Positions 1 to 64,000 of a stretch of DNA of 64,000 nt are shown in pieces. The notes under the pieces are model-generated. The model saw only the letters and a list, made by a program, of their open reading frames with translations. It did no database searches and had not been told where the DNA came from. Numbering within the stretch: the stretch's first letter is position 1; each line of letters begins with the position of its first letter. The position numbers and the translations under genes are program-made. This stretch comes from Tropicimonas marinistellae (GTDB lineage Bacteria > Pseudomonadota > Alphaproteobacteria > Rhodobacterales > Rhodobacteraceae): contig NZ_LNCI01000003.1 of assembly GCF_001509585.1 (NCBI RefSeq), forward strand, positions 310,001 to 374,000. The letters are read 5' to 3'.

Positions 1-270
1 CCTTCCGGTGGCGTCGCTCGATACAGGTGACACCCCGTCTATCCGGAACAGAGAGCCGGGCAAACCCCCCCGCGACACCCCGCCTCGCACCGGGCGTTCA
101 CAAGGTCGTTTCCTGCCCGCAAGATGCCGCAGGTTGGCGGATGGCCTTTCGCAATCGGCGGGAAAAGGGATACCGTGCGACGTGTCGCTGCGGCGCTGTG
201 GCTGCGCGTTGCCGACCGAGCCCCGAATTGCGGGGCGGACAAGAAATGGCCCCGACCGACAAGGACCACC

Positions 271-1518
271 ATGCGCCGATATTCCGCCTTTGCCATTGCC
301 CGCGAAGCCCTGCGTCATCACACCGGTTGGGAACGCGCATGGCGCTCGCCGGAACCGAAGAAACACTACAAGGTGATCGTGATCGGCGCGGGCGGCCACG
401 GGCTGGCAACCGCTTACTACCTGGGAAAGAACTTCGGTATCCGCGATGTGGCCGTGCTCGACAAGGGCTGGCTCGGTGGCGGCAATACCGGGCGGAATAC
501 GACGATCATTCGTTCGAACTACCTGCAGGACCCCTCGGCCGCGATCTACGAGAAGGCGCGCAGCCTCTACGAGACATTCAGCCAGGACCTGAACTACAAC
601 GCCATGTTCTCCCCGCGCGGGGTGCTCATGCTGGCGCAGACCCACCACGAGGTCCGGGGCTACCAGCGCACGGCGCACGCCAATGCGCTGCAAGAGGTCG
701 AAACCGAATGGGTCGGCCCGGAGCGGGTGAAGGAGATCGTGCCGATCATCAATATCGATGGTCCACGGTATCCGGTGCTGGGCGGGCTCTGGCAGGCCCG
801 CGGCGGCACGGCGCGGCACGATGCCATCGCCTGGGGCTATGCGCGGGCCTGTTCCGGCATGGGAATGGACATCATCCAGCAATGCGCCGTGACCGGCGTG
901 CGCTCCGAGGGCGGCCAGGTGACGGGCGTTGTCACGACCAGGGGTGACATCGCCTGCGACAAGCTCGCGATTGTGGTTGCGGGCCATTCCGGGCATCTGG
1001 CCGATATGGCCGGGTTCCGCTTGCCTATAGAATCCGCGCCGCTGCAGGCGCTGGTCTCGGAGCCGATCAAACCCTGCATCGATTGTGTGGTCATGGCGAA
1101 CACCGTGCATGGCTACATGAGCCAATCCGACAAGGGCGAACTGGTGATCGGCGGTGGCACCGACAGCTACAACGGGTTCACGCAGCGCGGGTCCTTCAAC
1201 CACATCGAGGAGACCGTGCGGGCGCTGATCGAGACGTTTCCGATCATCTCGCGGCTGAAGATGCTACGCCAATGGGGCGGGATCGTGGACATGACGGGCG
1301 ACCGTTCACCGATCCTCTCGAAGACCCCGCTGGGAAACTGCTTCATCAACTGCGGTTGGGGCACTGGCGGGTTCAAGGCCATCCCCGGCTCGGGCTGGGC
1401 GATGGCGGAGCTTGTCGCCAACGGAGAGCCCGGCCCGCTGGCCGCCGACTTCGGCCTCGACCGCTTCCGCGAGGGCCGCTTCATCGACGAAAGCGTCGCG
1501 GCGGGGGTGGCGCATTGA
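271..1518 (+). CDS. soxB: Sarcosine oxidase beta subunit
   Basis: Flavoprotein subunit of heterotetrameric sarcosine oxidase, which demethylates sarcosine to glycine with O2 and tetrahydrofolate. The 415-residue protein has a dinucleotide-binding GAGGHG at residues 39-44 and a DAO-type fold. His183 in ARHDAIAWGYA matches the place where the family binds FMN covalently (inferred from memory of the family). The start is the ATG 5 bases after an AAGGA; the longer open frame upstream has no family character. It is first of a soxB-D-A-G operon for methylated amine use. Despite the shared symbol it is unrelated to sulfur oxidation SoxB. Confidence 0.95.
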   Translation: MRRYSAFAIAREALRHHTGWERAWRSPEPKKHYKVIVIGAGGHGLATAYYLGKNFGIRDVAVLDKGWLGGGNTGRNTTIIRSNYLQDPSAAIYEKARSLYETFSQDLNYNAMFSPRGVLMLAQTHHEVRGYQRTAHANALQEVETEWVGPERVKEIVPIINIDGPRYPVLGGLWQARGGTARHDAIAWGYARACSGMGMDIIQQCAVTGVRSEGGQVTGVVTTRGDIACDKLAIVVAGHSGHLADMAGFRLPIESAPLQALVSEPIKPCIDCVVMANTVHGYMSQSDKGELVIGGGTDSYNGFTQRGSFNHIEETVRALIETFPIISRLKMLRQWGGIVDMTGDRSPILSKTPLGNCFINCGWGTGGFKAIPGSGWAMAELVANGEPGPLAADFGLDRFREGRFIDESVAAGVAH

Positions 1519-1555
1519 TCTCCGTGGACCGCGCCCGATTCCTCCTCGCCGAGGC

Positions 1556-1607
1556 CCTTCTTCTGTCGGGAAATATCCCGGGGGGCGCCGGGGGGCTGGC
1601 CCCCCGG
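1556..1607 (+). repeat. Dispersed GC-hairpin intergenic repeat, copy 1
   Basis: A short element beginning CTTCTTCTGTCGGGAAATAT, followed by a GC-rich hairpin (CCGGGGGG, loop CTGG, CCCCCCGG at 1588-1607). It lies between soxB and soxD. Two further copies in the opposite orientation lie at 23875-23900 and 33211-33270. The element is a familiar intergenic sequence in Rhodobacteraceae (recalled, not searched). Its hairpin could attenuate transcription or stabilise an mRNA end. Confidence 0.75.
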
Positions 1608-1789
1608 CTCCAGGCGGCGCAGCCTTCCGGCCGGGCGGTCAATGGCGCACCGGCCGAACCGCACCGCGCGGTGGCACCGCCGGGCAGCGCCCGACCTGCC
1701 TACGCGGGGCGGGCGTTTCTCGCCCACAGCCCGGCTCCGGCGCTGCGCTCCGTTCTCAAGCCCAACATCACTCCGGCAAGGACCGTCCC

Positions 1790-2113
1790 ATGCTGATCCT
1801 CACCTGCCCCTATTGCGGCATCCATTGCGACGAGACCGAGCTTGCCAATGGCGGCGAAGCGCATCTGAAACGCGAGGGCCCGGGGTCGAGCGACGATGCT
1901 TTCGAGGCCTATCTCTTCGATCGGGACAATCCGATGGGGGTGCATTTCGAGCGCTGGCGGCATGCCAACGGCTGCGGCAAGTGGTTCCTCGCGGCGCGGG
2001 ATACGGTGACGATGGAAGTCTTCGGGACCTACAAGGCGCAATCCATCGAACCGCCGGCCGAGATCGTCGAGAGGATCAGGGCCAAGCGGCCCGACTGGGA
2101 GGGGCGGGCATGA
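1790..2113 (+). CDS. soxD: Sarcosine oxidase delta subunit
   Basis: Small zinc-binding subunit of heterotetrameric sarcosine oxidase, 107 residues, the usual size. Cys6 and Cys9 (CPYC) with His58 and Cys62 (HANGC) match the Cys-Cys-His-Cys zinc site known in this subunit. The start ATG is preceded by AAGGA at 1778-1782. The open frame extends far upstream, but that part is non-coding and overlaps the repeat. Its stop overlaps the soxA start in an ATGA, which implies translational coupling. The 271-base gap from soxB is longer than expected for this operon. Confidence 0.95.
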   Translation: MLILTCPYCGIHCDETELANGGEAHLKREGPGSSDDAFEAYLFDRDNPMGVHFERWRHANGCGKWFLAARDTVTMEVFGTYKAQSIEPPAEIVERIRAKRPDWEGRA

Positions 2114-5109
2114 GCATACGTCTGGAGAGCGGTGGCCGGTTGATCGACCGCAGCAAACCCCTCGGCTTCACCTTCGACACCAACCCGATGCAGGGCTACG
2201 CGGGCGACACGCTGGCCTCGGCCCTGCTCGGTAGCGGGCAGGTTCTGGTCAACCGTTCCTACAAATACCATCGCCCGCGCGGCATTGTCGCCAGTGGGGC
2301 AGAAGAACCCAATGCGCTCGTCGGGTTGGGGCAGGGTGGCCGCTTCGAGCCGGATCAGCGCGCGACCACGACCGAACTGTTTGATGGCCTGATTGCGATG
2401 AGCCAGAACGCCTGGCCGTCGCTTGGCTTCGATGCGATGGCCGTCAACGGCTGGTTTTCCTCGATGATGCCGGCCGGGTTCTACTACAAGACCTTCCTGT
2501 GGCCTCGGAGCTTCTGGAAGCACGTTTACGAGCCGGTGATCCGGGACGCGGCGGCCTCCGGTCTGCCCCCGAAGGAGCCCGACGCCGACCTCTACGAGCA
2601 TTTCTATGCCTTCGTCGACGTTCTGATCGTCGGCGGCGGTATCGCCGGCTTGCAGGCGGCGTTGGTGGCGGGGCGCGCGGGCGCGCGGGTTCTTCTGATC
2701 GAGCAGACTGCCCATTGGGGCGGACGCGCCCCGGTGGACGGGGTGGAAATCGACGGCCAGCCTGCCGATGTCTGGATCGCCGATACCATCGCAGCGTTGC
2801 AGGCGATGGAAAACGTCACGCTCCGCGCGCGCTGCATGGGCGCGGGACTCTATGACCACGGATTCGCGCTCGGCTATGAGCGTCTTTCCGATCATACGCC
2901 GGGCGACGGTCGCCCGCGCCACCGGCTGTGGAAGATCCGGGCAGGGCGGATCGTCACCGCCACCGGCGCCATCGAACGGCCGCTGAGTTTTGCCGGCAAC
3001 GATGTGCCGGGGGTGATGCTGGCCTCTGCCGTGCGCGACTATGTGGTGAATTTCGGTGTCGCACCGGGCCGTCGCACCGTTGTGGTGACCAATAACGACG
3101 ATGCCTATCGGACCGCATTGGTATTGATCGACGCCGGGCTGGAGGTGCCTGCCATCGTCGACGTCCGGGAACGCAGCGATGGTCCGCTCGCCCGCGAATG
3201 CGTCCGGCGTGGGGTGCGGGCGGAAACCGGCGCCGCCGTGATGAAGGTCAAGGGCGGCAAACAGGTTGCGGGCGTGATGCTCTGCCGTGCCAATGGTACC
3301 GGCGGCGCGGGCGCTTTGCTGGAATGCGATTGCGTGGCCATGTCGGGCGGCTGGTCACCGGTGGTGCACCTCTGGTCCCATTGCGGCGGCAAGCTGCTGT
3401 GGTCGGACGAATACGCGCATTTCTACCCCGACCCGAGCCGCGCTCCCACCGGTGCAGATGGCGCTCCCTTCGTCTCGACGGCCGGCGCGGCTTCGGGTTG
3501 CATGGCGAGCGGAGAGGTCCTGGCAGATGCCGCTGAAAAAGGCGCGGCGGCGGTCGGTGCCGCGTATTCCGGCGATCTCCCGCAGACGAACGATATCGAA
3601 GAACTGCCGATGCAGCCCGTCTGGGTGATGCCCACGGGAGCCCTGCCGGAACTGCGGGCCAAGATGTTCCTCGATTTCCAGAACGACGTGAAGGTCTCTG
3701 ACGTGCAACTGGCCGCTCAGGAAGGCTACGAGAGCGTTGAGCTGACCAAGCGCTATACCACCCTCGGCATGGCGAACGATCAGGGGAAGCTGAGCAATAT
3801 CAATGGCCTTGCCGTTCTTTCGCAGTCGTTGGGTGAAGCGATTCCGCAGGTCGGCACGACGACATTCCGGCCGCCCTACCAGCCAATCTCCTTTGGCTCC
3901 ATCGCCGGCGAGGCACGCGGCGGAACGTTCCAGCCGCTCCGTCGGACACCGATGCACGACTGGCACGAAGCGGCAGGTGCATATCTGGAGCCGGTTGGGC
4001 ACTGGAAGCGACCCTATTGCTACCCCAAGCCGGGCGAGAGCCACGCCGAGGCGGTGGCGCGCGAGGTCAAGGCAACCCGCGCCTCGCTGGGTATGCTGGA
4101 CGCCTCGACACTGGGCAAGATCGTCGTGAAGGGGCCGGATGCCGGGCGCTTCCTCGATATGCTCTACACCAACAAGATGTCCACGCTGAAACCCGGACGT
4201 TGCCGCTACGGGCTCATGTGCAACGAGAACGGCTTCCTGATGGACGACGGGGTGGTGGCGCGGCTCGACGACGACACGTTCCTCTGCCACACGACCTCCG
4301 GTGGCGCGGACCATGTGCACGGCCACATGGAGGACTGGCTGCAATGCGAGTGGTGGGATTGGAAAGTCTGGACGGTCAATCTGACCGAGCAATACGGCCA
4401 GATCGCCATTGTCGGCCCCAACGCCCGCAAGCTGATGGAAAGTCTCGGGGGGATGGATGTCTCCAAGGAGGCCCTGCCGTTCATGGGCTGGGTCGAGGGG
4501 GAGTTGGCCGGATTCCCGGTGCGGGTCTACCGGATCTCCTTCTCCGGCGAGCTGAGCTACGAGATTGCCGTTCCCGCGGGGCAGGCACGGGCACTCTGGG
4601 ATGCGGTGCTGGCGGATGGCGCGGCGTTTGGCATCACCCCCTACGGAACCGAGGCGCTGCACGTGATGCGGGCCGAGAAGGGATTCATCATGATCGGCGA
4701 CGAAACCGACGGCACGGTAATCCCGCAGGATCTCGGCCTCGACTGGGCGATCTCGAAGAAGAAGGATGACTACCTCGGTAAGCGCGCGCAGGAACGCAGT
4801 TTCATGACGCGCGACGACCGCTGGAAACTGGTCGGGCTGGAGACGCTCGACGGGTCCGTGCTGCCTGACGGAATCTATGCGGTGGGCGAGGGCGAGAATG
4901 CCAATGGTCAGCGCAATACCATCGGACGGGTGACGTCCACCTACCACTCACCGACACTCGGCAAGGGGATCGCCATGGGGTTGGTGGCGCATGGCCCGGA
5001 GCGCATGGGCGAGGTGCTGAAGTTCGCGGCCACCGACGGCGCGATGATCGAAGCTAGGATCGTCGATCCGGTGTTCTATGATCCGGACGGGGAGAAGCAG
5101 AATGTCTGA
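2110..5109 (+). CDS. soxA: Sarcosine oxidase alpha subunit
   Basis: Large subunit of heterotetrameric sarcosine oxidase, 999 residues. The N-terminal ~110 residues resemble a 2Fe-2S-like fold found in these subunits. An NAD-binding dinucleotide fold follows, with GGGIAGL near residue 175. The last ~390 residues are a glycine-cleavage T-protein-like domain that handles tetrahydrofolate and the methylene group. The start ATG overlaps the soxD stop, and the soxG start lies inside the soxA 3-prime end. The long antisense frame over this gene (3355-4947) is a codon-bias shadow. Confidence 0.97.
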   Translation: MSIRLESGGRLIDRSKPLGFTFDTNPMQGYAGDTLASALLGSGQVLVNRSYKYHRPRGIVASGAEEPNALVGLGQGGRFEPDQRATTTELFDGLIAMSQNAWPSLGFDAMAVNGWFSSMMPAGFYYKTFLWPRSFWKHVYEPVIRDAAASGLPPKEPDADLYEHFYAFVDVLIVGGGIAGLQAALVAGRAGARVLLIEQTAHWGGRAPVDGVEIDGQPADVWIADTIAALQAMENVTLRARCMGAGLYDHGFALGYERLSDHTPGDGRPRHRLWKIRAGRIVTATGAIERPLSFAGNDVPGVMLASAVRDYVVNFGVAPGRRTVVVTNNDDAYRTALVLIDAGLEVPAIVDVRERSDGPLARECVRRGVRAETGAAVMKVKGGKQVAGVMLCRANGTGGAGALLECDCVAMSGGWSPVVHLWSHCGGKLLWSDEYAHFYPDPSRAPTGADGAPFVSTAGAASGCMASGEVLADAAEKGAAAVGAAYSGDLPQTNDIEELPMQPVWVMPTGALPELRAKMFLDFQNDVKVSDVQLAAQEGYESVELTKRYTTLGMANDQGKLSNINGLAVLSQSLGEAIPQVGTTTFRPPYQPISFGSIAGEARGGTFQPLRRTPMHDWHEAAGAYLEPVGHWKRPYCYPKPGESHAEAVAREVKATRASLGMLDASTLGKIVVKGPDAGRFLDMLYTNKMSTLKPGRCRYGLMCNENGFLMDDGVVARLDDDTFLCHTTSGGADHVHGHMEDWLQCEWWDWKVWTVNLTEQYGQIAIVGPNARKLMESLGGMDVSKEALPFMGWVEGELAGFPVRVYRISFSGELSYEIAVPAGQARALWDAVLADGAAFGITPYGTEALHVMRAEKGFIMIGDETDGTVIPQDLGLDWAISKKKDDYLGKRAQERSFMTRDDRWKLVGLETLDGSVLPDGIYAVGEGENANGQRNTIGRVTSTYHSPTLGKGIAMGLVAHGPERMGEVLKFAATDGAMIEARIVDPVFYDPDGEKQNV

Positions 5110-5665
5110 TGTCCAACCGGCCCTTGGCGGCGCGGAGTTCGACGGTGCAGGAGCGCGCGTGGTGGAAATGCCGCCCAAAGGCATGATTACCCTGCGCGGA
5201 TCCCCGGATGAGATCGGCGCAGCCGTTGCGGATGCGACAGGCTGCGCTGTGCCGGGGCAAAGAGAAATCACCTTCGAAGGCGAATTCGCATTGGGGTGGA
5301 TGTCGCCTGACGAGTTCCTGTTGATGTGCCCGCGCGACGAGGTCGGCACTTGCCTGAAGTCTCTCGGTGAGACGCTCGCCGGTTCCCACCATCTCGCCGT
5401 GGACGTGTCCGATGCGCGGGCCGTATTCTCCATCGCCGGGCCGGGCGCCCGGGAGGTACTCGCACGCTTGTGCCCGGTGGATCTTGCATCGACGGCTTTC
5501 GGGCCGGGTGAAATTCGCCGCAGCCGGATCGCGCAGGTTCCGGCGGCATTCTGGATCGATGCGAACGATGACATCAAGTTGATCTGCTTTCGCTCTGTCG
5601 CACGATATGCCTTCGATGTGCTCTGCGGCGCGGCAAAAGGCGAACCAGTGGGCGTCCTGCGATAA
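5102..5665 (+). CDS. soxG: Sarcosine oxidase gamma subunit
   Basis: Fourth subunit of heterotetrameric sarcosine oxidase, 187 residues, related to the T-protein/YgfZ fold. Features seen include EGEFALGWMSPDEFLLMCP and the following DVSDARAVFSIAGPGAREVL stretch, both typical of SoxG. It overlaps the end of soxA by 8 bases, completing soxBDAG. No clear intrinsic terminator was seen in the 158 bases after the stop. Confidence 0.93.
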   Translation: MSDVQPALGGAEFDGAGARVVEMPPKGMITLRGSPDEIGAAVADATGCAVPGQREITFEGEFALGWMSPDEFLLMCPRDEVGTCLKSLGETLAGSHHLAVDVSDARAVFSIAGPGAREVLARLCPVDLASTAFGPGEIRRSRIAQVPAAFWIDANDDIKLICFRSVARYAFDVLCGAAKGEPVGVLR

Positions 5666-5823
5666 ATTCCGGCGCCGAGTTTCACGCAGGACCCGCATCG
5701 GGACGTATCGGATTTGGCGGATGGACAACCCACCGGATATGGATACGATTGACCCGAACAAGCCTCGATTGGCCATGAAATGAACGCAATTGGGGAGATA
5801 ACTCCGGGCCAGGAGAATCTTGG

Positions 5824-6963
5824 ATGCGTGGCATGGCATACGACGGAGACAAAGCGCGCGGTAGCCAGCGCGGCAGCGGGAATGCCCGTTGTCTCTTCGA
5901 AGCCGACGGCGTGCAGTTGTTCCACAGGTCCGCACGCTCCGACAACGCCGTCGTGCTGTTCTGCGAAGGTCCGACATGCGCCCGGATCCGGACCAACTGG
6001 ATCAGCGCGCCGGGACGGGCGGCGGTCGATCTGTTCGAGGTTCGGCCGAGCCGTGCCGGGCATTACCCTCCGCAGGAGATGCGGGCACTCTGCCAGATCC
6101 TGACAGAGACCAGTTCGCGCCCGGCAATTGCTCTGGGTGCGGCAATGGGAGGGCAGGCAGCACTGCACTACGCGCGGCAGGCTGGTTGCGGTGCCTTACT
6201 GGCGTTTTCGCCCATAGGGGTCGCACCCACGGGCGATCCGGCGTCCGGTCCGGACCTGCAACAGGACGATCTGGCGCCGTTCACACTCATCGCATTCGAT
6301 CCGCATCGCGCCGATGACGCGGCTCAATTCGCCGCGCTTCGTCAGCTGGATGGCGTTCAGCCTGTTCGGTTGCCGTTTATGGGCCAGCGCACGGAGCGCA
6401 CGCTGATCGGCGAGAATATCGCGCGCAGGGTTTTCACTGCGGTGCTGCGCGGCGAGGCCGGTGAAGTCGCCCGGTTGCTTCGGCACAACCGGGGCCATGA
6501 CGACGGCTTCCTGTCACGGCTCTCGATTGCTTGCTCGCAGGGCGGACACCCTCGTTGGGGGGCCGAAATCGCCGCCAAGGGCGATCCGACGCGTCAGCAC
6601 CTCCCGGATCTGGCAATGGCCCGCGCCGAGGCACAGGCAGCGCTTGGCCAGCCGCTGAACGCGGTAGAGACGTTGGAGGGGCTTGTGGTCGCCGCACCAG
6701 AAAGCCCGCGCTACTGGACGCTTCTTGCAGACCGCTACGAAGCGATGGGGCAAGTCTGGGCGACGACCGAAGTCCTGGAGCTGGCGCTGGCGGTGACGGA
6801 AAATTTCGGTTTCTGCTGGAGATTGCTTCGCATCCTGGCGGCAACCGACGATCCAAAGGCCCGCATGCAAGCGCGCGCGCTGGCCGAGCTTGCAAAACAC
6901 CATTGGCCGGAGCGCCGCGCCCAAATCGCGCGGATCGTGAGGGCCATTCCGCCGGTCCAATGA
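5824..6963 (+). CDS. Alpha/beta-hydrolase-like protein with TPR-like C-terminus
   Basis: 379 residues. The first ~215 look like an alpha/beta-hydrolase core, and the last ~140 are helical and TPR-like (LPDLAMARAEAQAALGQPLN). The nucleophile-elbow region reads GAAMGGQAALHYA (105-117), with Ala107 where the catalytic Ser of G-x-S-x-G is expected, so serine-hydrolase activity is doubtful. No signal peptide is seen. AGGAG at 5811-5815 sets the start. It precedes a GSCFA protein, an FkbH-like protein and a methyltransferase on the same strand and may belong with them. The exact role is unknown. Confidence 0.7.
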   Translation: MRGMAYDGDKARGSQRGSGNARCLFEADGVQLFHRSARSDNAVVLFCEGPTCARIRTNWISAPGRAAVDLFEVRPSRAGHYPPQEMRALCQILTETSSRPAIALGAAMGGQAALHYARQAGCGALLAFSPIGVAPTGDPASGPDLQQDDLAPFTLIAFDPHRADDAAQFAALRQLDGVQPVRLPFMGQRTERTLIGENIARRVFTAVLRGEAGEVARLLRHNRGHDDGFLSRLSIACSQGGHPRWGAEIAAKGDPTRQHLPDLAMARAEAQAALGQPLNAVETLEGLVVAAPESPRYWTLLADRYEAMGQVWATTEVLELALAVTENFGFCWRLLRILAATDDPKARMQARALAELAKHHWPERRAQIARIVRAIPPVQ

Positions 6964-7063
6964 GCGGTGCGGCGGGATCGAGACAGGCGGCATTGCTCCA
7001 CCGGAGCATTGGATAAAGGTCAATGAGAATGGAGGTCGGAGAGGCCCCGAAAGGCAGAGGCAG

Positions 7064-8425
7064 ATGGCTGAGACAAACTTGGAAAGACTGACCGCGTTGG
7101 AGGCCTACAGACGCGCGTCCGGCAACAACCTGCGGCGCTACCCGTCGCCAGACAAGGATGGCGATCGGCTTTATCCCCTCGCGACGCCGCAATCGACGCC
7201 CTCATTCACCATGTCGCGCGACGACACGGTCTTCACCATCGGATCCTGCTTTGCACGCAACGTGGAATCGGCCCTGATAAGCGCCGGGATCGAGGTGACG
7301 AGCCGCGATTTCGACCTTGGCCCCATTGGTGAGAGCCTCGGATTCGCCGGCAACTTCTTCAACAAGTACTCGATCCATTCGGTGAACAACGAGCTTCGGT
7401 GGGCGCTCGACAGGGCGAGTTTCCCGGGCAAGGACGTCCTCTATCCGCTACAGGCCGATGACAGCAAATACAGCGACCTGCAACTGGGGGCCGCCAAGCT
7501 TGAGTTCTCCGCCGATGAGATCCTCGCTTTCCGTCATCGCTTTCTCGATGTCATGGCGCGCGCGGCCGAGGCCGATGTGGTGATCGTTACGCTGGGCTAT
7601 GTGGAGGTCTGGTACGATACGCAACTGGGCATCTACCTGAACGTCGCTCCGCCGCCGCAGCTTGCCCGGAAGCAGCCCGAGCGCTTCGAATTCCGCGTGC
7701 TGAGCTACGAGGATGTCCTCGGCGGGTTGCGCGAGCTCTACGAGATTCTCACGCGCTACAGAAGCAAGCCGCTGCGGATGCTGCTGACCGTCTCCCCGGT
7801 GCCGTTGCTATCCACCTTCCGCGACGTCGATGTGCTGGTTGCCAACAGCTACTCCAAATCGGTGCAACGCGCGGCCATCGATGCCTTTATCGCGGAGACG
7901 GACGGCGTGGATTACTTCCCCTCCTACGAGTTCGTTGTGCTCAGCGATCCGCGTGTCGCGTGGTCTCGCGGGGATTACCGCCACGTTTCCTCAGACCTCG
8001 TCGCGCGGATCATGCAATCGGTGCTTGCCAGATACGTTCCCGGCTCCGGGCAACAGGAGGCGCAGGGGGCCGCACCGATGACGGCGGAAGCCCTCGAGGC
8101 GTCGGTCCGCATGATGCTCAAGATGAAGGAACACGAGAGCGTGCTGGCGCTCATGGTCGATCACGAGGCGGTCGTTGCAAGCAGCGCGGTCCTGCAGCAG
8201 CTTCGCGGCGTGGCGCTCTCTTCTCTCGACCGGTTCGAAGAAGCCTTCGACGCAATGGGTGCCTCCTATGCGCTGGCACCGGGCAACGCGGTGCCGCTGG
8301 AGCGCCAGATCGCGTGGTGCCGCAAGCTCGGCCGCAAGGAGGTGGCGCGGGGTTTGCGCCAAGTGCATGTGGCGGCCTTCCCCGACCGGGCGGATTTCCG
8401 CGACGGCCTCACCTGGCTCGACTGA
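7064..8425 (+). CDS. GSCFA domain protein
   Basis: 453 residues. The diagnostic GSCFA pentapeptide is at 60-64 (TIGSCFARNVESAL), followed by conserved family stretches such as NFFNKYSIHSV and VTLGYVEVWYD and, later, TVSPVPL. The family has an SGNH/GDSL-like fold in which the Ser of GSCFA is a candidate nucleophile; its substrates are poorly known and are often presumed to be cell-surface glycans or lipids. After about residue 335 the protein is helical and repeat-like. A 28-base gap separates it from the FkbH-like gene, suggesting one transcript. Confidence 0.85.
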   Translation: MAETNLERLTALEAYRRASGNNLRRYPSPDKDGDRLYPLATPQSTPSFTMSRDDTVFTIGSCFARNVESALISAGIEVTSRDFDLGPIGESLGFAGNFFNKYSIHSVNNELRWALDRASFPGKDVLYPLQADDSKYSDLQLGAAKLEFSADEILAFRHRFLDVMARAAEADVVIVTLGYVEVWYDTQLGIYLNVAPPPQLARKQPERFEFRVLSYEDVLGGLRELYEILTRYRSKPLRMLLTVSPVPLLSTFRDVDVLVANSYSKSVQRAAIDAFIAETDGVDYFPSYEFVVLSDPRVAWSRGDYRHVSSDLVARIMQSVLARYVPGSGQQEAQGAAPMTAEALEASVRMMLKMKEHESVLALMVDHEAVVASSAVLQQLRGVALSSLDRFEEAFDAMGASYALAPGNAVPLERQIAWCRKLGRKEVARGLRQVHVAAFPDRADFRDGLTWLD

Positions 8426-8453
8426 ACCCGGAGCCCATGTCAGGATTGTGCCC

Positions 8454-10202
8454 ATGACAGCCTACGACCTGAGCGAATTCCGCAGCACCGTGAAGCTGGT
8501 CGTCTGGGATCTGGACGAAACCTTCTGGGGTGGCACGCTTTCTGAGGGTGGCATCACCGTGCGCCCTGAAAACGTCGCACTGGTGCGGCGCCTGGCCGAA
8601 CGCGGTATTGTCTCGTCAATCTGTTCCAAGAACGATTTCGAACAGGCGAAGAAGGCACTGGAAGAGATTGGGATATGGGACTATTTCGTGTTTCCCCATA
8701 TCGACTGGACGCCCAAGGGGCAGGCGATCCGCTCGATGATCGCCGATATGGGGCTGCGCGACGAGAACGTGCTGTTCCTGGACGACAATCCAATGAACCT
8801 CGAAGAAGCGGCGTTCTTCAATGAGCAGATCATGTGCGTGGACGGCCGGCGCGCTCTGAGCGGATTGCTGGACCTTCCGCAACTCGCGGGCAAGGACGAC
8901 CGGGAATTGTCGCGTCTGGCGCAGTACCGGGTAAACGAGGCGAAGCACCGGGAGCAGGTACAGGGCGATCTTTCCAACGAGGAATTCCTGCGGCAGTCGG
9001 ACATCCGGCTGAGCCATATCTACGATATTGATGGCAATTGGGAGCGGGTGCTGGAACTCATCAACCGCACCAACCAGCTCAATTTCACCAAGAAACGGGT
9101 GGAGACGCCGGAGGCGGAGGCGGAGCTGCGGGAGATGCTGGCGATGCCCGGTGCGCATGCGGCATTGATCCATGTGACGGACCGTTTCGGAGACTACGGA
9201 TTGGTGGGCTTCTACCTGATTGTGAAACGTGCCTCTGGCGCGCGGCTGGAGCATTTCGCCTTTTCCTGCCGGACGCTCAACATGGGCGTCGAGCAATACG
9301 TCTACGACTGCCTGGAGCGGCCGGTCCTCAAGATTGCAGAGCCGGTGGCCAGCGGGCTGGACGCCGCCGCGCCGGTGGATTGGGTACGCGAGGTTGTGCA
9401 AGGCGAGGACGATGCGACAGCGCCTGACCGGCGGCTTTGCCTGGTGGGCGGTTGCGACCTGCTACAGATGGCATTCTATTGCGGGGCCAACCGGGACGAA
9501 TTCGTCAACATTGTCCGCAACGGCATGGTGGTGCGCTACGACGACGTTGGCTTCATCCTGGCCGACCGTGAGGACCCGTCGATCACCGGCTATCGAAACC
9601 GGCTGGAAATGTGGAGCCGGGACGAGATGCGGGCCTTCGATGCGGCACTCGGGCAGGCGGACGTGGTTATCCTGTCGCTCTACCAATCGGCGGCGGGGCA
9701 GAACTTCTTCACCTTCGGCGGGGCGGAATTCGGTGGCCGGCACCTTATGCACGTGCCCGCGCAGGCAATGCGGACCATTCTTGCCGGTGAGAATGCCGCG
9801 TGGTTCGCGAAGAATTTCTACTACCGACGCTACACGCTGGAAGAGAAGCTGACCCTCATCCGCAAGGCCTATGATCGGGTGCTGTCGCTCGTGCGGCCCC
9901 GGACCCCCGTGATCCTGATCGGGGCGAGCGAGGTTGGGGCGCGTGCTGACCGGTCGCTGGAAATCCGGCAGGGGTTCAACGCGCTTGGTCGAGAATACGC
10001 GTCGGAGCGGGCGCAGGTGGTCCTGGCCGACCCGGCGGAAATCATGGCGCCCGAAGATGTTGTCGATGCAGATCACTTCACGAGAATCGGGTATTTCAAG
10101 CTTGCGCAGTTCATCAACGACGCGGCGGCGCAGGGGCAGGGCACACCGGCCGATCAGACAGAGGACGTGCGGAATGCGCAAGATTTTCAACAGGCTGTAT
10201 GA
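8454..10202 (+). CDS. HAD-IIIC family (FkbH-like) protein
   Basis: 582 residues. The HAD motif I DLDET is at 19-23 (VVWDLDETFWGGTL), with CSKND and LDDNP as further HAD motifs, the type seen in FkbH proteins. Known FkbH enzymes move a glyceryl unit from 1,3-bisphosphoglycerate to an acyl carrier protein. The second half has the RTNQLNFTK and FGDYGLVGFY stretches and an SGNH-like domain (LVGGCDLLQM) ending in ADHFTRIGY. No carrier-protein gene is visible nearby, so the acceptor is unknown. The open frame continues upstream, but homology begins at MTAYDLSEF. Confidence 0.85.
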   Translation: MTAYDLSEFRSTVKLVVWDLDETFWGGTLSEGGITVRPENVALVRRLAERGIVSSICSKNDFEQAKKALEEIGIWDYFVFPHIDWTPKGQAIRSMIADMGLRDENVLFLDDNPMNLEEAAFFNEQIMCVDGRRALSGLLDLPQLAGKDDRELSRLAQYRVNEAKHREQVQGDLSNEEFLRQSDIRLSHIYDIDGNWERVLELINRTNQLNFTKKRVETPEAEAELREMLAMPGAHAALIHVTDRFGDYGLVGFYLIVKRASGARLEHFAFSCRTLNMGVEQYVYDCLERPVLKIAEPVASGLDAAAPVDWVREVVQGEDDATAPDRRLCLVGGCDLLQMAFYCGANRDEFVNIVRNGMVVRYDDVGFILADREDPSITGYRNRLEMWSRDEMRAFDAALGQADVVILSLYQSAAGQNFFTFGGAEFGGRHLMHVPAQAMRTILAGENAAWFAKNFYYRRYTLEEKLTLIRKAYDRVLSLVRPRTPVILIGASEVGARADRSLEIRQGFNALGREYASERAQVVLADPAEIMAPEDVVDADHFTRIGYFKLAQFINDAAAQGQGTPADQTEDVRNAQDFQQAV

Positions 10203-10989
10203 CGAAGATCCCTACGAGGGCGCGCCGCTCGACGATGTCGAGGTCGATATGCAAGGCTGGGGCTCCACCCATTTCTTCTTCCGCGAGATCATCGGGTATC
10301 TGAAACCTTCCTTCATCGTCGAAGTCGGAAGCTGGAAGGGCCGGTCGGCGCTGCACATGGCCGACCTCGCCAAAGCCGCTGAGACGCCCAATCTGGAAAT
10401 ATGCTGCATCGACACGTGGCTCGGCTCTCCGGGTGTCTGGGCGCGCAAGGAGCAGGTGGCCGATGTGCTGAAGCTCCGCAATGGCTGGCCCATGCTTTAC
10501 TTCACCTTCATGAAGAACGTCGTCGAAAGCGGTCATCAGGACGTGATCACGCCAATGCCGATGCCGTCCGACATGGGGGCGCAGGTGCTCAAACGGCTTC
10601 GGGCACGACCGGACATGATTTATGTGGATGCCGCGCACGACTACGACAATTGCAAGCGCGATCTGGCGCTCTACTTCGACCTGCTGAGCGATGACGGGAT
10701 CCTGCTTGGAGACGACTACGAGACCTGGCCGGGCGTGACCCAGGCCGCCGATGAATTCGCCCGCGAGAACGGTCTCATCCTCGTCGGAACGCGGAGTAAG
10801 TTCGTGTTGTCCAAGAACATCGATCACGTCCATGCCATGCAGGGCGTTCTGGCAGAGATCGAGGCGCGCCGGGCTCGGGTCGCGGAAGCCAAGGCGCGGG
10901 CGGAACAGTTGCGCGCGGGTGACGAGGCGCCGGGCGACGCAGTGGGGCAAAGCACCAGCGAAACCGACGACACGAACCCGGTCCTCTGA
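10174..10989 (+). CDS. Class I SAM-dependent methyltransferase
   Basis: 271 residues with the SAM-binding motif VEVGSWKGRSALHMA at 49-63, then an acidic loop (CCIDTWLGSPGVW) and MIYVDAAHDYDNCKRDL, as in the Methyltransf_24 / cephalosporin-hydroxylase-like group. The target is unknown. It overlaps the preceding gene by 29 bases, so co-translation is likely, and this suggests it modifies the same product. The C-terminal ~45 residues are acidic and look disordered. Confidence 0.83.
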   Translation: MRKIFNRLYDEDPYEGAPLDDVEVDMQGWGSTHFFFREIIGYLKPSFIVEVGSWKGRSALHMADLAKAAETPNLEICCIDTWLGSPGVWARKEQVADVLKLRNGWPMLYFTFMKNVVESGHQDVITPMPMPSDMGAQVLKRLRARPDMIYVDAAHDYDNCKRDLALYFDLLSDDGILLGDDYETWPGVTQAADEFARENGLILVGTRSKFVLSKNIDHVHAMQGVLAEIEARRARVAEAKARAEQLRAGDEAPGDAVGQSTSETDDTNPVL

Positions 10990-11168
10990 GTCAGTCGCTG
11001 CGGTGCGGCTCGGGCGGGTGTGAGAACGGGGTGCGCGCGGCGTGAAATGCCGAAACTCCAATCATCTGCAACGCGATCGTGAGACAAGTCCGGACCTGCG
11101 CCTTGACGCGGCCACGCGGCACGGTCACATACGGGGCACAGGAAACGCTGCTCACGAAGGATAGTTGC

Positions 11169-11768
11169 ATGGCTTTTGAACTTCCCGACCTGCCCTATGC
11201 CCATGACGCGCTCGCCGCGAATGGCATGAGCCAGGAAACCCTCGAGTACCACCACGACCTGCACCACAAGGCCTATGTCGACAACGGCAACAAGCTGATC
11301 GCGGGCACCGAGTGGGAGGGCAAGTCCCTCGAGGAGATCATCGTCGGCACCTACGACAAGGGCGCCGTGGCTCAGAACGGCATCTTCAACAACATCTCCC
11401 AGTTGTGGAACCACAACCAGTTCTGGGAAATGATGGGTCCGGGCGCGAGCGCCATGCCGGGCGAGCTGGAAAAGGCCATCGTCGAGAGCTTCGGTTCGGT
11501 CGACGAGTTCAAATCCCAGTTTTCCGCCGCAGGTGCCGGTCAATTCGGCTCCGGTTGGGCGTGGCTGGTGAAGGATACCGACGGCTCGCTGAAGGTCACC
11601 AAGACCGAGAACGGCGTCAACCCGCTCTGCTTCGGCCAGACGGCCCTGCTCGGCTGCGACGTGTGGGAGCATTCCTACTACATCGACTTCCGCAACAAGC
11701 GTCCGGCCTACCTCGCCAACTTCCTCGACAAGCTGGTCAACTGGGAAAACGTCGCCAGCCGGATGTAA
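11169..11768 (+). CDS. sodB: Superoxide dismutase, Fe type
   Basis: 199 residues, full length for the Fe/Mn superoxide dismutase family, cytoplasmic. Metal ligands are visible: His28 (LEYHHDLHH), His82 (LWNHNQFW), Asp164 and His168 (DVWEHSYYIDF). Gln79 in ISQLWNH is the position and residue typical of Fe-dependent members, which favours sodB over sodA. AAGGA lies 7 bases before the ATG. A strong intrinsic terminator follows at 11796-11825. The gene appears monocistronic. Confidence 0.95.
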   Translation: MAFELPDLPYAHDALAANGMSQETLEYHHDLHHKAYVDNGNKLIAGTEWEGKSLEEIIVGTYDKGAVAQNGIFNNISQLWNHNQFWEMMGPGASAMPGELEKAIVESFGSVDEFKSQFSAAGAGQFGSGWAWLVKDTDGSLKVTKTENGVNPLCFGQTALLGCDVWEHSYYIDFRNKRPAYLANFLDKLVNWENVASRM

Positions 11769-11795
11769 TCGGCGCGACCTTCTTGACGAATTCGC

Positions 11796-11825
11796 ATGGC
11801 GGCCGGGTACCTCGGCCGCCATTTT
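11796..11825 (+). terminator. Rho-independent terminator of sodB
   Basis: A perfect 10-base-pair stem (ATGGCGGCCG / CGGCCGCCAT) with a 7-base loop, followed by TTT, 27 bases after the sodB stop. Confidence 0.85.
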
Positions 11826-11914
11826 CGTTGCTCGGCCGAGTACGACGTCAGCCGCTTGACCTTTGGCCGCAAGAGGCGTCTTGTCCGCCCGTTGGAAGAG
11901 ACGGAGCGGCGCCA

Positions 11915-12823
11915 ATGACCGACGTACGAAAAGGAATTCTGGCGATGGTCGGCGCCTGCGTGATCTGGGGCTCCTCGCCGATCTTCTTCAAGGCGCTGTC
12001 GCATGTCTCGCCGGCGGAGATCCTGGCACATCGGACGCTATGGGCCTGTCTCTTCTTCGCAGGTGTTTTGTGGGTTCAGGGGCGTTTCTCGCAACTGCCT
12101 CAACTTCTGGCGGCGGCACCCGGTCGGGTGTTTCTGGCCGCGGTGATGATTTCCGTCAACTGGTTCGTCTACATCTGGGCCGTTCACGTGGGGCGCGCAA
12201 TCGAGGCAAGTCTCGGCTACTACATCTTCCCGCTGGTGGCCGTCTTGCTCGGAGCGGTCGTTTTCGGCGAACGTTTGGGCAGGGTACAATGGCTCTCGGT
12301 GGGCTTGGCGACGCTAGGTGTTGCGGTGCTGACATTGGGATTGGGTGTTGTGCCCATCGTGTCGCTCGTACTGGCCACGACCTTCGGCCTCTACGGGATG
12401 TTCAAGAAACGTCTGGATGCAGGGCCCGTCGTTTCGGTCACGGGCGAGGTCACACTGCTCGCGCCCATAGCGCTGGCATGGATGGGGTGGCTCTATCTCC
12501 CAACGGGCGCGTATCCGCACGCGCCGGCGACGTCTGCAATGCTCGTGATATCAGGGGTTGGGTTCACCGCGATCCCATTGATGCTGTTCTCCTACGCTGC
12601 GCGTCGGGTACGGCTGGCGACGGTCGGATTGGTGCAATACCTCAATCCGACGCTGCAATTCCTCTGCGCGACGGTGATATTCGGTGAGGTCTTCACCATC
12701 TGGCACGCCGCAGCCTTCGGATTGATCTGGGCGGCGCTTGCACTCTACTCCGGGCAGGCGCTGGCCGCTGATAGGGCGGTCCGCAACAAAGCCATGAGCG
12801 CGGGAACGTCGGGCACGGTCTGA
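11915..12823 (+). CDS. rarD: RarD-type EamA family permease
   Basis: 302 residues, integral membrane protein with about ten hydrophobic segments in two EamA/DMT repeats. The start VGACVIWGSSPIFFKAL and ILAHRTLWACLFF match the RarD subfamily. The substrate is not established for this group. Its 3-prime end overlaps the convergent LOG-family gene by 79 bases, so both strands code there. Confidence 0.88.
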   Translation: MTDVRKGILAMVGACVIWGSSPIFFKALSHVSPAEILAHRTLWACLFFAGVLWVQGRFSQLPQLLAAAPGRVFLAAVMISVNWFVYIWAVHVGRAIEASLGYYIFPLVAVLLGAVVFGERLGRVQWLSVGLATLGVAVLTLGLGVVPIVSLVLATTFGLYGMFKKRLDAGPVVSVTGEVTLLAPIALAWMGWLYLPTGAYPHAPATSAMLVISGVGFTAIPLMLFSYAARRVRLATVGLVQYLNPTLQFLCATVIFGEVFTIWHAAAFGLIWAALALYSGQALAADRAVRNKAMSAGTSGTV

Positions 12824-13320
12824 ACGAAGTCAAGCAGACTGCTTTCAGCGAAACCCTGCGTCACAACATGTTTCATGAGCGCGTTCAACGGTGCCCAGTA
12901 TCCGTTCACATCCAGCAGGATCAGCGGTTTCCCATGCAAACCGAGCTGCGCCCAGGTCAATGTCTCAAAAAACTCGTCTAGGGAACCGGCACCGCCGGGC
13001 AAGACGACGATGGCATCGGCATTCATGAACATGACCTTCTTGCGTTCATGCATCGTCTCGGTGACAATAAAGGTTGACAGGTCCCGTTTGCCTACTTCGC
13101 GGTCGAAGAGATGGACAGGGATGACGCCGAACGTCTCACCGCCGCCGGCCTGAGCAGTGCGGGCGACGCGGCCCATGAGCCCGATGTCTCCCGCGCCGTA
13201 GACGAGCCGCCAGCCTTCGGTCGCGATAGCATGCCCGAGAGCCTCTGCCGCGTCGGCGTACTCGGGGTCGCTCCCATCTCGGGAGCCGCAGTAGACGCAG
13301 ATGGAAATGGGTTGTGACAT
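12745..13320 (-). CDS. LOG family protein (TIGR00730 type)
   Basis: 191 residues. The Rossmann-like LOG family includes cytokinin riboside 5-monophosphate phosphoribohydrolases and nucleotide N-glycosidases. Family motifs are ICVYCGSRDG at the N-terminus, VYGAGDIGLMG, MHERKKVM, and LPGGAGSLDEFFE, the PGGxGTxxE signature with Ser in place of Thr. The start is the ATG at 13320, which gives the usual family N-terminus; an upstream ATG at 13344 would add eight residues. It converges on and overlaps rarD. Confidence 0.88.
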   Translation of the reverse strand: MSQPISICVYCGSRDGSDPEYADAAEALGHAIATEGWRLVYGAGDIGLMGRVARTAQAGGGETFGVIPVHLFDREVGKRDLSTFIVTETMHERKKVMFMNADAIVVLPGGAGSLDEFFETLTWAQLGLHGKPLILLDVNGYWAPLNALMKHVVTQGFAESSLLDFVQTVPDVPALMALLRTALSAASACPE

Positions 13321-13433
13321 CGTTGCAAGACCTTGAGTATACATCGTTTTGACCCCTGATAGCGGGCTTGCTATCTTCGCTCAACCCGCGCAGGGGGTCA
13401 TGCGGCGGCGTTTGGAGAAAGGTAAAGGGTAGG

Positions 13434-14933
13434 ATGTCGGAAAAAGCAATGCTCGGAGGGGCGGGCGGCGTGGCAGCGGTTGCCGTGGTCGTTGCAGCCG
13501 GCGTTGCTTTCGTTCTTCACAGTCTCGCGTTCGATGAGTCGCCGTCGCCGGCCGTCGTCGAAACGTCCGATCGCAGCGCGACTCCTGCACCGAGCGACAC
13601 GGACGACGGCGAGAATACGCCGGGTTCGGGGAACTTGGACACCGCAATGGTGCAACGCCCTGCCCAGACGGATGAAACAGCGCTGTCACAGGGGCAATCC
13701 GCGCCGTCCGCGACGACCGCCGATGTGGCGCAGGAAGCGATCCCGGCCATGCAAGCCGAGGTCGATGCGGATGCATCGGACGGGGCGACTGAGACCGACG
13801 GAACCGGATTGCGGGTACCCGAGTTTGCCCACGTTCGGGTGAGCGGCGACGGGCGTGCCGTCGTTTCCGGGCTCGCACCGGCGGGCTTCGACGTGTCGGT
13901 GGAAGTGGATGGAGCGGACCTCCACACCGTTTCGGCCGATGGTACCGGACAATTCGCGGCGCTCTTCGACCTTCCCCGCTCGAATGCGGCGCAGGTGCTC
14001 TATCTGGTTGCCCGCGATGGCGGGGGGCAGGAGATCCGCTCCGACGAGAGCGTGATCCTGGCGCCTCGACTGGCTGGGCAATCGGGCACCGACGTGGCGC
14101 TGGCCGGCGACACGACCCGCGAGGTTGCTCGTGCCGAGGTGGCGGGCACGGAGGTGAGTGTGGACAACGCGCAGGAACTGGAGGCGACCGGCGACGCGGG
14201 CGTTGTTTCGGACGCGACCTCTGCCTCCGCCGCCGCGGGGGTGGCAACGACACCGCTGGCCACGGAACGCTCGGATCGACAGGAATGGGAGGCACCCGGC
14301 GGGATGCCACCGGCAGAGGTCGTGCCTGCCCACGCGGGCGATGCTCTGGCTCCGTCGGTTCTGTTGGCCGGGCGCGACGGGGTGGAACTCCTGCAGCCGG
14401 CAAACGCGATCCCGCAGCGTCTGCATGACCGGGTGGTGGTGGACGTGATCAGCTATTCGGATGACGGCAGCGTGGCGCTGGAAGGCCGCGCGGCAACCAA
14501 TGTCGACCGGGCCGACCGGGTGCAGGTCTATCTGAACAACCGCCCCGTCCAGTCGGCGCGGATCGCGCCGGACGGCCGCTGGCACCTGCGGCTGCCGGCG
14601 GTGAAACCGGGGGTCTACACCCTGCGGGTCGATCAGGTGGCGCCCGACGGGCGGGTCGTGGCCCGCTTCGAGACGCCCTTCAAGCGCGAGGATCCGGCCG
14701 AGCTGGCCCGGCTGATCCCGGAGGCGGGGGCGGCGGGGGCCGTCTCGGCCTCGGTCATCACCGTGCAGCCGGGCTACACGCTCTGGGGGATCGCGGCGGA
14801 CCGCTATGGTGACGGGCTGGAATATGTCCAGATTTTCGAGGCCAACCAGGGGCAGATCCGCGACCCGGACCTGATCTATCCGGGCCAGGTCTTCGAGCTG
14901 CCGGAAGGGGCTGCCGACGCGGGGGCGGAGTGA
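13434..14933 (+). CDS. LysM domain envelope protein
   Basis: 499 residues. One N-terminal membrane segment (about residues 5-28) is followed by a long acidic Ala/Asp/Thr-rich region likely to be disordered. Ig-like segments follow (NAIPQRLHDRVVVDVISYS; VQVYLNNRPVQSARIAPDG). The last ~50 residues are a LysM peptidoglycan-binding domain (ITVQPGYTLWGIAADRYGDG). The domain order suggests a membrane-anchored periplasmic protein bound to murein. Base composition becomes more GC-rich and more regular from about 14400, matching the conserved C-terminal half. A 6-base-pair hairpin (14935-14949) follows the stop. Confidence 0.82.
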   Translation: MSEKAMLGGAGGVAAVAVVVAAGVAFVLHSLAFDESPSPAVVETSDRSATPAPSDTDDGENTPGSGNLDTAMVQRPAQTDETALSQGQSAPSATTADVAQEAIPAMQAEVDADASDGATETDGTGLRVPEFAHVRVSGDGRAVVSGLAPAGFDVSVEVDGADLHTVSADGTGQFAALFDLPRSNAAQVLYLVARDGGGQEIRSDESVILAPRLAGQSGTDVALAGDTTREVARAEVAGTEVSVDNAQELEATGDAGVVSDATSASAAAGVATTPLATERSDRQEWEAPGGMPPAEVVPAHAGDALAPSVLLAGRDGVELLQPANAIPQRLHDRVVVDVISYSDDGSVALEGRAATNVDRADRVQVYLNNRPVQSARIAPDGRWHLRLPAVKPGVYTLRVDQVAPDGRVVARFETPFKREDPAELARLIPEAGAAGAVSASVITVQPGYTLWGIAADRYGDGLEYVQIFEANQGQIRDPDLIYPGQVFELPEGAADAGAE

Positions 14934-15630
14934 TGTCTCACCGTGAGACAGGAGTCCGGGCGTTGATTTCATTGGGAAAAATCTGACGGATTTACCGTTT
15001 GTTAGGGATTGTGCGTGGGTGACGCAGGCCAATCGGGGCCGGGAAGCCGCCGCGCGGCGATGCCGCCTGCGTTGGTCAATGCCGAGGGGCATTCCAGTGC
15101 CGGGCAGCGCGGGCCGTGGACGCACGCGCAGTCAATTGCTCCAATCACCGAGGTCCGGGCATCGTGGAACGCTCGCTATGGGGACCGTGACAGAGATACG
15201 GGTTAGAGGCGGTGACCAAAGCGACCGCGTTCCAACACATCGTGCACTTGAGAGAAGGTCGGTTAAGAGCCCATATCGACCGGTGCTGCGGTCCGGACAG
15301 ACGGTGAGAACGCCGACGTCGTGGTCCTTCGCTGCAAGAGCAGTATTCCCCCTCGCGCTAAAGTGGCGATTGACAAGGCGAGCAAGGACAGGACGTCCGA
15401 CGCGGATTTCTCACCGTTCTGCCCGGTAAGACGGCTCCGCCATTGTTCAAGCAAATCAGAACCGATTTGACGCGACCACAGCCGCGTATTCGATCCTCAA
15501 ACGACCGCCACGTACCGTGGCAACAACTGTGTTGCAAAGGAAACAAGCATGAACGGAAAACGCGACAGGAAATTGATAACCGACCCCGGTCGAAAAAGTC
15601 CCGATAGGAACTGTAGAGGGAGGTTTTGCA
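14934..15630. other. Gene-free stretch upstream of the autotransporter-like gene
   Basis: About 700 bases with no convincing coding frame; the short frames here lack ribosome sites and family character. It begins with the hairpin GTCTCA-ccg-TGAGAC at 14935-14949. The last part should hold the promoter of the next gene, with a good ribosome site GGGAGG at 15618-15623. Base composition is more even than in neighbouring genes. Confidence 0.6.
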
Positions 15631-17394
15631 ATGCGTCACTCCATCCTTCATGTAACGAACCTTACAGTTCTCTTATTCACTAGCCTGCCATCCGAAGCCT
15701 TTGCGCAGCCCCGTTCGAATTGCAAGAATGATGCCGATTTCGCCTTCATCGGAAAAACCGCGCAGGAAGCGGCGGACGGGTCGCTGATCCCGATCGCATC
15801 GTTCTGGCTGAGTTCGGCGACGCAGTCTCCTGAGAACAGGCTCTTCCGGGTCGAGCCGGTGACGGCGGCAATCGACTGGAAGGACGATTTCCGCTTCGAC
15901 GACGAAGGGCTGCATGTCAGCGTCTCGCCGCTTGTGGCCATAGACAACAACGGCCAGACACACAGACTGTCCGTATTCGATAACGGAGGTTTTTGCCTGG
16001 TCGACACCCAGAACCAGAAAGGCGATCTGACCATCGTTCCGGGAGACCCAACCGACCCAACCGACCCAACCGACCCGACGGATCCGACCGACCCGACCGA
16101 CCCGACGGACCCGACCGACCCGACGGACCCGACCGACCCAACCGACCCGACGGATCCGACCGACCCAACCGACCCGACGGATCCGACCGACCCGACGGAT
16201 CCGACGGACCCAACCGATCCAACGGATCCGACGGACCCAACCGATCCAACGGATCCGACCGACCCGACGGATCCGACGGACCCAACCGATCCAACGGATC
16301 CGACCGACCCAACCGACCCGACAGATCCGACCGATCCAACCGAACCAACCGACCCAACCGACCCGACAAACCCCGAGCCAATCCCCCGCCCGGATCCGGA
16401 AGACGTTATTGATGGCATACTGAATACCGGCTACTCGGCCTTCACCCGCGGCTGGATGGCGCGGTCGCAGTCGATCTCCGACCGGATCGTAGACGGCTTC
16501 GCCCATCGCTCCGGCCTGCTGCGCGGGCGCGCCTCGGCTCGGCCACAGGTGACCGGCGGTGTCGCCCCGGCGTATGCGGAGACAGGCCCGGTCCTGCCGG
16601 ATGTCAATGTCTGGGCCTTCGGCAGCGGCTTGCGGGTCGAGGACGACCAGTACGGCACCGATGTCGATGGCCAGTTGCGGGACATGACCTTCGGATCCGA
16701 CTACCTGCTGCGCGAGGACCTAGTGGTTGGCCTCGCGTTCTCGTGGGAGCACTACGAGGTCGATTCCTACCACGGCTTCGTGCGGACCACGCTCGAATCC
16801 TGGTCTGGTGGCCCGTATTTCGGCTGGCAGCTCAACGATACCTGGATCCTGGACGGCTGGCTGGCCTGGGGGCGCGGCGACGGCACGAACAGGATCGACA
16901 TCCTCGACGGCAATTTCGACGAGCAGCGCACCTTTGGCTCGCTCAACGTGACCGGTTTGTTCGAGCGCGACGGCTGGAACTACCTTCCCAAGGCATCGGT
17001 GTTCTACGGCCACTACGAGATCGACAACCTGAACTACAAGGTCGAAACGCCGATCTATTCCGGAAGCATTCCTCGATCTGACCGGGACTTCGACTACGGC
17101 GCGCTCGACCTCACCCTGGAATTCAATAAGCCGATCGAACTGGATACGTCGGTTTTCGTGCCCTTCGGCAAGATCGGGCTGCGCCACGAGTTCCAGCAGA
17201 TCAATAACGGTGAGGTATTGAGCATCGACCTCGAACTCGAGGACCTGCAGGACACCTGGGGCATGGCCGAGATCGGCTTCCGCCAATACCTGTCGAACAA
17301 CTCCTTTATCGGGGCGACATTCAGCTACGGCGGCATCGGCATCGAGGACGCCGAATACACCCGCGCCGAGATCAATGCGTCGATCTTCTTTTGA
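15631..17394 (+). CDS. Autotransporter-like outer membrane protein with DPT-repeat linker
   Basis: 587 residues. A signal peptide ends near residue 26 (SLPSEAFAQ). A globular domain (27-137) with two cysteines precedes a linker of 36 tandem Asp-Pro-Thr units (139-246, one being Glu-Pro-Thr). The C-terminal ~200 residues alternate like beta strands with many aromatic residues and end in IFF; a terminal Phe is typical of outer membrane barrels. I infer a porin-like or autotransporter barrel displaying a small domain on a stiff acidic, proline-rich stalk. No passenger enzyme motif was seen. Confidence 0.8.
   Translation: MRHSILHVTNLTVLLFTSLPSEAFAQPRSNCKNDADFAFIGKTAQEAADGSLIPIASFWLSSATQSPENRLFRVEPVTAAIDWKDDFRFDDEGLHVSVSPLVAIDNNGQTHRLSVFDNGGFCLVDTQNQKGDLTIVPGDPTDPTDPTDPTDPTDPTDPTDPTDPTDPTDPTDPTDPTDPTDPTDPTDPTDPTDPTDPTDPTDPTDPTDPTDPTDPTDPTDPTDPTDPTDPTDPTDPTEPTDPTDPTNPEPIPRPDPEDVIDGILNTGYSAFTRGWMARSQSISDRIVDGFAHRSGLLRGRASARPQVTGGVAPAYAETGPVLPDVNVWAFGSGLRVEDDQYGTDVDGQLRDMTFGSDYLLREDLVVGLAFSWEHYEVDSYHGFVRTTLESWSGGPYFGWQLNDTWILDGWLAWGRGDGTNRIDILDGNFDEQRTFGSLNVTGLFERDGWNYLPKASVFYGHYEIDNLNYKVETPIYSGSIPRSDRDFDYGALDLTLEFNKPIELDTSVFVPFGKIGLRHEFQQINNGEVLSIDLELEDLQDTWGMAEIGFRQYLSNNSFIGATFSYGGIGIEDAEYTRAEINASIFF
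16045..16368 (+). repeat. 36 x 9-bp tandem repeat coding Asp-Pro-Thr
   Basis: Thirty-six perfect-length 9-base units, each coding Asp-Pro-Thr except unit 34 (Glu-Pro-Thr). Silent codon differences reveal higher-order 27-base blocks. One block type is at 16063-16089, 16135-16161 and 16162-16188. Another is at 16198-16224, 16225-16251 and 16270-16296. Identical silent patterns within each type indicate recent block duplication or slippage. Confidence 0.97.
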
Positions 17395-17791
17395 CGCAGG
17401 CGTTCGTTCGCGAGGTACTCTATGAAAGGCCGGAATTGAGCGTTCTCAACGATCGATTATATGCTGCGCCTGCAATGGTCGCTGATGTAATAAGAGTCAG
17501 CTCTGCGCAGGAAGCGGTCGCAAAGAGTCTCGCAGATGAACGAATGCTTGGTTCTGCATACCGGCCGAGCGTCTGGTGGCAAGAAATCTTCCTTCCCAAA
17601 TCCGCCGTTTCCAGCATCACCGGGTCGGGTCGCTTTGAGTTGGCGGCTCGGGTGAGACAGTTCCCCCGGTTAGATCAATACAGGCAGCGCGCCAGAATAA
17701 CCGCGCCGTTCGCGTCGTGAGGCGTTCCATCGCGATGGTAAGGGTCCGCACCGGCCATACAAGCCGACGGGCAATGTGCTAGATTGCCGGA
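17395..17791. other. Gene-free stretch after the autotransporter-like gene
   Basis: About 400 bases of lower GC than the surroundings. A 109-codon frame from a TTG at 17391 overlaps the previous stop codon, lacks a ribosome site and resembles nothing I know; I do not call it a gene. Degenerate former coding sequence is possible. Confidence 0.5.
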
Positions 17792-18280
17792 ATGCCGGGG
17801 TCCAAACGATACGAGTTTCGCCAAGCGACGATGGACGATCTGCCTCTGCTGATGGCGTGGCAGGCGCAGCTGCATGTGCGGGCGTGGTGGGAGACGGACG
17901 CACCCTATGACCGGGAGCAACTGAGCGATCCTCGCGTGGCGCGTTGGATCGTCTGGCTGGATGGTCGTCCGTTTGCGTTCATGCAGGACTACACGGTGCA
18001 TGGATGGGAGAACCACCATTTTGCCGGTCTTCCAAAGGGCGCGCGGGGGATTGATCAGTATATCGGCGAGCCCGGGATGATCGGCGTCGGGCATGGATCG
18101 GCCTTCATCGGGGCGCGGATGCAGGTACTCTTCGACGAAGGCGCGCCGGTGATCGCAACCGATCCGCATCCCGACAACGCGCGGGCGATTTCGGTCTACA
18201 GGAAGCTGGGCTTCGACCCTGTCGGGCCGGTCGAAGATACGCAGTGGGGCTTGATCCTGCCAATGGTGGCGACACGGTAG
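17792..18280 (+). CDS. GNAT family acetyltransferase (AAC(6')-like)
   Basis: 162 residues, a single GNAT domain. The N-terminus YEFRQATMDDLPLLMAWQ and the stretch GIDQYIGEPGMIGVGHGSAF, followed by ATDPHPDNARAISVYRKLGF, match the Acetyltransf_8 group. That group includes aminoglycoside 6'-N-acetyltransferases and siderophore-type acetyltransferases. The actual substrate cannot be told, and resistance should not be assumed. It is convergent with mlaF, 83 bases apart. Confidence 0.85.
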   Translation: MPGSKRYEFRQATMDDLPLLMAWQAQLHVRAWWETDAPYDREQLSDPRVARWIVWLDGRPFAFMQDYTVHGWENHHFAGLPKGARGIDQYIGEPGMIGVGHGSAFIGARMQVLFDEGAPVIATDPHPDNARAISVYRKLGFDPVGPVEDTQWGLILPMVATR

Positions 18281-18363
18281 GCGAACCGCCTGGACCCTGC
18301 GCTTCCGACCTCCGGCGCGCGCCGCGTCGCGCTTGCCGTGGACCTCCGCCCCGTCCGTGCGCC

Positions 18364-19110
18364 TCAGCGCACCGCCTCGATGGGGCCGTCGGCACGGCCG
18401 TTGATGAATTGCTCCACGTAGGGGTCGCCGCAGCCGTCCATTTCGGCCACCGTTCCCGTCCATTGGATCACCCCGTCGTGGAGCATCGCCACATCGTCGG
18501 CGATGGCGCGGACCGAGGTCATGTCGTGGGTGATGGTGATCGCGGTTGCCCCCATCTCCACCACGATCTCGCGGATCAGGTCGTTGATCACGCCGGCCAT
18601 GATCGGGTCGAGCCCGGTGGTGGGCTCGTCGAAGAAGATAATCTCCGGATCGGCGGCGATGGCGCGGGCGAGGCCGACGCGTTTCTGCATGCCGCCTGAC
18701 AGCTCGGCGGGGTAGAGATCGGCGGTTTCGGCCTTCAGGCCGACGCGGCGCAGCTTCTCGATGGCAATCTCGCGGGCTTCCGCCCGCGCGCGTTTCTGGG
18801 CGCCGCGCAATAGCCGGAAGGCGACGTTCTGCCAGACGGTGAGGCTGTCGAAGAGCGCCGCGCCCTGGAACAGCATGCCGAAGCGGGCGAGGAAGGCATC
18901 GCGGTCGCCCTTGGTCACGGGCTGGCCGCCGACGGTGATGGTGCCGGCATCGGGGGTCACGAGGCCGAGGATGCATTTGAGCGTGACCGATTTGCCGGTG
19001 CCGGAGCCGCCGATGATGACCATGGACTCGCCCTTGGGCACGGTGAGGGTGACGCCGCAGAGCACGCGTTTGTCGCCGAAAGCCTTGTGAACGTCCTGAA
19101 GCTCGATCAT
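18364..19110 (-). CDS. mlaF: ABC transporter ATPase, MlaF-type phospholipid transport
   Basis: 248 residues. Walker A GGSGTGKS is at 34-41, the signature LSGGMQKR and Walker B IIFFDEPTTGLDP are intact, and the H-loop is in TITHDM. This is the ATPase of an MCE/Mla intermembrane lipid transporter that keeps outer membrane asymmetry. The start overlaps the mlaE stop (ATGA), so the two are coupled. No mlaD (MCE protein) gene follows; the next gene is convergent. An older family label is Ttg2A. Confidence 0.9.
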   Translation of the reverse strand: MIELQDVHKAFGDKRVLCGVTLTVPKGESMVIIGGSGTGKSVTLKCILGLVTPDAGTITVGGQPVTKGDRDAFLARFGMLFQGAALFDSLTVWQNVAFRLLRGAQKRARAEAREIAIEKLRRVGLKAETADLYPAELSGGMQKRVGLARAIAADPEIIFFDEPTTGLDPIMAGVINDLIREIVVEMGATAITITHDMTSVRAIADDVAMLHDGVIQWTGTVAEMDGCGDPYVEQFINGRADGPIEAVR

Positions 19111-19910
19111 CCGGAGAAGAACACCTCGGTCAGCAGGTAGTTGGAGCCGAGGATCAGCACCGAGGAGGCTACCACGGCGAGCTTGGTGGCCTTGCCGACG
19201 CCCTGGGCGCCGCGCCCCGAGGACATGCCGTAGAAACAGCCCATCATGGCGATGATGAAGCCGAAGACCGCGCCCTTGGCGATGCCGGAGGCGACGTCGG
19301 CGGCTTCGAGAAAGTCAATGGTGTTCTTGAGATAGGCGGCGGAGTTGAAGTCCAGCCGGTTCACGCCCACGAGCCAGCCGCCCATGATGCCGATGCTGTC
19401 GCCCACGGCGACGAGCACCGGGACCGTCAGCGTGGCGGCGAGCACGCGCGGCACGGCGAGGTACTTGATCGGGTTGGTGGAGAGGGTGACCAGCGCGTCG
19501 ATCTGCTCGGTCACCTTCATCGTGCCGATCTCGGCGGCGATGGAGGAGGCGACGCGGGCGGCGACCATCAGCCCGCCGAGCACCGGGCCGAGCTCGCGTG
19601 CCATGCCGATGGCGACGATGGAGGGCACGGCGGCCTCGGCGGAGAAACGTGAGGATCCGTCGTAGATCTGCAGCGCCAGCGCGCCGCCGGTAAAGAGCGC
19701 GGTAAGCCCGACTACGGGCAGCGAGTACCACCCGATGGTCATGATCGCGTGGGCGAACTCACGCGGGTAGAAGGGCGGGCGGATCAGGTGGCTGATCACC
19801 GTCAGCGTGAAGATCGCCATGCGGCCAACGCTTGCCAGCCCGGCCAGGACGGGCCGCCCGATGGCCGCGAGGGGGCGCGCCAGGTAGCGCGGGGCCGGTG
19901 CGGCGCTCAC
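19107..19910 (-). CDS. mlaE: ABC transporter permease, MlaE-type
   Basis: 267 residues, the MlaE/MCE permease family, about five membrane segments. Conserved stretches include [27 protein letters not shown] and [21 protein letters not shown] choose a GTG start at 19910 because it overlaps the alr stop in a GTGA and gives the usual family length; codons upstream belong to alr in another frame. It pairs with mlaF as the inner-membrane lipid-transport complex. Confidence 0.9.
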
Positions 19911-20959
19911 GGCTGACCGCCGCCGATGCTCTTGCGGACGTAGCGGCCGCCGAGCGATGTGAGGATTTCGTAACCGATGGTGCCGGCCGCGTCGGCCACG
20001 TCGTCCACCGTCTGATCCGGGCAGAGGATGTCGAGGCTCGCGGGGACGTAGCCGAGCCCGCCGATGTCCACGGTGATCAGGTCCATCGAGACCCGGCCGA
20101 CGATCGGGCAACGCGTGCCGTCGGCAAAGAGGGCACCGGTATTGGAGAGGCTGCGCAGAAGCCCGTCGGCGTAGCCTGCGGAGACCGTTGCGATGAGGCG
20201 CTCGTCGGGGGCTGTCCAGGTGGCATTGTAGCCGACGGATTCGCCCGGGGTGACGATGCGGGTCTGGATGACCGGCAGCGAGAGCCGGGCCACCGGCGCG
20301 GCCTCGGCAAAGGGGCGGCCGCCGTAGAGGCCGATGCCGGGGCGCGTGAGGTCGAAGTGGTATTCCGGGCCGAGCAGCGTGCCGCCGGTGGCGGCCAGCG
20401 ACCGGGGGATGCCGATGCCATCGGTCAACTCACGGAAGACGCGCAGCTGTTCGGCGTTCTGCGGGCTGTCGGGCTCGTCGGCGCTCGCCAGGTGGCTCAT
20501 CAGCAGTTCCGGGTGCTGCGCCAGCGCCAGCTCGCCAACGGCGGCCCATTCCTCCGGCTCCAGGCCGAGGCGGTTCATGCCGGTATCGAGCTGGACACCG
20601 AAGGGCGCGCCCGGAAGTGCTTCGAAATGCCGGGTCAGCTGCTCGATGGAGTTGAGCATCGGGATCAGGTCGAGGTCGTGGATCATGTCGGTATCGCCGG
20701 CCATGTGGCCGCCGAAGACGTAGATCTGGGGACCGCGGCCAAGGGCCTCGCGCAGCACCGCGCCTTCCTCGGCCACGGCGACGAAGAACCGCCGCGCCCC
20801 GGCCCGCGCCAGTGCCCGCGCGACCCGTGCCGCGCCAAGGCCATAGCCATCGGCCTTGACCACCGCGCCGGTCTCGGTGGTGTCGCCGGATTTCGCGTTG
20901 AGCGCCTGCCAGTTCGCGGCAATCGCATCGAGATCTATCGTAAGTTTGCCCGTCGCCAT
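19907..20959 (-). CDS. alr: Alanine racemase
   Basis: 350 residues, PLP enzyme that makes D-alanine for peptidoglycan. The PLP lysine is Lys35 ([11 protein letters not shown]). The catalytic Tyr lies in SAGYADG in the C-terminal domain, and [11 protein letters not shown] is the conserved barrel segment. It is first of an alr-mlaE-mlaF unit in which stops and starts overlap, tying wall precursor supply to envelope lipid transport. No strong ribosome site was seen before the ATG. Confidence 0.93.
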
Positions 20960-21333
20960 GCAGACGGTTCTGACATCCCGACGCGCGAGGTCAAGCGCAA
21001 AGGCGCGGGTGGGCGAGGGAAGGCGCGCGTCGCTTCATGGGGGGGGCGGGCGCCGTGCGTCGGCGGGTCCGTGGGGCGGCGACCGTCGGTCGATCCGGGA
21101 GCGATTTATCTCTCCGTCCCGAAAGACCATTGAGCGGCGCGCCAACGCCTCCCAATCGCCGGCCCGGAGAGCGGGCTTGCGCGATGCTTCGGGTGTCTTT
21201 CGGGGAAGGAGCCGTGACTGGGCCAGACCGAGGGGGCAGTCTGGCGCTGTCACGGCCGGCTGCGCCTTTGCCTCGTGCCGGGGCGCTTTCGCCCGGCCAG
21301 ATCGCCGCCCGACCGGCTTCGCCCTTGGGCGGC
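20960..21333. other. Gene-free stretch between dnaB and alr
   Basis: About 370 bases with open frames that are shadows or extensions of neighbours. It lies downstream of dnaB and upstream of alr (both minus strand). It should hold the end of the dnaB transcript and the alr promoter; no clear terminator or operator was recognised. Confidence 0.5.
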
Positions 21334-22851
21334 TCAATACTCCTCGCCGTCCCTCTGCCAGGGTTGGACGAGGTTGCCGAAGCGGGTGAAACGGCCCTCG
21401 AAACTCAGCTCCACCGAACCGATGGGCCCGTGACGCTGCTTGCCGATGATCACCTCGGCCTTGCCGTGCAGGCGTTCCATGTCTTCCTGCCACGTGGCCA
21501 TGGCTTCGAGGTTGTCCTCGCCGGGTTTCTCGCGTTCCTTGTAGTATTCGCCGCGGTAGACGAACATCACCACGTCGGCGTCCTGTTCGATGGAGCCCGA
21601 TTCCCGGAGGTCGCTCAGCTGCGGCCGCTTGTCGTCCCGGCTCTCCACCTGGCGCGAGAGCTGCGACAGGGCGACGACGGGGATGTCGAGTTCCTTCGCG
21701 ATGGCCTTCAACCCTTGCGTGATCTCGGAGACCTCGTTGACCCGGCTGTCCTTGGCCGAGGCGGGGCGGACGAGTTGCAGGTAGTCCACGAAGAGCGCGT
21801 CGAGCCCGTGCGTCCGCTTGAGCCGCCGCGCCCGCGCCGCGAGTTGGCTGATCGGCAGGGCGGGGGTATCGTCGATGAAGAGCGGGCAGGCTTCGAGCTG
21901 CTTGGCGGCGGTGACGAAGCGGCGGAACTCCTCCTCCGTCATGTCGCCGCGGCGGATCTGTTCGCTGGGCACTTCGGAGGCTTCCGACAGCACACGGGCC
22001 GCCAGCTGCTCGGCCGACATCTCCAGCGAGTAGAAGCCCACGACGCCGCCGTTCACGGTGCCTTCGCTGCCGTCGGGCAGCGTGCCGCGACGATAGGCTT
22101 TCGCGATATTGAAGGCGATATTGGTGGCGAGCGACGTCTTGCCCATGGACGGGCGCCCGGCAAGGATCAGAAGGTCGGAGCGGTGCAGGCCGCCGAGCTT
22201 CTTGTCCAGGTCGTCGAGCCCGGTGGAGACGCCCGCCAGACCGCCGTCGCGCTGGTAGGCGGCATGGGCCACTTCCACGGCATCGGTGATCGCGCGCAGG
22301 AAACTCTGGAACCCGGTTTCGGACTTGCCCTGTTCGCCCAGCTTGTAGAGCGCCTGCTCGGCCTCCACGATCTGCTCCTTGGGCTCGGAGGACACGTCGA
22401 CATTGCCCGCCTTCGCGGTGATGTCCTTGCCAAGCGAGATCAGTTCGCGCCGGATCGCCAGGTCGTAGATGATCTGGGCATAGTCGCGCGCCGCGAAGCT
22501 GGAAATCGCACCGCCCGCAAGCTTGGCGAGATAGGCCGGCCCGCCCAGTTCCTTCAGGCCCGGATGGTCCTCCAGGAACGCCTTCAGGGTGACCGGGGTG
22601 GCCTGCATGTTCTTGGCGATCCGGGCGCTGGCGACCTCGTAGATCTTCGCGTGCACCGGATCGAAGAAGTGCTTCTCGGAAATGACGGACGCGACCCTGT
22701 CGTAGATATCGTTGTTTGTCAGGATCGCGCCCAACAGCTGCTGCTCGGCCTCGATATTATGCGGAAGTACCTCCTCCGCTTCTGCACTGCCCGTATCCGC
22801 CTGTGCTGCCAATCTCGCCGGGACCGCCCCCATGCCCGCCAGTTCATTCAT
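21334..22851 (-). CDS. dnaB: Replicative DNA helicase
   Basis: 505 residues, the DnaB hexameric helicase of the replication fork. The N-terminal domain begins PHNIEAEQQLLGAIL. The RecA-like domain has Walker A GRPSMGKTS, Walker B LFVDYLQLV and the ALSQLSR sensor region. SDLRESGSIEQDADVV and IIGKQRHGP are classic DnaB signatures. No intein is present. A 7-base-pair inverted repeat lies just upstream at 22880-22898. Confidence 0.97.
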   Translation of the reverse strand: MNELAGMGAVPARLAAQADTGSAEAEEVLPHNIEAEQQLLGAILTNNDIYDRVASVISEKHFFDPVHAKIYEVASARIAKNMQATPVTLKAFLEDHPGLKELGGPAYLAKLAGGAISSFAARDYAQIIYDLAIRRELISLGKDITAKAGNVDVSSEPKEQIVEAEQALYKLGEQGKSETGFQSFLRAITDAVEVAHAAYQRDGGLAGVSTGLDDLDKKLGGLHRSDLLILAGRPSMGKTSLATNIAFNIAKAYRRGTLPDGSEGTVNGGVVGFYSLEMSAEQLAARVLSEASEVPSEQIRRGDMTEEEFRRFVTAAKQLEACPLFIDDTPALPISQLAARARRLKRTHGLDALFVDYLQLVRPASAKDSRVNEVSEITQGLKAIAKELDIPVVALSQLSRQVESRDDKRPQLSDLRESGSIEQDADVVMFVYRGEYYKEREKPGEDNLEAMATWQEDMERLHGKAEVIIGKQRHGPIGSVELSFEGRFTRFGNLVQPWQRDGEEY

Positions 22852-22879
22852 CGCCGTACTGCTCGCTCTTTTTTATTCC

Positions 22880-22898
22880 CGCTGTCATAGCGACAGCG
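22880..22898 (-). promoter_or_regulatory. Inverted repeat in the dnaB leader
   Basis: CGCTGTC-atagc-GACAGCG, a perfect 7-base-pair inverted repeat with a 5-base centre, 29 bases upstream of the dnaB start codon. It could be an mRNA leader hairpin or a protein operator; no known motif was recognised. Confidence 0.45.
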
Positions 22899-23111
22899 TC
22901 GAGGGACGGTCAAAATGTATATCTCTGTGGAGAACCTGTGAGCGACCGTCGTTGGGCTTATCTTGCGTCACATGCGCGGCACACGTCAATATAGAGTGGT
23001 GCTGGGTGGGCGGTACCGGCAGAAATGAGACACCGGGGCAAAAGTTTTCCGGTTGAGATTTTATTCGTTCGACGGCCCAAGCGCGTTTGAGCGCGGCGAA
23101 TCGCTGCAGGC

Positions 23112-23786
23112 TCACCCGCGTGCCGCCTGCCATGCGCGCGGGTCGTCAAGGAAGGCCTCGACATCCGTCAACGTGGCCGCGTCGAAGGCTTCGCGCCGGC
23201 GCGCCTCGGCCAGGACGTCGCGCCACGTGCACAGGTGGTGCAGTGCAACGCCATGGTCGCCCAGCGTTTTCGTCGTTTCGGGAAAGATCCCGTAGTAGAA
23301 GATGACCGCGGTGTGCGCGCAGGCAGCGCCGGTGGCGCGGATCGCATCGACGAAGCTGAGCTTGGATCCGCCATCGGTCGTGAGGTCTTCCACGAGGAGC
23401 ACCCGGTCGGAGTCTCCCATCACGCCCTCGATTCGCGCGTTGCGTCCGTAGCCCTTGGGCTTCTTGCGCACGTAGGTCATCGGCAAGCCCATGCGCTCCG
23501 CCACCAGCGCGGCAAAGGGGATGCCGGCGGTCTCGCCTCCGGCGATATTGGTGAAGGCCTCGAAACCAGCGTCGCGCAGAACCTTGGCGGTCAGGAAATC
23601 CATCAGCGTCGCGCGGATGCGCGGGTAGGAGATCAGCTTGCGGCAGTCGATGTAGGTCGGCGAGGGCAGGCCGGATGCCAGCGTGAAGGGCTCGGTGGCA
23701 TTGAAATGCACTGCGCCGATTTCAAGGAGCATCCCGGCGGTCAGGCGGGCCATCGTGGCGTCGTCAACATGCGTGGTCGGGATCAT
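23112..23786 (-). CDS. pyrE: Orotate phosphoribosyltransferase
   Basis: 224 residues. Joins orotate and PRPP to give OMP in pyrimidine synthesis. The PRPP-binding motif [13 protein letters not shown] is intact, and [17 protein letters not shown] is the catalytic loop region. A very strong ribosome site AGGAGGT lies 6 bases before the ATG. It follows pyrC in the same direction after 115 bases that hold a dispersed repeat. The longer C-terminal extension (after FYYGIFPET) is common in alphaproteobacterial members. Confidence 0.95.
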
Positions 23787-23874
23787 CTCGGAACCTCCTG
23801 GTGGTGATCGGTGCCCCGCTTCCCCGTCGACGCGTACGACGGGACCGGGGGACTTGAGTTTTCTTGCCTCCGGC

Positions 23875-23900
23875 GGGGATATTTCCGGACAGAAGAAAAG
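23875..23900 (-). repeat. Dispersed intergenic repeat, copy 2
   Basis: Core GATATTTCCGGACAGAAGAA read on the plus strand, directly after the pyrC stop codon on the minus strand. This copy lacks the long GC hairpin of the other two but carries the flanking CTTGCCTCCGGCGGG form at 23864-23878. It separates pyrC from pyrE. Confidence 0.75.
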
Positions 23901-23901
23901 G

Positions 23902-24945
23902 CTAGGCCTTCGTGACGTGCCAGTTGACCGGGCGGCCGGGGTCGAACAGGACCACCGGTCCCTCGCCGGTTTCCAGGCTGGCGGGGATGTCGAGGGGGGC
24001 GCCCCGTTCCAGCGTGATCGTCGCGTCGTTCGGCGGCATCCGGTAGAAGGTTGGACCGTTCAGGGAGGCAAAGGCTTCGAGCCGGTCGAGGGCGTTCGCC
24101 TCGTCGAACACCTGCGCCAGACAGGCCATGGTAACGGGGGCGGAGAAGACGCCGGCACAGCCGCAGGCCGATTCCTTGTTGGCCTGGGTATGTGGGGCGG
24201 AATCGGTGCCGAGGAAGACATACGGGAAACCGGAGGTCGCGAGCTCCACGAGCGCCGTGCGGTGGCTCTCGCGCTTGGCGACGGGCAGGCAGTAATAGTG
24301 CGGCTTGATGCCGCCCACGAGGATGTGGTTGCGGTTGATCATCAGGTGATGCGTGGTGATCGTGGCGCCGAGGGTTCCGTCGCTCTCGCGCACGTAAGCG
24401 CAGGCATCGGCGGTGGTGATGTGCTCCATGACCACCCGCAGGCCCGGCGTGCGGCGGCGGATCGGGTCGAGCACGCGGTCGATGAACACCGCCTCGCGGT
24501 CGAAGATGTCGATGTCGGGATCGGTGACCTCGCCGTGCACGCAGAGCGGCACGCCGGCCTCGGCCATCGCGTCGAAAACCGGTTGCACGCGCGCCATGTC
24601 GCGCACGCCGGAGGCGGAATTGGTGGTGGCGCCGGCCGGGTAGAGCTTGACGGCCGCGATCAGCCCGGAGGCATGGGCGGCAACGACGTCGGCCGAGTCG
24701 GTCTGCTCGGTCATGTAGAGCGTCATCAGCGGCGTGAAGTCGGCGCCGGGCGGCAGCGCGGCGAGAATGCGCGCGCGGTAGGCGGCCGCATCCGCCGAGG
24801 TCACCACCGGCGGCACGAGGTTCGGCATGATGATGGCGCGGGCGAAGTGGCGCGTCGTTTCGGGCAGGACGGCTTGGAGCATTGCGCCATCGCGCAGGTG
24901 CAGGTGCCAGTCGTCGGGGCGGCGGAGCGTGAGGGTCTGGGTCAT
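23902..24945 (-). CDS. pyrC: Dihydroorotase
   Basis: 347 residues, close to type II (E. coli PyrC-like) dihydroorotase. It closes carbamoyl-aspartate to dihydroorotate. Metal-binding HLHLRDG is at 14-20, the carbamylated-lysine segment [11 protein letters not shown] and HGEV follow, and FLGTDSAPH carries the catalytic Asp. I choose the ATG at 24945, which gives the normal family N-terminus; about 105 upstream codons of open frame are non-homologous. It is divergent from ureD, and pyrE follows. Confidence 0.95.
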
Positions 24946-25130
24946 GTCGCTGCGGGCATAGCCCAGCAATCGCGCCACTGCCAGCCCGCCGTGGCGCGCA
25001 GATGGCGGAAAGGTCTGCCCGGAAACTGTGCAATGGTCAAAAATCATGCGCAATTCGCCGCGCATGCCGTCTTGCCGCGTTGCAGCATTGCGGGGGCCGG
25101 GGTAGGGTGCGCGAAACATTCGGAGGCCAC

Positions 25131-25970
25131 TTGCTCGACATCGCCCCAGCAGACCGGACGAAGCTGCAGCGCGCCCGCGGGCGCGCCGAGGTTTCGTTTT
25201 GTCAGCGCGGCGGTCTCGCGCGCCTTGAGCGGCTGCACCAGTCGGGCTGCGCCAAGGCAATGCTGCCGCGTGTTTCGGGACTGCGGGATGCGGCCCCCGA
25301 GGTGGTTTTTCTCAATACCGCCGGCGGACTGACGGGCGGCGACCGGCTGGGCTATGGCGTGGAACTTGCCGCGGGGACGCGGGTTGTCGCCACAACGCAG
25401 ACGGCCGAGCGTGCCTATGCCGCCTCCGGGGCGCAGGCCCGCGTGCGGATGCGGGCGCAGGTGGGGCAGGGGGCGCGGCTGGACTGGCTGCCACAGGAGA
25501 CGATCCTGTTCGACGGGGCGGCGCTGGATCGCGAGACACGTATCGAACTGGATGGCGATGCGCAGCTTCTGCTGTGCGAGACGCTCGTGCTGGGCCGGGC
25601 CGCGATGGGCGAAACCGTTCACCGGCTGCGCCTGAGCGACAGGCGCGAGGTGTGCCGCGACGGCCGGCCGGTGCTGGTGGATGCGGTACGGATCGACGAC
25701 GGCGTCCTTGCGCGGCGCTCTGGCGCGGCGCTGTTCGGAGAGGCGCGGGCCATGGCGCTGGTTGCGCTCGTGGCGCCGGGCGCGGAGGACGCCGTTGGGC
25801 CGGTGCGTGCCTGTCTGGCCGAATGCGCCTGTGTCGCAGAGGCCAGTGGTTGGGACGGTCGATGTCTGATACGTCTGGCCGCGTGCGATCTGTGGCCTTT
25901 GCGGCAGACGTTGATACGGGTTTTGACACAGCTGCGCGGCACCCTGCCGCCGCGTGTCTGGCAGATCTGA
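25131..25970 (+). CDS. ureD: Urease accessory protein UreD
   Basis: 279 residues. UreD scaffolds nickel delivery to apo-urease with UreF and UreG. Family signatures are [16 protein letters not shown] and [11 protein letters not shown], followed by [14 protein letters not shown]. The likely start is a TTG at 25131, preceded by GGAGG four bases upstream; no in-frame ATG gives a normal N-terminus, although the frame is open from 25002. It is first of the urease cluster and divergent from pyrC; ureA starts 8 bases after its stop. Confidence 0.9.
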
Positions 25971-25978
25971 GGAGCAAG

Positions 25979-26281
25979 ATGAACCTGACCCCCCGCGAAA
26001 AGGACAAGCTGCTTGTCAGCCTCGCCGCCATGGTGGCGCGTGGCCGGCTGGAGCGCGGCGTGAAGCTGAACCATCCCGAAGCGATTGCCCTGATCACCGA
26101 CTTTGTCGTTGAAGGCGCGCGTGACGGGCGCTCGGTTGCCGAATTGATGGAGGCTGGTGCCGGCGTCGTGCGCGCCGAGCAATGCATGGACGGAATCGCG
26201 GATATGATCCACGAAGTGCAGGTCGAAGCGACCTTTCCGGACGGCACCAAGCTCGTGACCGTTCATCACCCGATCCGGTAG
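25979..26281 (+). CDS. ureA: Urease gamma subunit
   Basis: 100 residues, full length and highly conserved: [19 protein letters not shown], then [13 protein letters not shown] and the C-terminal [18 protein letters not shown]. Structural subunit of the nickel urease that splits urea into ammonia and carbon dioxide. GAGGAG overlaps the ureD stop region and serves as ribosome site. The next gene starts 5 bases after its stop. Confidence 0.98.
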
Positions 26282-26286
26282 GTCCG

Positions 26287-26814
26287 ATGCTCGCCTCGCT
26301 CCTCCTGTCTGCCCTTGCGGGCTTCCTGACGCCACAGGCCGAACCCTATGTCGCGAAGGCTTTCGCGCGGCTCGGCAAGGGGGAGTGGCGGCCGCTGGAG
26401 GCACGGGAGCTGCGCGTCCTTTCCTTCGGGCTCATGCTCTTGCTTGCCGCGACGGCCGGGCCATTCCTGGACGCGGACAGCTCGGCCTGGCTCGCTGCGG
26501 CTGGCGGTTTGCTCGGGTATTTCGGACGCGACCTGTATGCATTTGCGCGCGATCCCGACGGCGCGAAGGGCGACCCCGGGGACGACTGGGATGGCGAGGT
26601 GACGGAACCGGGCAAGCATGCCTCGATGGAGGATCTGCTTGCCGAGGGGAGTGCGCCGCCGGGCGGCGGTGGCACGCGCGAAGACGACGCGGACGAGACC
26701 CTGCGCGCGGTCAAGGAGGCCGTCTGGCCGGGCAGCGCGACCGAGACCGAGACACAACCTGCTCCGGACGCGGAGCCCGACCAAACGCCCGATCCGAAGG
26801 AGGACGCCAAATGA
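26287..26814 (+). CDS. Hypothetical membrane protein inside the urease operon
   Basis: 175 residues, not recognised. Two hydrophobic segments (about 42-60 and 67-80) are followed by a Gly/Asp/Glu/Pro-rich tail that looks disordered. It sits tightly between ureA (5-base gap) and ureB (ATGA overlap), so it is co-translated with urease subunits. The position would suit a phage-holin-like or nickel/urea-related membrane role, but nothing in the sequence shows it. It is not one of the known UreHIJ nickel transporter families as far as I can see. Confidence 0.75.
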
Positions 26815-27116
26815 TTCCAGGCGAGATCATGACCGCCGATGGCGACATCACCCTGAATGCCGATCGCGAGGCGCTGGTGCTGATGGTGGCCAATACCGGC
26901 GACCGGCCGGTGCAGGTGGGCAGTCACTACCACTTTGCCGAGACCAACTCGGCGTTGGATTTCGACCGTGATGCCGCGCGCGGCATGCGGCTCGATATTG
27001 CCGCTGGCACAGCGGTACGATTCGAACCGGGCCAGAGCCGGGAGGTGGCGCTCGTGCCGCTCGCCGGCGCGCGCGCGGTCTATGGATTCAACCAGGCCGT
27101 GATGGGAGCCCTCTGA
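26811..27116 (+). CDS. ureB: Urease beta subunit
   Basis: 101 residues. Typical beta subunit: MIPGEI start, [20 protein letters not shown], then [18 protein letters not shown] and [10 protein letters not shown]. Structural partner of UreA and UreC. The start overlaps the stop of the preceding gene. The following gene is not ureC but a Lys/Ala-rich protein 60 bases on. Confidence 0.98.
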
Positions 27117-27176
27117 GGGGCCGCGGCCAGTCCCGCGCGAGCAGTCGCGGGTATTTCAAGCAAGGGGAAGAACGAA

Positions 27177-27974
27177 ATGATCCAGTACATGACGCCGGTA
27201 GACGTCTTGCGGACGAGCATGGCGGTCTGGAGCCGCGCGGCTGAACTTCAGGTCGAGATGTTTCGGATGACATTCGGCATGGCGGAGGCGATGTACGATC
27301 CCTCCAAGTCGCCGGGTGTCGCGATGATGCGCATGATGCAGCCCTCCGGCCGGACGCCGGACAGCAAACCCGCGCCTGCCAAGGCACCGGTTCGCAAGAC
27401 GGCCCGCCCGGCCGCCGGCGCCGCGCGTCTGCGTGCCGTCGAACCCGAAACAGACGCGCCGAAACCTGCTGCCCGCAAGCCTGCTGCCCGCAAAGCCGCC
27501 GCGACGACCAAGCCCGTGGCAAAACGGGCCACATCCTCGGCCGCGACGAAGCGCACGGCGGCGAAAGCGACAGGGACGGCGAAAGCGACCGGGGCGGCGA
27601 AGACGAGCGCGGCATCCAAACCGGCGGCTGTGGAAACCGCGGCCGTGGTCGAAACCTCGGCGCCTGCGCCCAAGACAGCGAAGACGACCGCACGCCGCCG
27701 TGCGCCGGCGAAGCCTGCGACGCCGACCAACCTGACCACGCCGGAGGCGGCGCCCGCGAAGGCGCCCGCGAAGCGCAAGGCGCCTGCCACGCGACGCAGC
27801 GCGGCAGCCAAGGCAGCGACACCCGCCGAAAAGGCGCCTGCCGAATCGGCAGCCAAGCCGGCCCCGCGTCGCCGGACCGCAGCCAAGCCGGCGGCTACGC
27901 CAAAAGTTGCCGCGAAAGAAACGGCAATAAAACAACCGGTTGAGAGCCCTGCGGCAAAAGGGACCAAAGAGTGA
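27177..27974 (+). CDS. Lys/Ala/Pro-rich basic protein in the urease operon
   Basis: 265 residues. The first ~55 form a Met-rich amphipathic helical region (VDVLRTSMAVWSRAAELQVE) reminiscent of phasins. The rest (about 60-265) is a low-complexity tail of Ala, Lys, Pro and Thr with KPAARK and AAKA-type repeats, like bacterial histone H1-like tails. I infer a DNA- or granule-binding protein; no enzyme motif exists. A good ribosome site (AAGGGGAAG) precedes the ATG. Its place between ureB and ureC is unusual. Confidence 0.75.
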   Translation: MIQYMTPVDVLRTSMAVWSRAAELQVEMFRMTFGMAEAMYDPSKSPGVAMMRMMQPSGRTPDSKPAPAKAPVRKTARPAAGAARLRAVEPETDAPKPAARKPAARKAAATTKPVAKRATSSAATKRTAAKATGTAKATGAAKTSAASKPAAVETAAVVETSAPAPKTAKTTARRRAPAKPATPTNLTTPEAAPAKAPAKRKAPATRRSAAAKAATPAEKAPAESAAKPAPRRRTAAKPAATPKVAAKETAIKQPVESPAAKGTKE

Positions 27975-28398
27975 TCGCTAACCTCCGGAAATCAACCCTT
28001 GCGCCTTCGGGCGCGAGGACTAGGTTAGTTAGCAAGAAAAAGCTGCCGGAAAGCGCCTCTCATGCGTCGTCTTACGTTGATCGACAGACTGCTTGGATTG
28101 CTGGCCCCTGCGCCGCAGCCGGTTCCGGTCCCGGTCCGGGATCCCAAGGGTCCGCGTCGCTGACAGCCCGCCTGCCGCGGATCTCCGTGCGCCCCCGGGT
28201 CTGTGTTATTGGTTCCACAACGCCCATGAGCGGCCGCTGGTGGATGCAGCGCATCTGTGTCGTAGCGCGCGCGTTTGATGCTGCCCGCGCCTTGCCGCGC
28301 GCGTCTGTGGCTCCCCCCGAAATCTCCGCATTCGGCCTGCAACGCCTTCCCGGCGTTGGCCGCTCCATCCTTTCCGCCGCCTGAAGAACGGACCTGCC
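27975..28398. other. Stretch between the Lys/Ala-rich gene and ureC
   Basis: About 420 bases that interrupt the urease gene run. It includes a possible 33-codon gene (28062-28163). The rest has no convincing coding frame. It probably holds a second promoter or leader for ureC, but none was clearly recognised. Confidence 0.5.
28062..28163 (+). CDS. Possible small protein (33 residues)
   Basis: A short frame coding MRRLTLIDRLLGLLAPAPQP followed by a Pro/Val-rich basic end (VPVPVRDPKGPRR). An amphipathic or membrane-touching helix is possible. GGAAAG lies about 8 bases before the ATG. It lies between the Lys/Ala-rich gene and ureC. No family is recognised, and a chance frame cannot be ruled out. 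Confidence 0.35.
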   Translation: MRRLTLIDRLLGLLAPAPQPVPVPVRDPKGPRR

Positions 28399-30108
28399 AT
28401 GCCCGCCAGTATCTCCCGCGCCGCCTATGCCGACATGTACGGCCCCACGACCGGAGACCGGGTGCGCCTGGCCGATACCGATCTTGTCATCGAGGTTGAG
28501 AAAGACCTGACAACCTACGGGGAAGAAGTGAAATTCGGTGGCGGCAAGGTGATCCGGGACGGGATGGGCCAGAGCCAGGCCACCCGTGAAGAGGGCGCGG
28601 TGGACACGGTGATCACCAACGCGCTGATCCTCGACGTGACGGGCATCTACAAGGCCGACGTCGGATTGAAGGACGGGCGCATCGCCAAGATCGGCAAGGC
28701 CGGCAACCCCGATACGCAGCCGGGCGTGGACATCGTGATCGGCCCGGGCACCGAGGCGATCGCGGGCGAGGGCAAGATCCTGACGGCCGGCGGGTTCGAC
28801 AGCCATATCCATTTCATCTGCCCGCAGCAGATCGAGGACGCTTTGCATTCCGGTCTGACCACCATGCTCGGCGGCGGTACCGGCCCGGCGCATGGCACGC
28901 TGGCCACCACCTGCACGCCCGGGCCCTGGCACATCGGGCGGATGCTGCAATCTCTGGATGCCTTCCCGATGAATTTCGGCCTGTCCTGCAAGGGGAACGC
29001 CAGCCAGCCTGCGGCGCTGGTCGAAATGGTGTCGGCGGGCGCCTGCGCGATGAAACTGCACGAGGATTGGGGGACGACGCCGGGGGCCATCGACTGCTGC
29101 CTCTCCGTGGCCGACGACATGGACGTGCAGGTGATGATCCATACCGACACGCTCAACGAGTCGGGCTTCGTCGAGAACACGGTGGCGGCGATGAAGGGCC
29201 GGACGATCCACGCCTTCCACACGGAAGGTGCGGGCGGCGGGCACGCGCCGGACATCATCAAGGTCTGTGGCGAGGCGCATGTCATCCCGTCCTCGACCAA
29301 CCCGACTCGGCCCTACACGGTGAACACGCTGGAAGAGCATCTCGACATGCTGATGGTTTGCCACCACCTCGACAAGGCGATCCCGGAGGATGTGGCCTTT
29401 GCCGAGAGCCGGATCCGCAAGGAGACCATCGCGGCGGAGGACATCCTGCACGACATGGGCGCGTTTTCGATCATCGCGTCCGACAGCCAGGCCATGGGGC
29501 GGGTCGGCGAGGTGATCATCCGGACCTGGCAGACGGCGCACAAGATGAAGGTTCAGCGCGGCCGCCTGGCCGAGGAGACGGGGGACAACGACAATGTCCG
29601 CGTCAAGCGATACGTCGCGAAGTACACCATCAACCCGGCGATCACCCATGGCATGTCGGCCCATATCGGGTCGATCGAAGAGGGCAAGCGGGCGGATCTC
29701 GCGCTCTGGTCACCGGCCTTTTTTGGCGTGAAACCGGAGATGGTGCTGCTCGGCGGCACGATTGCCGTGGCGCAGATGGGCGACCCGAATGCCTCTATCC
29801 CGACGCCGCAGCCCGTCTACACGCGGCCGATGTTCGGCGCCTTTGGCCGCTCGGTGGAGCGTTCGGCGGTCACTTTCGTTTCCGCTGCAGCCCAGGCCGA
29901 CGGGATCGGCGCATCGCTGGGGCTATCCAAAGACACGTTTGCAGTGGGCGACACCCGCGGCATTGGCAAGGCCGACATGGTGATGAACGACGCCCGTCCG
30001 GAGATCGACGTGAATCCGGAGACATACGAGGTGCGCGCCGACGGCGAGTTGCTGACCTGCGAGCCGGCCAGAGAACTTCCCATGGCGCAGCGCTACTTCC
30101 TGTTCTGA
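28399..30108 (+). CDS. ureC: Urease alpha subunit
   Basis: 569 residues, the catalytic subunit. Nickel ligands His136 and His138 (SHIHF), carbamylated Lys219 (AMKLHEDWG), further ligands in MIHTDTLNE and [12 protein letters not shown], and the mobile-flap Cys321-His322 (MVCHHLD) are all present, so an active enzyme is expected. The N-terminal [20 protein letters not shown] is canonical. A DUF1127-like gene and a secreted protein gene separate it from ureE. Confidence 0.98.
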
Positions 30109-30230
30109 TCTCGGCCATTCCATTATGCAGGCGCAGCATGCGCGGTATGCGCCGGCCTTGATAGCGCTCACATGCCTGGGCGTTGTAGGTAGGAGATAGG
30201 GGAGAAGTGCTGATCTAAAAAGGGTATTCC

Positions 30231-30452
30231 ATGTCTGATCTCACCACGACCACCACCGGCAGCGCGCCTGGTTTCGGCGACATCCTTGGGGGCCGGTTGC
30301 GCTTGATCGCCGAAGCCGTGGGCACGATCCGATTGGGGATCCGACTTCAACGGGAGTACGACGCGCTGAGCCGCCTGTCGGACGCCGAGTTGGAACGTCG
30401 GGGTCTCTCCCGCGAAACCCTGGTCCGGCACGTCTATTCCGAAATCCTCTGA
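30231..30452 (+). CDS. Small DUF1127-like protein
   Basis: 73 residues. The C-terminal half (LSRLSDAELERRGLSRETLV) matches the DUF1127 pattern, a short helix-turn-helix-like motif that in other alphaproteobacteria is linked to RNA binding and to phosphate or stress responses. The N-terminal half is variable. AAAAAGGG precedes the ATG. Between ureC and ureE; a link to urease is not established. Confidence 0.7.
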   Translation: MSDLTTTTTGSAPGFGDILGGRLRLIAEAVGTIRLGIRLQREYDALSRLSDAELERRGLSRETLVRHVYSEIL

Positions 30453-30575
30453 CTCGCGGCATGCGCGGACATCGGTCCCGGTACTGCGGCGCATTCGCAT
30501 CTGGTCCGACAGCGATTGCGGCGACGCGGGCGCGCGAACTCGTCAATATCGCGGTTGCGTGCTAGCGTCGCGCGC

Positions 30576-31214
30576 ATGCGTCCAGCCACCGCCAGACTTC
30601 ACGTCCTCTGCTCAACGACCGTATTCGTTTCAGTAGTTTGTTCAATCCCGGCGCTTGCGGAATGCCCGACCCGCGCGTCGCTGGCGGCGGGCGAACCGGC
30701 CTATGTTGCCTATCCCGACGGCTCGATCGTGGATCTGCGCTGGCTCGGGGATGGCAGGGTACAGGAAACAACGCGCTTTCCGGATCGCACGGGCGAATTC
30801 CGCATGGTTTCGGTTGGCGGCGTTTTCATCGTCGATGAGGTCGATCTCGACGGAGAAACGGAACTCGACTACAGCCGCATCACCAGCACGTACCCCGCCA
30901 CGTTGAGCGCGCATGTTCCGCTGGCCGCCAATACCGAATTCGCCGTGGCGGCGGTCAACAGTTTCGCGGATGGAACGCCGGCGGAGGAGGAACATATCTC
31001 CGTGCGCACCGGCGGGCTGGCAACCATCGACATTGCCGGCTGCCCTTACGAGGGTTTCCCGGTGTTGATCACCTACCGCTGGGGCGTGGAAAGCTTCACC
31101 TCCATGATGACCCATCTGCCGGACCTGGGCGTTTCGCTGGAACTGGCGCGCATGGACCAGGGGGCGGACCCTGAACCGTTTGCGCCGGTCTGGTTCGATC
31201 TCGACCCGCCGTGA
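30576..31214 (+). CDS. Secreted protein of unknown function
   Basis: 212 residues, not recognised. A signal peptide is likely (about 1-28, hydrophobic core LCSTTVFVSVVCSI, then PALAECP). The mature part has a cysteine near its start and another in DIAGCPYEGFP, perhaps a disulfide. It has several short beta-type stretches and an acidic C-terminus. It sits between a DUF1127-like gene and ureE, 71 bases before ureE. The periplasmic location makes a direct role in cytoplasmic urease assembly unlikely. Confidence 0.7.
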   Translation: MRPATARLHVLCSTTVFVSVVCSIPALAECPTRASLAAGEPAYVAYPDGSIVDLRWLGDGRVQETTRFPDRTGEFRMVSVGGVFIVDEVDLDGETELDYSRITSTYPATLSAHVPLAANTEFAVAAVNSFADGTPAEEEHISVRTGGLATIDIAGCPYEGFPVLITYRWGVESFTSMMTHLPDLGVSLELARMDQGADPEPFAPVWFDLDPP

Positions 31215-31285
31215 ACCCCTTTTCCTGCCGCAGTGCAGCGGCTAGGCTGCGCCGGTGCCGGGACTACCATGAACGGAGGCGGAAG

Positions 31286-31810
31286 ATGGGCGAACTAGGG
31301 CGTGCGCAGGTGGTGGAGCGCGGCGGCGGCGCCGTGGCCGCGGATTGCGTTCGGCTGGACTACGAGGGCCGTTTTCTGCGACGCCGGCGGCTTGTGACCG
31401 ATGGCGGGGATTCGCTGGTCGTGGACCTTGCGGAGACGACCTCGCTGGAGGACGGCGACGCGCTGGTGCTCGAAAGCGGGCTGCGCGTGGCGGTGGCTGC
31501 GGCCGAGGAACCCCTGCTCGTCGTGAGCGGCGACAATCTTCCACGGCTGGCGTGGCACATCGGGAACCGGCACACGCCCTGCCGGATCGAAGCCGACCGG
31601 CTGCTGATCCGCGACGATCACGTGCTGGCCGACATGCTGCGCCGGTTGGGTGCGGAGGTGACGCCGATCCGGGCGGCCTTTTCGCCGGAGGGCGGTGCCT
31701 ATGGCCACGGGCGGACGATGGGACACGACCACGGGCACGAACATGATCACGGGCACGCGCACGGCCACGAGCATGGACACGGCCACGGACATGCGCATTC
31801 CCATGAGTGA
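31286..31810 (+). CDS. ureE: Urease accessory protein UreE, His-rich nickel metallochaperone
   Basis: 174 residues. The N-terminal and peptide-binding domains are followed by the UreE metal-binding domain (LAWHIGNRHTPCRIE). The C-terminal tail from GHDHGHEHD to AHSHE alternates His with Gly, Asp and Glu for about 28 residues, a strong nickel-storage tail. I start at the ATG 31286 just after GGAGGCGGAAG; the upstream 25 codons are not homologous. The stop overlaps the ureF start by 8 bases. Confidence 0.94.
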   Translation: MGELGRAQVVERGGGAVAADCVRLDYEGRFLRRRRLVTDGGDSLVVDLAETTSLEDGDALVLESGLRVAVAAAEEPLLVVSGDNLPRLAWHIGNRHTPCRIEADRLLIRDDHVLADMLRRLGAEVTPIRAAFSPEGGAYGHGRTMGHDHGHEHDHGHAHGHEHGHGHGHAHSHE

Positions 31811-32441
31811 CGCCGATCTCTTGACGTTGACGCAGTGGCTCTCCCCGGCATTTCCCGTCGGGGCCTACGCCTATTCCCACGGGCTGGAGGCGGCGGTTGC
31901 GGCAGGCGAGGTCGCCACCGCGTCGGGGCTGGCGGTGTGGCTGGAGGATGTGCTGCGGTTCGGCAGCGGCAGGAACGACGCGATCCTGCTGTCGCTGGCA
32001 ATGCGCGGCGCGGCAGCGGCGGACGAGCTGTCGGCACTGGCCGAGGCGCTGGCGTCATCCGAAGAGCGCCACCGGGAGACGATGGAGCAGGGTGCGGCCT
32101 TCGTCCGGGCGGTGAATGCGCTGACCGGCCGGGACCTCGCGCCGATGGCGCTTCCGGTGGCCGTGGGTGCGGCAACGGCGGCACTTTCGCTGCCGGTGGA
32201 GAGGGTCGCGGCGCTCTACCTGCACGCGTTTGCCTCCAACCTGGTGTCTGCGGCGGTGCGGTTCGTGCCGCTTGGCCAGACAGAGGGCCAGCGCGTGCTG
32301 GCCGGTCTGCACGCGGCGATTGCGGAGGTGGCGGAAGATGCCGCCGGTGCCGCGCGCGACGACATCGGCAGTGCGGCTTTCGGCGCCGATCTGGCGGCCA
32401 TGCGGCATGAGCGCCAGGACGTGCGGATCTTCAAGACGTGA
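31803..32441 (+). CDS. ureF: Urease accessory protein UreF
   Basis: 212 residues, all-helical partner of UreD and UreG in nickel insertion. The N-terminal [21 protein letters not shown] is the hallmark, with [20 protein letters not shown] in the C-terminal half. The start ATG overlaps the ureE end (ATGAGTGA). A second ATG at 31791 is possible. The open frame upstream merely reads the His-tail of ureE in another frame. Confidence 0.95.
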
Positions 32442-32479
32442 CCGCTGGCGGTTCACCCATTCCAGACAGGAGACATCCC

Positions 32480-33091
32480 ATGCCCAGCCCTCACGGCCCC
32501 CTGCGCGTCGGCATCGGCGGCCCCGTCGGCGCCGGAAAGACGACGCTGACCGAGCAGCTTTGCCGCGCGTTGGCGCCGCGGTTCTCGATGGCCGTGGTCA
32601 CCAACGACATCTACACCAGCGAGGATGCCGAGTACCTGATGCGGGCCCAGGTCCTGCCGCTTGAACGCGTGCGCGGCGTGGAGACGGGCGGCTGCCCGCA
32701 TACGGCCATTCGCGAGGATGCCTCGATCAACCTTGCCGCGATCGACGCGCTGGTGGGGGATTTTCCGGATCTCGACCTGGTGCTGATCGAATCCGGTGGC
32801 GACAACCTTGCCGCGACCTTCAGTCCGGAACTGGCGGATCTGACGCTTTACGTGATCGACACGGCGGCCGGGCAGGATATTCCGCGCAAGAAAGGGCCGG
32901 GGTTGACCCGCTCGGACCTGCTGATCGTCAACAAGACCGATCTCGCGCCCCACGTGGGTGTCGATGCGGCCAGGTTGGAGGCCGATACGGCCGCTGCGCG
33001 GGGCGGACGCCCGTATGTCATGGCAGCACTGCGGCAGGGGCGCGGCGTGGAAGACGTCGCGGCGTTCATCGTTCGGGAAGGCGGGCTCTGA
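32480..33091 (+). CDS. ureG: Urease accessory GTPase UreG
   Basis: 203 residues, SIMIBI-class GTPase that powers nickel transfer to urease. The P-loop GPVGAGKT is at 14-21. The invariant metal-binding [30 protein letters not shown] and NKTDLAP follow. AGGAGA at 32468-32473 is the ribosome site. It is the last gene of the urease cluster. Confidence 0.97.
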
Positions 33092-33501
33092 GGCCGGTGG
33101 GACATGCCGCGCACCGTCGGTGCGCGGGGCGGCGTTCTCCCCTTTGATCCAACGCGCACGATCGCCGTGTGGCCGAGGAAGATCCCACCTCCGGACTGCC
33201 GAGTACGGATCGGCGGCGCCGGGGGGCGCTGCCCCCCGGACCCCCTGGGATATTTCCGGACAGAAGAAACAGGGCGCGGCGTGGTCCAGTTTGCGTTTCG
33301 TTGTTTCGCAGTCATGCAACACGATCCAGCCGTTCGAGTGCGGCTGTCCGAGGCGCGCGAAACCGGTGCCCGCCCTGGCGGCGTGCCAAGATACAGGTCG
33401 GCCTGACGGCCGTGTCCCGCGCTTGGGGGTCGGGAGGCGGGGCGGTGCCCGAGAGTCAGGGGATGTGTGGCGGGTGCGGGGGCGCGGTGTGCGCCGGCGG
33501 G
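33092..33501. other. Gene-free stretch after ureG
   Basis: About 410 bases between ureG and a convergent gene. It holds copy 3 of the dispersed hairpin repeat (33211-33270). Its perfect hairpin GGGGGGC-gct-GCCCCCC could act as a boundary between the two convergent transcripts. No coding frame is convincing. Confidence 0.55.
33211..33270 (-). repeat. Dispersed GC-hairpin intergenic repeat, copy 3
   Basis: The fullest copy: the hairpin GGGGGGC-gct-GCCCCCC at 33221-33237, a CCCCCTGG spacer, then GATATTTCCGGACAGAAGAA on the plus strand. Its orientation matches copy 2 and is opposite to copy 1. It lies between convergent ureG and the alpha/beta-hydrolase-like gene. Confidence 0.8.
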
Positions 33502-34401
33502 TCAGGTTGACCGCGTCCCGCTCTCATCCGACAGCACGCTTTCCGCCGCGCGGGCCCAGCGATTGCGCAGGCCGGGGCGTTTCGCGGCGTCGAGCTGGCG
33601 CTCAACGCGGCGCAGGTAGGGTTTGTGGCCATAGCGCGCGCGGTAGAGGTCGTGAAAGACGCCCGGTGCAAATCCGGGTTTGCCCGCCGCGCGCAGAAGC
33701 GGCAGCAGAACGCCCATCTGCAGCAGGTCCTTTTCCGGCGCCTTGCCGAGGCGCGGGCAGTCGAGCCGGGTCAGCTCGGGCCGCGCGAACAGCGTGGCGT
33801 GCATCGCGTCTTCCGGCACGCGCGGGTCGTGGATGAGAAACACCCGGTCCGCGGCATCGAGCATGTCGGGCGCATAGGCATAGCGCGAGGTGAAGTCGGT
33901 GCGGCGCAGCGCGGGATAGCGCCGATCCCAGGGGGTCACGTTCGGATCGAGCGTCGCCATTGGCCGGACCAGGACGACGGTCGCGCCCGGCGCGGCGACG
34001 GAGAAGGCGGCGGCGGCGTAACCGCAGGGGCCTGCGCCGTAGAAGATGACCCGGTCGAAGCCGAAGAAAAACCCTTCGTCGATCAATTCGTCGAAGAAGG
34101 CGTAGACCGCGTCGGACCGGAAGAAGGTCGTGCCGTCGCAATAGAGGCACAGGTGCGACCAGCCTTCGCGTCCGGCCACGTTCAGCCCCATGGGCAGGTG
34201 CGGCGCGGGGCCGTTTGTGAAGCTCTCCCGCGGCTCGAAGGTAACGATCAGCGTGTCGTCGTCTTCGGTGTAGAGCGCGCCGTGAGACGCGTCGATTCGC
34301 CGGTGGAAGCCATGATCGGCGCCGTGGATTTCCAGACGCTCCAGCCAGTCTGGCTGCGCGGTCGGGTCTTGCGGTCGGGTCTGGCTGGCGCCTTGGGTCA
34401 T
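33502..34401 (-). CDS. Alpha/beta-hydrolase-like protein of unknown function
   Basis: 299 residues. Related Rhodobacterales proteins often carry the label phosphoadenosine phosphosulfate reductase, but no PAPS reductase motif is present. The centre has FYGAGPCGYAAAAFSVAAPG, like an alpha/beta-hydrolase nucleophile elbow in which the usual Ser is Gly. HGFHRRIDASHGALYTEDDD and APDMLDAADRVFLIHDPR look like conserved blocks. The start is the ATG 34401, where homology-like sequence begins; no strong ribosome site is visible. The function is unknown. Confidence 0.75.
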   Translation of the reverse strand: MTQGASQTRPQDPTAQPDWLERLEIHGADHGFHRRIDASHGALYTEDDDTLIVTFEPRESFTNGPAPHLPMGLNVAGREGWSHLCLYCDGTTFFRSDAVYAFFDELIDEGFFFGFDRVIFYGAGPCGYAAAAFSVAAPGATVVLVRPMATLDPNVTPWDRRYPALRRTDFTSRYAYAPDMLDAADRVFLIHDPRVPEDAMHATLFARPELTRLDCPRLGKAPEKDLLQMGVLLPLLRAAGKPGFAPGVFHDLYRARYGHKPYLRRVERQLDAAKRPGLRNRWARAAESVLSDESGTRST

Positions 34402-34521
34402 GGGATTGAGCAACTCACTACGGATATGATGACGGCTATACCTTCGCGGAGCAATCAAGCCAAAATGGGACCGAATTGGGAACAGGCCTAGGGTATCCGG
34501 TGGCAGACGTCGGACCAAGCG

Positions 34522-35079
34522 TTACCCATTCCAACGTGACAGGAAAGTAACCACATTTCCGCGGGATTGTCGCGGGAAATAGATCAATCCGGCCGATGCC
34601 ATCTGTGCGAAGAGCGCGGCGATTGCGGATTTCTCGCCCGGAAGGCGCAGGACGGCCCCGCGTAGGCCCTCAAGGGGCAGGGGAGGGGGCAGGGTTGATT
34701 GGCCGTCCGACCTGTCCCCGATCACCAGCGTGAAATCGGGCAGGTCCGGCAGTGTTGCGGTCAATGTCACCCGCACCAGCGCATTTTCCGCCATCACCTT
34801 GTCGAGGTAGGTGCGTTTCTCCGGGGTAGGCTCGAGCACGGTGACGTGCCGCACGCCAAGTTGCCCGGCCAGCAGGGCAGGAATCAGCCCGGAGCCGCCA
34901 CCGAGAACGAGGATCCGGTCCACCGGGCGGGCTACGCTAAGGGCCGCCTTGGCGAGACCGTCTCCCGAACCGCCGTCGCGCAGCTCAGAGAGGTCGTTGG
35001 TTGCAAGGATCTGTTCGGCGCCGGGAAACCGGAAGCCGCGTACGTCCACACATCCCGTCTCGTCCATGCCGTGCGTCAT
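34522..35079 (-). CDS. Methyltransferase-fold (Rossmann) protein
   Basis: 185 residues. RILVLGGGSGLIPALLAGQL followed by VTVLEPTPEKRTYLDKVM looks like SAM-binding motif I and the acidic motif II of a class I methyltransferase. The later catalytic-type motif is weak, so a non-catalytic or divergent member is possible. The start is the ATG at 35079, preceded by GAGGG. Divergent from the YeeE/YedE pair with about 150 bases between; a longer frame reaches 35184. Confidence 0.65.
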   Translation of the reverse strand: MTHGMDETGCVDVRGFRFPGAEQILATNDLSELRDGGSGDGLAKAALSVARPVDRILVLGGGSGLIPALLAGQLGVRHVTVLEPTPEKRTYLDKVMAENALVRVTLTATLPDLPDFTLVIGDRSDGQSTLPPPLPLEGLRGAVLRLPGEKSAIAALFAQMASAGLIYFPRQSRGNVVTFLSRWNG

Positions 35080-35195
35080 TCTTCCCTCGTCGCGGCTGTT
35101 CCAGCGAAGCTCTATCCGAGAAACGGAGGTCTGGGCAATCGTCGCGCCAGTGCCCGGATTGACCGAGATCAAAGCACCGGGCAATCAGATCAACA

Positions 35196-35209
35196 TATTC
35201 ATATAAATA
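35196..35209. promoter_or_regulatory. AT-rich imperfect palindrome upstream of the YeeE/YedE pair
   Basis: TATTCATATAAATA, nearly symmetrical (12 of 14 positions), in an AT-rich patch 21 bases before the first YeeE/YedE start. It resembles the AT-rich operators used by ArsR-type sulfur sensors such as BigR/SqrR, and could also hold a promoter -10 box. The regulator gene is not in the window. Confidence 0.45.
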
Positions 35210-35229
35210 CATACAAAGGGAGAGCGGAA

Positions 35230-35784
35230 ATGGTTCTTAACTGGAAACTGGGAGGGGTCCTGCTCGGGCTGGTCTTCTTCCTCGCGGTCCTGCTGGTCAA
35301 GCCGATCGGCGTGTCAACCCAGTTCGTCATCCTTGACGGTATCTTGTGGAACGCGGCCGACCCGAGTGTCGTGGTGCAGACCGAAGATGGCGCCTACACA
35401 TCCACCAACGCCTACCTGGCCAAGTCCTCCGGGAAATACGCCAAGTCGGTGTCGGAGCCGATGAACTACAGCTTCGTCTTCGTGATCGCGATGATGATCG
35501 GCGGGTTTCTGTCGGCGATGGCGCGGGGCGGGGTGAGTCGCGAGGAGCAGAAGATGCCGGCGATCTGGCGCGCCAATTTCGGCGGCAGCACCGGCTCGCG
35601 CTTCCTTGCCACATTTGTCGGCGGCTTCATCGTGCTCTACGGGGCACGGCTGGCCGGGGGCTGCACGTCCGGTCACATGATGTCCGGCATGATGCAGACG
35701 GCGCTGTCGGGGTACATTTTCGCGGCCGGCGCGTTTCTTGCGGCCGTTCCGACCGCGATGTTCCTGTTTCGCGAGGAGGGCTGA
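35230..35784 (+). CDS. YeeE/YedE family membrane protein (first half-transporter)
   Basis: 184 residues, about four membrane segments. The GGCTSGH motif (LAGGCTSGHMMSG) is the hallmark of the YeeE/YedE sulfur-transport family, whose Cys handles thiosulfate or related sulfur species. Ribosome site AGGGAG. Forms a pair with the next gene, 3 bases apart, equivalent to the PmpA/PmpB two-protein arrangement. A periplasmic loop (about 40-75) is rich in Ser and Thr. Confidence 0.85.
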   Translation: MVLNWKLGGVLLGLVFFLAVLLVKPIGVSTQFVILDGILWNAADPSVVVQTEDGAYTSTNAYLAKSSGKYAKSVSEPMNYSFVFVIAMMIGGFLSAMARGGVSREEQKMPAIWRANFGGSTGSRFLATFVGGFIVLYGARLAGGCTSGHMMSGMMQTALSGYIFAAGAFLAAVPTAMFLFREEG

Positions 35785-35787
35785 GCC

Positions 35788-36375
35788 ATGGTGTCGATCT
35801 TACTTGCGTTGCTCATTGGCGGTGCATTCGGTGCGGTGCTTGATCGAATTGGGGCGTCGAACCCGAACTACATCGGTAATATGCTGAATTTGAAAAATCT
35901 TCACTTGATGAAGACGATTTTACTGGCCATAGGAACCGGTTCTGTGCTCATGTTCGCCGGACAAATGTTGGGGCTGGTTGACGTGGGTCACATGTCGGTC
36001 AAAACCGCGTATGTCGGAGTTTTTGTGGGTGGGTTGCTCCTAGGCTTCGGTTGGGCCCTGTCCGGATATTGTCCGGGAACGGGCCTGGTGGCCGCGGCTT
36101 CGGGACGGCGCGACGCGCTGGCTTTCATTGCCGGCGGCTTGTTGGGCGCCGCAGCCTATATGGCAACCTATCCGGCAGTTGAGTCCACGGGCATGCTCGA
36201 CGCGATCGCCGGTGGCAAGGTTACGCTGGGCGCCGTGCCCGGTGCGAAATACGAGGGGGTGACCGCCCTGCCGGGAGATGTCCTGGGGATCGCTCTGGGA
36301 CTCGCGTTCATCGTGGTGGCGATACTGCTGCCTGAACGGATCACCGGTGAGGCAGACCCGGTCGCCGCCGAGTAA
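35788..36375 (+). CDS. YeeE/YedE family membrane protein (second half-transporter)
   Basis: 195 residues, about five hydrophobic segments. The second YeeE/YedE signature is SGYCPGTGLVAAASGRRDAL, with the conserved Cys. Together with the preceding gene it probably makes one sulfur-compound channel. The context (an AT-rich operator-like site, no sulfur oxidation genes nearby) suggests sulfide/persulfide-responsive import or handling, which is inference. Confidence 0.85.
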   Translation: MVSILLALLIGGAFGAVLDRIGASNPNYIGNMLNLKNLHLMKTILLAIGTGSVLMFAGQMLGLVDVGHMSVKTAYVGVFVGGLLLGFGWALSGYCPGTGLVAAASGRRDALAFIAGGLLGAAAYMATYPAVESTGMLDAIAGGKVTLGAVPGAKYEGVTALPGDVLGIALGLAFIVVAILLPERITGEADPVAAE

Positions 36376-36809
36376 CCATGTCCAGGGAGGGGACACCCGG
36401 CCGGAGAGGCGGTGCGTGCATCGTTTGTCCGGCCGGTTCGCGTTCAGGGACATGCATTTGTAGCGCGGTTTGCGCCTGAGCCGGGACCGCAGCGAGGTCG
36501 GTCGGCTGCGCGAGGGCGGTATTTTCCCATAGGGCAAGGCATGCGCGAGACCGGTCGTGCGATGGGTCGGCGCGGAGAGACGTTCTCTGGCGCGGGCCGG
36601 GGAAACCCTGCTGCCGCGCGCTTTGCGCGCGGCCCGGCCCAACCGCCGCCGGGGCATCTGTCGATGCCGCGGCGGTGGGCGGGAGCCCGCCGCGCATGTC
36701 GTGCGAGTTGCCACGGCGATCCGCCTCGCCTAGACATTTCCAAACGCAAACGCCCCTGTAGCCGGGGCCGCTCTCGCCGCGGCCCAGGAGGGGACATCGG
36801 GATCGCGCC
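36376..36809. other. Gene-free stretch before arginase
   Basis: About 430 bases without a convincing gene. It contains a perfect 9-base-pair hairpin GCCGCGCGC-TTT-GCGCGCGGC at 36613-36633 with no following T-run. GGAGGGGAC just before 36810 probably includes the arginase ribosome site. Confidence 0.5.
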
Positions 36810-37739
36810 ATGGAAAAGATCGTTCTGGTCGGAGCGCCGGTGGAAGAAGGCAGTGGCCGCCGGGGGTGCCTGATGGGGCCGGATGCGTTCCGTGCCGCCG
36901 GTCTGGCGGAGAACCTTGAGGCGCTTGGTTACACAATCGAGGATCTCGGCAATGTGCGCCCGGAGGCGGCGGCCGATATCGTTGCCAGCCCGGACATGCC
37001 GCCGGCATTGCCACAGGTCGCGGGCTGGACGCGCAGCCTGCTTGCGCAGGCGCAGCAGCTGGGCGGGCAGGATGTCTTCCCGGTCTACCTGGGGGGCGAT
37101 CACAGCCTGTCGCTCGGCACGCTGGCGGGCCATGCCAGGGCCGCGCGGGACGCGGGCCGGCCGCTCTTCGTTCTGTGGCTGGACGCCCATGCCGATTTCA
37201 ACACCTTCGAGAGCAGCGAGACGGGCCATCTCCATGGCATGCCACTTGCGTTTGCCTGCGGTTTGCCGGGGTTCGATGCGGTTCTCGGCCGCCCGCTGGA
37301 TGCGAAAATCGACCCGTCTCAGGTCTGTATTCTCGGCCTGCGCTCCGTGGATCGCCGCGAAGGCACGATGTTGCGCGACGCCGGTGTGGAGGCATATGAC
37401 ATGCGGGCGATCGACGAGGCCGGTGTCGAGCGGTTGCTGGAACCCTTCCTGGAACGCGTCGCCGCCGCCGGTGGGTTCCTGCACGTGAGCCTTGACGTGG
37501 ATTTCCTCGATCCCGGCATCGCTCCCGCGGTCGGCACGACGGTTCCGGGCGGCGCCACCTTCCGCGAGGCGCATCTGGTGATGGAGATGCTGCATGACAG
37601 CCGGTTGGTGACCTCGCTCGATCTGGTTGAACTCAACCCGTTCCTTGACGAGCGCGGGCGCACGGCGACGCTTATGGTCGATCTTGCCGCCAGCCTTTTC
37701 GGCCGCCAGGTGCTGGACAGGCCGACCCGCGCCTACTGA
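36810..37739 (+). CDS. rocF: Arginase
   Basis: 309 residues, binuclear manganese ureohydrolase. Ligands are seen as His98 (GGDHS), Asp125-His127-Asp129 (DAHAD) and [20 protein letters not shown] is the arginase-type substrate loop, favouring arginase over agmatinase. It makes ornithine and urea, which the nearby urease would split. The gene ends 16 bases from the convergent yceI-like gene. Confidence 0.92.
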
Positions 37740-37755
37740 GCCTGCGGCGGGCGCG

Positions 37756-38403
37756 TTACTCGACCCGGCGCATGGTGACGCGGATGTCGAGATGCACCTC
37801 GTCCCCCACCATCCCGGCCCAGCCGTCGGCGCCAAACTCGCTGCGCCGGACAACGCCCCACAGGTGCACCGTCAGGAGGGAGAGGTCTCCGGGCGCGGTG
37901 CCCGCCGGGCGATAGATCTGCGCCTGAAGCGTGATCGGCCGCGTGATGCCCCGGATCGTCAGCAGGCCATGCACGCGCGCCATCCGACCGTCCGCCCGCA
38001 ATTCCGTTGTCGCGAATTCCAGCGTCGGGTGCCGTGCGCTGTGCAGCACGCGAGGGCCGCGCAATTCTCGCGTGGCAAAGGGAAAACTCGCGCGGGCCCG
38101 GGTCGTGTCCAGCACCACGTGGACGCGGCTGTTGCGCGGGGTGTCGGCGTCCAGCGCCAGTTTCGCGCCGAGGACCGGCAGCACGCCGGTGATGCTGTCG
38201 GGGCCGAACCGGACCACGAAGCCGACGCGCGACGCGTTGCCATCGAGGTCATACCGCACGGTGGCCGCCGTGGCGGGCGGTGGCTGCATTGCCAGCGCGG
38301 CGACGAGGAGGAGCAATCGCAGGATCGCAGTTGCGACGGTCCGGTCGTGCCACGCCGTGTGCCGGATCCGGTAGCGTTCGCGATATCGCCCGCCACCCGC
38401 CAT
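37756..38403 (-). CDS. YceI family periplasmic protein
   Basis: 215 residues. A hydrophobic leader (about residues 25-47, ending PPPATAA) suggests export. The lipocalin-like YceI domain follows: RYDLDGNASRVGFVVRFG, GVLPVLGAKLALD, then VHGLLTIRGITRPITL. YceI proteins bind isoprenoid-type lipids. The N-terminus before the leader is Arg-rich and long; the true start may lie further in, but no alternative in-frame start is clearer. Confidence 0.82.
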   Translation of the reverse strand: MAGGGRYRERYRIRHTAWHDRTVATAILRLLLLVAALAMQPPPATAATVRYDLDGNASRVGFVVRFGPDSITGVLPVLGAKLALDADTPRNSRVHVVLDTTRARASFPFATRELRGPRVLHSARHPTLEFATTELRADGRMARVHGLLTIRGITRPITLQAQIYRPAGTAPGDLSLLTVHLWGVVRRSEFGADGWAGMVGDEVHLDIRVTMRRVE

Positions 38404-38419
38404 GGCCGGCCCCGGAATC

Positions 38420-38445
38420 AAAAAGCCCCCGCGCGAGGCGGGGGC
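38420..38445 (-). terminator. Rho-independent terminator of infC
   Basis: On the minus strand: GCCCCCGC, 5-base loop, GCGGGGGC, then TTTTT. It lies about 22 bases after the infC stop and just before the yceI-like start. Confidence 0.9.
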
Positions 38446-38467
38446 CGGGATGTCGGTGGTTGCGGGG

Positions 38468-39013
38468 TCACTTGCCCAGCGGTCCGATCATCATGACCAT
38501 CTGGCGGCCTTCCATCTTCGGCATGTTCTCGACCTTGCCGAGGTCCTTGATGTCTTCGGCCACGCGCTCGAGCAATTCGCGCCCGAGGTTCTGGTGGGCC
38601 ATCTCGCGTCCGCGGAAGCGCAGGGTGACCTTCACCTTGTCGCCATTCTCCAGGAAGCGGGTGACGTTGCGCATCTTGACGTCGTAGTCATGCGTATCGG
38701 TGTTGGGGCGGAACTTCACCTCCTTCACCTCGATTGTTTTCTGCTTCTTCTTGGCTTCGGATTCGCGCTTCTGCTGTTCGTACTTGTACTTGCCGAAATC
38801 CATGATCTTGCAGACCGGCGGCGTGGCGTTCGGCGAAATCTCGACCAGATCGAGGCCGACCTGTTCGGCCAGTTCCATGGCTCTGGACGGAGAAACGACG
38901 CCGACGTTCTGGCCCTCGGGGCCGATCAGCCGGATTTCGGTGGCCCGGATGCGTCCGTTGACACGGGGGCCGGTGTCGCGTTGGGGCGGCGCGTTGTGAG
39001 GTCTGCGGGCTAT
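38468..39013 (-). CDS. infC: Translation initiation factor IF-3, AUA start
   Basis: 181 residues. IF-3 dissociates ribosomal subunits and checks the start codon. The conserved N-terminal domain ([20 protein letters not shown]) lies upstream of the first ATG, which would give only 136 residues. In frame, a TGA occurs at 39026-39028 and no ATG, GTG or TTG lies between it and the conserved residues. An ATA at 39013 is preceded by AAGGA at exactly 8 bases. infC in other bacteria also uses rare starts and is self-regulated, so AUA is the best call. The C-terminal [12 protein letters not shown] is canonical. Confidence 0.93.
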
Positions 39014-39293
39014 AGCGTATGTCCTTCAGTCGCTGCGGAAAAGTGCGGGGAAAATACCGATCATGCTCCCCCGTTTCAAGCGAATTGCGCCGAAATGCCG
39101 TCACCTTATGCACGTCCCGGGCCGGATTGACCGGCGATCGGGCAACGCGTGGGCCGGCGGTTCTCTGCCGGGTGGGTGGCAAAGGCCCGCTGAAACGGGT
39201 GGCGGGTACTGGTCGTGGAGCGTTTGATGCACATGTGATGCGGGTGCCGCGCTATGATCGGGGCACGGGACTTCAATGGAAAGGATATCCGAG

Positions 39294-39485
39294 ATGGGAA
39301 AGACCGTTGGAATTGTTGTCGCCGCAATCGTCGTTATCCTTGCGATCTGGTACGTGATGCAGCCGGGGGATGAGATGCCCGCGGGTGGCGAGGCCGCCGC
39401 ACCTGCCGAGTCGGCAGAGCCCGCGCAAACCGACGATGCCGCAGCCGACACGGCCGCCGAGGGCGACGGGGCGTCGTCGCAATAG
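39294..39485 (+). CDS. Small single-pass membrane protein
   Basis: 63 residues. One N-terminal membrane helix (GKTVGIVVAAIVVILAIWYV), then an Ala/Glu/Asp-rich tail likely in the periplasm. AAGGA nine bases before the ATG supports this start rather than the upstream ATG at 39276, which overlaps the ribosome site. Function unknown. Confidence 0.65.
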   Translation: MGKTVGIVVAAIVVILAIWYVMQPGDEMPAGGEAAAPAESAEPAQTDDAAADTAAEGDGASSQ

Positions 39486-39650
39486 CGGCGCGCCGCGCTT
39501 CGAGACCGAATTGATCGTTAGCGCATAGGACCAGGCTGGTCGGCAGGAATTGCAGAAACTCGATGCCCGGAGGGTGCTCCACCGGGACGATGGCGTGTGG
39601 TGCCGATTCCGCAGATGTCAGCCGGCAGCGCATGGCATGCCGATGAAAGG

Positions 39651-39677
39651 AAAAACCGCGCCTGCATTTGGCGCGGT
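39651..39677 (-). terminator. Rho-independent terminator of the sulfur operon
   Basis: On the minus strand: ACCGCGCC, 7-base loop, GGCGCGGT, then TTTT. It lies about 105 bases after the fpr stop and is the likely end of the cysG-to-fpr transcript. Confidence 0.85.
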
Positions 39678-39782
39678 CATTCTTCCTGCGGTCTTTCGGT
39701 TACTGCAAAGGTGAGCCCTGCGCGGCCTGCGCCAGTCTGTGGGCGTGGCCGACAGTGCAGGTAAGGCTGGAAGGGGGCAACG

Positions 39783-40634
39783 TCAGTCGACGAAGGCCTT
39801 TTCCACCACGTATTCCTTGGGTTCGGAATTCGCGCCCTCGTGCAGGCCGTAGTCCTCGAGCATTTCCTTGATCTCGAGGTTGAAGGCGAGGTTGCCGCAG
39901 ACCATGGCGCGGTCCGTTTCCGGCGCGATCGGGTCGATGCCGAGATCGGCAAAGACTTCTCCGGAGCGCATGAGGTCGGTGATCCGCCCCATCTTGGGGC
40001 TCTCCTCGCGCGTGGTGGTCGGGTAGTAGCGCAGCTTCTCGTGGAAGCCCTCGCCCATCAGTTCCGCCAGAAGCTCGTCCTTGCGGATGCTGTCGATCAA
40101 CTCGGCACCATAGGCGAGTTCGCCCACTTCTCGGCAGGTATGGGTGATGATGACCTCGTCGTAATCCTCGTAGGTCTGCGGCTCGCGCAGGAGCGAGGCG
40201 AAGGGGGCAAAGCCGGTGCCAGTGGCGAAGAACCACAGCCGCTTGCCCGGCAGCAACGCGTCATGCACCAGCGTGCCGACGGGTTTGGGGCGCAGTATGA
40301 TCTGGTCGCCGACCTCGATCTTTTGCAGCCTGGAGGTCAGCGGGCCGTCCGGTACCTTGATCGAGTAGAATTCGAGTTCTTCGTCCCAGGACGGCGAGGC
40401 GATGGAATAGGCGCGCAGGATCGGCTTCTGCTTGCCTGTCTTCGGGTCCGGATCGCCCATCAGGCCGATCATCACGAACTCGCCCGAACGGAAGCGGAGC
40501 GATTGCGGCCGCGTGCAGCGGAAATGGAACAGCCGGTCTGTCCAGTGCTTGACGAAGGTCACGGTCTGCGCGTCGGGCAGGGTGGGAACGGCCTTGATCG
40601 GTTGTGCGTCGGTCACGGGTTTCTGCTCGGTCAT
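39783..40634 (-). CDS. fpr: Ferredoxin-NADP reductase
   Basis: 283 residues, FAD enzyme exchanging electrons between NADPH and ferredoxin or flavodoxin. The FAD motif RAYSIAS and the NADP motif GTGFAPF are present, and the end YVVEKAFVD is the bacterial subclass type. It is last in the sulfur operon, so it plausibly supplies the ferredoxin-dependent sulfite reductase encoded upstream. AGGA five bases before the ATG. Confidence 0.93.
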   Translation of the reverse strand: MTEQKPVTDAQPIKAVPTLPDAQTVTFVKHWTDRLFHFRCTRPQSLRFRSGEFVMIGLMGDPDPKTGKQKPILRAYSIASPSWDEELEFYSIKVPDGPLTSRLQKIEVGDQIILRPKPVGTLVHDALLPGKRLWFFATGTGFAPFASLLREPQTYEDYDEVIITHTCREVGELAYGAELIDSIRKDELLAELMGEGFHEKLRYYPTTTREESPKMGRITDLMRSGEVFADLGIDPIAPETDRAMVCGNLAFNLEIKEMLEDYGLHEGANSEPKEYVVEKAFVD

Positions 40635-40707
40635 CTACATCCTGCCGAGGCCGTGCGGCCCCGTCCTTTTCCTATATTCCGAAGATTGAATTTCTGGAAG
40701 GGCCGCG

Positions 40708-41121
40708 TCAGCCTGCGAGGCGCGACCGATAGTCGTGGGCCTTCCAGTCGGCACGGGCGCGCCATTGTGCTTCAGGCTGGCGGGTGGCGAGATCGTCGTC
40801 GATCTCCACCTCGTCGAAACCGGAGCGGCGCGCCATGGCGTATTGATCGGCAAGCACGTGCCCGCGTGCCCGAAGGCGCCCGGAGTAGCCCATCCGGCGC
40901 AGGGCGCGGGCGATGGAGAATCCGCGGCCGTCTGCGAAGCTGGGGAAATCCACCCGGATCATCGGGATTTCCGCAAGCCGGCACGCGACGTCCCGCGGAT
41001 CGGTGTCGGAGGCGAGGTCAAGCGCCGGTGCGGCGCCGTTCGCGGGCAGGGTTTCCAGCGTTGCGAATTCGCCTTCGAAGGTGTCCGGGCCAAAGCCCGC
41101 GTCGGTCACGATGACAGTCAT
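40708..41121 (-). CDS. DUF934 family protein
   Basis: 137 residues. The block IRVDFPSFADGRGFSIARAL, followed by RRMGYSGRLRARGHVLADQY, is the DUF934 signature. Members lie next to sulfite reductase and PAPS/APS reductase genes and are presumed to help sulfite or siroheme metabolism; the biochemistry is not settled. AAGGA is 9 bases before the ATG. It is between cysH (17 bases) and fpr. Confidence 0.9.
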   Translation of the reverse strand: MTVIVTDAGFGPDTFEGEFATLETLPANGAAPALDLASDTDPRDVACRLAEIPMIRVDFPSFADGRGFSIARALRRMGYSGRLRARGHVLADQYAMARRSGFDEVEIDDDLATRQPEAQWRARADWKAHDYRSRLAG

Positions 41122-41138
41122 GGGTATCGGTCCTTGTC

Positions 41139-41876
41139 TCAGGCGGCACGGGTGCGGACGAGCTTGCCGTCCACGAAGTGAATGCCGCATTCGTCCTTGT
41201 CCTCGCCGCGCCAGCGCCCGGCGCGCGGGTCTTCGCCATCGGCCACCGGCGAGGTGCAGGGCGCACAGCCGATGGAGGGGTAGCCCTTGTCCACCAGCGG
41301 ATGACGCGGCAGTTTGTGCGCGCGGATGTAGTCGGCGATTTCCGTTGCGGTCCAATCGGCCAGCGGGTTGATCTTCAACCGGCTGTCGGCTTCCTCCACG
41401 AGCGGCAATTCGGCGCGCGAGCCGTTCTGGAACCGCTTGCGGCCGGTGATCCAGCTGTCGAATCCGGAAAGCGCGCGTTCCAGCGGCCGCGTCTTGCGCA
41501 GGTCGCAGCAGGCGTCCGTGTCCCGCAGGTGCAGGGTGTTTGCCGGGTCTTCCTGCGCCAGGTGCATCGCCCGGGCGCGGATCACGCGCACGCCGGTGAG
41601 GCCAAGCGTGTCGGCCAGTTCGCGCTGGTAGTCGAGCGTCTCCGGGAAGAGCATCTGGGTGTCCAGGAACAGGATCGGCGTGGCCGGGGCGACCTGTGAC
41701 AGCTGGTGAAGAAGGACGACCGAATCCGCGCCGAAGGAGGAGACCATCGCCAGCTTGCCGGTCAGCGGATGGGCCAGCGCGGCGGCGATGCGCTCGGCGC
41801 CGTTCAGACCGTGAAGGTCCTGGGTAATCCGGCTCGCCCTGTCGGCGGGAGCCGTCTGGATGGAATCACGCGGCAT
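41139..41876 (-). CDS. cysH: Assimilatory adenylyl-/phosphoadenylyl-sulfate reductase
   Basis: 245 residues. It reduces APS or PAPS to sulfite with thioredoxin. VSSFGADSVVLLH is the nucleotide loop, Cys123-Cys124 and Cys204/Cys207 (GCAPC) give the 4Fe-4S site typical of APS-type reductases, and Cys230 (KDECGIH) is the catalytic Cys. The cluster motif points to APS as substrate. The start overlaps the sulfite reductase end by 11 bases, with GGAG upstream. Confidence 0.93.
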   Translation of the reverse strand: MPRDSIQTAPADRASRITQDLHGLNGAERIAAALAHPLTGKLAMVSSFGADSVVLLHQLSQVAPATPILFLDTQMLFPETLDYQRELADTLGLTGVRVIRARAMHLAQEDPANTLHLRDTDACCDLRKTRPLERALSGFDSWITGRKRFQNGSRAELPLVEEADSRLKINPLADWTATEIADYIRAHKLPRHPLVDKGYPSIGCAPCTSPVADGEDPRAGRWRGEDKDECGIHFVDGKLVRTRAA

Positions 41877-43530
41877 CTTTCCGTTTCTCCGGTCCATAGA
41901 GCGCCTCCTTGAAAGGCGCGGCGCCAAGGCGGCGATAGGTTTCGAGGAACGTCTCCGAGGCGTCCTCGCGGTATTCCAGGTAGGCCAGCATCAGCCGCTC
42001 CACCGCCGGGACGATCTCGTCATAGGCGAATCCGGGGCCGGCGCGGGTGCCGATCTCCGCGGTCTCGGTGGCATCGCCGCCGAGGGTGATCTGGTAGTTT
42101 TCCACGCCCGCGCGGTCGAGCCCGAGAATGCCGATATGGCCCACGTGATGGTGGCCGCAGGCGTTGATACAGCCGGAAATCTTGATCTGCAGCGGGCCCA
42201 CCTCGTGCTCGATCCGGAGCGTGTCGATCCGCTCGGCGAGCTGCGTGGCAACGGGGATCGAACGCGCCGTGGCCAGCGCGCAGTAATCCATGCCTGGGCA
42301 GGCGATGATGTCGGAGGCGAGCCCGACGTTGGCGGTGGCCAGCCCGGCGCGTTTCAGTTCGGCATGAACGACTGCCAGATCCGCCTTGCGCACATGCGGC
42401 AGGATCACGTTCTGCTGGTGCGAGATGCGCAATTCGTCGTGGCCGTAGCGTTCGGCGAGATCGGCCAGAAGGCGCATCTGTTCGGCGGTCGCGTCGCCCG
42501 GTGTCTCTCCATGCGCTTTCAGCGAAACGGTGACGATGGCATAATCCGGGTGGCGGTGCTCGGCGAGGTTGGTATCGGCCCAGGCCCGGAACACCGGGTC
42601 GACCCGGGCGGCATCCAGTGCGTCCGCGCCGCCGGACACGAAGTCGGGCTGGGTGAACCGTTCGTTGATACGGGCGATGATGCCGGCGTCCACGCCGTCG
42701 AAATCGGCGCGTGCCTGGGCAAAGGCGGCTTCCACCTCCTCGCGGATCTTCTCCAGCCCGTTCTCGTTCACGGTGATCTTGATCCGCGCCTTGTACTTGT
42801 TGTCGCGCCGCCCGTAGCGGTTGTAGACGTGCACGATGGCTTCCAGGTAGGGCAGCAGGTCGCCCTCCGGCAGGAACTCGCGGATCACCTTGCCGACCAC
42901 CGGGGTCCGGCCGAGCCCGCCGCCGACGATCACCTCGAAGCCCGGCGCGCCGTCTTGCTCCACCATCCGCAGCCCGATGTCGTGGGCGCGGGTGACGGCG
43001 CGGTCGTTGGGGCTGCCGGTGATGGCGATCTTGAACTTGCGCGGCAGGAACTGGAATTCCGGGTGGTCGGTGGACCACTGGCGGATCAGCTCGGCATAGG
43101 TGCGCGGGTCCGCGATCTCGTCGGCGGCCGCGCCGGCGAAGTGATCGGAGGTCACGTTGCGGATCGTGTTGCCGGAGGTCTGGATGGCGTGCATGCCGAC
43201 GGTGGCCAGCGCGTCCAGCATGTCGGGCACGTCGCGGAGCTTCGGCCAGTTGTATTGGATGTTCTGCCGGGTGGTGAAATGGCCGTAGCCCTCGTCCCAC
43301 CGCTCCGCCAGCGTCGCGAGAACGCGCATCTTGGCCGAATCCAGCGAGCCATAGGGGATGGCGACGCGGAGCATGTAGGCGTGAAGCTGCAGGTAGAGTC
43401 CGTTCATCAGCCTGAGCGGCTTGAACTCGTCCTCTGTGAGCGATCCGTCGATGCGGCGCTCCACCTGGGCGCGGAACTGGGCGTTGCGCTCGGCGAGGAA
43501 GGCGGTGTCGAACTCATCGTAGCGATACAT
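41866..43530 (-). CDS. cysI: Ferredoxin-type assimilatory sulfite (nitrite/sulfite) reductase
   Basis: 554 residues, the siroheme and 4Fe-4S nitrite/sulfite reductase family. HFTTRQNIQYNW and the four Cys ligands (ACPGMDYC and SGCINACGHH) are present. The neighbours (cysG, cysH, DUF934, fpr) argue for sulfite reduction to sulfide rather than nitrite. Also labelled sir/nirA in related genomes. GGAGAG precedes the ATG. Confidence 0.92.
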   Translation of the reverse strand: MYRYDEFDTAFLAERNAQFRAQVERRIDGSLTEDEFKPLRLMNGLYLQLHAYMLRVAIPYGSLDSAKMRVLATLAERWDEGYGHFTTRQNIQYNWPKLRDVPDMLDALATVGMHAIQTSGNTIRNVTSDHFAGAAADEIADPRTYAELIRQWSTDHPEFQFLPRKFKIAITGSPNDRAVTRAHDIGLRMVEQDGAPGFEVIVGGGLGRTPVVGKVIREFLPEGDLLPYLEAIVHVYNRYGRRDNKYKARIKITVNENGLEKIREEVEAAFAQARADFDGVDAGIIARINERFTQPDFVSGGADALDAARVDPVFRAWADTNLAEHRHPDYAIVTVSLKAHGETPGDATAEQMRLLADLAERYGHDELRISHQQNVILPHVRKADLAVVHAELKRAGLATANVGLASDIIACPGMDYCALATARSIPVATQLAERIDTLRIEHEVGPLQIKISGCINACGHHHVGHIGILGLDRAGVENYQITLGGDATETAEIGTRAGPGFAYDEIVPAVERLMLAYLEYREDASETFLETYRRLGAAPFKEALYGPEKRKDAA

Positions 43531-43605
43531 GGGACTCTCCGGTCACGACTTTCAACTAAACTGAATTTGCAATTCAGGAAAGATGAAAGACATATTCAAT
43601 TTCCG

Positions 43606-43917
43606 TCATTGATGCTGCGCCGCGACGGCCTGCTTGCCGTGGGCGTAATTGGAGGGGCCGCGGCTGCGGAAGGTTTCGCGGAAGTGCACCGGTTCGGGGC
43701 CGTTCGGGCCGGCCTTGGCATCCGCGAGATAGGCGCCGACCACGGTATCCTGCTGGCGCTCTGCGTCGAGCAGGCGGATCGCGGCATGGGCCTCGTCGTC
43801 GATCAGCTCGGCCTCGTGGTGCTGGCGCGACCAGCGGTCATCGGCGGTGAGGTAGACGACGTCGCCTTCCAGCAAATCGTTGGCGGTGACAACCTTGGGG
43901 GTGAAGGGGCGGGGCAT
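43606..43917 (-). CDS. DUF2849 family protein
   Basis: 103 residues, a small DUF2849 protein: TANDLLEGDVVYLTADDRWS and GPEPVHFRETFRSRGPSNYA. Found in alphaproteobacteria between cysG and sulfite reductase; the role is unknown but tied by context to siroheme or sulfite reduction. Its start shares one base with the cysG stop (TGATG), so it is translationally coupled. Confidence 0.9.
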   Translation of the reverse strand: MPRPFTPKVVTANDLLEGDVVYLTADDRWSRQHHEAELIDDEAHAAIRLLDAERQQDTVVGAYLADAKAGPNGPEPVHFRETFRSRGPSNYAHGKQAVAAQHQ

Positions 43918-45317
43918 CAGGCGAGTTCCTTCCGCAGGGATTCGGATTGGACGAGGGCGGTGCGTGCCGCGCGGGGGGCGAGGCCGAACATGAGAACGGC
44001 GGGGCCGGGGAGCGCGGCGTCGGCAAGATCTTCCGCGAGCGTCGCGAGGCGGCTTGCGATAATGCGGCTGTCGGGCCGCGAGGCGTTTTCGACGATGGTT
44101 ACCGGCGTCTCGGCGGCGGCGCCGTGCATGAGCAACCGCCCTTGCAGGAACCGCGCGGCGCGCTTGCCCATGTAGATCGCGGCCACGGTGCCGGGGCGGG
44201 CCAGCGTGGCCCAGTCCTGTTCGGCGAACCCCTGGACGTCGTGCCCGGTCAGCAGGCGCATCTCGGAGTTGCGGCCGCGTGCGGTGAGGCTCTGGCCGAT
44301 CTGGGCCGCAGCCGCCGAGGCCGCAGTGATCCCGGGCACGATGGTGAAGGCGATACCGGCGGTGTCGATTGCGGCGAGTTCCTCGTCCAGCCGGCCGAAG
44401 ACCGTCGGATCGCCCGACTTCAGGCGGACGACCTGGGCACCGGCGCGGCCATGTTCGACCAGCAGATCGTCAATCTCCGGCTGCGGCGTCGAGGGGCCGA
44501 AGCCCTCCTTGCCCACGGCAATGAGGATCGCCTCGCGGCGGGCCAGCTCGAGGATCGGTTGCGGCACCAGGCGGTCGTGGATCACGACGTCTGCCTCGTC
44601 CAGTGCGCGGCGCGCCTTGAGGGTCAGCAGGTCCGGGTCGCCCGGGCCGGCGCCGACGAAATGCACGTGACCGGGGCGCGGCTCGGCGCGGGCGTGGCGA
44701 CGGAGCAGCGATTCCAACTCACGTTCGATCATGTCCGGTTGGTGCTCGGCCGCTCGGGGACCGGCCGCGAAGTAGTAATCCGACCAGAAGTCGCGGCGTT
44801 GGCGGCCGTGGGGCAGGGTTTCCGCGCGTGGCCGGAAAGCCTTCCCGATCCGGGCGAGCAGGCCGAGACGCTGGGGCAGGCGCGCTTCGAGGTCCCGCTT
44901 GATGGCGCGGGCAAGGACGGGCGCGGCCCCCTCGGTGCCGATCGCAACCGTCACCGGGTCGCGGTCGACGATGGCGGGCGTGATGAAGGCGCTGTCGTCA
45001 AGATTGTCGACGATGTTGACGGGCACGCCCGATGCCTTTGCCAGACCGGCCACCCGGGCATCGGCCCCGGCGTTCTCCTCGGCGGCATAGGCCAGGGCGG
45101 CGCCGGGGAAATCCTCGGCCGCGATCGGGCGGCGATGTAGGGTCAGGCGTTCCTCGTCGGCCCAGGCGAGGATTTCCGGCGACGGAGTCTCGGTGTAAAC
45201 GTGCAGATCGGCCTGCGTTTTCAGCAGCAACCGGAGCTTCGCCAGTGCCGCCTCGCCACCGCCCGACAGCACGATCCGCCGTCCGGCGGTGTCGAGGAAG
45301 ATCGGGAAGTGCTGCAT
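43917..45317 (-). CDS. cysG: Siroheme synthase (multifunctional)
   Basis: 466 residues. The N-terminal domain (VLSGGGEAALAKLRLLL) is precorrin-2 dehydrogenase/ferrochelatase. The C-terminal domain is uroporphyrinogen-III methyltransferase (VHFVGAGPGDPDLLTLKARR, VVRLKSGDPTVFGR). It makes the siroheme used by the sulfite reductase two genes on. I use the ATG at 45317 with GGAG upstream; a GTG at 45347 would add 10 residues. First gene of the minus-strand sulfur operon. Confidence 0.94.
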   Translation of the reverse strand: MQHFPIFLDTAGRRIVLSGGGEAALAKLRLLLKTQADLHVYTETPSPEILAWADEERLTLHRRPIAAEDFPGAALAYAAEENAGADARVAGLAKASGVPVNIVDNLDDSAFITPAIVDRDPVTVAIGTEGAAPVLARAIKRDLEARLPQRLGLLARIGKAFRPRAETLPHGRQRRDFWSDYYFAAGPRAAEHQPDMIERELESLLRRHARAEPRPGHVHFVGAGPGDPDLLTLKARRALDEADVVIHDRLVPQPILELARREAILIAVGKEGFGPSTPQPEIDDLLVEHGRAGAQVVRLKSGDPTVFGRLDEELAAIDTAGIAFTIVPGITAASAAAAQIGQSLTARGRNSEMRLLTGHDVQGFAEQDWATLARPGTVAAIYMGKRAARFLQGRLLMHGAAAETPVTIVENASRPDSRIIASRLATLAEDLADAALPGPAVLMFGLAPRAARTALVQSESLRKELA

Positions 45318-45461
45318 CGGAGGCTCCGTCGGGGTGTGTTTCTGCACCGCAATATAGAATTTTCTCCCCGTATCTTGCTAGGTCTCGGCAAAAAGAAGGA
45401 TGATTGTTCCGTCACATCCGGTAATATGCGGACGGAGTTCTGAATCAGCGAAGAGCATGAA

Positions 45462-45929
45462 ATGTCGGTCCGTCTCGATGCCACAGACAGAAAAATCCTT
45501 GCCGAATTGCAACGCGATGCGGATCAGTCCCTGGACGAAATCGCGCGCAACGTCGGCTCGTCCAAGACGCCGGTCTGGAACCGGATTCGCAAGATGCGGG
45601 ATGCCGGTGTCATCCGTCAGAGCACGGTGTTGCTGGACCCCGATGCGCTCGGGCTGGAGGCCTGTTTCTTCGTGCTGATCCGCACCAGCGAGCACGAGGC
45701 AGATTGGCAGAAACGATTCCTCGAAGCCTTGCAGGCAAGGCCTGAAGTGCTGGAGGCACATCGGCTGGCGGGCGACATCGACTACATCCTGAAAGTGCAG
45801 GTGCCAAATGCCCGTGCCTACGACACTTTTTACCAGGCGCTGATCTCGGAGGTGCGGATTCACAACGTGACGGCGCTCCTGTCGATGGAGGTTATCAAAT
45901 CCACGACCGCGCTGCCCCTGGAGACGTGA
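45462..45929 (+). CDS. Lrp/AsnC family transcriptional regulator
   Basis: 155 residues. The N-terminal winged helix (LDATDRKILAELQRDADQSL, then SKTPVWNRIRKM) is followed by the RAM ligand-binding domain (FLEALQARPEVLEAHRLAGD). Divergent from cysG with 144 bases between, so it probably controls the cysteine/sulfite operon, perhaps sensing an amino acid such as cysteine. Not a close Lrp orthologue; effector unknown. Confidence 0.9.
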   Translation: MSVRLDATDRKILAELQRDADQSLDEIARNVGSSKTPVWNRIRKMRDAGVIRQSTVLLDPDALGLEACFFVLIRTSEHEADWQKRFLEALQARPEVLEAHRLAGDIDYILKVQVPNARAYDTFYQALISEVRIHNVTALLSMEVIKSTTALPLET

Positions 45930-46121
45930 TGCTCCCGCCCGTCTTCGGCGCCTTGCGGCGCCTCATCCCGTTGGGCGTGGCACCTGCGGTGGGCCGCGAC
46001 GGCGGCACGGCGGCGCGATGAGCCCCCGTCGCCGCGACCCCGGCTGCCGGAAGGCCGGCGTTGGGCGGCTTTTCAACCGCCCGGTCGCGGCTTACGCTGA
46101 ACGGGGGCGCGGGAGAGGGAC

Positions 46122-47900
46122 TTGGTAACGCGGTTTCGGGCAACACTCTTGTATCTTGTGGCGCTGGTCAGCTTCGCGGCCGGCGTCTGGTGGTTTGCCT
46201 TCACGTCCGATCTGCGCGGGCTTGCGGCGCGTGGCGAGGCGGACCTGTCGCTTGCGAGCGGCCGCCTGGTCGGCCAATTGCAGCAATTCCGGGAATTGTC
46301 CGTGCTGCTGGCGGATCACCCGGCCCTGACCGAATTGCTGGCCGGGCAGGGCAACGTGCAAGCGGCCGAGCGGGTATTGTTGCGCGCGGCCGACAAGACC
46401 GGGACGCTGGAAATACTTGCCGTGTCCAGAACCGGCCTTGTGATGGCGGCGTCGGGACCACACAGGGGCGATCTCGGGGGCGCGCCGTATCTGCGGCGTC
46501 CGCTGGAGGATGGGGCGCTCGGGACCTACAACGCGGTGAACCCGGAGACCGGCATCCGCAGCGTGACCTTCGCGGCGCCGGTGTTCTCGCCGGCCGGGCC
46601 GGTGATCGGGGCGGTGCTGGTCCGCGCCCGGATCGGCGCCATCGAGGCGGAATGGCGCGGCGATGCGATGACCGTGGCCTTCACCGACGACTTCGGGGTC
46701 GTGCTGTCGTCGAACCGTCTTGAGCTGTTGTTCCGTGTCCGCGGAGAGCCGACGCCCGGGATCGAAGCGCGTTACCGCGGTGTCGATTTCCTGCCGTTTC
46801 CGGATGTGCAGTCCTTCTACGTTGCCGGTTTGGAGCTATGGAGGCTGGATGCGGGGCGCTACCTGCCCAGGCTGGCCCTGCATCTGACCCAGCCGCTGCC
46901 GGTCATTGAAATGACCGGCGAGGCCCTTGTGGATGTGGCTCCGTCGTTGCGGCTGGCGGCGTGGCAGGCGCTTGTCGTGCTCGCGCTCGGACTGGTTGCC
47001 GGCGCGCTCTTCCTGATCCTGGCGGATAGACGGCGGGCGTTGGCCGAGCGGCTGGCGATGGAGGCGGAGGCCAACGTGGTGCTCGAAAAGCGGGTCAAGG
47101 AACGCACCGGCGAGCTGTCCGCGACCAATGCTGCATTGCGCCGGGAGGTCGAAGAACGCCGCACCGCCGAGGCGGCGCTGAAGAAGGCACAGGCGGATCT
47201 GGTACAGGCGGGCAAGCTGAGCGCGCTCGGGCAGATGTCGGCGGGGATCAGCCACGAGTTGAACCAGCCGCTCATGGCGATCTCGTCCTTCGCCGAGAAC
47301 GGGGCCGCCTTTCTGGAGCGGGAACGGCCGGAGAAGGCGGCGGAGAACCTTGGCAAGATCTCGGAACTGGCGGGCCGGATGGGGCGCATAATCCGCAACC
47401 TTCGCGCATTCGCCCGGCAGGAAGTGGGCGAGGTGCGGCCTGTGGACCTGGGCAATGTCGTCGAGGCGGTGCTGGAACTGAGCGAGGGTCGCATGAAGCG
47501 CGAAGGCGTGGAGCTGGAATGGGCGCCGCCACCGCAGCCAGTTGTTGCTATGGGTGGCGAAGTGCGGTTGCAGCAGGTGGTCATGAACCTCATCAGCAAC
47601 GCGATCGACGCCATGGAGGGACGAAGCCCGAAGCGCCTCACGATCGGGCTGGAACCCGGTACGCCGGTGCGGCTCCGCGTTGCCGATACCGGCTGTGGAA
47701 TCGACGCGCCGGACCGCATATTCGATCCGTTCTACTCGACGAAGGAAGTCGGGCATTCCGAGGGGATGGGGTTGGGCTTGTCGATCTCCTACGGAATCGT
47801 AAAAAGCTTCGGCGGCGTGATCCGCGGGGCAAACCGCACTGGAGGCGGGGCAGAGTTCACCGTGGAACTGTCTCCCTGCGAACAGGAGGCGGCGGCGTGA
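46122..47900 (+). CDS. dctB: DctB-like sensor histidine kinase
   Basis: 592 residues. A signal-anchor helix (about 8-26), a periplasmic sensor region, a second membrane helix near 285-305, a coiled-coil linker (ERLAMEAEANVVLEKRVKER) and the kinase core follow. The H-box is ISHELNQPLMAI, with N-box NLISNAIDAM and ATP-lid motifs DTGCGID and GMGLGLSIS intact. The start is a TTG at 46122 with GGAGAGG upstream. It shares GTGA with the regulator gene and precedes dctPQM, so sensing of C4-dicarboxylates or similar acids is likely. Confidence 0.9.
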   Translation: MVTRFRATLLYLVALVSFAAGVWWFAFTSDLRGLAARGEADLSLASGRLVGQLQQFRELSVLLADHPALTELLAGQGNVQAAERVLLRAADKTGTLEILAVSRTGLVMAASGPHRGDLGGAPYLRRPLEDGALGTYNAVNPETGIRSVTFAAPVFSPAGPVIGAVLVRARIGAIEAEWRGDAMTVAFTDDFGVVLSSNRLELLFRVRGEPTPGIEARYRGVDFLPFPDVQSFYVAGLELWRLDAGRYLPRLALHLTQPLPVIEMTGEALVDVAPSLRLAAWQALVVLALGLVAGALFLILADRRRALAERLAMEAEANVVLEKRVKERTGELSATNAALRREVEERRTAEAALKKAQADLVQAGKLSALGQMSAGISHELNQPLMAISSFAENGAAFLERERPEKAAENLGKISELAGRMGRIIRNLRAFARQEVGEVRPVDLGNVVEAVLELSEGRMKREGVELEWAPPPQPVVAMGGEVRLQQVVMNLISNAIDAMEGRSPKRLTIGLEPGTPVRLRVADTGCGIDAPDRIFDPFYSTKEVGHSEGMGLGLSISYGIVKSFGGVIRGANRTGGGAEFTVELSPCEQEAAA

Positions 47901-49138
47901 CGGGCAAGGTTCTGCTGGTGGACGACGATGCGGCGGTGCGCGAGGCGCTCGGGCAGACGCTGGAATTGTCGGATCTGACGCCGATCCTGGCAGGCAGCTA
48001 CATCGAAGCGAAGGACCATGTCACCCGCGCCTTCGAGGGCGTTGTGGTGACCGATATCCGGATGCCTGGCAAGGATGGCTTCGCACTGCTCGACCTCGTG
48101 CGGTCGGTGGATGGCGATCTGCCGGTGATCCTGCTGACCGGAGAGGGCGATGTGCCGATGGCGGTGCGCGCAATCTCGAACGGCGCGTTCGATTTCCTGG
48201 AAAAACCTTGTGCGCCCAAAGCCTTCCTTGGGGTTGTTAACAAGGCGCTGGCGGCACGCGAACTGGTGATGGAGAACCGTCGCCTGAAGCGGGAGCTTGC
48301 CGCCGGCGATGCGGCGGCGCGGATGCTCCGTGGTACCTCGCCGCAGTCGGCGGAGTTGCGGCGCAAGGTACGGCTCGTTGCGCGTGCCGGCGCGGAGGTG
48401 CTGGTGACCGGTCCGCCCGGCTCGGGCACCGCGAAGGTCGGAGAGGTGATCCATCTGGTCTCCTCCGCGGCCCAGCACCCGTTCGTGAAACGCGCCGCCG
48501 CGGCGCTGACGCCGGACGGGCTGATGGAGGCGAGCCTCGAGGCACGCGGCGGCACGCTCTTTCTCGACGAGGTGACGGCGCTTGGCCCAGCGGCCCAGAT
48601 GGCTTTGCTTGACCGGCTGGACACGGGTGGCGATGCCCGGGTGATTGCCGGGACATATCGTGACCTGCAGGGTGAGGTGGACGCGGGCCGGTTCTCGGCC
48701 GATCTTGCGATGCGACTTGACGTGTTGCGCGTTCAAATCCCACCGCTCGACGAGCGCAAGGAGGATATCGGCCCGCTGTTCCGACATTATGTGGCTGTCG
48801 CCTGCGAACAGGCAGCCCTGCCGGAGCGGGACATATCGCCGGATGTCATCGCCCGCCTGATGGCGCAGGACTGGCCCGGTAACGCGCGCAGCCTGATGAA
48901 CGCGGCGATGCGGTACGCCATGGGGCTGAACGATCCGGCACCGCAGGAGGAAATGGGCCTGAACGAGCAATTGGCACAGGTGGAGCGGACGTTGCTGGCG
49001 GCGGCGCTGGAGAAATCCGGCGGGCGCGCAGGGCAGGCCGCCGAGGCGCTGAAACTGCCGCGCAAGACCTTCTACGACAAACTGGCCCGCCATGGCCTGC
49101 GCCCGGAGGATTACCGGCGCGGCCCGGAGAACGGCTGA
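47897..49138 (+). CDS. dctD: DctD-like response regulator with degenerate AAA+ domain
   Basis: 413 residues. Receiver domain 1-120 with Asp53 (TDIRMPGKD) and FLEKP; a central AAA+ region; a Fis-type HTH at the end (GRAGQAAEALKLPRKTFYDK). The Walker A segment reads GPPGSGTAKV, without the usual Lys, and no GAFTGA loop occurs where sigma-54 contact is expected; TLFLDEV remains. So it may not act with sigma-54, like the NtrC of Rhodobacter capsulatus. The GTG start overlaps the dctB stop. Confidence 0.88.
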   Translation: MTGKVLLVDDDAAVREALGQTLELSDLTPILAGSYIEAKDHVTRAFEGVVVTDIRMPGKDGFALLDLVRSVDGDLPVILLTGEGDVPMAVRAISNGAFDFLEKPCAPKAFLGVVNKALAARELVMENRRLKRELAAGDAAARMLRGTSPQSAELRRKVRLVARAGAEVLVTGPPGSGTAKVGEVIHLVSSAAQHPFVKRAAAALTPDGLMEASLEARGGTLFLDEVTALGPAAQMALLDRLDTGGDARVIAGTYRDLQGEVDAGRFSADLAMRLDVLRVQIPPLDERKEDIGPLFRHYVAVACEQAALPERDISPDVIARLMAQDWPGNARSLMNAAMRYAMGLNDPAPQEEMGLNEQLAQVERTLLAAALEKSGGRAGQAAEALKLPRKTFYDKLARHGLRPEDYRRGPENG

Positions 49139-49429
49139 ACCAGCCTGCGGGAGCCCACGGGGGCCACGGCAGCGCGTCGGGATTCTTGTGCGGAATCTCG
49201 CACACTCAGCGATTTGCGGTGTGCGAGTGTTCACACAATGCCTGCCGAGGTATCAGAAATAGTTCTTAGAAGTGACCTTTAGTGAATTGTTTAAATTGAT
49301 ATTTACTTGTTTTTTGCACGGCGGCGATTTTCTTCTTGGCGTATGTGGGCAGGCTCTGTTTGCTGGAATGCAAGGTTCGCAACAGAGCGGGCCGCATGCC
49401 ATATCGACATGTCTTGGGAGGACATCCGA

Positions 49430-50431
49430 ATGAAGTTCATGACTGCCGCGGCCACCGCGATGGCCGTAATTCTCAGTGCAGGCTCTGCGCTGGCGGCTTG
49501 CGACGACGGCGAGATCGTTATCAAGTTCAGCCACGTTACCAACACCGACAAGCACCCCAAGGGCATCGCCGCATCGCTGCTGCAGGAGCGGGTGAACGAG
49601 GAGATGAACGGGGTTGCCTGCATGGAGGTTTACCCGAACTCCACGCTCTACAACGACGATCAGGTGCTTGAGGCAATGCTGCAGGGCGACGTGCAGATGG
49701 CCGCGCCTTCGCTTTCGAAGTTCGAGAAGTTCACCAAGAAGTTCCGCATCTTCGATCTGCCCTTCATGTTCAAGAACATGGAAGCCGTCGAGGCCTTCCA
49801 GAGCTCCGACGCCGGTCAGGAAATGCTGACCTCGATGGAGCGCCGCGGCCTTGTGGGCCTGGGCTTCTGGCACAACGGGCTGAAGCAGTTCTCGGCCAAC
49901 AAGCCGCTCGAACTGCCGTCCGACGCCGCGGGGTTGAAGTTCCGCGTGCAACCGTCTGACGTTCTGGTGGCTCAGATGGAGGCGCTCGGCGCGAGCCCGC
50001 AGCCGATGGCCTTCTCCGAGGTCTATGGCGCGCTTCAGACGGGTGTCGTGGACGGCCAGGAAAACACCTGGTCCAACATCTATGGCCAGAAGTTCTTCGA
50101 GGTGCAGGACGGCATCACCGAGACCAATCACGGGCTGCTCGACTACATGGTCGTGACCTCTGTGGACTGGTGGGACAGCCTGGACGAGGGCGTGCGGACG
50201 CAACTCGGCACCATCGTTGCCGAAGTCACCGCGGAGCGTAACGCGGCCATTGCCGAGGTTGACGCCGAAAACCGTCAGGCCGTGCTCGACGCTGGCGGTG
50301 TCATCCGCGAACTGACCGAGGAACAGCGCGCTGCATGGGTCGAAGCCATGAAGCCGGTCTGGGAGAAGTTCGAGGCCGACGTGGGGGCCGAGAACATCGA
50401 GGCCGCTCAGAAGATCAACATGTCCATGTAA
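49430..50431 (+). CDS. dctP: TRAP transporter substrate-binding protein DctP
   Basis: 333 residues with a clear signal peptide (MKFMTAAATAMAVILSAGSA, cut after ALA). The DctP family has IKFSHVTNTDKHPKGIAA and the central GLKFRVQPSDVLVAQMEALG, with the substrate carboxylate Arg in KFRVQ. Likely ligands are C4-dicarboxylates, judging from the DctB/DctD-like neighbours. GGGAGGA precedes the ATG. A hairpin after the stop (50450-50480) probably limits dctQM expression relative to dctP. Confidence 0.95.
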   Translation: MKFMTAAATAMAVILSAGSALAACDDGEIVIKFSHVTNTDKHPKGIAASLLQERVNEEMNGVACMEVYPNSTLYNDDQVLEAMLQGDVQMAAPSLSKFEKFTKKFRIFDLPFMFKNMEAVEAFQSSDAGQEMLTSMERRGLVGLGFWHNGLKQFSANKPLELPSDAAGLKFRVQPSDVLVAQMEALGASPQPMAFSEVYGALQTGVVDGQENTWSNIYGQKFFEVQDGITETNHGLLDYMVVTSVDWWDSLDEGVRTQLGTIVAEVTAERNAAIAEVDAENRQAVLDAGGVIRELTEEQRAAWVEAMKPVWEKFEADVGAENIEAAQKINMSM

Positions 50432-50449
50432 CGCCATTCGGCGGGAAGG

Positions 50450-50480
50450 AGGCCGTGCGGGTATCCCCGTGCGGCCTTCT
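50450..50480 (+). terminator. Attenuating hairpin between dctP and dctQ
   Basis: A 12-base-pair stem AGGCCGTGCGGG / CCCGTGCGGCCT (two G-U pairs), loop TATC, then TCTTT. It lies between dctP and dctQ, 19 bases after the dctP stop. Partial termination here would yield more binding protein than membrane subunits, a common TRAP arrangement. Confidence 0.75.
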
Positions 50481-50506
50481 TTGCCACCTTGGCTGGGGGA
50501 GGCGGC

Positions 50507-51211
50507 ATGAGCACGCATTCACGACACAAACCGGAAACGATGCTCGGCGAAGCCGTTGCGCGTTTCGAGGAATTCTTCATCGCACTTCTGCTCGGCATGA
50601 TGGTCGTCCTGACCTTTGTCAACGTGGTCTTGCGGTATGTGTTCAACGAGAGCCTGATCTGGGGGCTCGAAGTTGTGTTGGTGCTTTTTGCCTGGCTGGT
50701 TTTGTTCGGCATTTCCCACGCATTCCGGATCACCGCGCATCTCGGGGTCGATGCGGTGGTGAATATCATGCCGCCGAGGGGGCAACGGACGATGGGTATC
50801 ATCGCCGGCGTGCTCTGCATCATATACGCGGCGCTTCTGATGAAGGGCGCCTGGGATTATTACGCGCCCTTCGCGGGCCTCGACGCGACGAGCGGACGCT
50901 GGTTCCCGACCGGGTTCGAGGACTCGCGGGACCAGGCCTGGTACGAGACCGACCAGATCCCGATGCTGGACTTGCTGCGCTGGCTGGAGCCGCTGGTGAA
51001 CCAGGGCGAAAGCTACGAAAAGATGCCGAGGCTCGTGGTCTACCTGATGCTGCCGCTCGGTTGCCTGCTGCTGCTGATCCGGGTGATCGAGGCGACCGTG
51101 GGCGTGATCAACGGCCACCACGACAGCCTGATCGTGAGCCACGAAGCCGAAGACCAGGTCGATGACCTGTCCGGCACCCACCATGACGATCCCTACTACA
51201 AGAAGGACTGA
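50507..51211 (+). CDS. dctQ: TRAP transporter small membrane subunit DctQ
   Basis: 234 residues, with the DctQ four-helix pattern (EEFFIALLLGMMVVLTFVNV, then RYVFNESLIWGLEVVLVLFA). It is longer than many DctQ proteins, with an extra hydrophilic segment (about 130-170, DATSGRWFPTGFEDSRDQAW) between helices 3 and 4, a feature of the C4-dicarboxylate group. It starts 75 bases after dctP and ends 5 bases before dctM. Confidence 0.93.
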   Translation: MSTHSRHKPETMLGEAVARFEEFFIALLLGMMVVLTFVNVVLRYVFNESLIWGLEVVLVLFAWLVLFGISHAFRITAHLGVDAVVNIMPPRGQRTMGIIAGVLCIIYAALLMKGAWDYYAPFAGLDATSGRWFPTGFEDSRDQAWYETDQIPMLDLLRWLEPLVNQGESYEKMPRLVVYLMLPLGCLLLLIRVIEATVGVINGHHDSLIVSHEAEDQVDDLSGTHHDDPYYKKD

Positions 51212-51216
51212 CTGGC

Positions 51217-52611
51217 ATGGAAATCCTTCTTCTCTTCGTCATGGTCGTGGCGCTGCTGCTGATCGGTGTGCCGATCGCGGTCAGCCTCGGCCTCAGTTCC
51301 ATCCTGTTCCTGCTGCTCACCTCGGAGAGCTCTCTCGCCTCGGTGGCGCAATCGCTCTACCAGGCGATGGCGGGCCACTACACGCTGCTGGCGATCCCGT
51401 TCTTCATCCTTGCCTCGAGCTTCATGTCCACCGGCGGGGTGGCCAAACGGATCATCCGCTTCGCGATTGCCTGCGTGGGCCATCTGCCGGGCGGGCTGGC
51501 GATTGCGGGTGTCTTTGCCTGTATGATCTTCGCCGCGCTCTCCGGCTCGTCGCCCGCGACGGTGGTGGCCATCGGCTCCATCGTGATCGCGGCGATGCAG
51601 AAGGTCGGGTACTCCAAGGATTTCGCGGCCGGGGTTATCTCCAACGCGGGCACCCTGGGGATCCTGATCCCACCGTCAATCGTCATGGTGGTCTACGCCT
51701 CGGCGACCGATGTCTCAGTCGGGCGGATGTTCCTTGCCGGCGTCATTCCGGGCCTTATGGCTGGCGGGATGCTGATGCTGACGATCTACGGCATCGCCAA
51801 GTTCCGCAACCTGCCCCGCGGCGAGTGGCTGGGCTGGGGCGAGGTCTGGGCTGCGTTCCGGGACGCCTTCTGGGGCCTGATGCTGATCGTCATCATCATG
51901 GTGGGCATCTACGGTGTTCCGTTTATCACGCCGGCGCTCTTCACCCCAACCGAAGCCGCGGCCGTCGCATCCGTCTACGCCTTCCTGGTAGCGACCTTTG
52001 TCTACCGGGACATGGGGCCACTTGCGACACCCGAGGGCGAACAGAACCTGCCACTGCTCAAGAAACCCTATGCAGTGGTGACGGCGCTTTTCCACCGCGA
52101 CACAATCGAGACGCTCTATGACGCGGGAAAGCTGACGATCACGCTGATGTTCATCATCGCCAACGCGCTGATCCTGAAGCACGTCCTGACCGACGAGCAG
52201 GTGCCGCAGACCATCGCGGAGGCGCTCCTGAGTGCCGGGTTCGGCAAGGTCATGTTCCTGGTCATGGTCAACGTGATCCTGCTGATCGGCGGACAGTTCA
52301 TGGAACCCTCGGGCCTGCTGGTCATCGTGGCGCCGCTGGTCTTCCCCATCGCCATCGAGCTGGGTGTGGACCCGATCCATCTCGGCATCATCATGGTGGT
52401 GAACATGGAAATCGGGATGATCACGCCGCCGGTTGGGCTCAACCTCTTCGTGACCTCCGGCGTGGCGGGAATGCCGATGATGCGGGTGGTGCGGGCGGCG
52501 CTGCCGTTCCTCGCGGTGCTCTTCGTCTTCCTGATCCTGGTGACCTACGTGCCGTGGATCTCCACCTACCTGCCCAATTCGGTCATGGGGCCGGAGATCA
52601 TAACCAACTGA
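51217..52611 (+). CDS. dctM: TRAP transporter large permease DctM
   Basis: 464 residues, about 12 membrane segments. Conserved features include GVPIAVSLGLSSILFLLL, FAALSGSSPATVVAIGSI and GTLGILIPPSIVMVVYASAT. NMEIGMITPPVGLNLFVTSG closes the second repeat. Na+-driven import channel partner of DctPQ. A strong terminator follows at 52636-52662, ending the dctPQM unit. Confidence 0.95.
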   Translation: MEILLLFVMVVALLLIGVPIAVSLGLSSILFLLLTSESSLASVAQSLYQAMAGHYTLLAIPFFILASSFMSTGGVAKRIIRFAIACVGHLPGGLAIAGVFACMIFAALSGSSPATVVAIGSIVIAAMQKVGYSKDFAAGVISNAGTLGILIPPSIVMVVYASATDVSVGRMFLAGVIPGLMAGGMLMLTIYGIAKFRNLPRGEWLGWGEVWAAFRDAFWGLMLIVIIMVGIYGVPFITPALFTPTEAAAVASVYAFLVATFVYRDMGPLATPEGEQNLPLLKKPYAVVTALFHRDTIETLYDAGKLTITLMFIIANALILKHVLTDEQVPQTIAEALLSAGFGKVMFLVMVNVILLIGGQFMEPSGLLVIVAPLVFPIAIELGVDPIHLGIIMVVNMEIGMITPPVGLNLFVTSGVAGMPMMRVVRAALPFLAVLFVFLILVTYVPWISTYLPNSVMGPEIITN

Positions 52612-52635
52612 GGCTGCCGCATATGCGGACGGATC

Positions 52636-52662
52636 GGGCGCGGCGCATGCCGCGCCCTTTTT
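52636..52662 (+). terminator. Rho-independent terminator of dctPQM
   Basis: A perfect 9-base-pair stem GGGCGCGGC / GCCGCGCCC, loop GCAT, then TTTTT. It lies 24 bases after the dctM stop. Confidence 0.92.
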
Positions 52663-52683
52663 CGTTACGTCTGGAGATAAAAT

Positions 52684-52700
52684 CCGAGTTAAAAACTCGG
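52684..52700. promoter_or_regulatory. Palindrome upstream of the iron-binding protein gene
   Basis: CCGAGTT-aaa-AACTCGG, a perfect 7-base-pair inverted repeat, 74 bases before the start codon of the next gene and after the dctM terminator. It could be an operator. It does not match the iron-responsive sites I know (Irr, RirA/Iron-Rhodo box, Fur). Confidence 0.5.
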
Positions 52701-52774
52701 AAAAAGCTTGATGGCCGGCGCCTTTGCTTTAGTGACGTGTGAGCTATACCCGCGAAAAGACAATGGAGAAAACA

Positions 52775-53806
52775 ATGTTCAAGCGTACGATATGGCCGGG
52801 AACTCTTCCGGCAGCGGCGCTGTTCCTGGCCAGCACGGCGTTCACCGCCACCGCTGAGGGAGAGCTCAATATCTACTCGTCTCGCCACTACGACACCGAT
52901 GAACGCCTCTATTCGGATTTCGAGGAAGCCGAGGGCGTCACCATCAACCGCATCGAGGGGAATGCCGACGAGCTGATCGCGCGGATGGTCGCCGAAGGGG
53001 CGAACAGCCCGGCCGATGTTCTGATTACCGTGGATACGTCGCGCCTGCACCGGGCCAAGGTGGCCGGCATCCTGCAGTCGGTGGACAGCGGCGTGCTGGA
53101 AGAGCGCATTCCCGGGCATCTTCAGGACAGCGACAACCAGTGGTTCGGATTCTCGCAGCGCGCGCGGATCATCTTCTATGACAAGGAGCAGGTGAACGAG
53201 CCGCCGCAGACATATGCCGATCTGGCCGATCCAAAATTCGAAGGCATGGTCTGTATCCGGTCCTCCACGAACACATACAACCAGACGCTGCTGGCCTCTA
53301 TCGTGACCCATCAGGGCGAGGATGCGGCCCGGGATTGGGCGCAGGGTGTGGTCGACAACATGGCGCGCCCCCCCCAGGGCGGCGATACGGACCAGCTTCG
53401 CGGGTTGGTGTCCGGCGAATGCGCCATAGCCGTGTCGAACACCTACTACTTTGCGCGCGCTCTGCGAAGGGAGGTCGATGGGGTGTCTCCGGACATTGAC
53501 CGGATCGGTTGGGTCTTCCCCGATCAGGGCGGGAATGGCGCCCACATCAACCTGTCGGGGGCCGGTGTCGCCGCCAACGCGCCGCATCGGGACGTCGCGG
53601 TGAAGTTCCTCGAATACCTGTCCGGCGAATCCGCGCAGACCTATTTCTCTGCCGGGAACGACGAATACCCTGCGGTCGAGGGCGCTCCGCTGGCGGACTC
53701 CGTTGCCGCGCTTGGCGACTTCCAGATGGATGAGATTGATCTGTCGGAGGTTGCCGAGAATATCGCAACCGCGCAGAAGATCTTCAATGAAGTCGGCTGG
53801 CCGTAA
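52775..53806 (+). CDS. Iron(III) ABC transporter substrate-binding protein (FutA/FbpA-like)
   Basis: 343 residues with a signal peptide (to about residue 28, TAFTATAEG). ELNIYSSRHYDTDERLYSDF and GNADELIARM are typical of ferric-ion binding proteins. Tyr ligands are likely in YSSRHY and SNTYYFAR. I choose the ATG at 52775, preceded by GGAG; a GTG at 52739 and ATG at 52763 are in frame. No permease or ATPase gene follows, so its transporter partners must be elsewhere. Confidence 0.88.
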   Translation: MFKRTIWPGTLPAAALFLASTAFTATAEGELNIYSSRHYDTDERLYSDFEEAEGVTINRIEGNADELIARMVAEGANSPADVLITVDTSRLHRAKVAGILQSVDSGVLEERIPGHLQDSDNQWFGFSQRARIIFYDKEQVNEPPQTYADLADPKFEGMVCIRSSTNTYNQTLLASIVTHQGEDAARDWAQGVVDNMARPPQGGDTDQLRGLVSGECAIAVSNTYYFARALRREVDGVSPDIDRIGWVFPDQGGNGAHINLSGAGVAANAPHRDVAVKFLEYLSGESAQTYFSAGNDEYPAVEGAPLADSVAALGDFQMDEIDLSEVAENIATAQKIFNEVGWP

Positions 53807-53828
53807 GCGCTGCGACGCATGACGTTAC

Positions 53829-53861
53829 GAAAGGGGCGGGGCACGGCGCCAAGCCCCTTTC
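53829..53861 (+). terminator. Probable terminator of the iron-binding protein gene
   Basis: A 9-base-pair stem GAAAGGGGC / GCCCCTTTC with a 15-base loop, 22 bases after the stop. It lacks a clear T-run after the stem, so its strength is uncertain. Confidence 0.55.
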
Positions 53862-54210
53862 CGGCGGCGTCACAACGCGCGCCGGCGTCGGCTTGGCCGG
53901 CGCAACAGCGGCCCGAGCTTTATCCTTGAGTTGCAAAGAATCCGACAATCATCGCGGACAATCGATCATCCTTTGCGCGAAGCTGGGGAGGGACTGGTTG
54001 TCCGCGAACCGGACCTCGGCTGGAGTTTGCCCAGTGACCGCTATGCGCAGGGATCGTCCGCTGCGGCGCGCGAAATACCGTCCCCGTCGTTTGGTGAAAC
54101 GGGTAAGGGCTCTCGCTCGTATCGCCCCCGCAGAGACCCGCGAGAGCGATGCGCTGGGTTTGGTTGTTTCTCACCCGGGCGAACGCCCGGATCTGCCGCA
54201 CGTGGGGTAT

Positions 54211-54235
54211 CGGGCGGGGAATGGCACCCCGCCCG
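54211..54235 (-). terminator. Probable 3-prime hairpin of ppc
   Basis: A perfect 9-base-pair stem CGGGCGGGG / CCCCGCCCG with a 7-base loop, 19 bases after the ppc stop on the minus strand. No T-run follows, so it may protect the mRNA end rather than terminate. Confidence 0.6.
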
Positions 54236-54254
54236 AATGTTTGACGGGTTGCCG

Positions 54255-56960
<2,706 letters not shown>

Positions 56961-57697
56961 GGCGCGTCTCCCTGTTCTGTCGATACCGCCACTAGCACGG
57001 ATAGAACCGGGCTGCCGTTGCAAAATCGACCTGAGGGACAGACATCTGCGCGCAATGACACGGAACCGGCAACTCCGGGCACGGTTGGGCGCTTCGTGAG
57101 CAATCACTGTGCCAACGGCCTTGGGCGTGCGTCGAGATCGGACAATGCCGCGACGGGAGGGCGCTGGGCCTCGGAGGGGGAAAACAGCGACCTGCGGAAA
57201 CGGGCCTCGTACCCTGCCGCCTCACGACAGCTCGACCGCAGGGCGAACGTTCTACTCGGAAGGGCTCAAAGAAATGCCGGCGCCTGGGAGGTCATCCCGA
57301 AGCGCCGGCGCCTTAAGTATATATTGTCGCGCTCCACTCACTAGCGCTCGTTAATCTTGGGGATCTACACATTCATGGAACGGGGGAACCTAGCACACAT
57401 CTTAAACACACCCAGGGGAATAACCATGCATGCACAATGGCACGTTCCCGCCGATAGGAAAATTCGTGAGATTACCTGCGCAATTCTACCTATAGACACG
57501 CCCGCTCGCCCCCGGTGCCGGGCTGTGCCGCATGGCATCGGGCAGCTTTCCGATCCAAGCGTTGCCCAAGCATGCGCGTTGTGGAAGAGATTGGGACGCC
57601 GGTGAAGTGAGACACATGCCCGTGCGGTGACTTGGCGGGGCAGCTCGCGGCCATGGGCAGGAGCGCGACAAGCGGATGCTAGCGGAGTTACTGTAAG
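56961..57697. other. Stretch between ppc and the Cache-PAS kinase gene
   Basis: About 740 bases, the divergent promoter region of ppc and the kinase. It has a compound hairpin at 57276-57309 (GCCGGCGC / GCGCCGGC outside, GGGA / TCCC inside), an AT-rich patch just after it (TTAAGTATATATTG), and a possible 59-codon gene (57426-57605). No other gene is convincing. Confidence 0.55.
57426..57605 (+). CDS. Possible small protein (59 residues)
   Basis: Starts MHAQWHVPADRKIREITCAI and contains three Cys; Arg-rich end. A good ribosome site AGGGGAA lies five bases before the ATG. No family is recognised. It lies 92 bases upstream of the kinase gene in the same direction. A chance frame is possible. 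Confidence 0.35.
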   Translation: MHAQWHVPADRKIREITCAILPIDTPARPRCRAVPHGIGQLSDPSVAQACALWKRLGRR

Positions 57698-60019
57698 ATG
57701 CGGAATTCACTTGGTGCCCTGCTTGCAATCGGCCTCGCCGGCTTGCAGTTCGTCGCCGTTCTGGCCGTGGTCTTCTCTTCCTACGTCACGTCGGAACGCG
57801 CGCTGCTGGACCATGCCAGGGGGCTACTGAACGACGTTGGCACCAATACGATTGCGCATTCGCAGGGGTTCTTGCGGCCGGCGCGTGGCGCCGCGGAACT
57901 CTCGGCGCGTCTCGCACAGAACGACGTGATCGCCAGCGACAGCCCGCAATTGCTCGAACAACTGCTGTTTCAGCAACTGCAACTCGCTCCACAATTCGCC
58001 GGCGTCTATCATGGAAGCGAAGACGGAGATTTCGTCTATGTCATGCGCAGTAGCGGTCCGGGGCCGTTTCGTTCGAAGATCATACGGGTCGACGGAGACA
58101 GCCGCACGACCGAATTGATCTGGAGAAACGACGATTTCTCGGTTGTAGAGCGCCGGATGGATCCGGAAGACACGTACGACCCGCGCACCCGCCCGTGGTA
58201 CATCGGTGCCCGCGAGTCGCTGACCACGATCTGGACCGATCCCTATATCTTCTATTCCTCGCAACAACCGGGGATCACGCTTGCATCGCCCGTGGAAGAC
58301 GGGGCAGGGGGCGTGCGCGGAATCGTCGGCGTGGACATCGAGATCAGCGAAATCTCGGAGTTCCTGTCACACCTGCAGATTGGCCACACAGGCCGGGCGC
58401 TGATCATTCACGCCAACGGCGATGTTATTGCGCACCCGAACCAGAGCCTGTTGAAAACGCGTGACAGCGACGGGTCGCTGCGGTTTGCCAATATCCGGGA
58501 CATTGACGATCCGATCGCGCAGGCCGCGTTCGTGCAATTGACCGGTGACGGGCAGGTTCCGGTCGAGCGAAACAACCTCTCGCAGTTTCAGTACGGCGGC
58601 GAAGTCTACGTTTCGATCGTGATGCCGGTGATGAGCGACAAACTCCCCTGGACAATTGCCGCATACGCGCCGGAGGACGATTTCACCGCCGTGATCAAGA
58701 GTAACCGGCGAACCAATATCTGGATCGCGGCCGTTGTGGCGATGATAACCGGCATCGGCGGCCTTGCGCTTGCGAATTACATATACAAACCGGTGCGCGC
58801 CTTCGCCGTCCGCTCGGCACTGATCTCGCAAGGCGAACTCGACCCGTCGGAACCTCTGCCGAAGACGTACCAGGAACTCGAAAACGCCAACACGACGCTG
58901 ATGCAACAAATCGCGGCGAGGAAAGAGACCGAACTGGAATACGGCCAGACCTTCGCGCTCTCCTCGCGTGGCATGGCGCAGGTGGAGGCGGAAACCGGCC
59001 GGTTTATCCGCGTGAATGCGCGCTTTTGCGAGATCACCGGTTACGACGCTGGCGAACTGGAGCGCATGACATTCTCCGATCTTTCCCTGCCGGGCGCTCC
59101 GCCGTTCCTGACGCAGTGGAATGGTGGCAGCGGAAAAGACGACGAGATCAACCACGAAATGCGTTGCTTGCGGAAGGGTGGGCGCACGATCTGGACCTCC
59201 GTCAATGCGATCCGGGTTCACAACCAGGAGGGCAAAGCGCTGCATTTCGTGCTTACGATGGACGATATCTCGCTCAACAAGGAGAAAGAGGAAAAGATCT
59301 CGCAACTGAACAAGGACCTGTCCTACCTGTCGCGGGACAACACGATGGGGCAACTTGCGTCGGGCCTGGCGCATGAACTCAACCAGCCGCTGACGGCGAT
59401 AGCGCAGAATGCCGATGCCGCGCTCATGACGGTGGAACAGCACCCGCAGGCGGATGCCGAATTGCGCGAGATACTGGAAGAGATCGAGTCGCAGTCTCTT
59501 CGTGCCGGCGAAATCATCCGGGCGCTACGTGCGTTCATCCGCAAGGACGAGGGTGTGCGCACGGTCTTCGACATTGAGGAACTGCTCGATCAGACACAAC
59601 GTCTGGTCATCGCGGAGGCGCATGACGTGGGCGCAAAGATCACCACGGACATGGAAAACCTCCCGCCGGTCGAAGCGAACCGTGTGCAGGTCGCCCAAGT
59701 ATTGGTGAACCTGCTCAGAAACGCCATAGAGGCCGTTGCGGAAACCTCCGACCGCGAAAAGCACGTCACGGTGCGGGCTGGCCGGCGAGGGGATCAGGTT
59801 ATCATTTGCGTGATCGACAACGGCCCGGGCGTGGATCCGAGCATCAACCTCTTCACGCAGTTCGAGACGACGAAACCGGGCGGCATGGGGCTCGGCCTGA
59901 CGATCTGCCGGTCGATCGTTCAGGAAAACGGTGGCCGTTTGTGGCACGAAGCGAGCGAGACAGGCGGCGCACGGTTCTGTTTCACACTGAATGCCGGCGG
60001 CGCCCGGGGAGCGGGGTAA
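57698..60019 (+). CDS. Cache-PAS sensor histidine kinase
   Basis: 773 residues. Membrane helices lie near 8-28 and 345-363 and enclose a double-Cache-like periplasmic sensor (DTYDPRTRPWYIGA; ITLASPVEDGAGGVRGIVGV). A cytoplasmic PAS domain (about 425-535) leads to the kinase core with H-box LAHELNQPLTAIAQ, N-box NLLRNAIEAV, DNGPGVD and GMGLGLTIC. FixL/DctB-type kinase class. The FixJ-type gene 174 bases downstream is its probable partner. Small-molecule sensing, such as carboxylates or amino acids, is likely but unproven. Confidence 0.9.
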   Translation: MRNSLGALLAIGLAGLQFVAVLAVVFSSYVTSERALLDHARGLLNDVGTNTIAHSQGFLRPARGAAELSARLAQNDVIASDSPQLLEQLLFQQLQLAPQFAGVYHGSEDGDFVYVMRSSGPGPFRSKIIRVDGDSRTTELIWRNDDFSVVERRMDPEDTYDPRTRPWYIGARESLTTIWTDPYIFYSSQQPGITLASPVEDGAGGVRGIVGVDIEISEISEFLSHLQIGHTGRALIIHANGDVIAHPNQSLLKTRDSDGSLRFANIRDIDDPIAQAAFVQLTGDGQVPVERNNLSQFQYGGEVYVSIVMPVMSDKLPWTIAAYAPEDDFTAVIKSNRRTNIWIAAVVAMITGIGGLALANYIYKPVRAFAVRSALISQGELDPSEPLPKTYQELENANTTLMQQIAARKETELEYGQTFALSSRGMAQVEAETGRFIRVNARFCEITGYDAGELERMTFSDLSLPGAPPFLTQWNGGSGKDDEINHEMRCLRKGGRTIWTSVNAIRVHNQEGKALHFVLTMDDISLNKEKEEKISQLNKDLSYLSRDNTMGQLASGLAHELNQPLTAIAQNADAALMTVEQHPQADAELREILEEIESQSLRAGEIIRALRAFIRKDEGVRTVFDIEELLDQTQRLVIAEAHDVGAKITTDMENLPPVEANRVQVAQVLVNLLRNAIEAVAETSDREKHVTVRAGRRGDQVIICVIDNGPGVDPSINLFTQFETTKPGGMGLGLTICRSIVQENGGRLWHEASETGGARFCFTLNAGGARGAG

Positions 60020-60026
60020 TTATGCC

Positions 60027-60055
60027 CCGTGAATACACATTATGCAGCTTCACGG
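60027..60055. promoter_or_regulatory. Inverted repeat between kinase and regulator genes
   Basis: CCGTGAA, 15-base spacer, TTCACGG. It lies eight bases after the kinase stop and 138 bases before the regulator start. It could be an operator for the regulator or an mRNA hairpin. Confidence 0.4.
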
Positions 60056-60193
60056 AGTGGCGGCTGTTTCGTGACCACCGCAGCGTGCATTTTTCTCGTT
60101 GAAGCCCCTGTTTTCATTGTTGGACTGGCGAGTTGTCTATTGCCGGTGTAGGGTTTCTTCTCGAATCCCCAATTTCCGGAAGAGCGGAAACAC

Positions 60194-60835
60194 ATGCCCA
60201 ACGCGGACTCAGTCGTCTACGTCGTAGATGACGACCAGGACATCCGAACCTCGTTGTCGCGCGCGCTCCGCAAGCGCGGCTTCGAGGTCGAAGCGTTCGA
60301 CTCCGCAGAAGCGTTTCTGGATGCCTACGATGGCGAACAGGCAGGATGCCTCGTTCTGGATTTCGGGATGCCGGTCATGTCTGGCCTCGAACTCCAGGAA
60401 CACTTGAACGGGCTTGGTTTCCCGCTGGCCATCGTCTTCATCACGGGCCACGGCGGGGTGCCGGAATCCGTAAAGGCGATGAAAGCGGGTGCGGTGGATT
60501 TCCTGGAAAAGCCGTTTCGCCAATCCGTGCTTGTCGAGCGTATTCTCGCTGCGTCCGAAGAGGCGATTGCAAAGCGAGACGCGCAGGAGCGAAACCACCA
60601 GATTCGTGTACGCTTCGATCGATTGACAGCACGCGAAGAGGAAATCGTTGCCCGGATGATCTCCAACCCTGCCGAAGTGTCGAGCAAGGAGATCGGGAAT
60701 TACCTGGGCATCAGCCCGCGTACCGTGGATCACCACCGTGCGCGTATCCTGGAGAAACTCGAGGTAAAGACGGTCGTCGAATTGATCGATCTCGCGTCGC
60801 GCCTCAAGGATGCCACGGCTTCGCGACCCGGATAG
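60194..60835 (+). CDS. FixJ-type response regulator
   Basis: 213 residues. Receiver domain with acidic pocket VVDDDQD, phospho-acceptor Asp56 (LVLDFGMPVMSG), Thr/Lys switch (FITGHG, DFLEKPF), and a LuxR-type HTH (LTAREEEIVARMIS, SSKEIGNYLGISPRTVDHHR). It resembles FixJ/TtrR regulators. Its targets may include the secreted-protein genes downstream. Confidence 0.92.
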   Translation: MPNADSVVYVVDDDQDIRTSLSRALRKRGFEVEAFDSAEAFLDAYDGEQAGCLVLDFGMPVMSGLELQEHLNGLGFPLAIVFITGHGGVPESVKAMKAGAVDFLEKPFRQSVLVERILAASEEAIAKRDAQERNHQIRVRFDRLTAREEEIVARMISNPAEVSSKEIGNYLGISPRTVDHHRARILEKLEVKTVVELIDLASRLKDATASRPG

Positions 60836-61004
60836 AGAATTGCGCGCAACCCTGCACCGGTGGGGGGAGGCGCGCGCGTTTTCCCGACCAAAAAAACCTG
60901 TTTGATCCCCAATTGTGAACAAACCGTCGCCATGGGATCGCCAAAGCCCGCTGCTAGCAATCAATCTGCAGAAATCCCAACTGCCGTTTGGCAAGGAGGT
61001 TGTG

Positions 61005-61376
61005 ATGGAGCGAGTGCATGTTTTTAAGTCCATTTTGACCATCTTGACGTTCGCTTTGGCGGCGTCGCCCGGTTACGCCGATGTTGTCACATGTCAGGCG
61101 ACCGATGCCGCCTTTCTAAAACCGGGGGGGTCGTTGGGGCGAGATCGCCACTGGCCGCGGGTTGGCGACGGGCTTCAGGTCGATCTCTCCCGAGACACAT
61201 TGCAACGAGACGGTTGGGAGAAGCCGATGAATGCGTCCATCACCTGGGTCGGACCGGATGTGATGCGCGTAGACACGACGTTTCACTCTGCGGTCCTGTA
61301 TTTTTCAGACGGCAGTATCGCGTATTACCTTCAGGATGCGCGGCGGATCGTTCACGGGACGTGCACGGCGAGTTAA
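61005..61376 (+). CDS. Small secreted protein
   Basis: 123 residues, not recognised. A signal peptide is clear (FKSILTILTFALAASPGYAD). The mature ~98 residues have Cys near both ends (VVTCQAT and HGTCTAS), a likely disulfide. An ideal ribosome site AAGGAGGT lies four bases before the ATG, suggesting high expression. It lies after the FixJ-type regulator gene. Confidence 0.75.
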   Translation: MERVHVFKSILTILTFALAASPGYADVVTCQATDAAFLKPGGSLGRDRHWPRVGDGLQVDLSRDTLQRDGWEKPMNASITWVGPDVMRVDTTFHSAVLYFSDGSIAYYLQDARRIVHGTCTAS

Positions 61377-61612
61377 TCCGCAGACGCACCTACTCTCCAC
61401 GTGGGGACGGGCCGTCGATTCGCACGAGGTCGCCAGACAGAGTGCGACAAATTTAGACTTCGGCGGCGAAAAAACCGCCGCCCCCCAAGGAAGCCCCGGC
61501 ACAGGTCATCCGAATCCCGGAATTGCCGCTGGGTTATGTTCTGGGTGTCATGGTTCGGTGTTAGTTTCGCAGCAATCATAAGAAACACTCCATTCAAACC
61601 ACGGTTGCTGCC

Positions 61613-61879
61613 ATGACACGTACTTGCCTTGCCTCTCTGACGTTTTGTGCCGCCCTGATATCTGCGGCGGGCGCCACATCTGCGCAGAGTCTAGAAGCCA
61701 CCTCCTCGGACACTTCGGGTGCCACGATCAACCCCAACATCCTCGCCTTTGCGGCCCAGCAGATCGAGTCCAACACGCTCCGCTCTCCTCAGCGGGCGCT
61801 CTCTTCGGCGATCGGGCTCCTTTCCAGCACGATGGGGGACATTCCGGAGGCCACCTCCTCAACCAGCACAACGCAGTGA
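61613..61879 (+). CDS. Small secreted Ser/Thr-rich protein
   Basis: 88 residues. A signal peptide (TRTCLASLTFCAALISAAGA, then TSAQS) precedes a Ser/Thr-rich mature part (ATSSDTSGATINPNILAFAA) ending STSTTQ. No family known. No strong ribosome site is seen. Neighbour of two other small exported proteins. Confidence 0.55.
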   Translation: MTRTCLASLTFCAALISAAGATSAQSLEATSSDTSGATINPNILAFAAQQIESNTLRSPQRALSSAIGLLSSTMGDIPEATSSTSTTQ

Positions 61880-62101
61880 GCTGATACAAGCTCCGATAAT
61901 CCGGTTGACCGGGGCTCACGCCTGTCCAGCAGCCTGCCGCCTTCGGTGATCGGTGGCGCAATGCGGACTTTGCCCATCTAGGGGCCAATCTGTCACAGTC
62001 GGGTGTGACGGATGCACGTTGTCCATGCCTGTATTGTTCTTGCCCCTAGGTCTGTTACAAGATTGACAGACCGATGAAAAACGGTGGGGCAGAAGGGCAG
62101 C

Positions 62102-62452
62102 ATGGCAAAAAGAGAATTGGTAGCTATCGCGATTGTGCTCGGTGTCGGTGCGACTGCCGCCTGGGCTCAAGAAAACGATCCGGTGGCCTACTCGGTCGCG
62201 GCGAAGCAGGATGCGTGCGACGGCCGGCAGATTGAAAAAGCCTATTTCATTGAGCCAAAGCGGATTGCGGTCGAGTGCGAGACCGACGAGGGGGCTGCGA
62301 TCCTTCTTGGCGGGGCCGGCGCGGCAGTAGGTGGCGCGGGAAGCGGCGCACTTGCCGCTGGTTCACTGGTTCTTCTCGGGGCCTTCGCGTCCGGCAAGGG
62401 CGACGGAATTGGATCCACCGCCTCGACGGGATCCACAACCGGCACGAACTGA
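62102..62452 (+). CDS. Small secreted protein with glycine-rich hydrophobic tail
   Basis: 116 residues. A signal peptide (ELVAIAIVLGVGATAAWAQ) and a domain with two Cys (DACDGRQIEKAYFIEPKRIA, VECET) precede a Gly/Ala-rich hydrophobic segment (GGAGAAVGGAGSGALAAGSL), then a Thr/Ser/Gly tail. The glycine-zipper look suggests membrane association. AGAAGGG precedes the ATG. No family is firmly recognised. Confidence 0.65.
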   Translation: MAKRELVAIAIVLGVGATAAWAQENDPVAYSVAAKQDACDGRQIEKAYFIEPKRIAVECETDEGAAILLGGAGAAVGGAGSGALAAGSLVLLGAFASGKGDGIGSTASTGSTTGTN

Positions 62453-62598
62453 GACTCCGCCCCGACGTCGCGGCGCGGTTGTTGCCAACGCTCGGATCCA
62501 AGTGATCCAGGCGGCAAGCAACCGCCTCGTTGCAGGCGTTGAAGCGCGGATACCGACGCCTCCCCAAGTCACGCAAGCTACGGGTTCACTGTGCGTCC

Positions 62599-63369
62599 AT
62601 GCAAAACGTCTTCTTCGTTGCTTCGAAGGTATTCTGGAGCATCGCGAAACCGGAAAGCCTGATTGCATTCTGCCTTCTCGCGGCATGCTGTTTCCTATGG
62701 TTTCGGAGGATCTGGGCCGCGCGCGTCTTCGCGACCCTTTCCTTCCTGCTCGTGGCCGGGATCGGCACCTTTCCCGTGGGACAATGGATGCTGAGGCCGC
62801 TCGAAGCGAGATATCCGGTTGCTCCCGATCTGACGCGCGTCGATGGGATCGTCGTGCTCGGTGGGGGCGAACGATTGCCATACCGTGGCCAAGCACAGGT
62901 CAATGAGGGGGGCGAGCGGCTGATCGAGACCATGGCGCTCGCGCTTCGGTTCCCAGATGCCAAGGTGATGTTCACGGGCGGCAGCGGTGCCATGCGAAAC
63001 ACGGGCCGTAAGCCCGCAGCCAATGCGAAATCGGCAGAGTTGTTCTTTCTGGGGCAGGGGTTGGAGCCCGCGCGTCTGCTGCTCGAAAACCGATCCCGCA
63101 ACACCGCCGAGAATGCGGCACTCGGCTTCGCGGTGGCGACACCGGGGCCAGACGAAACCTGGGTTCTGGTGACCTCCGGCTATCATATGCCACGCGCAAT
63201 GCGGTCGTTCCAGCGCGCCGGTTGGCAAAACCTTGTGCCGTGGCCGGTCGATTTCCTCGCGCCGTACGGCCGGTCTTTCCGTTGGGATTTTTCGGAGAAC
63301 CTGAACGCGCTGGATACGGCGATGAAGGAGTATATCGGCCTGTTTGCCTACGAGATCAGCGGGCGCTAG
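62599..63369 (+). CDS. YdcF family (DUF218) membrane protein
   Basis: 256 residues. Two membrane helices (about 18-35 and 42-62) precede a DUF218 domain: VDGIVVLGGGERLPYRGQAQ, then MFTGGSGAM, ENRSRNTAENAALGF and VTSGYHMPRAM. The family is linked to envelope processes such as peptidoglycan or lipid carrier handling; substrates are poorly defined. I start at the ATG 62599, which gives a normal N-terminus; the frame is open from 62530. Confidence 0.88.
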   Translation: MQNVFFVASKVFWSIAKPESLIAFCLLAACCFLWFRRIWAARVFATLSFLLVAGIGTFPVGQWMLRPLEARYPVAPDLTRVDGIVVLGGGERLPYRGQAQVNEGGERLIETMALALRFPDAKVMFTGGSGAMRNTGRKPAANAKSAELFFLGQGLEPARLLLENRSRNTAENAALGFAVATPGPDETWVLVTSGYHMPRAMRSFQRAGWQNLVPWPVDFLAPYGRSFRWDFSENLNALDTAMKEYIGLFAYEISGR

Positions 63370-63567
63370 GACGGCGGCAGCAGCAGCTCGGCCGGCTACA
63401 TTAACGTTTGCCTGCCGACGCTTGTTGGGGTGTCTTCGACGTGGAAGCGAAGCGAGATGCTACCCACAGTGCAAAAAGGCTCGGCGCCAGTGCGGAGGGT
63501 CCGCCTGGCGCCGTGTTTTTTGGTTCGCAGCTACCCGGGAGACGCCGAACGCTGACCGCGGATTTGG

Positions 63568-63903
63568 CTACGACGTGCTGGAATCCGAAACAACCGCAAG
63601 AAGCCCGAGCATTACGAGTATACTGGCGGCCAGAACCGTGGCCCAATTGCCGATCGAAATTGGAACCGCGTTCGTTTCTGTCCCGTATTCGTAGGTGGCT
63701 ATCCCCAACAGAACGCAAAGAAATACTGCGGAGGTGACCAGCATGGGAAGAAGGATTCTCTCCAGCGCGCTACGACCTGATTCCTGATCGCGGCGTGATG
63801 ACCGTTTATGTCCGCTGGTCGCTTTTCCCATGTCGTTCAAGTTGAAGTTGTATTCGGATCCGGAAATGTTTTTTTCAAAGTTCTTGTTGGACTTGATCTT
63901 CAC
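63568..63903 (-). CDS. Small membrane protein, unknown
   Basis: 111 residues. A basic N-terminal half (KSNKNFEK; KATSGHKRSSRRDQ) is followed by two membrane helices (about 51-70 and 83-104). AGGGAATT lies upstream of the ATG at 63903. No family recognised; base composition at its N-terminal end is AT-richer than neighbours. It could be part of a longer unit beyond the window. Confidence 0.55.
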   Translation of the reverse strand: MKIKSNKNFEKNISGSEYNFNLNDMGKATSGHKRSSRRDQESGRSALERILLPMLVTSAVFLCVLLGIATYEYGTETNAVPISIGNWATVLAASILVMLGLLAVVSDSSTS

Positions 63904-64000
63904 AATTTAATTCCCTGGCTGTTCGCGCTCTTAATAGCAACCGGTCACACTCCGACTGATCACGCAACATTCATGTGCGTGTGCCTGACCGGAGGAACGG

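What the first reader, a model, noticed from the sequence alone, without database searches (positions are those of the whole stretch)
5824..10989. Uncharacterised module: hydrolase-like/TPR, GSCFA, FkbH-like HAD and methyltransferase
Four consecutive same-strand genes, the last three close or overlapping, combine an SGNH-like GSCFA protein, a HAD-IIIC glyceryl-transfer-type protein and a methyltransferase, but no acyl carrier protein or polyketide synthase. The set suggests decoration of a glycan or other surface polymer with a glycerate-derived and methylated group, chemistry not described for such a minimal set as far as I know.
Basis: inference. Interest (0 to 1): 0.7.

Follow-up and report, generated by a model that had tools for sequence, protein, structure and literature searches.

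The report
Probable surface-sugar decoration gene cassette
Four neighbouring genes in a marine bacterium probably add a small acid-derived group to a sugar polymer on the cell surface; the key enzyme belongs to a branch of a known family that seems to do without its usual carrier protein, which remains to be tested.

Summary
The four genes are real and rightly described: an alpha/beta-hydrolase-fold + TPR protein, a GSCFA (SGNH-clan) protein, an FkbH-type protein (above the NCBIfam cut-off) and a Methyltransf_24 protein, dN/dS 0.12-0.20 against T. sediminicola. They are not an obligate unit. In 9 genomes of the window's GTDB genus the same site (soxG ... SOD) holds hyd alone (2), hyd+GSCFA (2), all four (3), or was empty or not found (2); FkbH and MT come as an add-on pair. 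The window's hydrolase has lost its catalytic Ser and conserved His. The main new point: this FkbH protein belongs to a clade (branch support 100/99) that ends in an SGNH-fold domain with an invariant Cys (54 of 54 rows) at the likely nucleophile place. A carrier-protein gene turned up in 1 of 80 clade loci (flanks up to 10 kb, many shorter), against a carrier in 8 of 8 conventional FkbH loci of the same bacterial family (6 adjacent, 2 fused). One further clade member sits beside a polyketide synthase with carrier domains. Best reading: acyl-phosphate activation (probably glyceryl), relay through the built-in Cys-SGNH domain to a surface glycan, then methylation. Substrate, relay and acceptor are inferred.

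The parts
5078..5665 (+). soxG-like gene (end of the sarcosine oxidase operon): left border of the site
   Evidence: Match in 8 of 9 genomes of the genus; left border of all 7 occupied sites
5824..6963 (+). alpha/beta-hydrolase-fold + C-terminal TPR protein, probable pseudoenzyme (nucleophile codon 6142-6144 is Ala; conserved-His codon 6385-6387 is Gln)
   Evidence: AlphaFold2 + Foldseek; alignments; dN/dS 0.20
7064..8425 (+). GSCFA-family (SGNH clan) protein; Ser61 codon 7244-7246
   Evidence: PF08885 E 1.9e-44; G60 and S61 invariant in 13 rows
8454..10202 (+). FkbH-type protein: HAD (about residues 13-130), GNAT-like part (about 150-290), C-terminal SGNH-fold domain (about 325-561)
   Evidence: TIGR01686 above cut-off; model pLDDT 90; Foldseek HAD and GDSL-esterase hits; profile match to PAF acetylhydrolase E 1.2e-4
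9267..9269 (+). Cys272 of the SCR motif shared by FkbH proteins
   Evidence: 54 of 54 clade rows; SCR in 15 of 15 other FkbH-type proteins looked at
9453..9455 (+). Cys334 in GGCDL, likely place of the SGNH nucleophile
   Evidence: 54 of 54 rows; 79 of 81 in the wider alignment, the other two being incomplete ORFs
10074..10076 (+). His541, aligned with the His of the C-terminal block of PAF acetylhydrolase
   Evidence: 90% or more of 54 rows; 70 of 81; alignment
10174..10989 (+). Methyltransf_24 SAM methyltransferase, overlaps the FkbH stop by 29 bp
   Evidence: PF13578 E 1.4e-16; weak CmcI/TylF matches under their cut-offs
11169..11768 (+). superoxide dismutase gene (Fe/Mn type by the Pfam match of its L003 orthologue): right border of the site
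   Evidence: Right border in 7 of 9 genus genomes, window included, and found after the cassette in Defluviimonas aestuarii L009

Best explanation
The cassette decorates a surface glycan. Step 1 (supported by motifs): the HAD-GNAT part of the FkbH protein takes an acyl phosphate, most likely 1,3-bisphosphoglycerate, removes phosphate and holds the glyceryl group as a thioester, presumably on Cys272. Step 2 (inferred): instead of passing it to an acyl carrier protein, it hands it to Cys334 of its own C-terminal SGNH-fold domain (Cys/His pair), which transfers it to a hydroxyl or amine of a sugar. Step 3 (inferred): the neighbouring methyltransferase, which comes and goes with FkbH at this site, O-methylates the glyceryl group or the sugar. 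GSCFA and the hydrolase-fold/TPR protein are an older layer at the site (inferred from the nested distribution): GSCFA is a second acyl transferase or trimming esterase for the same polymer, and the dead hydrolase acts as a scaffold or binding protein. The glycan backbone is made elsewhere in the genome.
For: FkbH motifs intact, Cys272 and Cys334 invariant in 54 of 54. C-terminal domain SGNH-like by fold and by sequence. Carrier genes: 1 of 80 clade loci (L035, 6.4 kb away) and none near the window's genes; none annotated beside three clade genes on plasmids. Conventional FkbH: 8 of 8 loci of the same bacterial family have a carrier (6 adjacent, 2 fused), and 5 of 6 annotated plasmid loci. The clade is split from 13 conventional FkbH proteins, 12 of them with a carrier adjacent or fused, by a 100/99 branch; conventional ones lack the C-terminal domain. 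FkbH and MT are both present in 3 and both absent in 4 occupied sites. Methyltransferases, sulfotransferases and GSCFA recur beside clade genes.
Against: No biochemistry of any member. The genome has ACPs elsewhere that could serve. One clade member (L133) lies beside a PKS with two carrier domains. No glycosyltransferase lies in the window's own cassette. Neighbour counts are small (3-5 of 116 per family, relatives of the window's genus included), and other glycosyltransferase families and ABC transporters are as common among the distant control genes. GSCFA stays open where FkbH has decayed in a Loktanella strain, and one genus genome (G295) has hyd+GSCFA at the site but its FkbH-clade gene on another contig, so the parts are loosely coupled. 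That Cys334 stands where the SGNH Ser stands rests on its place after the first strand of the model and on the motif; the PAF-AH alignment covers only the C-terminal block, and Foldseek's output does not give aligned ranges. Comparison of the domain with GSCFA was not significant. Many clade loci have short flanks, and my carrier profile missed one of the eight controls (L144, found by Pfam).
Confidence: 0.4

Rival explanations
1. Same glycan decoration, but the FkbH protein loads a carrier protein made elsewhere (AcpP or another ACP), and the Cys-SGNH domain is the acyl transferase from that carrier to the sugar.
For: Stand-alone ACPs exist in the genome, one beside a ketosynthase-like gene on the same contig, one FAS-like. 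In the papers seen, FkbH proteins are taken to load an ACP (PMC7489565, PMC3679948, passages).
Against: Conventional FkbH genes come with a carrier (8 of 8); the clade rarely does (1 of 80).
Confidence: 0.25
2. The FkbH clade uses another acyl phosphate or phosphorylated acid, so the group added is not glycerate.
For: The clade is far from the conventional proteins in the tree (branches above 1 change per column); substrate cannot be read from sequence.
Against: HAD and SCR motifs are shared with conventional FkbH proteins.
Confidence: 0.15
3. The genes feed a small-molecule (polyketide or peptide) pathway rather than a glycan.
For: GSCFA genes occur in detoxin/rimosamide clusters (PMC9503745, PMC12828459, passages); one clade gene lies beside a PKS; a long frame with three carrier domains lies on another contig of the window's genome.
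Against: No ketosynthase or acyltransferase domain like that PKS in any of the 80 loci or window 1-20000, by one query set, and one ACP in 80 loci. NRPS genes were not searched for specifically.
Confidence: 0.1
4. The four genes are not a functional unit: the place between sox and sod genes collects unrelated genes.
For: Contents of the site vary within the genus and in Defluviimonas; GSCFA and hyd families are common on their own.
Against: hyd and GSCFA within 2 kb recur in 3 genomes outside the window's genus (52 genomes have both among the listed matches) and on the L099 record; GSCFA-FkbH neighbours recur in Loktanella and in an Acetobacteraceae MAG; hyd relatives lie beside or within 2 kb of FkbH in Paracoccus.
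Confidence: 0.1

Closest known systems
FkbH-like glyceryl-ACP synthases of methoxymalonyl-ACP and tetronate pathways (for example Mad7/Mad14, BafAIV)
   Same: HAD-GNAT core; SCR motif present in the plasmid examples L148-L150 and L153
   Different: The examples looked at are 341-356 aa without a C-terminal Cys-SGNH domain and sit beside an ACP and two dehydrogenases; they fall on the other side of the 100/99 branch
Conventional FkbH with an N-terminal FkbH_N (PF21211) domain, as in L138-L143
   Same: HAD-GNAT core; a GDSL/SGNH-like domain on the same chain (Pfam on L143)
   Different: Domain order reversed; no Ser or Cys among the invariant columns of that N-terminal domain in 7 rows; ACP gene within 75 bp
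[quoted passage not shown] FkbH-domain gene cj1302 in the same locus)
   Same: Glycerate plus methyl on a surface sugar, and an FkbH-domain gene in the locus (PMC3068675, PMC7099621, passages)
   Different: Large nonulosonic-acid locus; homology of the parts was not tested here, and the passages do not tie cj1302 to the modification
SGNH-clan glycan acyltransferases (AlgX, PatB, DltD and others)
   Same: Fold and expected role in acyl transfer (PMC9487903, passages)
   Different: Ser nucleophile (recalled); here Cys and a fused donor-activating module. GSCFA itself is listed there with no known activity
WcbI, a capsule protein with a Cys14/His201 pair that holds CoA
   Same: Cys and His beside a thioester in capsule synthesis (PMC4104973, passages)
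   Different: Not among the 50 listed Foldseek hits of the model; no direct comparison was made

Membership tests
FkbH (TIGR01686) | Score above the curated cut-off | tested here: met
   155.6 against 146.65 bits
FkbH (TIGR01686) | HAD catalytic residues and SCR cysteine | tested here: met
   D19, D21, S58, K88, D110, D111, C272 in every row that covers them; that these are the catalytic residues is recalled
FkbH (TIGR01686) | Carrier protein adjacent or fused, as in conventional members | tested here: not met
   None found near the genes; 1 of 80 clade loci
FkbH (TIGR01686) | Glyceryl transfer from 1,3-bisphosphoglycerate | not testable with these tools
   Needs biochemistry
Methoxymalonyl-ACP pathway | FkbH + ACP + two dehydrogenases + O-methyltransferase | tested here: not met
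   In the cassette only an FkbH-type protein and a methyltransferase; compare
GSCFA (PF08885) | Above gathering score with the GSC motif | tested here: met
   152.6 against 25 bits; G60 S61 invariant
GSCFA (PF08885) | SGNH DxxH in the C-terminal block | tested here: inconclusive
   Present in the window (DYRH), but the His is not kept in L103-L106 or L029
SGNH fold, FkbH C-terminal domain | Fold and C-terminal block like solved SGNH enzymes | tested here: met
SGNH fold, FkbH C-terminal domain | Ser nucleophile after the first strand | tested here: not met
   Cys in 54 of 54; position by model and motif, not by alignment to a solved structure
Active alpha/beta serine hydrolase (gene 1) | GxSxG and catalytic His | tested here: not met
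   GAAMGG and Gln in the window
Capsule (ABC-transporter) locus | Exporter and glycosyltransferases in the locus | not tested
   The cassette holds none and its near neighbours are sox, SOD, EamA, LOG and LysM genes; the rest of the window and genome was not scanned for capsule genes

The most novel reading that the evidence does not exclude
A broad FkbH clade (found here in Alphaproteobacteria, Bacteroidota, Planctomycetota and others) is a carrier-free acyl transferase: the HAD-GNAT part makes an acyl thioester from an acyl phosphate, and a fused SGNH domain with a Cys nucleophile delivers it straight to a glycan, so that a second on-chain thiol replaces the acyl carrier protein. In this window it was added, with a methyltransferase, to an older hydrolase-GSCFA site.
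Probability: 0.3. Interest if true: 0.75.

Novelty: new variant of a known kind. Interest (0 to 1): 0.55.

Why it matters
If the relay is right, a glycolytic intermediate would be tied to surface-glycan chemistry by one self-contained protein, and a domain arrangement that the records seen here call 'hypothetical protein' or 'DUF1796 family putative cysteine peptidase' would gain a function. GSCFA, one of five of the 16 SGNH families listed without a known function (PMC9487903, passages), would gain testable partners. The graded series at one site in one genus (hyd; hyd+GSCFA; all four) allows clean comparisons between close species.

Tried and rejected
Obligate four-gene unit: rejected, the set is nested and variable. 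Active hydrolase in gene 1: rejected by motif; the Ser loss is shared by G298 and G296, and G296 has no FkbH at the site, so it is not tied to FkbH. WcbI-like C-terminal domain: considered because of the Cys/His pair; not among the listed Foldseek hits. FkbH C-terminal domain as a GSCFA: hhalign not significant. Methoxymalonyl pathway: partners missing. Promoter and terminator scan: counts as in shuffles, uninformative. Literature: 10 search calls were answered. 'GSCFA' (31, 7 papers), 'FkbH'+'polysaccharide' (32, 3 papers), 'HAD-IIIC'+'capsule' (41, none), 'HAD-IIIC' and variants (105, 3 papers) and FkbH/SGNH/GDSL/HAD-IIIC (104, 12 of 224 listed) listed no title on this protein type; only openly licensed PMC papers are held, so this is no proof of absence. 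PMC9487903, PMC9503745, PMC12828459, PMC7099621, PMC3958885, PMC3068675, PMC7489565, PMC3679948 and PMC4104973 were seen as search passages, not whole; other papers as listings only. Logan et al. 2009, cited in PMC3068675, was not seen.

Limits: the gene caller was my own codon-score script and mis-called genes in L002; in the neighbour set A3 I replaced one of its two L002 neighbours by the known MT gene by hand. A3/A4 used dereplicated loci (60 of 80), one gene a side, 116 of 117 neighbours (one of 1000 aa or more dropped), against 116 random genes over 5 kb away in the same loci; only the 25 commonest families of each tally are shown. A1 has 54 rows (53 of 80 loci plus the window; fragments, fusions and near-copies left out); A5 has 53 of those 54 (L042 left out). 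The 80 loci include incomplete FkbH ORFs (for example L030, L053, L057, L074) and short flanks (for example L067, 3.8 kb in all). Searches list 150 places each, so the counts are lower bounds. The carrier profile found 7 of the 8 controls, L145 only weakly (E 0.0016); L144 was found by Pfam. PLSDB's gene tables are incomplete, so a missing ACP there is weak evidence. (PP-binding in 30 genomes) was run but not mapped onto the loci. The tree left out L144; its program warned of long branches.
Full report
OBSERVATION. The window lies in a genome whose nearest named relatives are Tropicimonas sediminicola and an uncultured Tropicimonas. Four + strand genes occupy 5824-10989: a hydrolase-like/TPR protein (379 aa), a GSCFA protein (453 aa), an FkbH-type protein (582 aa) and a Methyltransf_24 protein (271 aa). 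Structure prediction for the first gave an alpha/beta-hydrolase part and a TPR tail. Against T. sediminicola dN/dS is 0.20, 0.12, 0.17 and 0.15. dS is lower for GSCFA, FkbH and MT (0.80-0.97) than for hyd (1.51) and soxG (1.76), which fits later arrival or exchange of the last three, though codon bias could do the same; SOD has 0.44.

ARCHITECTURE OF THE SITE. In 9 genomes of the window's GTDB genus, 8 have a soxG match. Between soxG and SOD-EamA-LOG-LysM lie: hyd only (G296, G300); hyd+GSCFA (G297; G295, which also has a GT2 gene on the other strand and an FkbH-clade gene, 49% identical, on another contig); hyd+GSCFA+FkbH+MT (window, G298, and G007, which also has the GT2). In G301 none of these genes follows soxG within the 12-kb stretch fetched, and G299 has no soxG match. 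By matching contig positions, G298 and G007 are the named loci L002 and L003, so the four-gene set is known from three genomes. Two Defluviimonas loci carry FkbH next to the same sox operon with other cargo: in L009 a Methyltransf_24+FkbM methyltransferase fusion follows FkbH, then two more genes, then SOD, EamA, LOG and LysM; in L018 a weak GT2 match (under Pfam's cut-off) lies two genes after FkbH. A Marivivens MAG fragment (L074) also has sox then FkbH. FkbH and MT are together present in three and together absent in four occupied sites of the genus. So the four genes are layers, not one obligate machine.

GENE 1. Ser of GxSxG is Ala (window) or Gly (G298, G296), and a conserved His is Gln (window) or Leu (G296); G298 keeps that His, G297, G295 and G007 keep both, G300 keeps Ser but not His. 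Remote relatives lie beside or within 2 kb of FkbH in Paracoccus (a cluster in 7 loci; homology) and occur as fusions to a GT2 glycosyltransferase in L014/L015 and L099. A profile of the family matches in 239 of 295 genomes of the bacterial family. Of 52 genomes with both hyd and GSCFA among the listed matches, 5 (2 of the window's genus) have them within 2 kb. On L099 the GT2-hydrolase fusion abuts a GSCFA gene (56% identical to the window's) and dTDP-rhamnose and Kdo genes (gene names there by my reading of the sequences, not by a family search).

GENE 2. GSCFA is in 126 of 295 genomes, so presence alone says little. Next to this FkbH type it occurs in 4 of 80 loci (L002, L003, L012 Loktanella, L029 Acetobacteraceae MAG), and an iterated profile found no more. 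In another Loktanella strain the FkbH gene has decayed while GSCFA stays open. The review PMC9487903 lists no known activity for GSCFA (passages).

GENE 3. The HAD-GNAT core has the FkbH residues, including the SCR cysteine (Cys272), also present in all 15 other FkbH-type proteins inspected. The C-terminal 240 residues match SGNH enzymes by Foldseek (7e16, 8ik1, aligned ranges not shown) and by profile (PAF acetylhydrolase E 1.2e-4 over the C-terminal block with its His). Cys334 follows the first strand of that domain in the model, where SGNH enzymes have Ser (placement recalled from the fold; no alignment to a solved structure covers this block). It is invariant in 54 of 54 rows and present in 79 of 81 rows of a wider alignment, the other two being incomplete ORFs. 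His541 is present in 70 of 81. The 13 conventional FkbH proteins compared show no such C-terminal domain, and the N-terminal domain of seven of the family's own shows no Ser or Cys among its invariant columns.

CARRIER PROTEIN CONTROL. One profile was run on ORFs of 80 clade loci, five further clade loci, window 1-20000 and eight conventional loci of the same bacterial family. Conventional FkbH: an ACP gene within 75 bp in 6 of 8; L145 has a weak fused match (E 0.0016), and in L144, which the profile missed, Pfam finds a fused carrier domain. So 8 of 8. Clade: one ACP (L035, 6.4 kb away) among 80 loci, whose flanks are up to 10 kb but often shorter. No KS or AT domain like it is in the 80 loci. 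Annotated plasmids show an ACP beside FkbH in 5 of 6 conventional loci; the exception, Maritalea, lies in a pseB / N-acetylneuraminate-synthase cluster. Three clade genes on annotated plasmids have none listed nearby. In a tree of the HAD-GNAT part, 13 conventional proteins (12 with a carrier) form one side of a 100/99 branch. The other side holds the 54 clade members plus a Komagataeibacter fusion (annotated DUF1796) and a Rhizobium protein; both match the C-terminal domain profile, the Rhizobium one only over its end and on a long, unsurely placed branch.

NEIGHBOURHOOD. Pfam tallies over 116 nearest neighbours: Methyltransf_24 5, TylF 5, GSCFA 4, GT2 PF13704 4, Sulfotransfer_1 4, CmcI 3, FkbM 3. 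None of these is among the 25 families shown for 116 distant genes of the same loci, but other glycosyltransferase families (2-3 members each) and ABC transporters (4) are, so glycan genes in general are not shown to be concentrated at FkbH. The tallies overlap and include the window's congeners. Several Sulfitobacter loci place FkbH beside a CmcI-type methyltransferase or a sulfotransferase, with an ABC ATPase in the locus. All four rfb genes lie in 3 of 80 loci (L032, L053, L065).

INTERPRETATION. Shown: the genes, the nested site, the clade, the SGNH-like domain with its invariant Cys, the rarity of carriers. [quoted passage not shown] glycerate with two methyl groups decorates a flagellin sugar (PMC3068675). 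Inferred: glyceryl as the group, transfer via Cys334, a glycan as acceptor, methylation of the product, the scaffold role of gene 1. It overstated the unity of the set and missed the C-terminal domain, which is the most interesting feature.

Noticed in passing
L099 (NZ_CP061939.1, whole record): A 16-kb record labelled Bacillus velezensis plasmid holds a GSCFA gene 56% identical to the window's and rhamnose/Kdo polysaccharide genes; perhaps a mislabelled or contaminating alphaproteobacterial plasmid.
   Followed up: partly
L098 8276-9972: In Loktanella salsilacus 1A07893 the FkbH gene is a decayed remnant between flanks about 97.5% identical to a strain with an open copy.
   Followed up: partly
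L133 885-8612: A PKS with NMO, KS, AT, two carrier domains and KR lies directly downstream of an FkbH-clade gene in an unnamed family member (G035).
   Followed up: partly
L004, L006, L008 around 7600-11700: FkbH-clade gene beside a DUF2793 gene and a plasmid RepA (PF10134) gene (Pfam in L004; same sequence cluster in L006 and L008): probably plasmid-borne.
   Followed up: partly
L101 6630-9716: Komagataeibacter plasmid protein (1028 aa) annotated DUF1796 cysteine peptidase also holds the HAD-GNAT core and the C-terminal domain with GACDL, next to glycosyltransferases.
   Followed up: partly
L152 3627-6086: Maritalea FkbH-type protein (819 aa) sits in a pseB / N-acetylneuraminate-synthase cluster, recalling the Campylobacter flagellin locus.
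   Followed up: no
window 15631-17394: Putative surface protein with a long DPT tripeptide repeat (about 16000-16400) and a C-terminal part that looks, by eye, like an outer-membrane barrel.
   Followed up: no
G000:C37 about 316800-324600: An open frame given as 3456 aa with three carrier domains in the window's genome, perhaps an NRPS or PKS.
   Followed up: no
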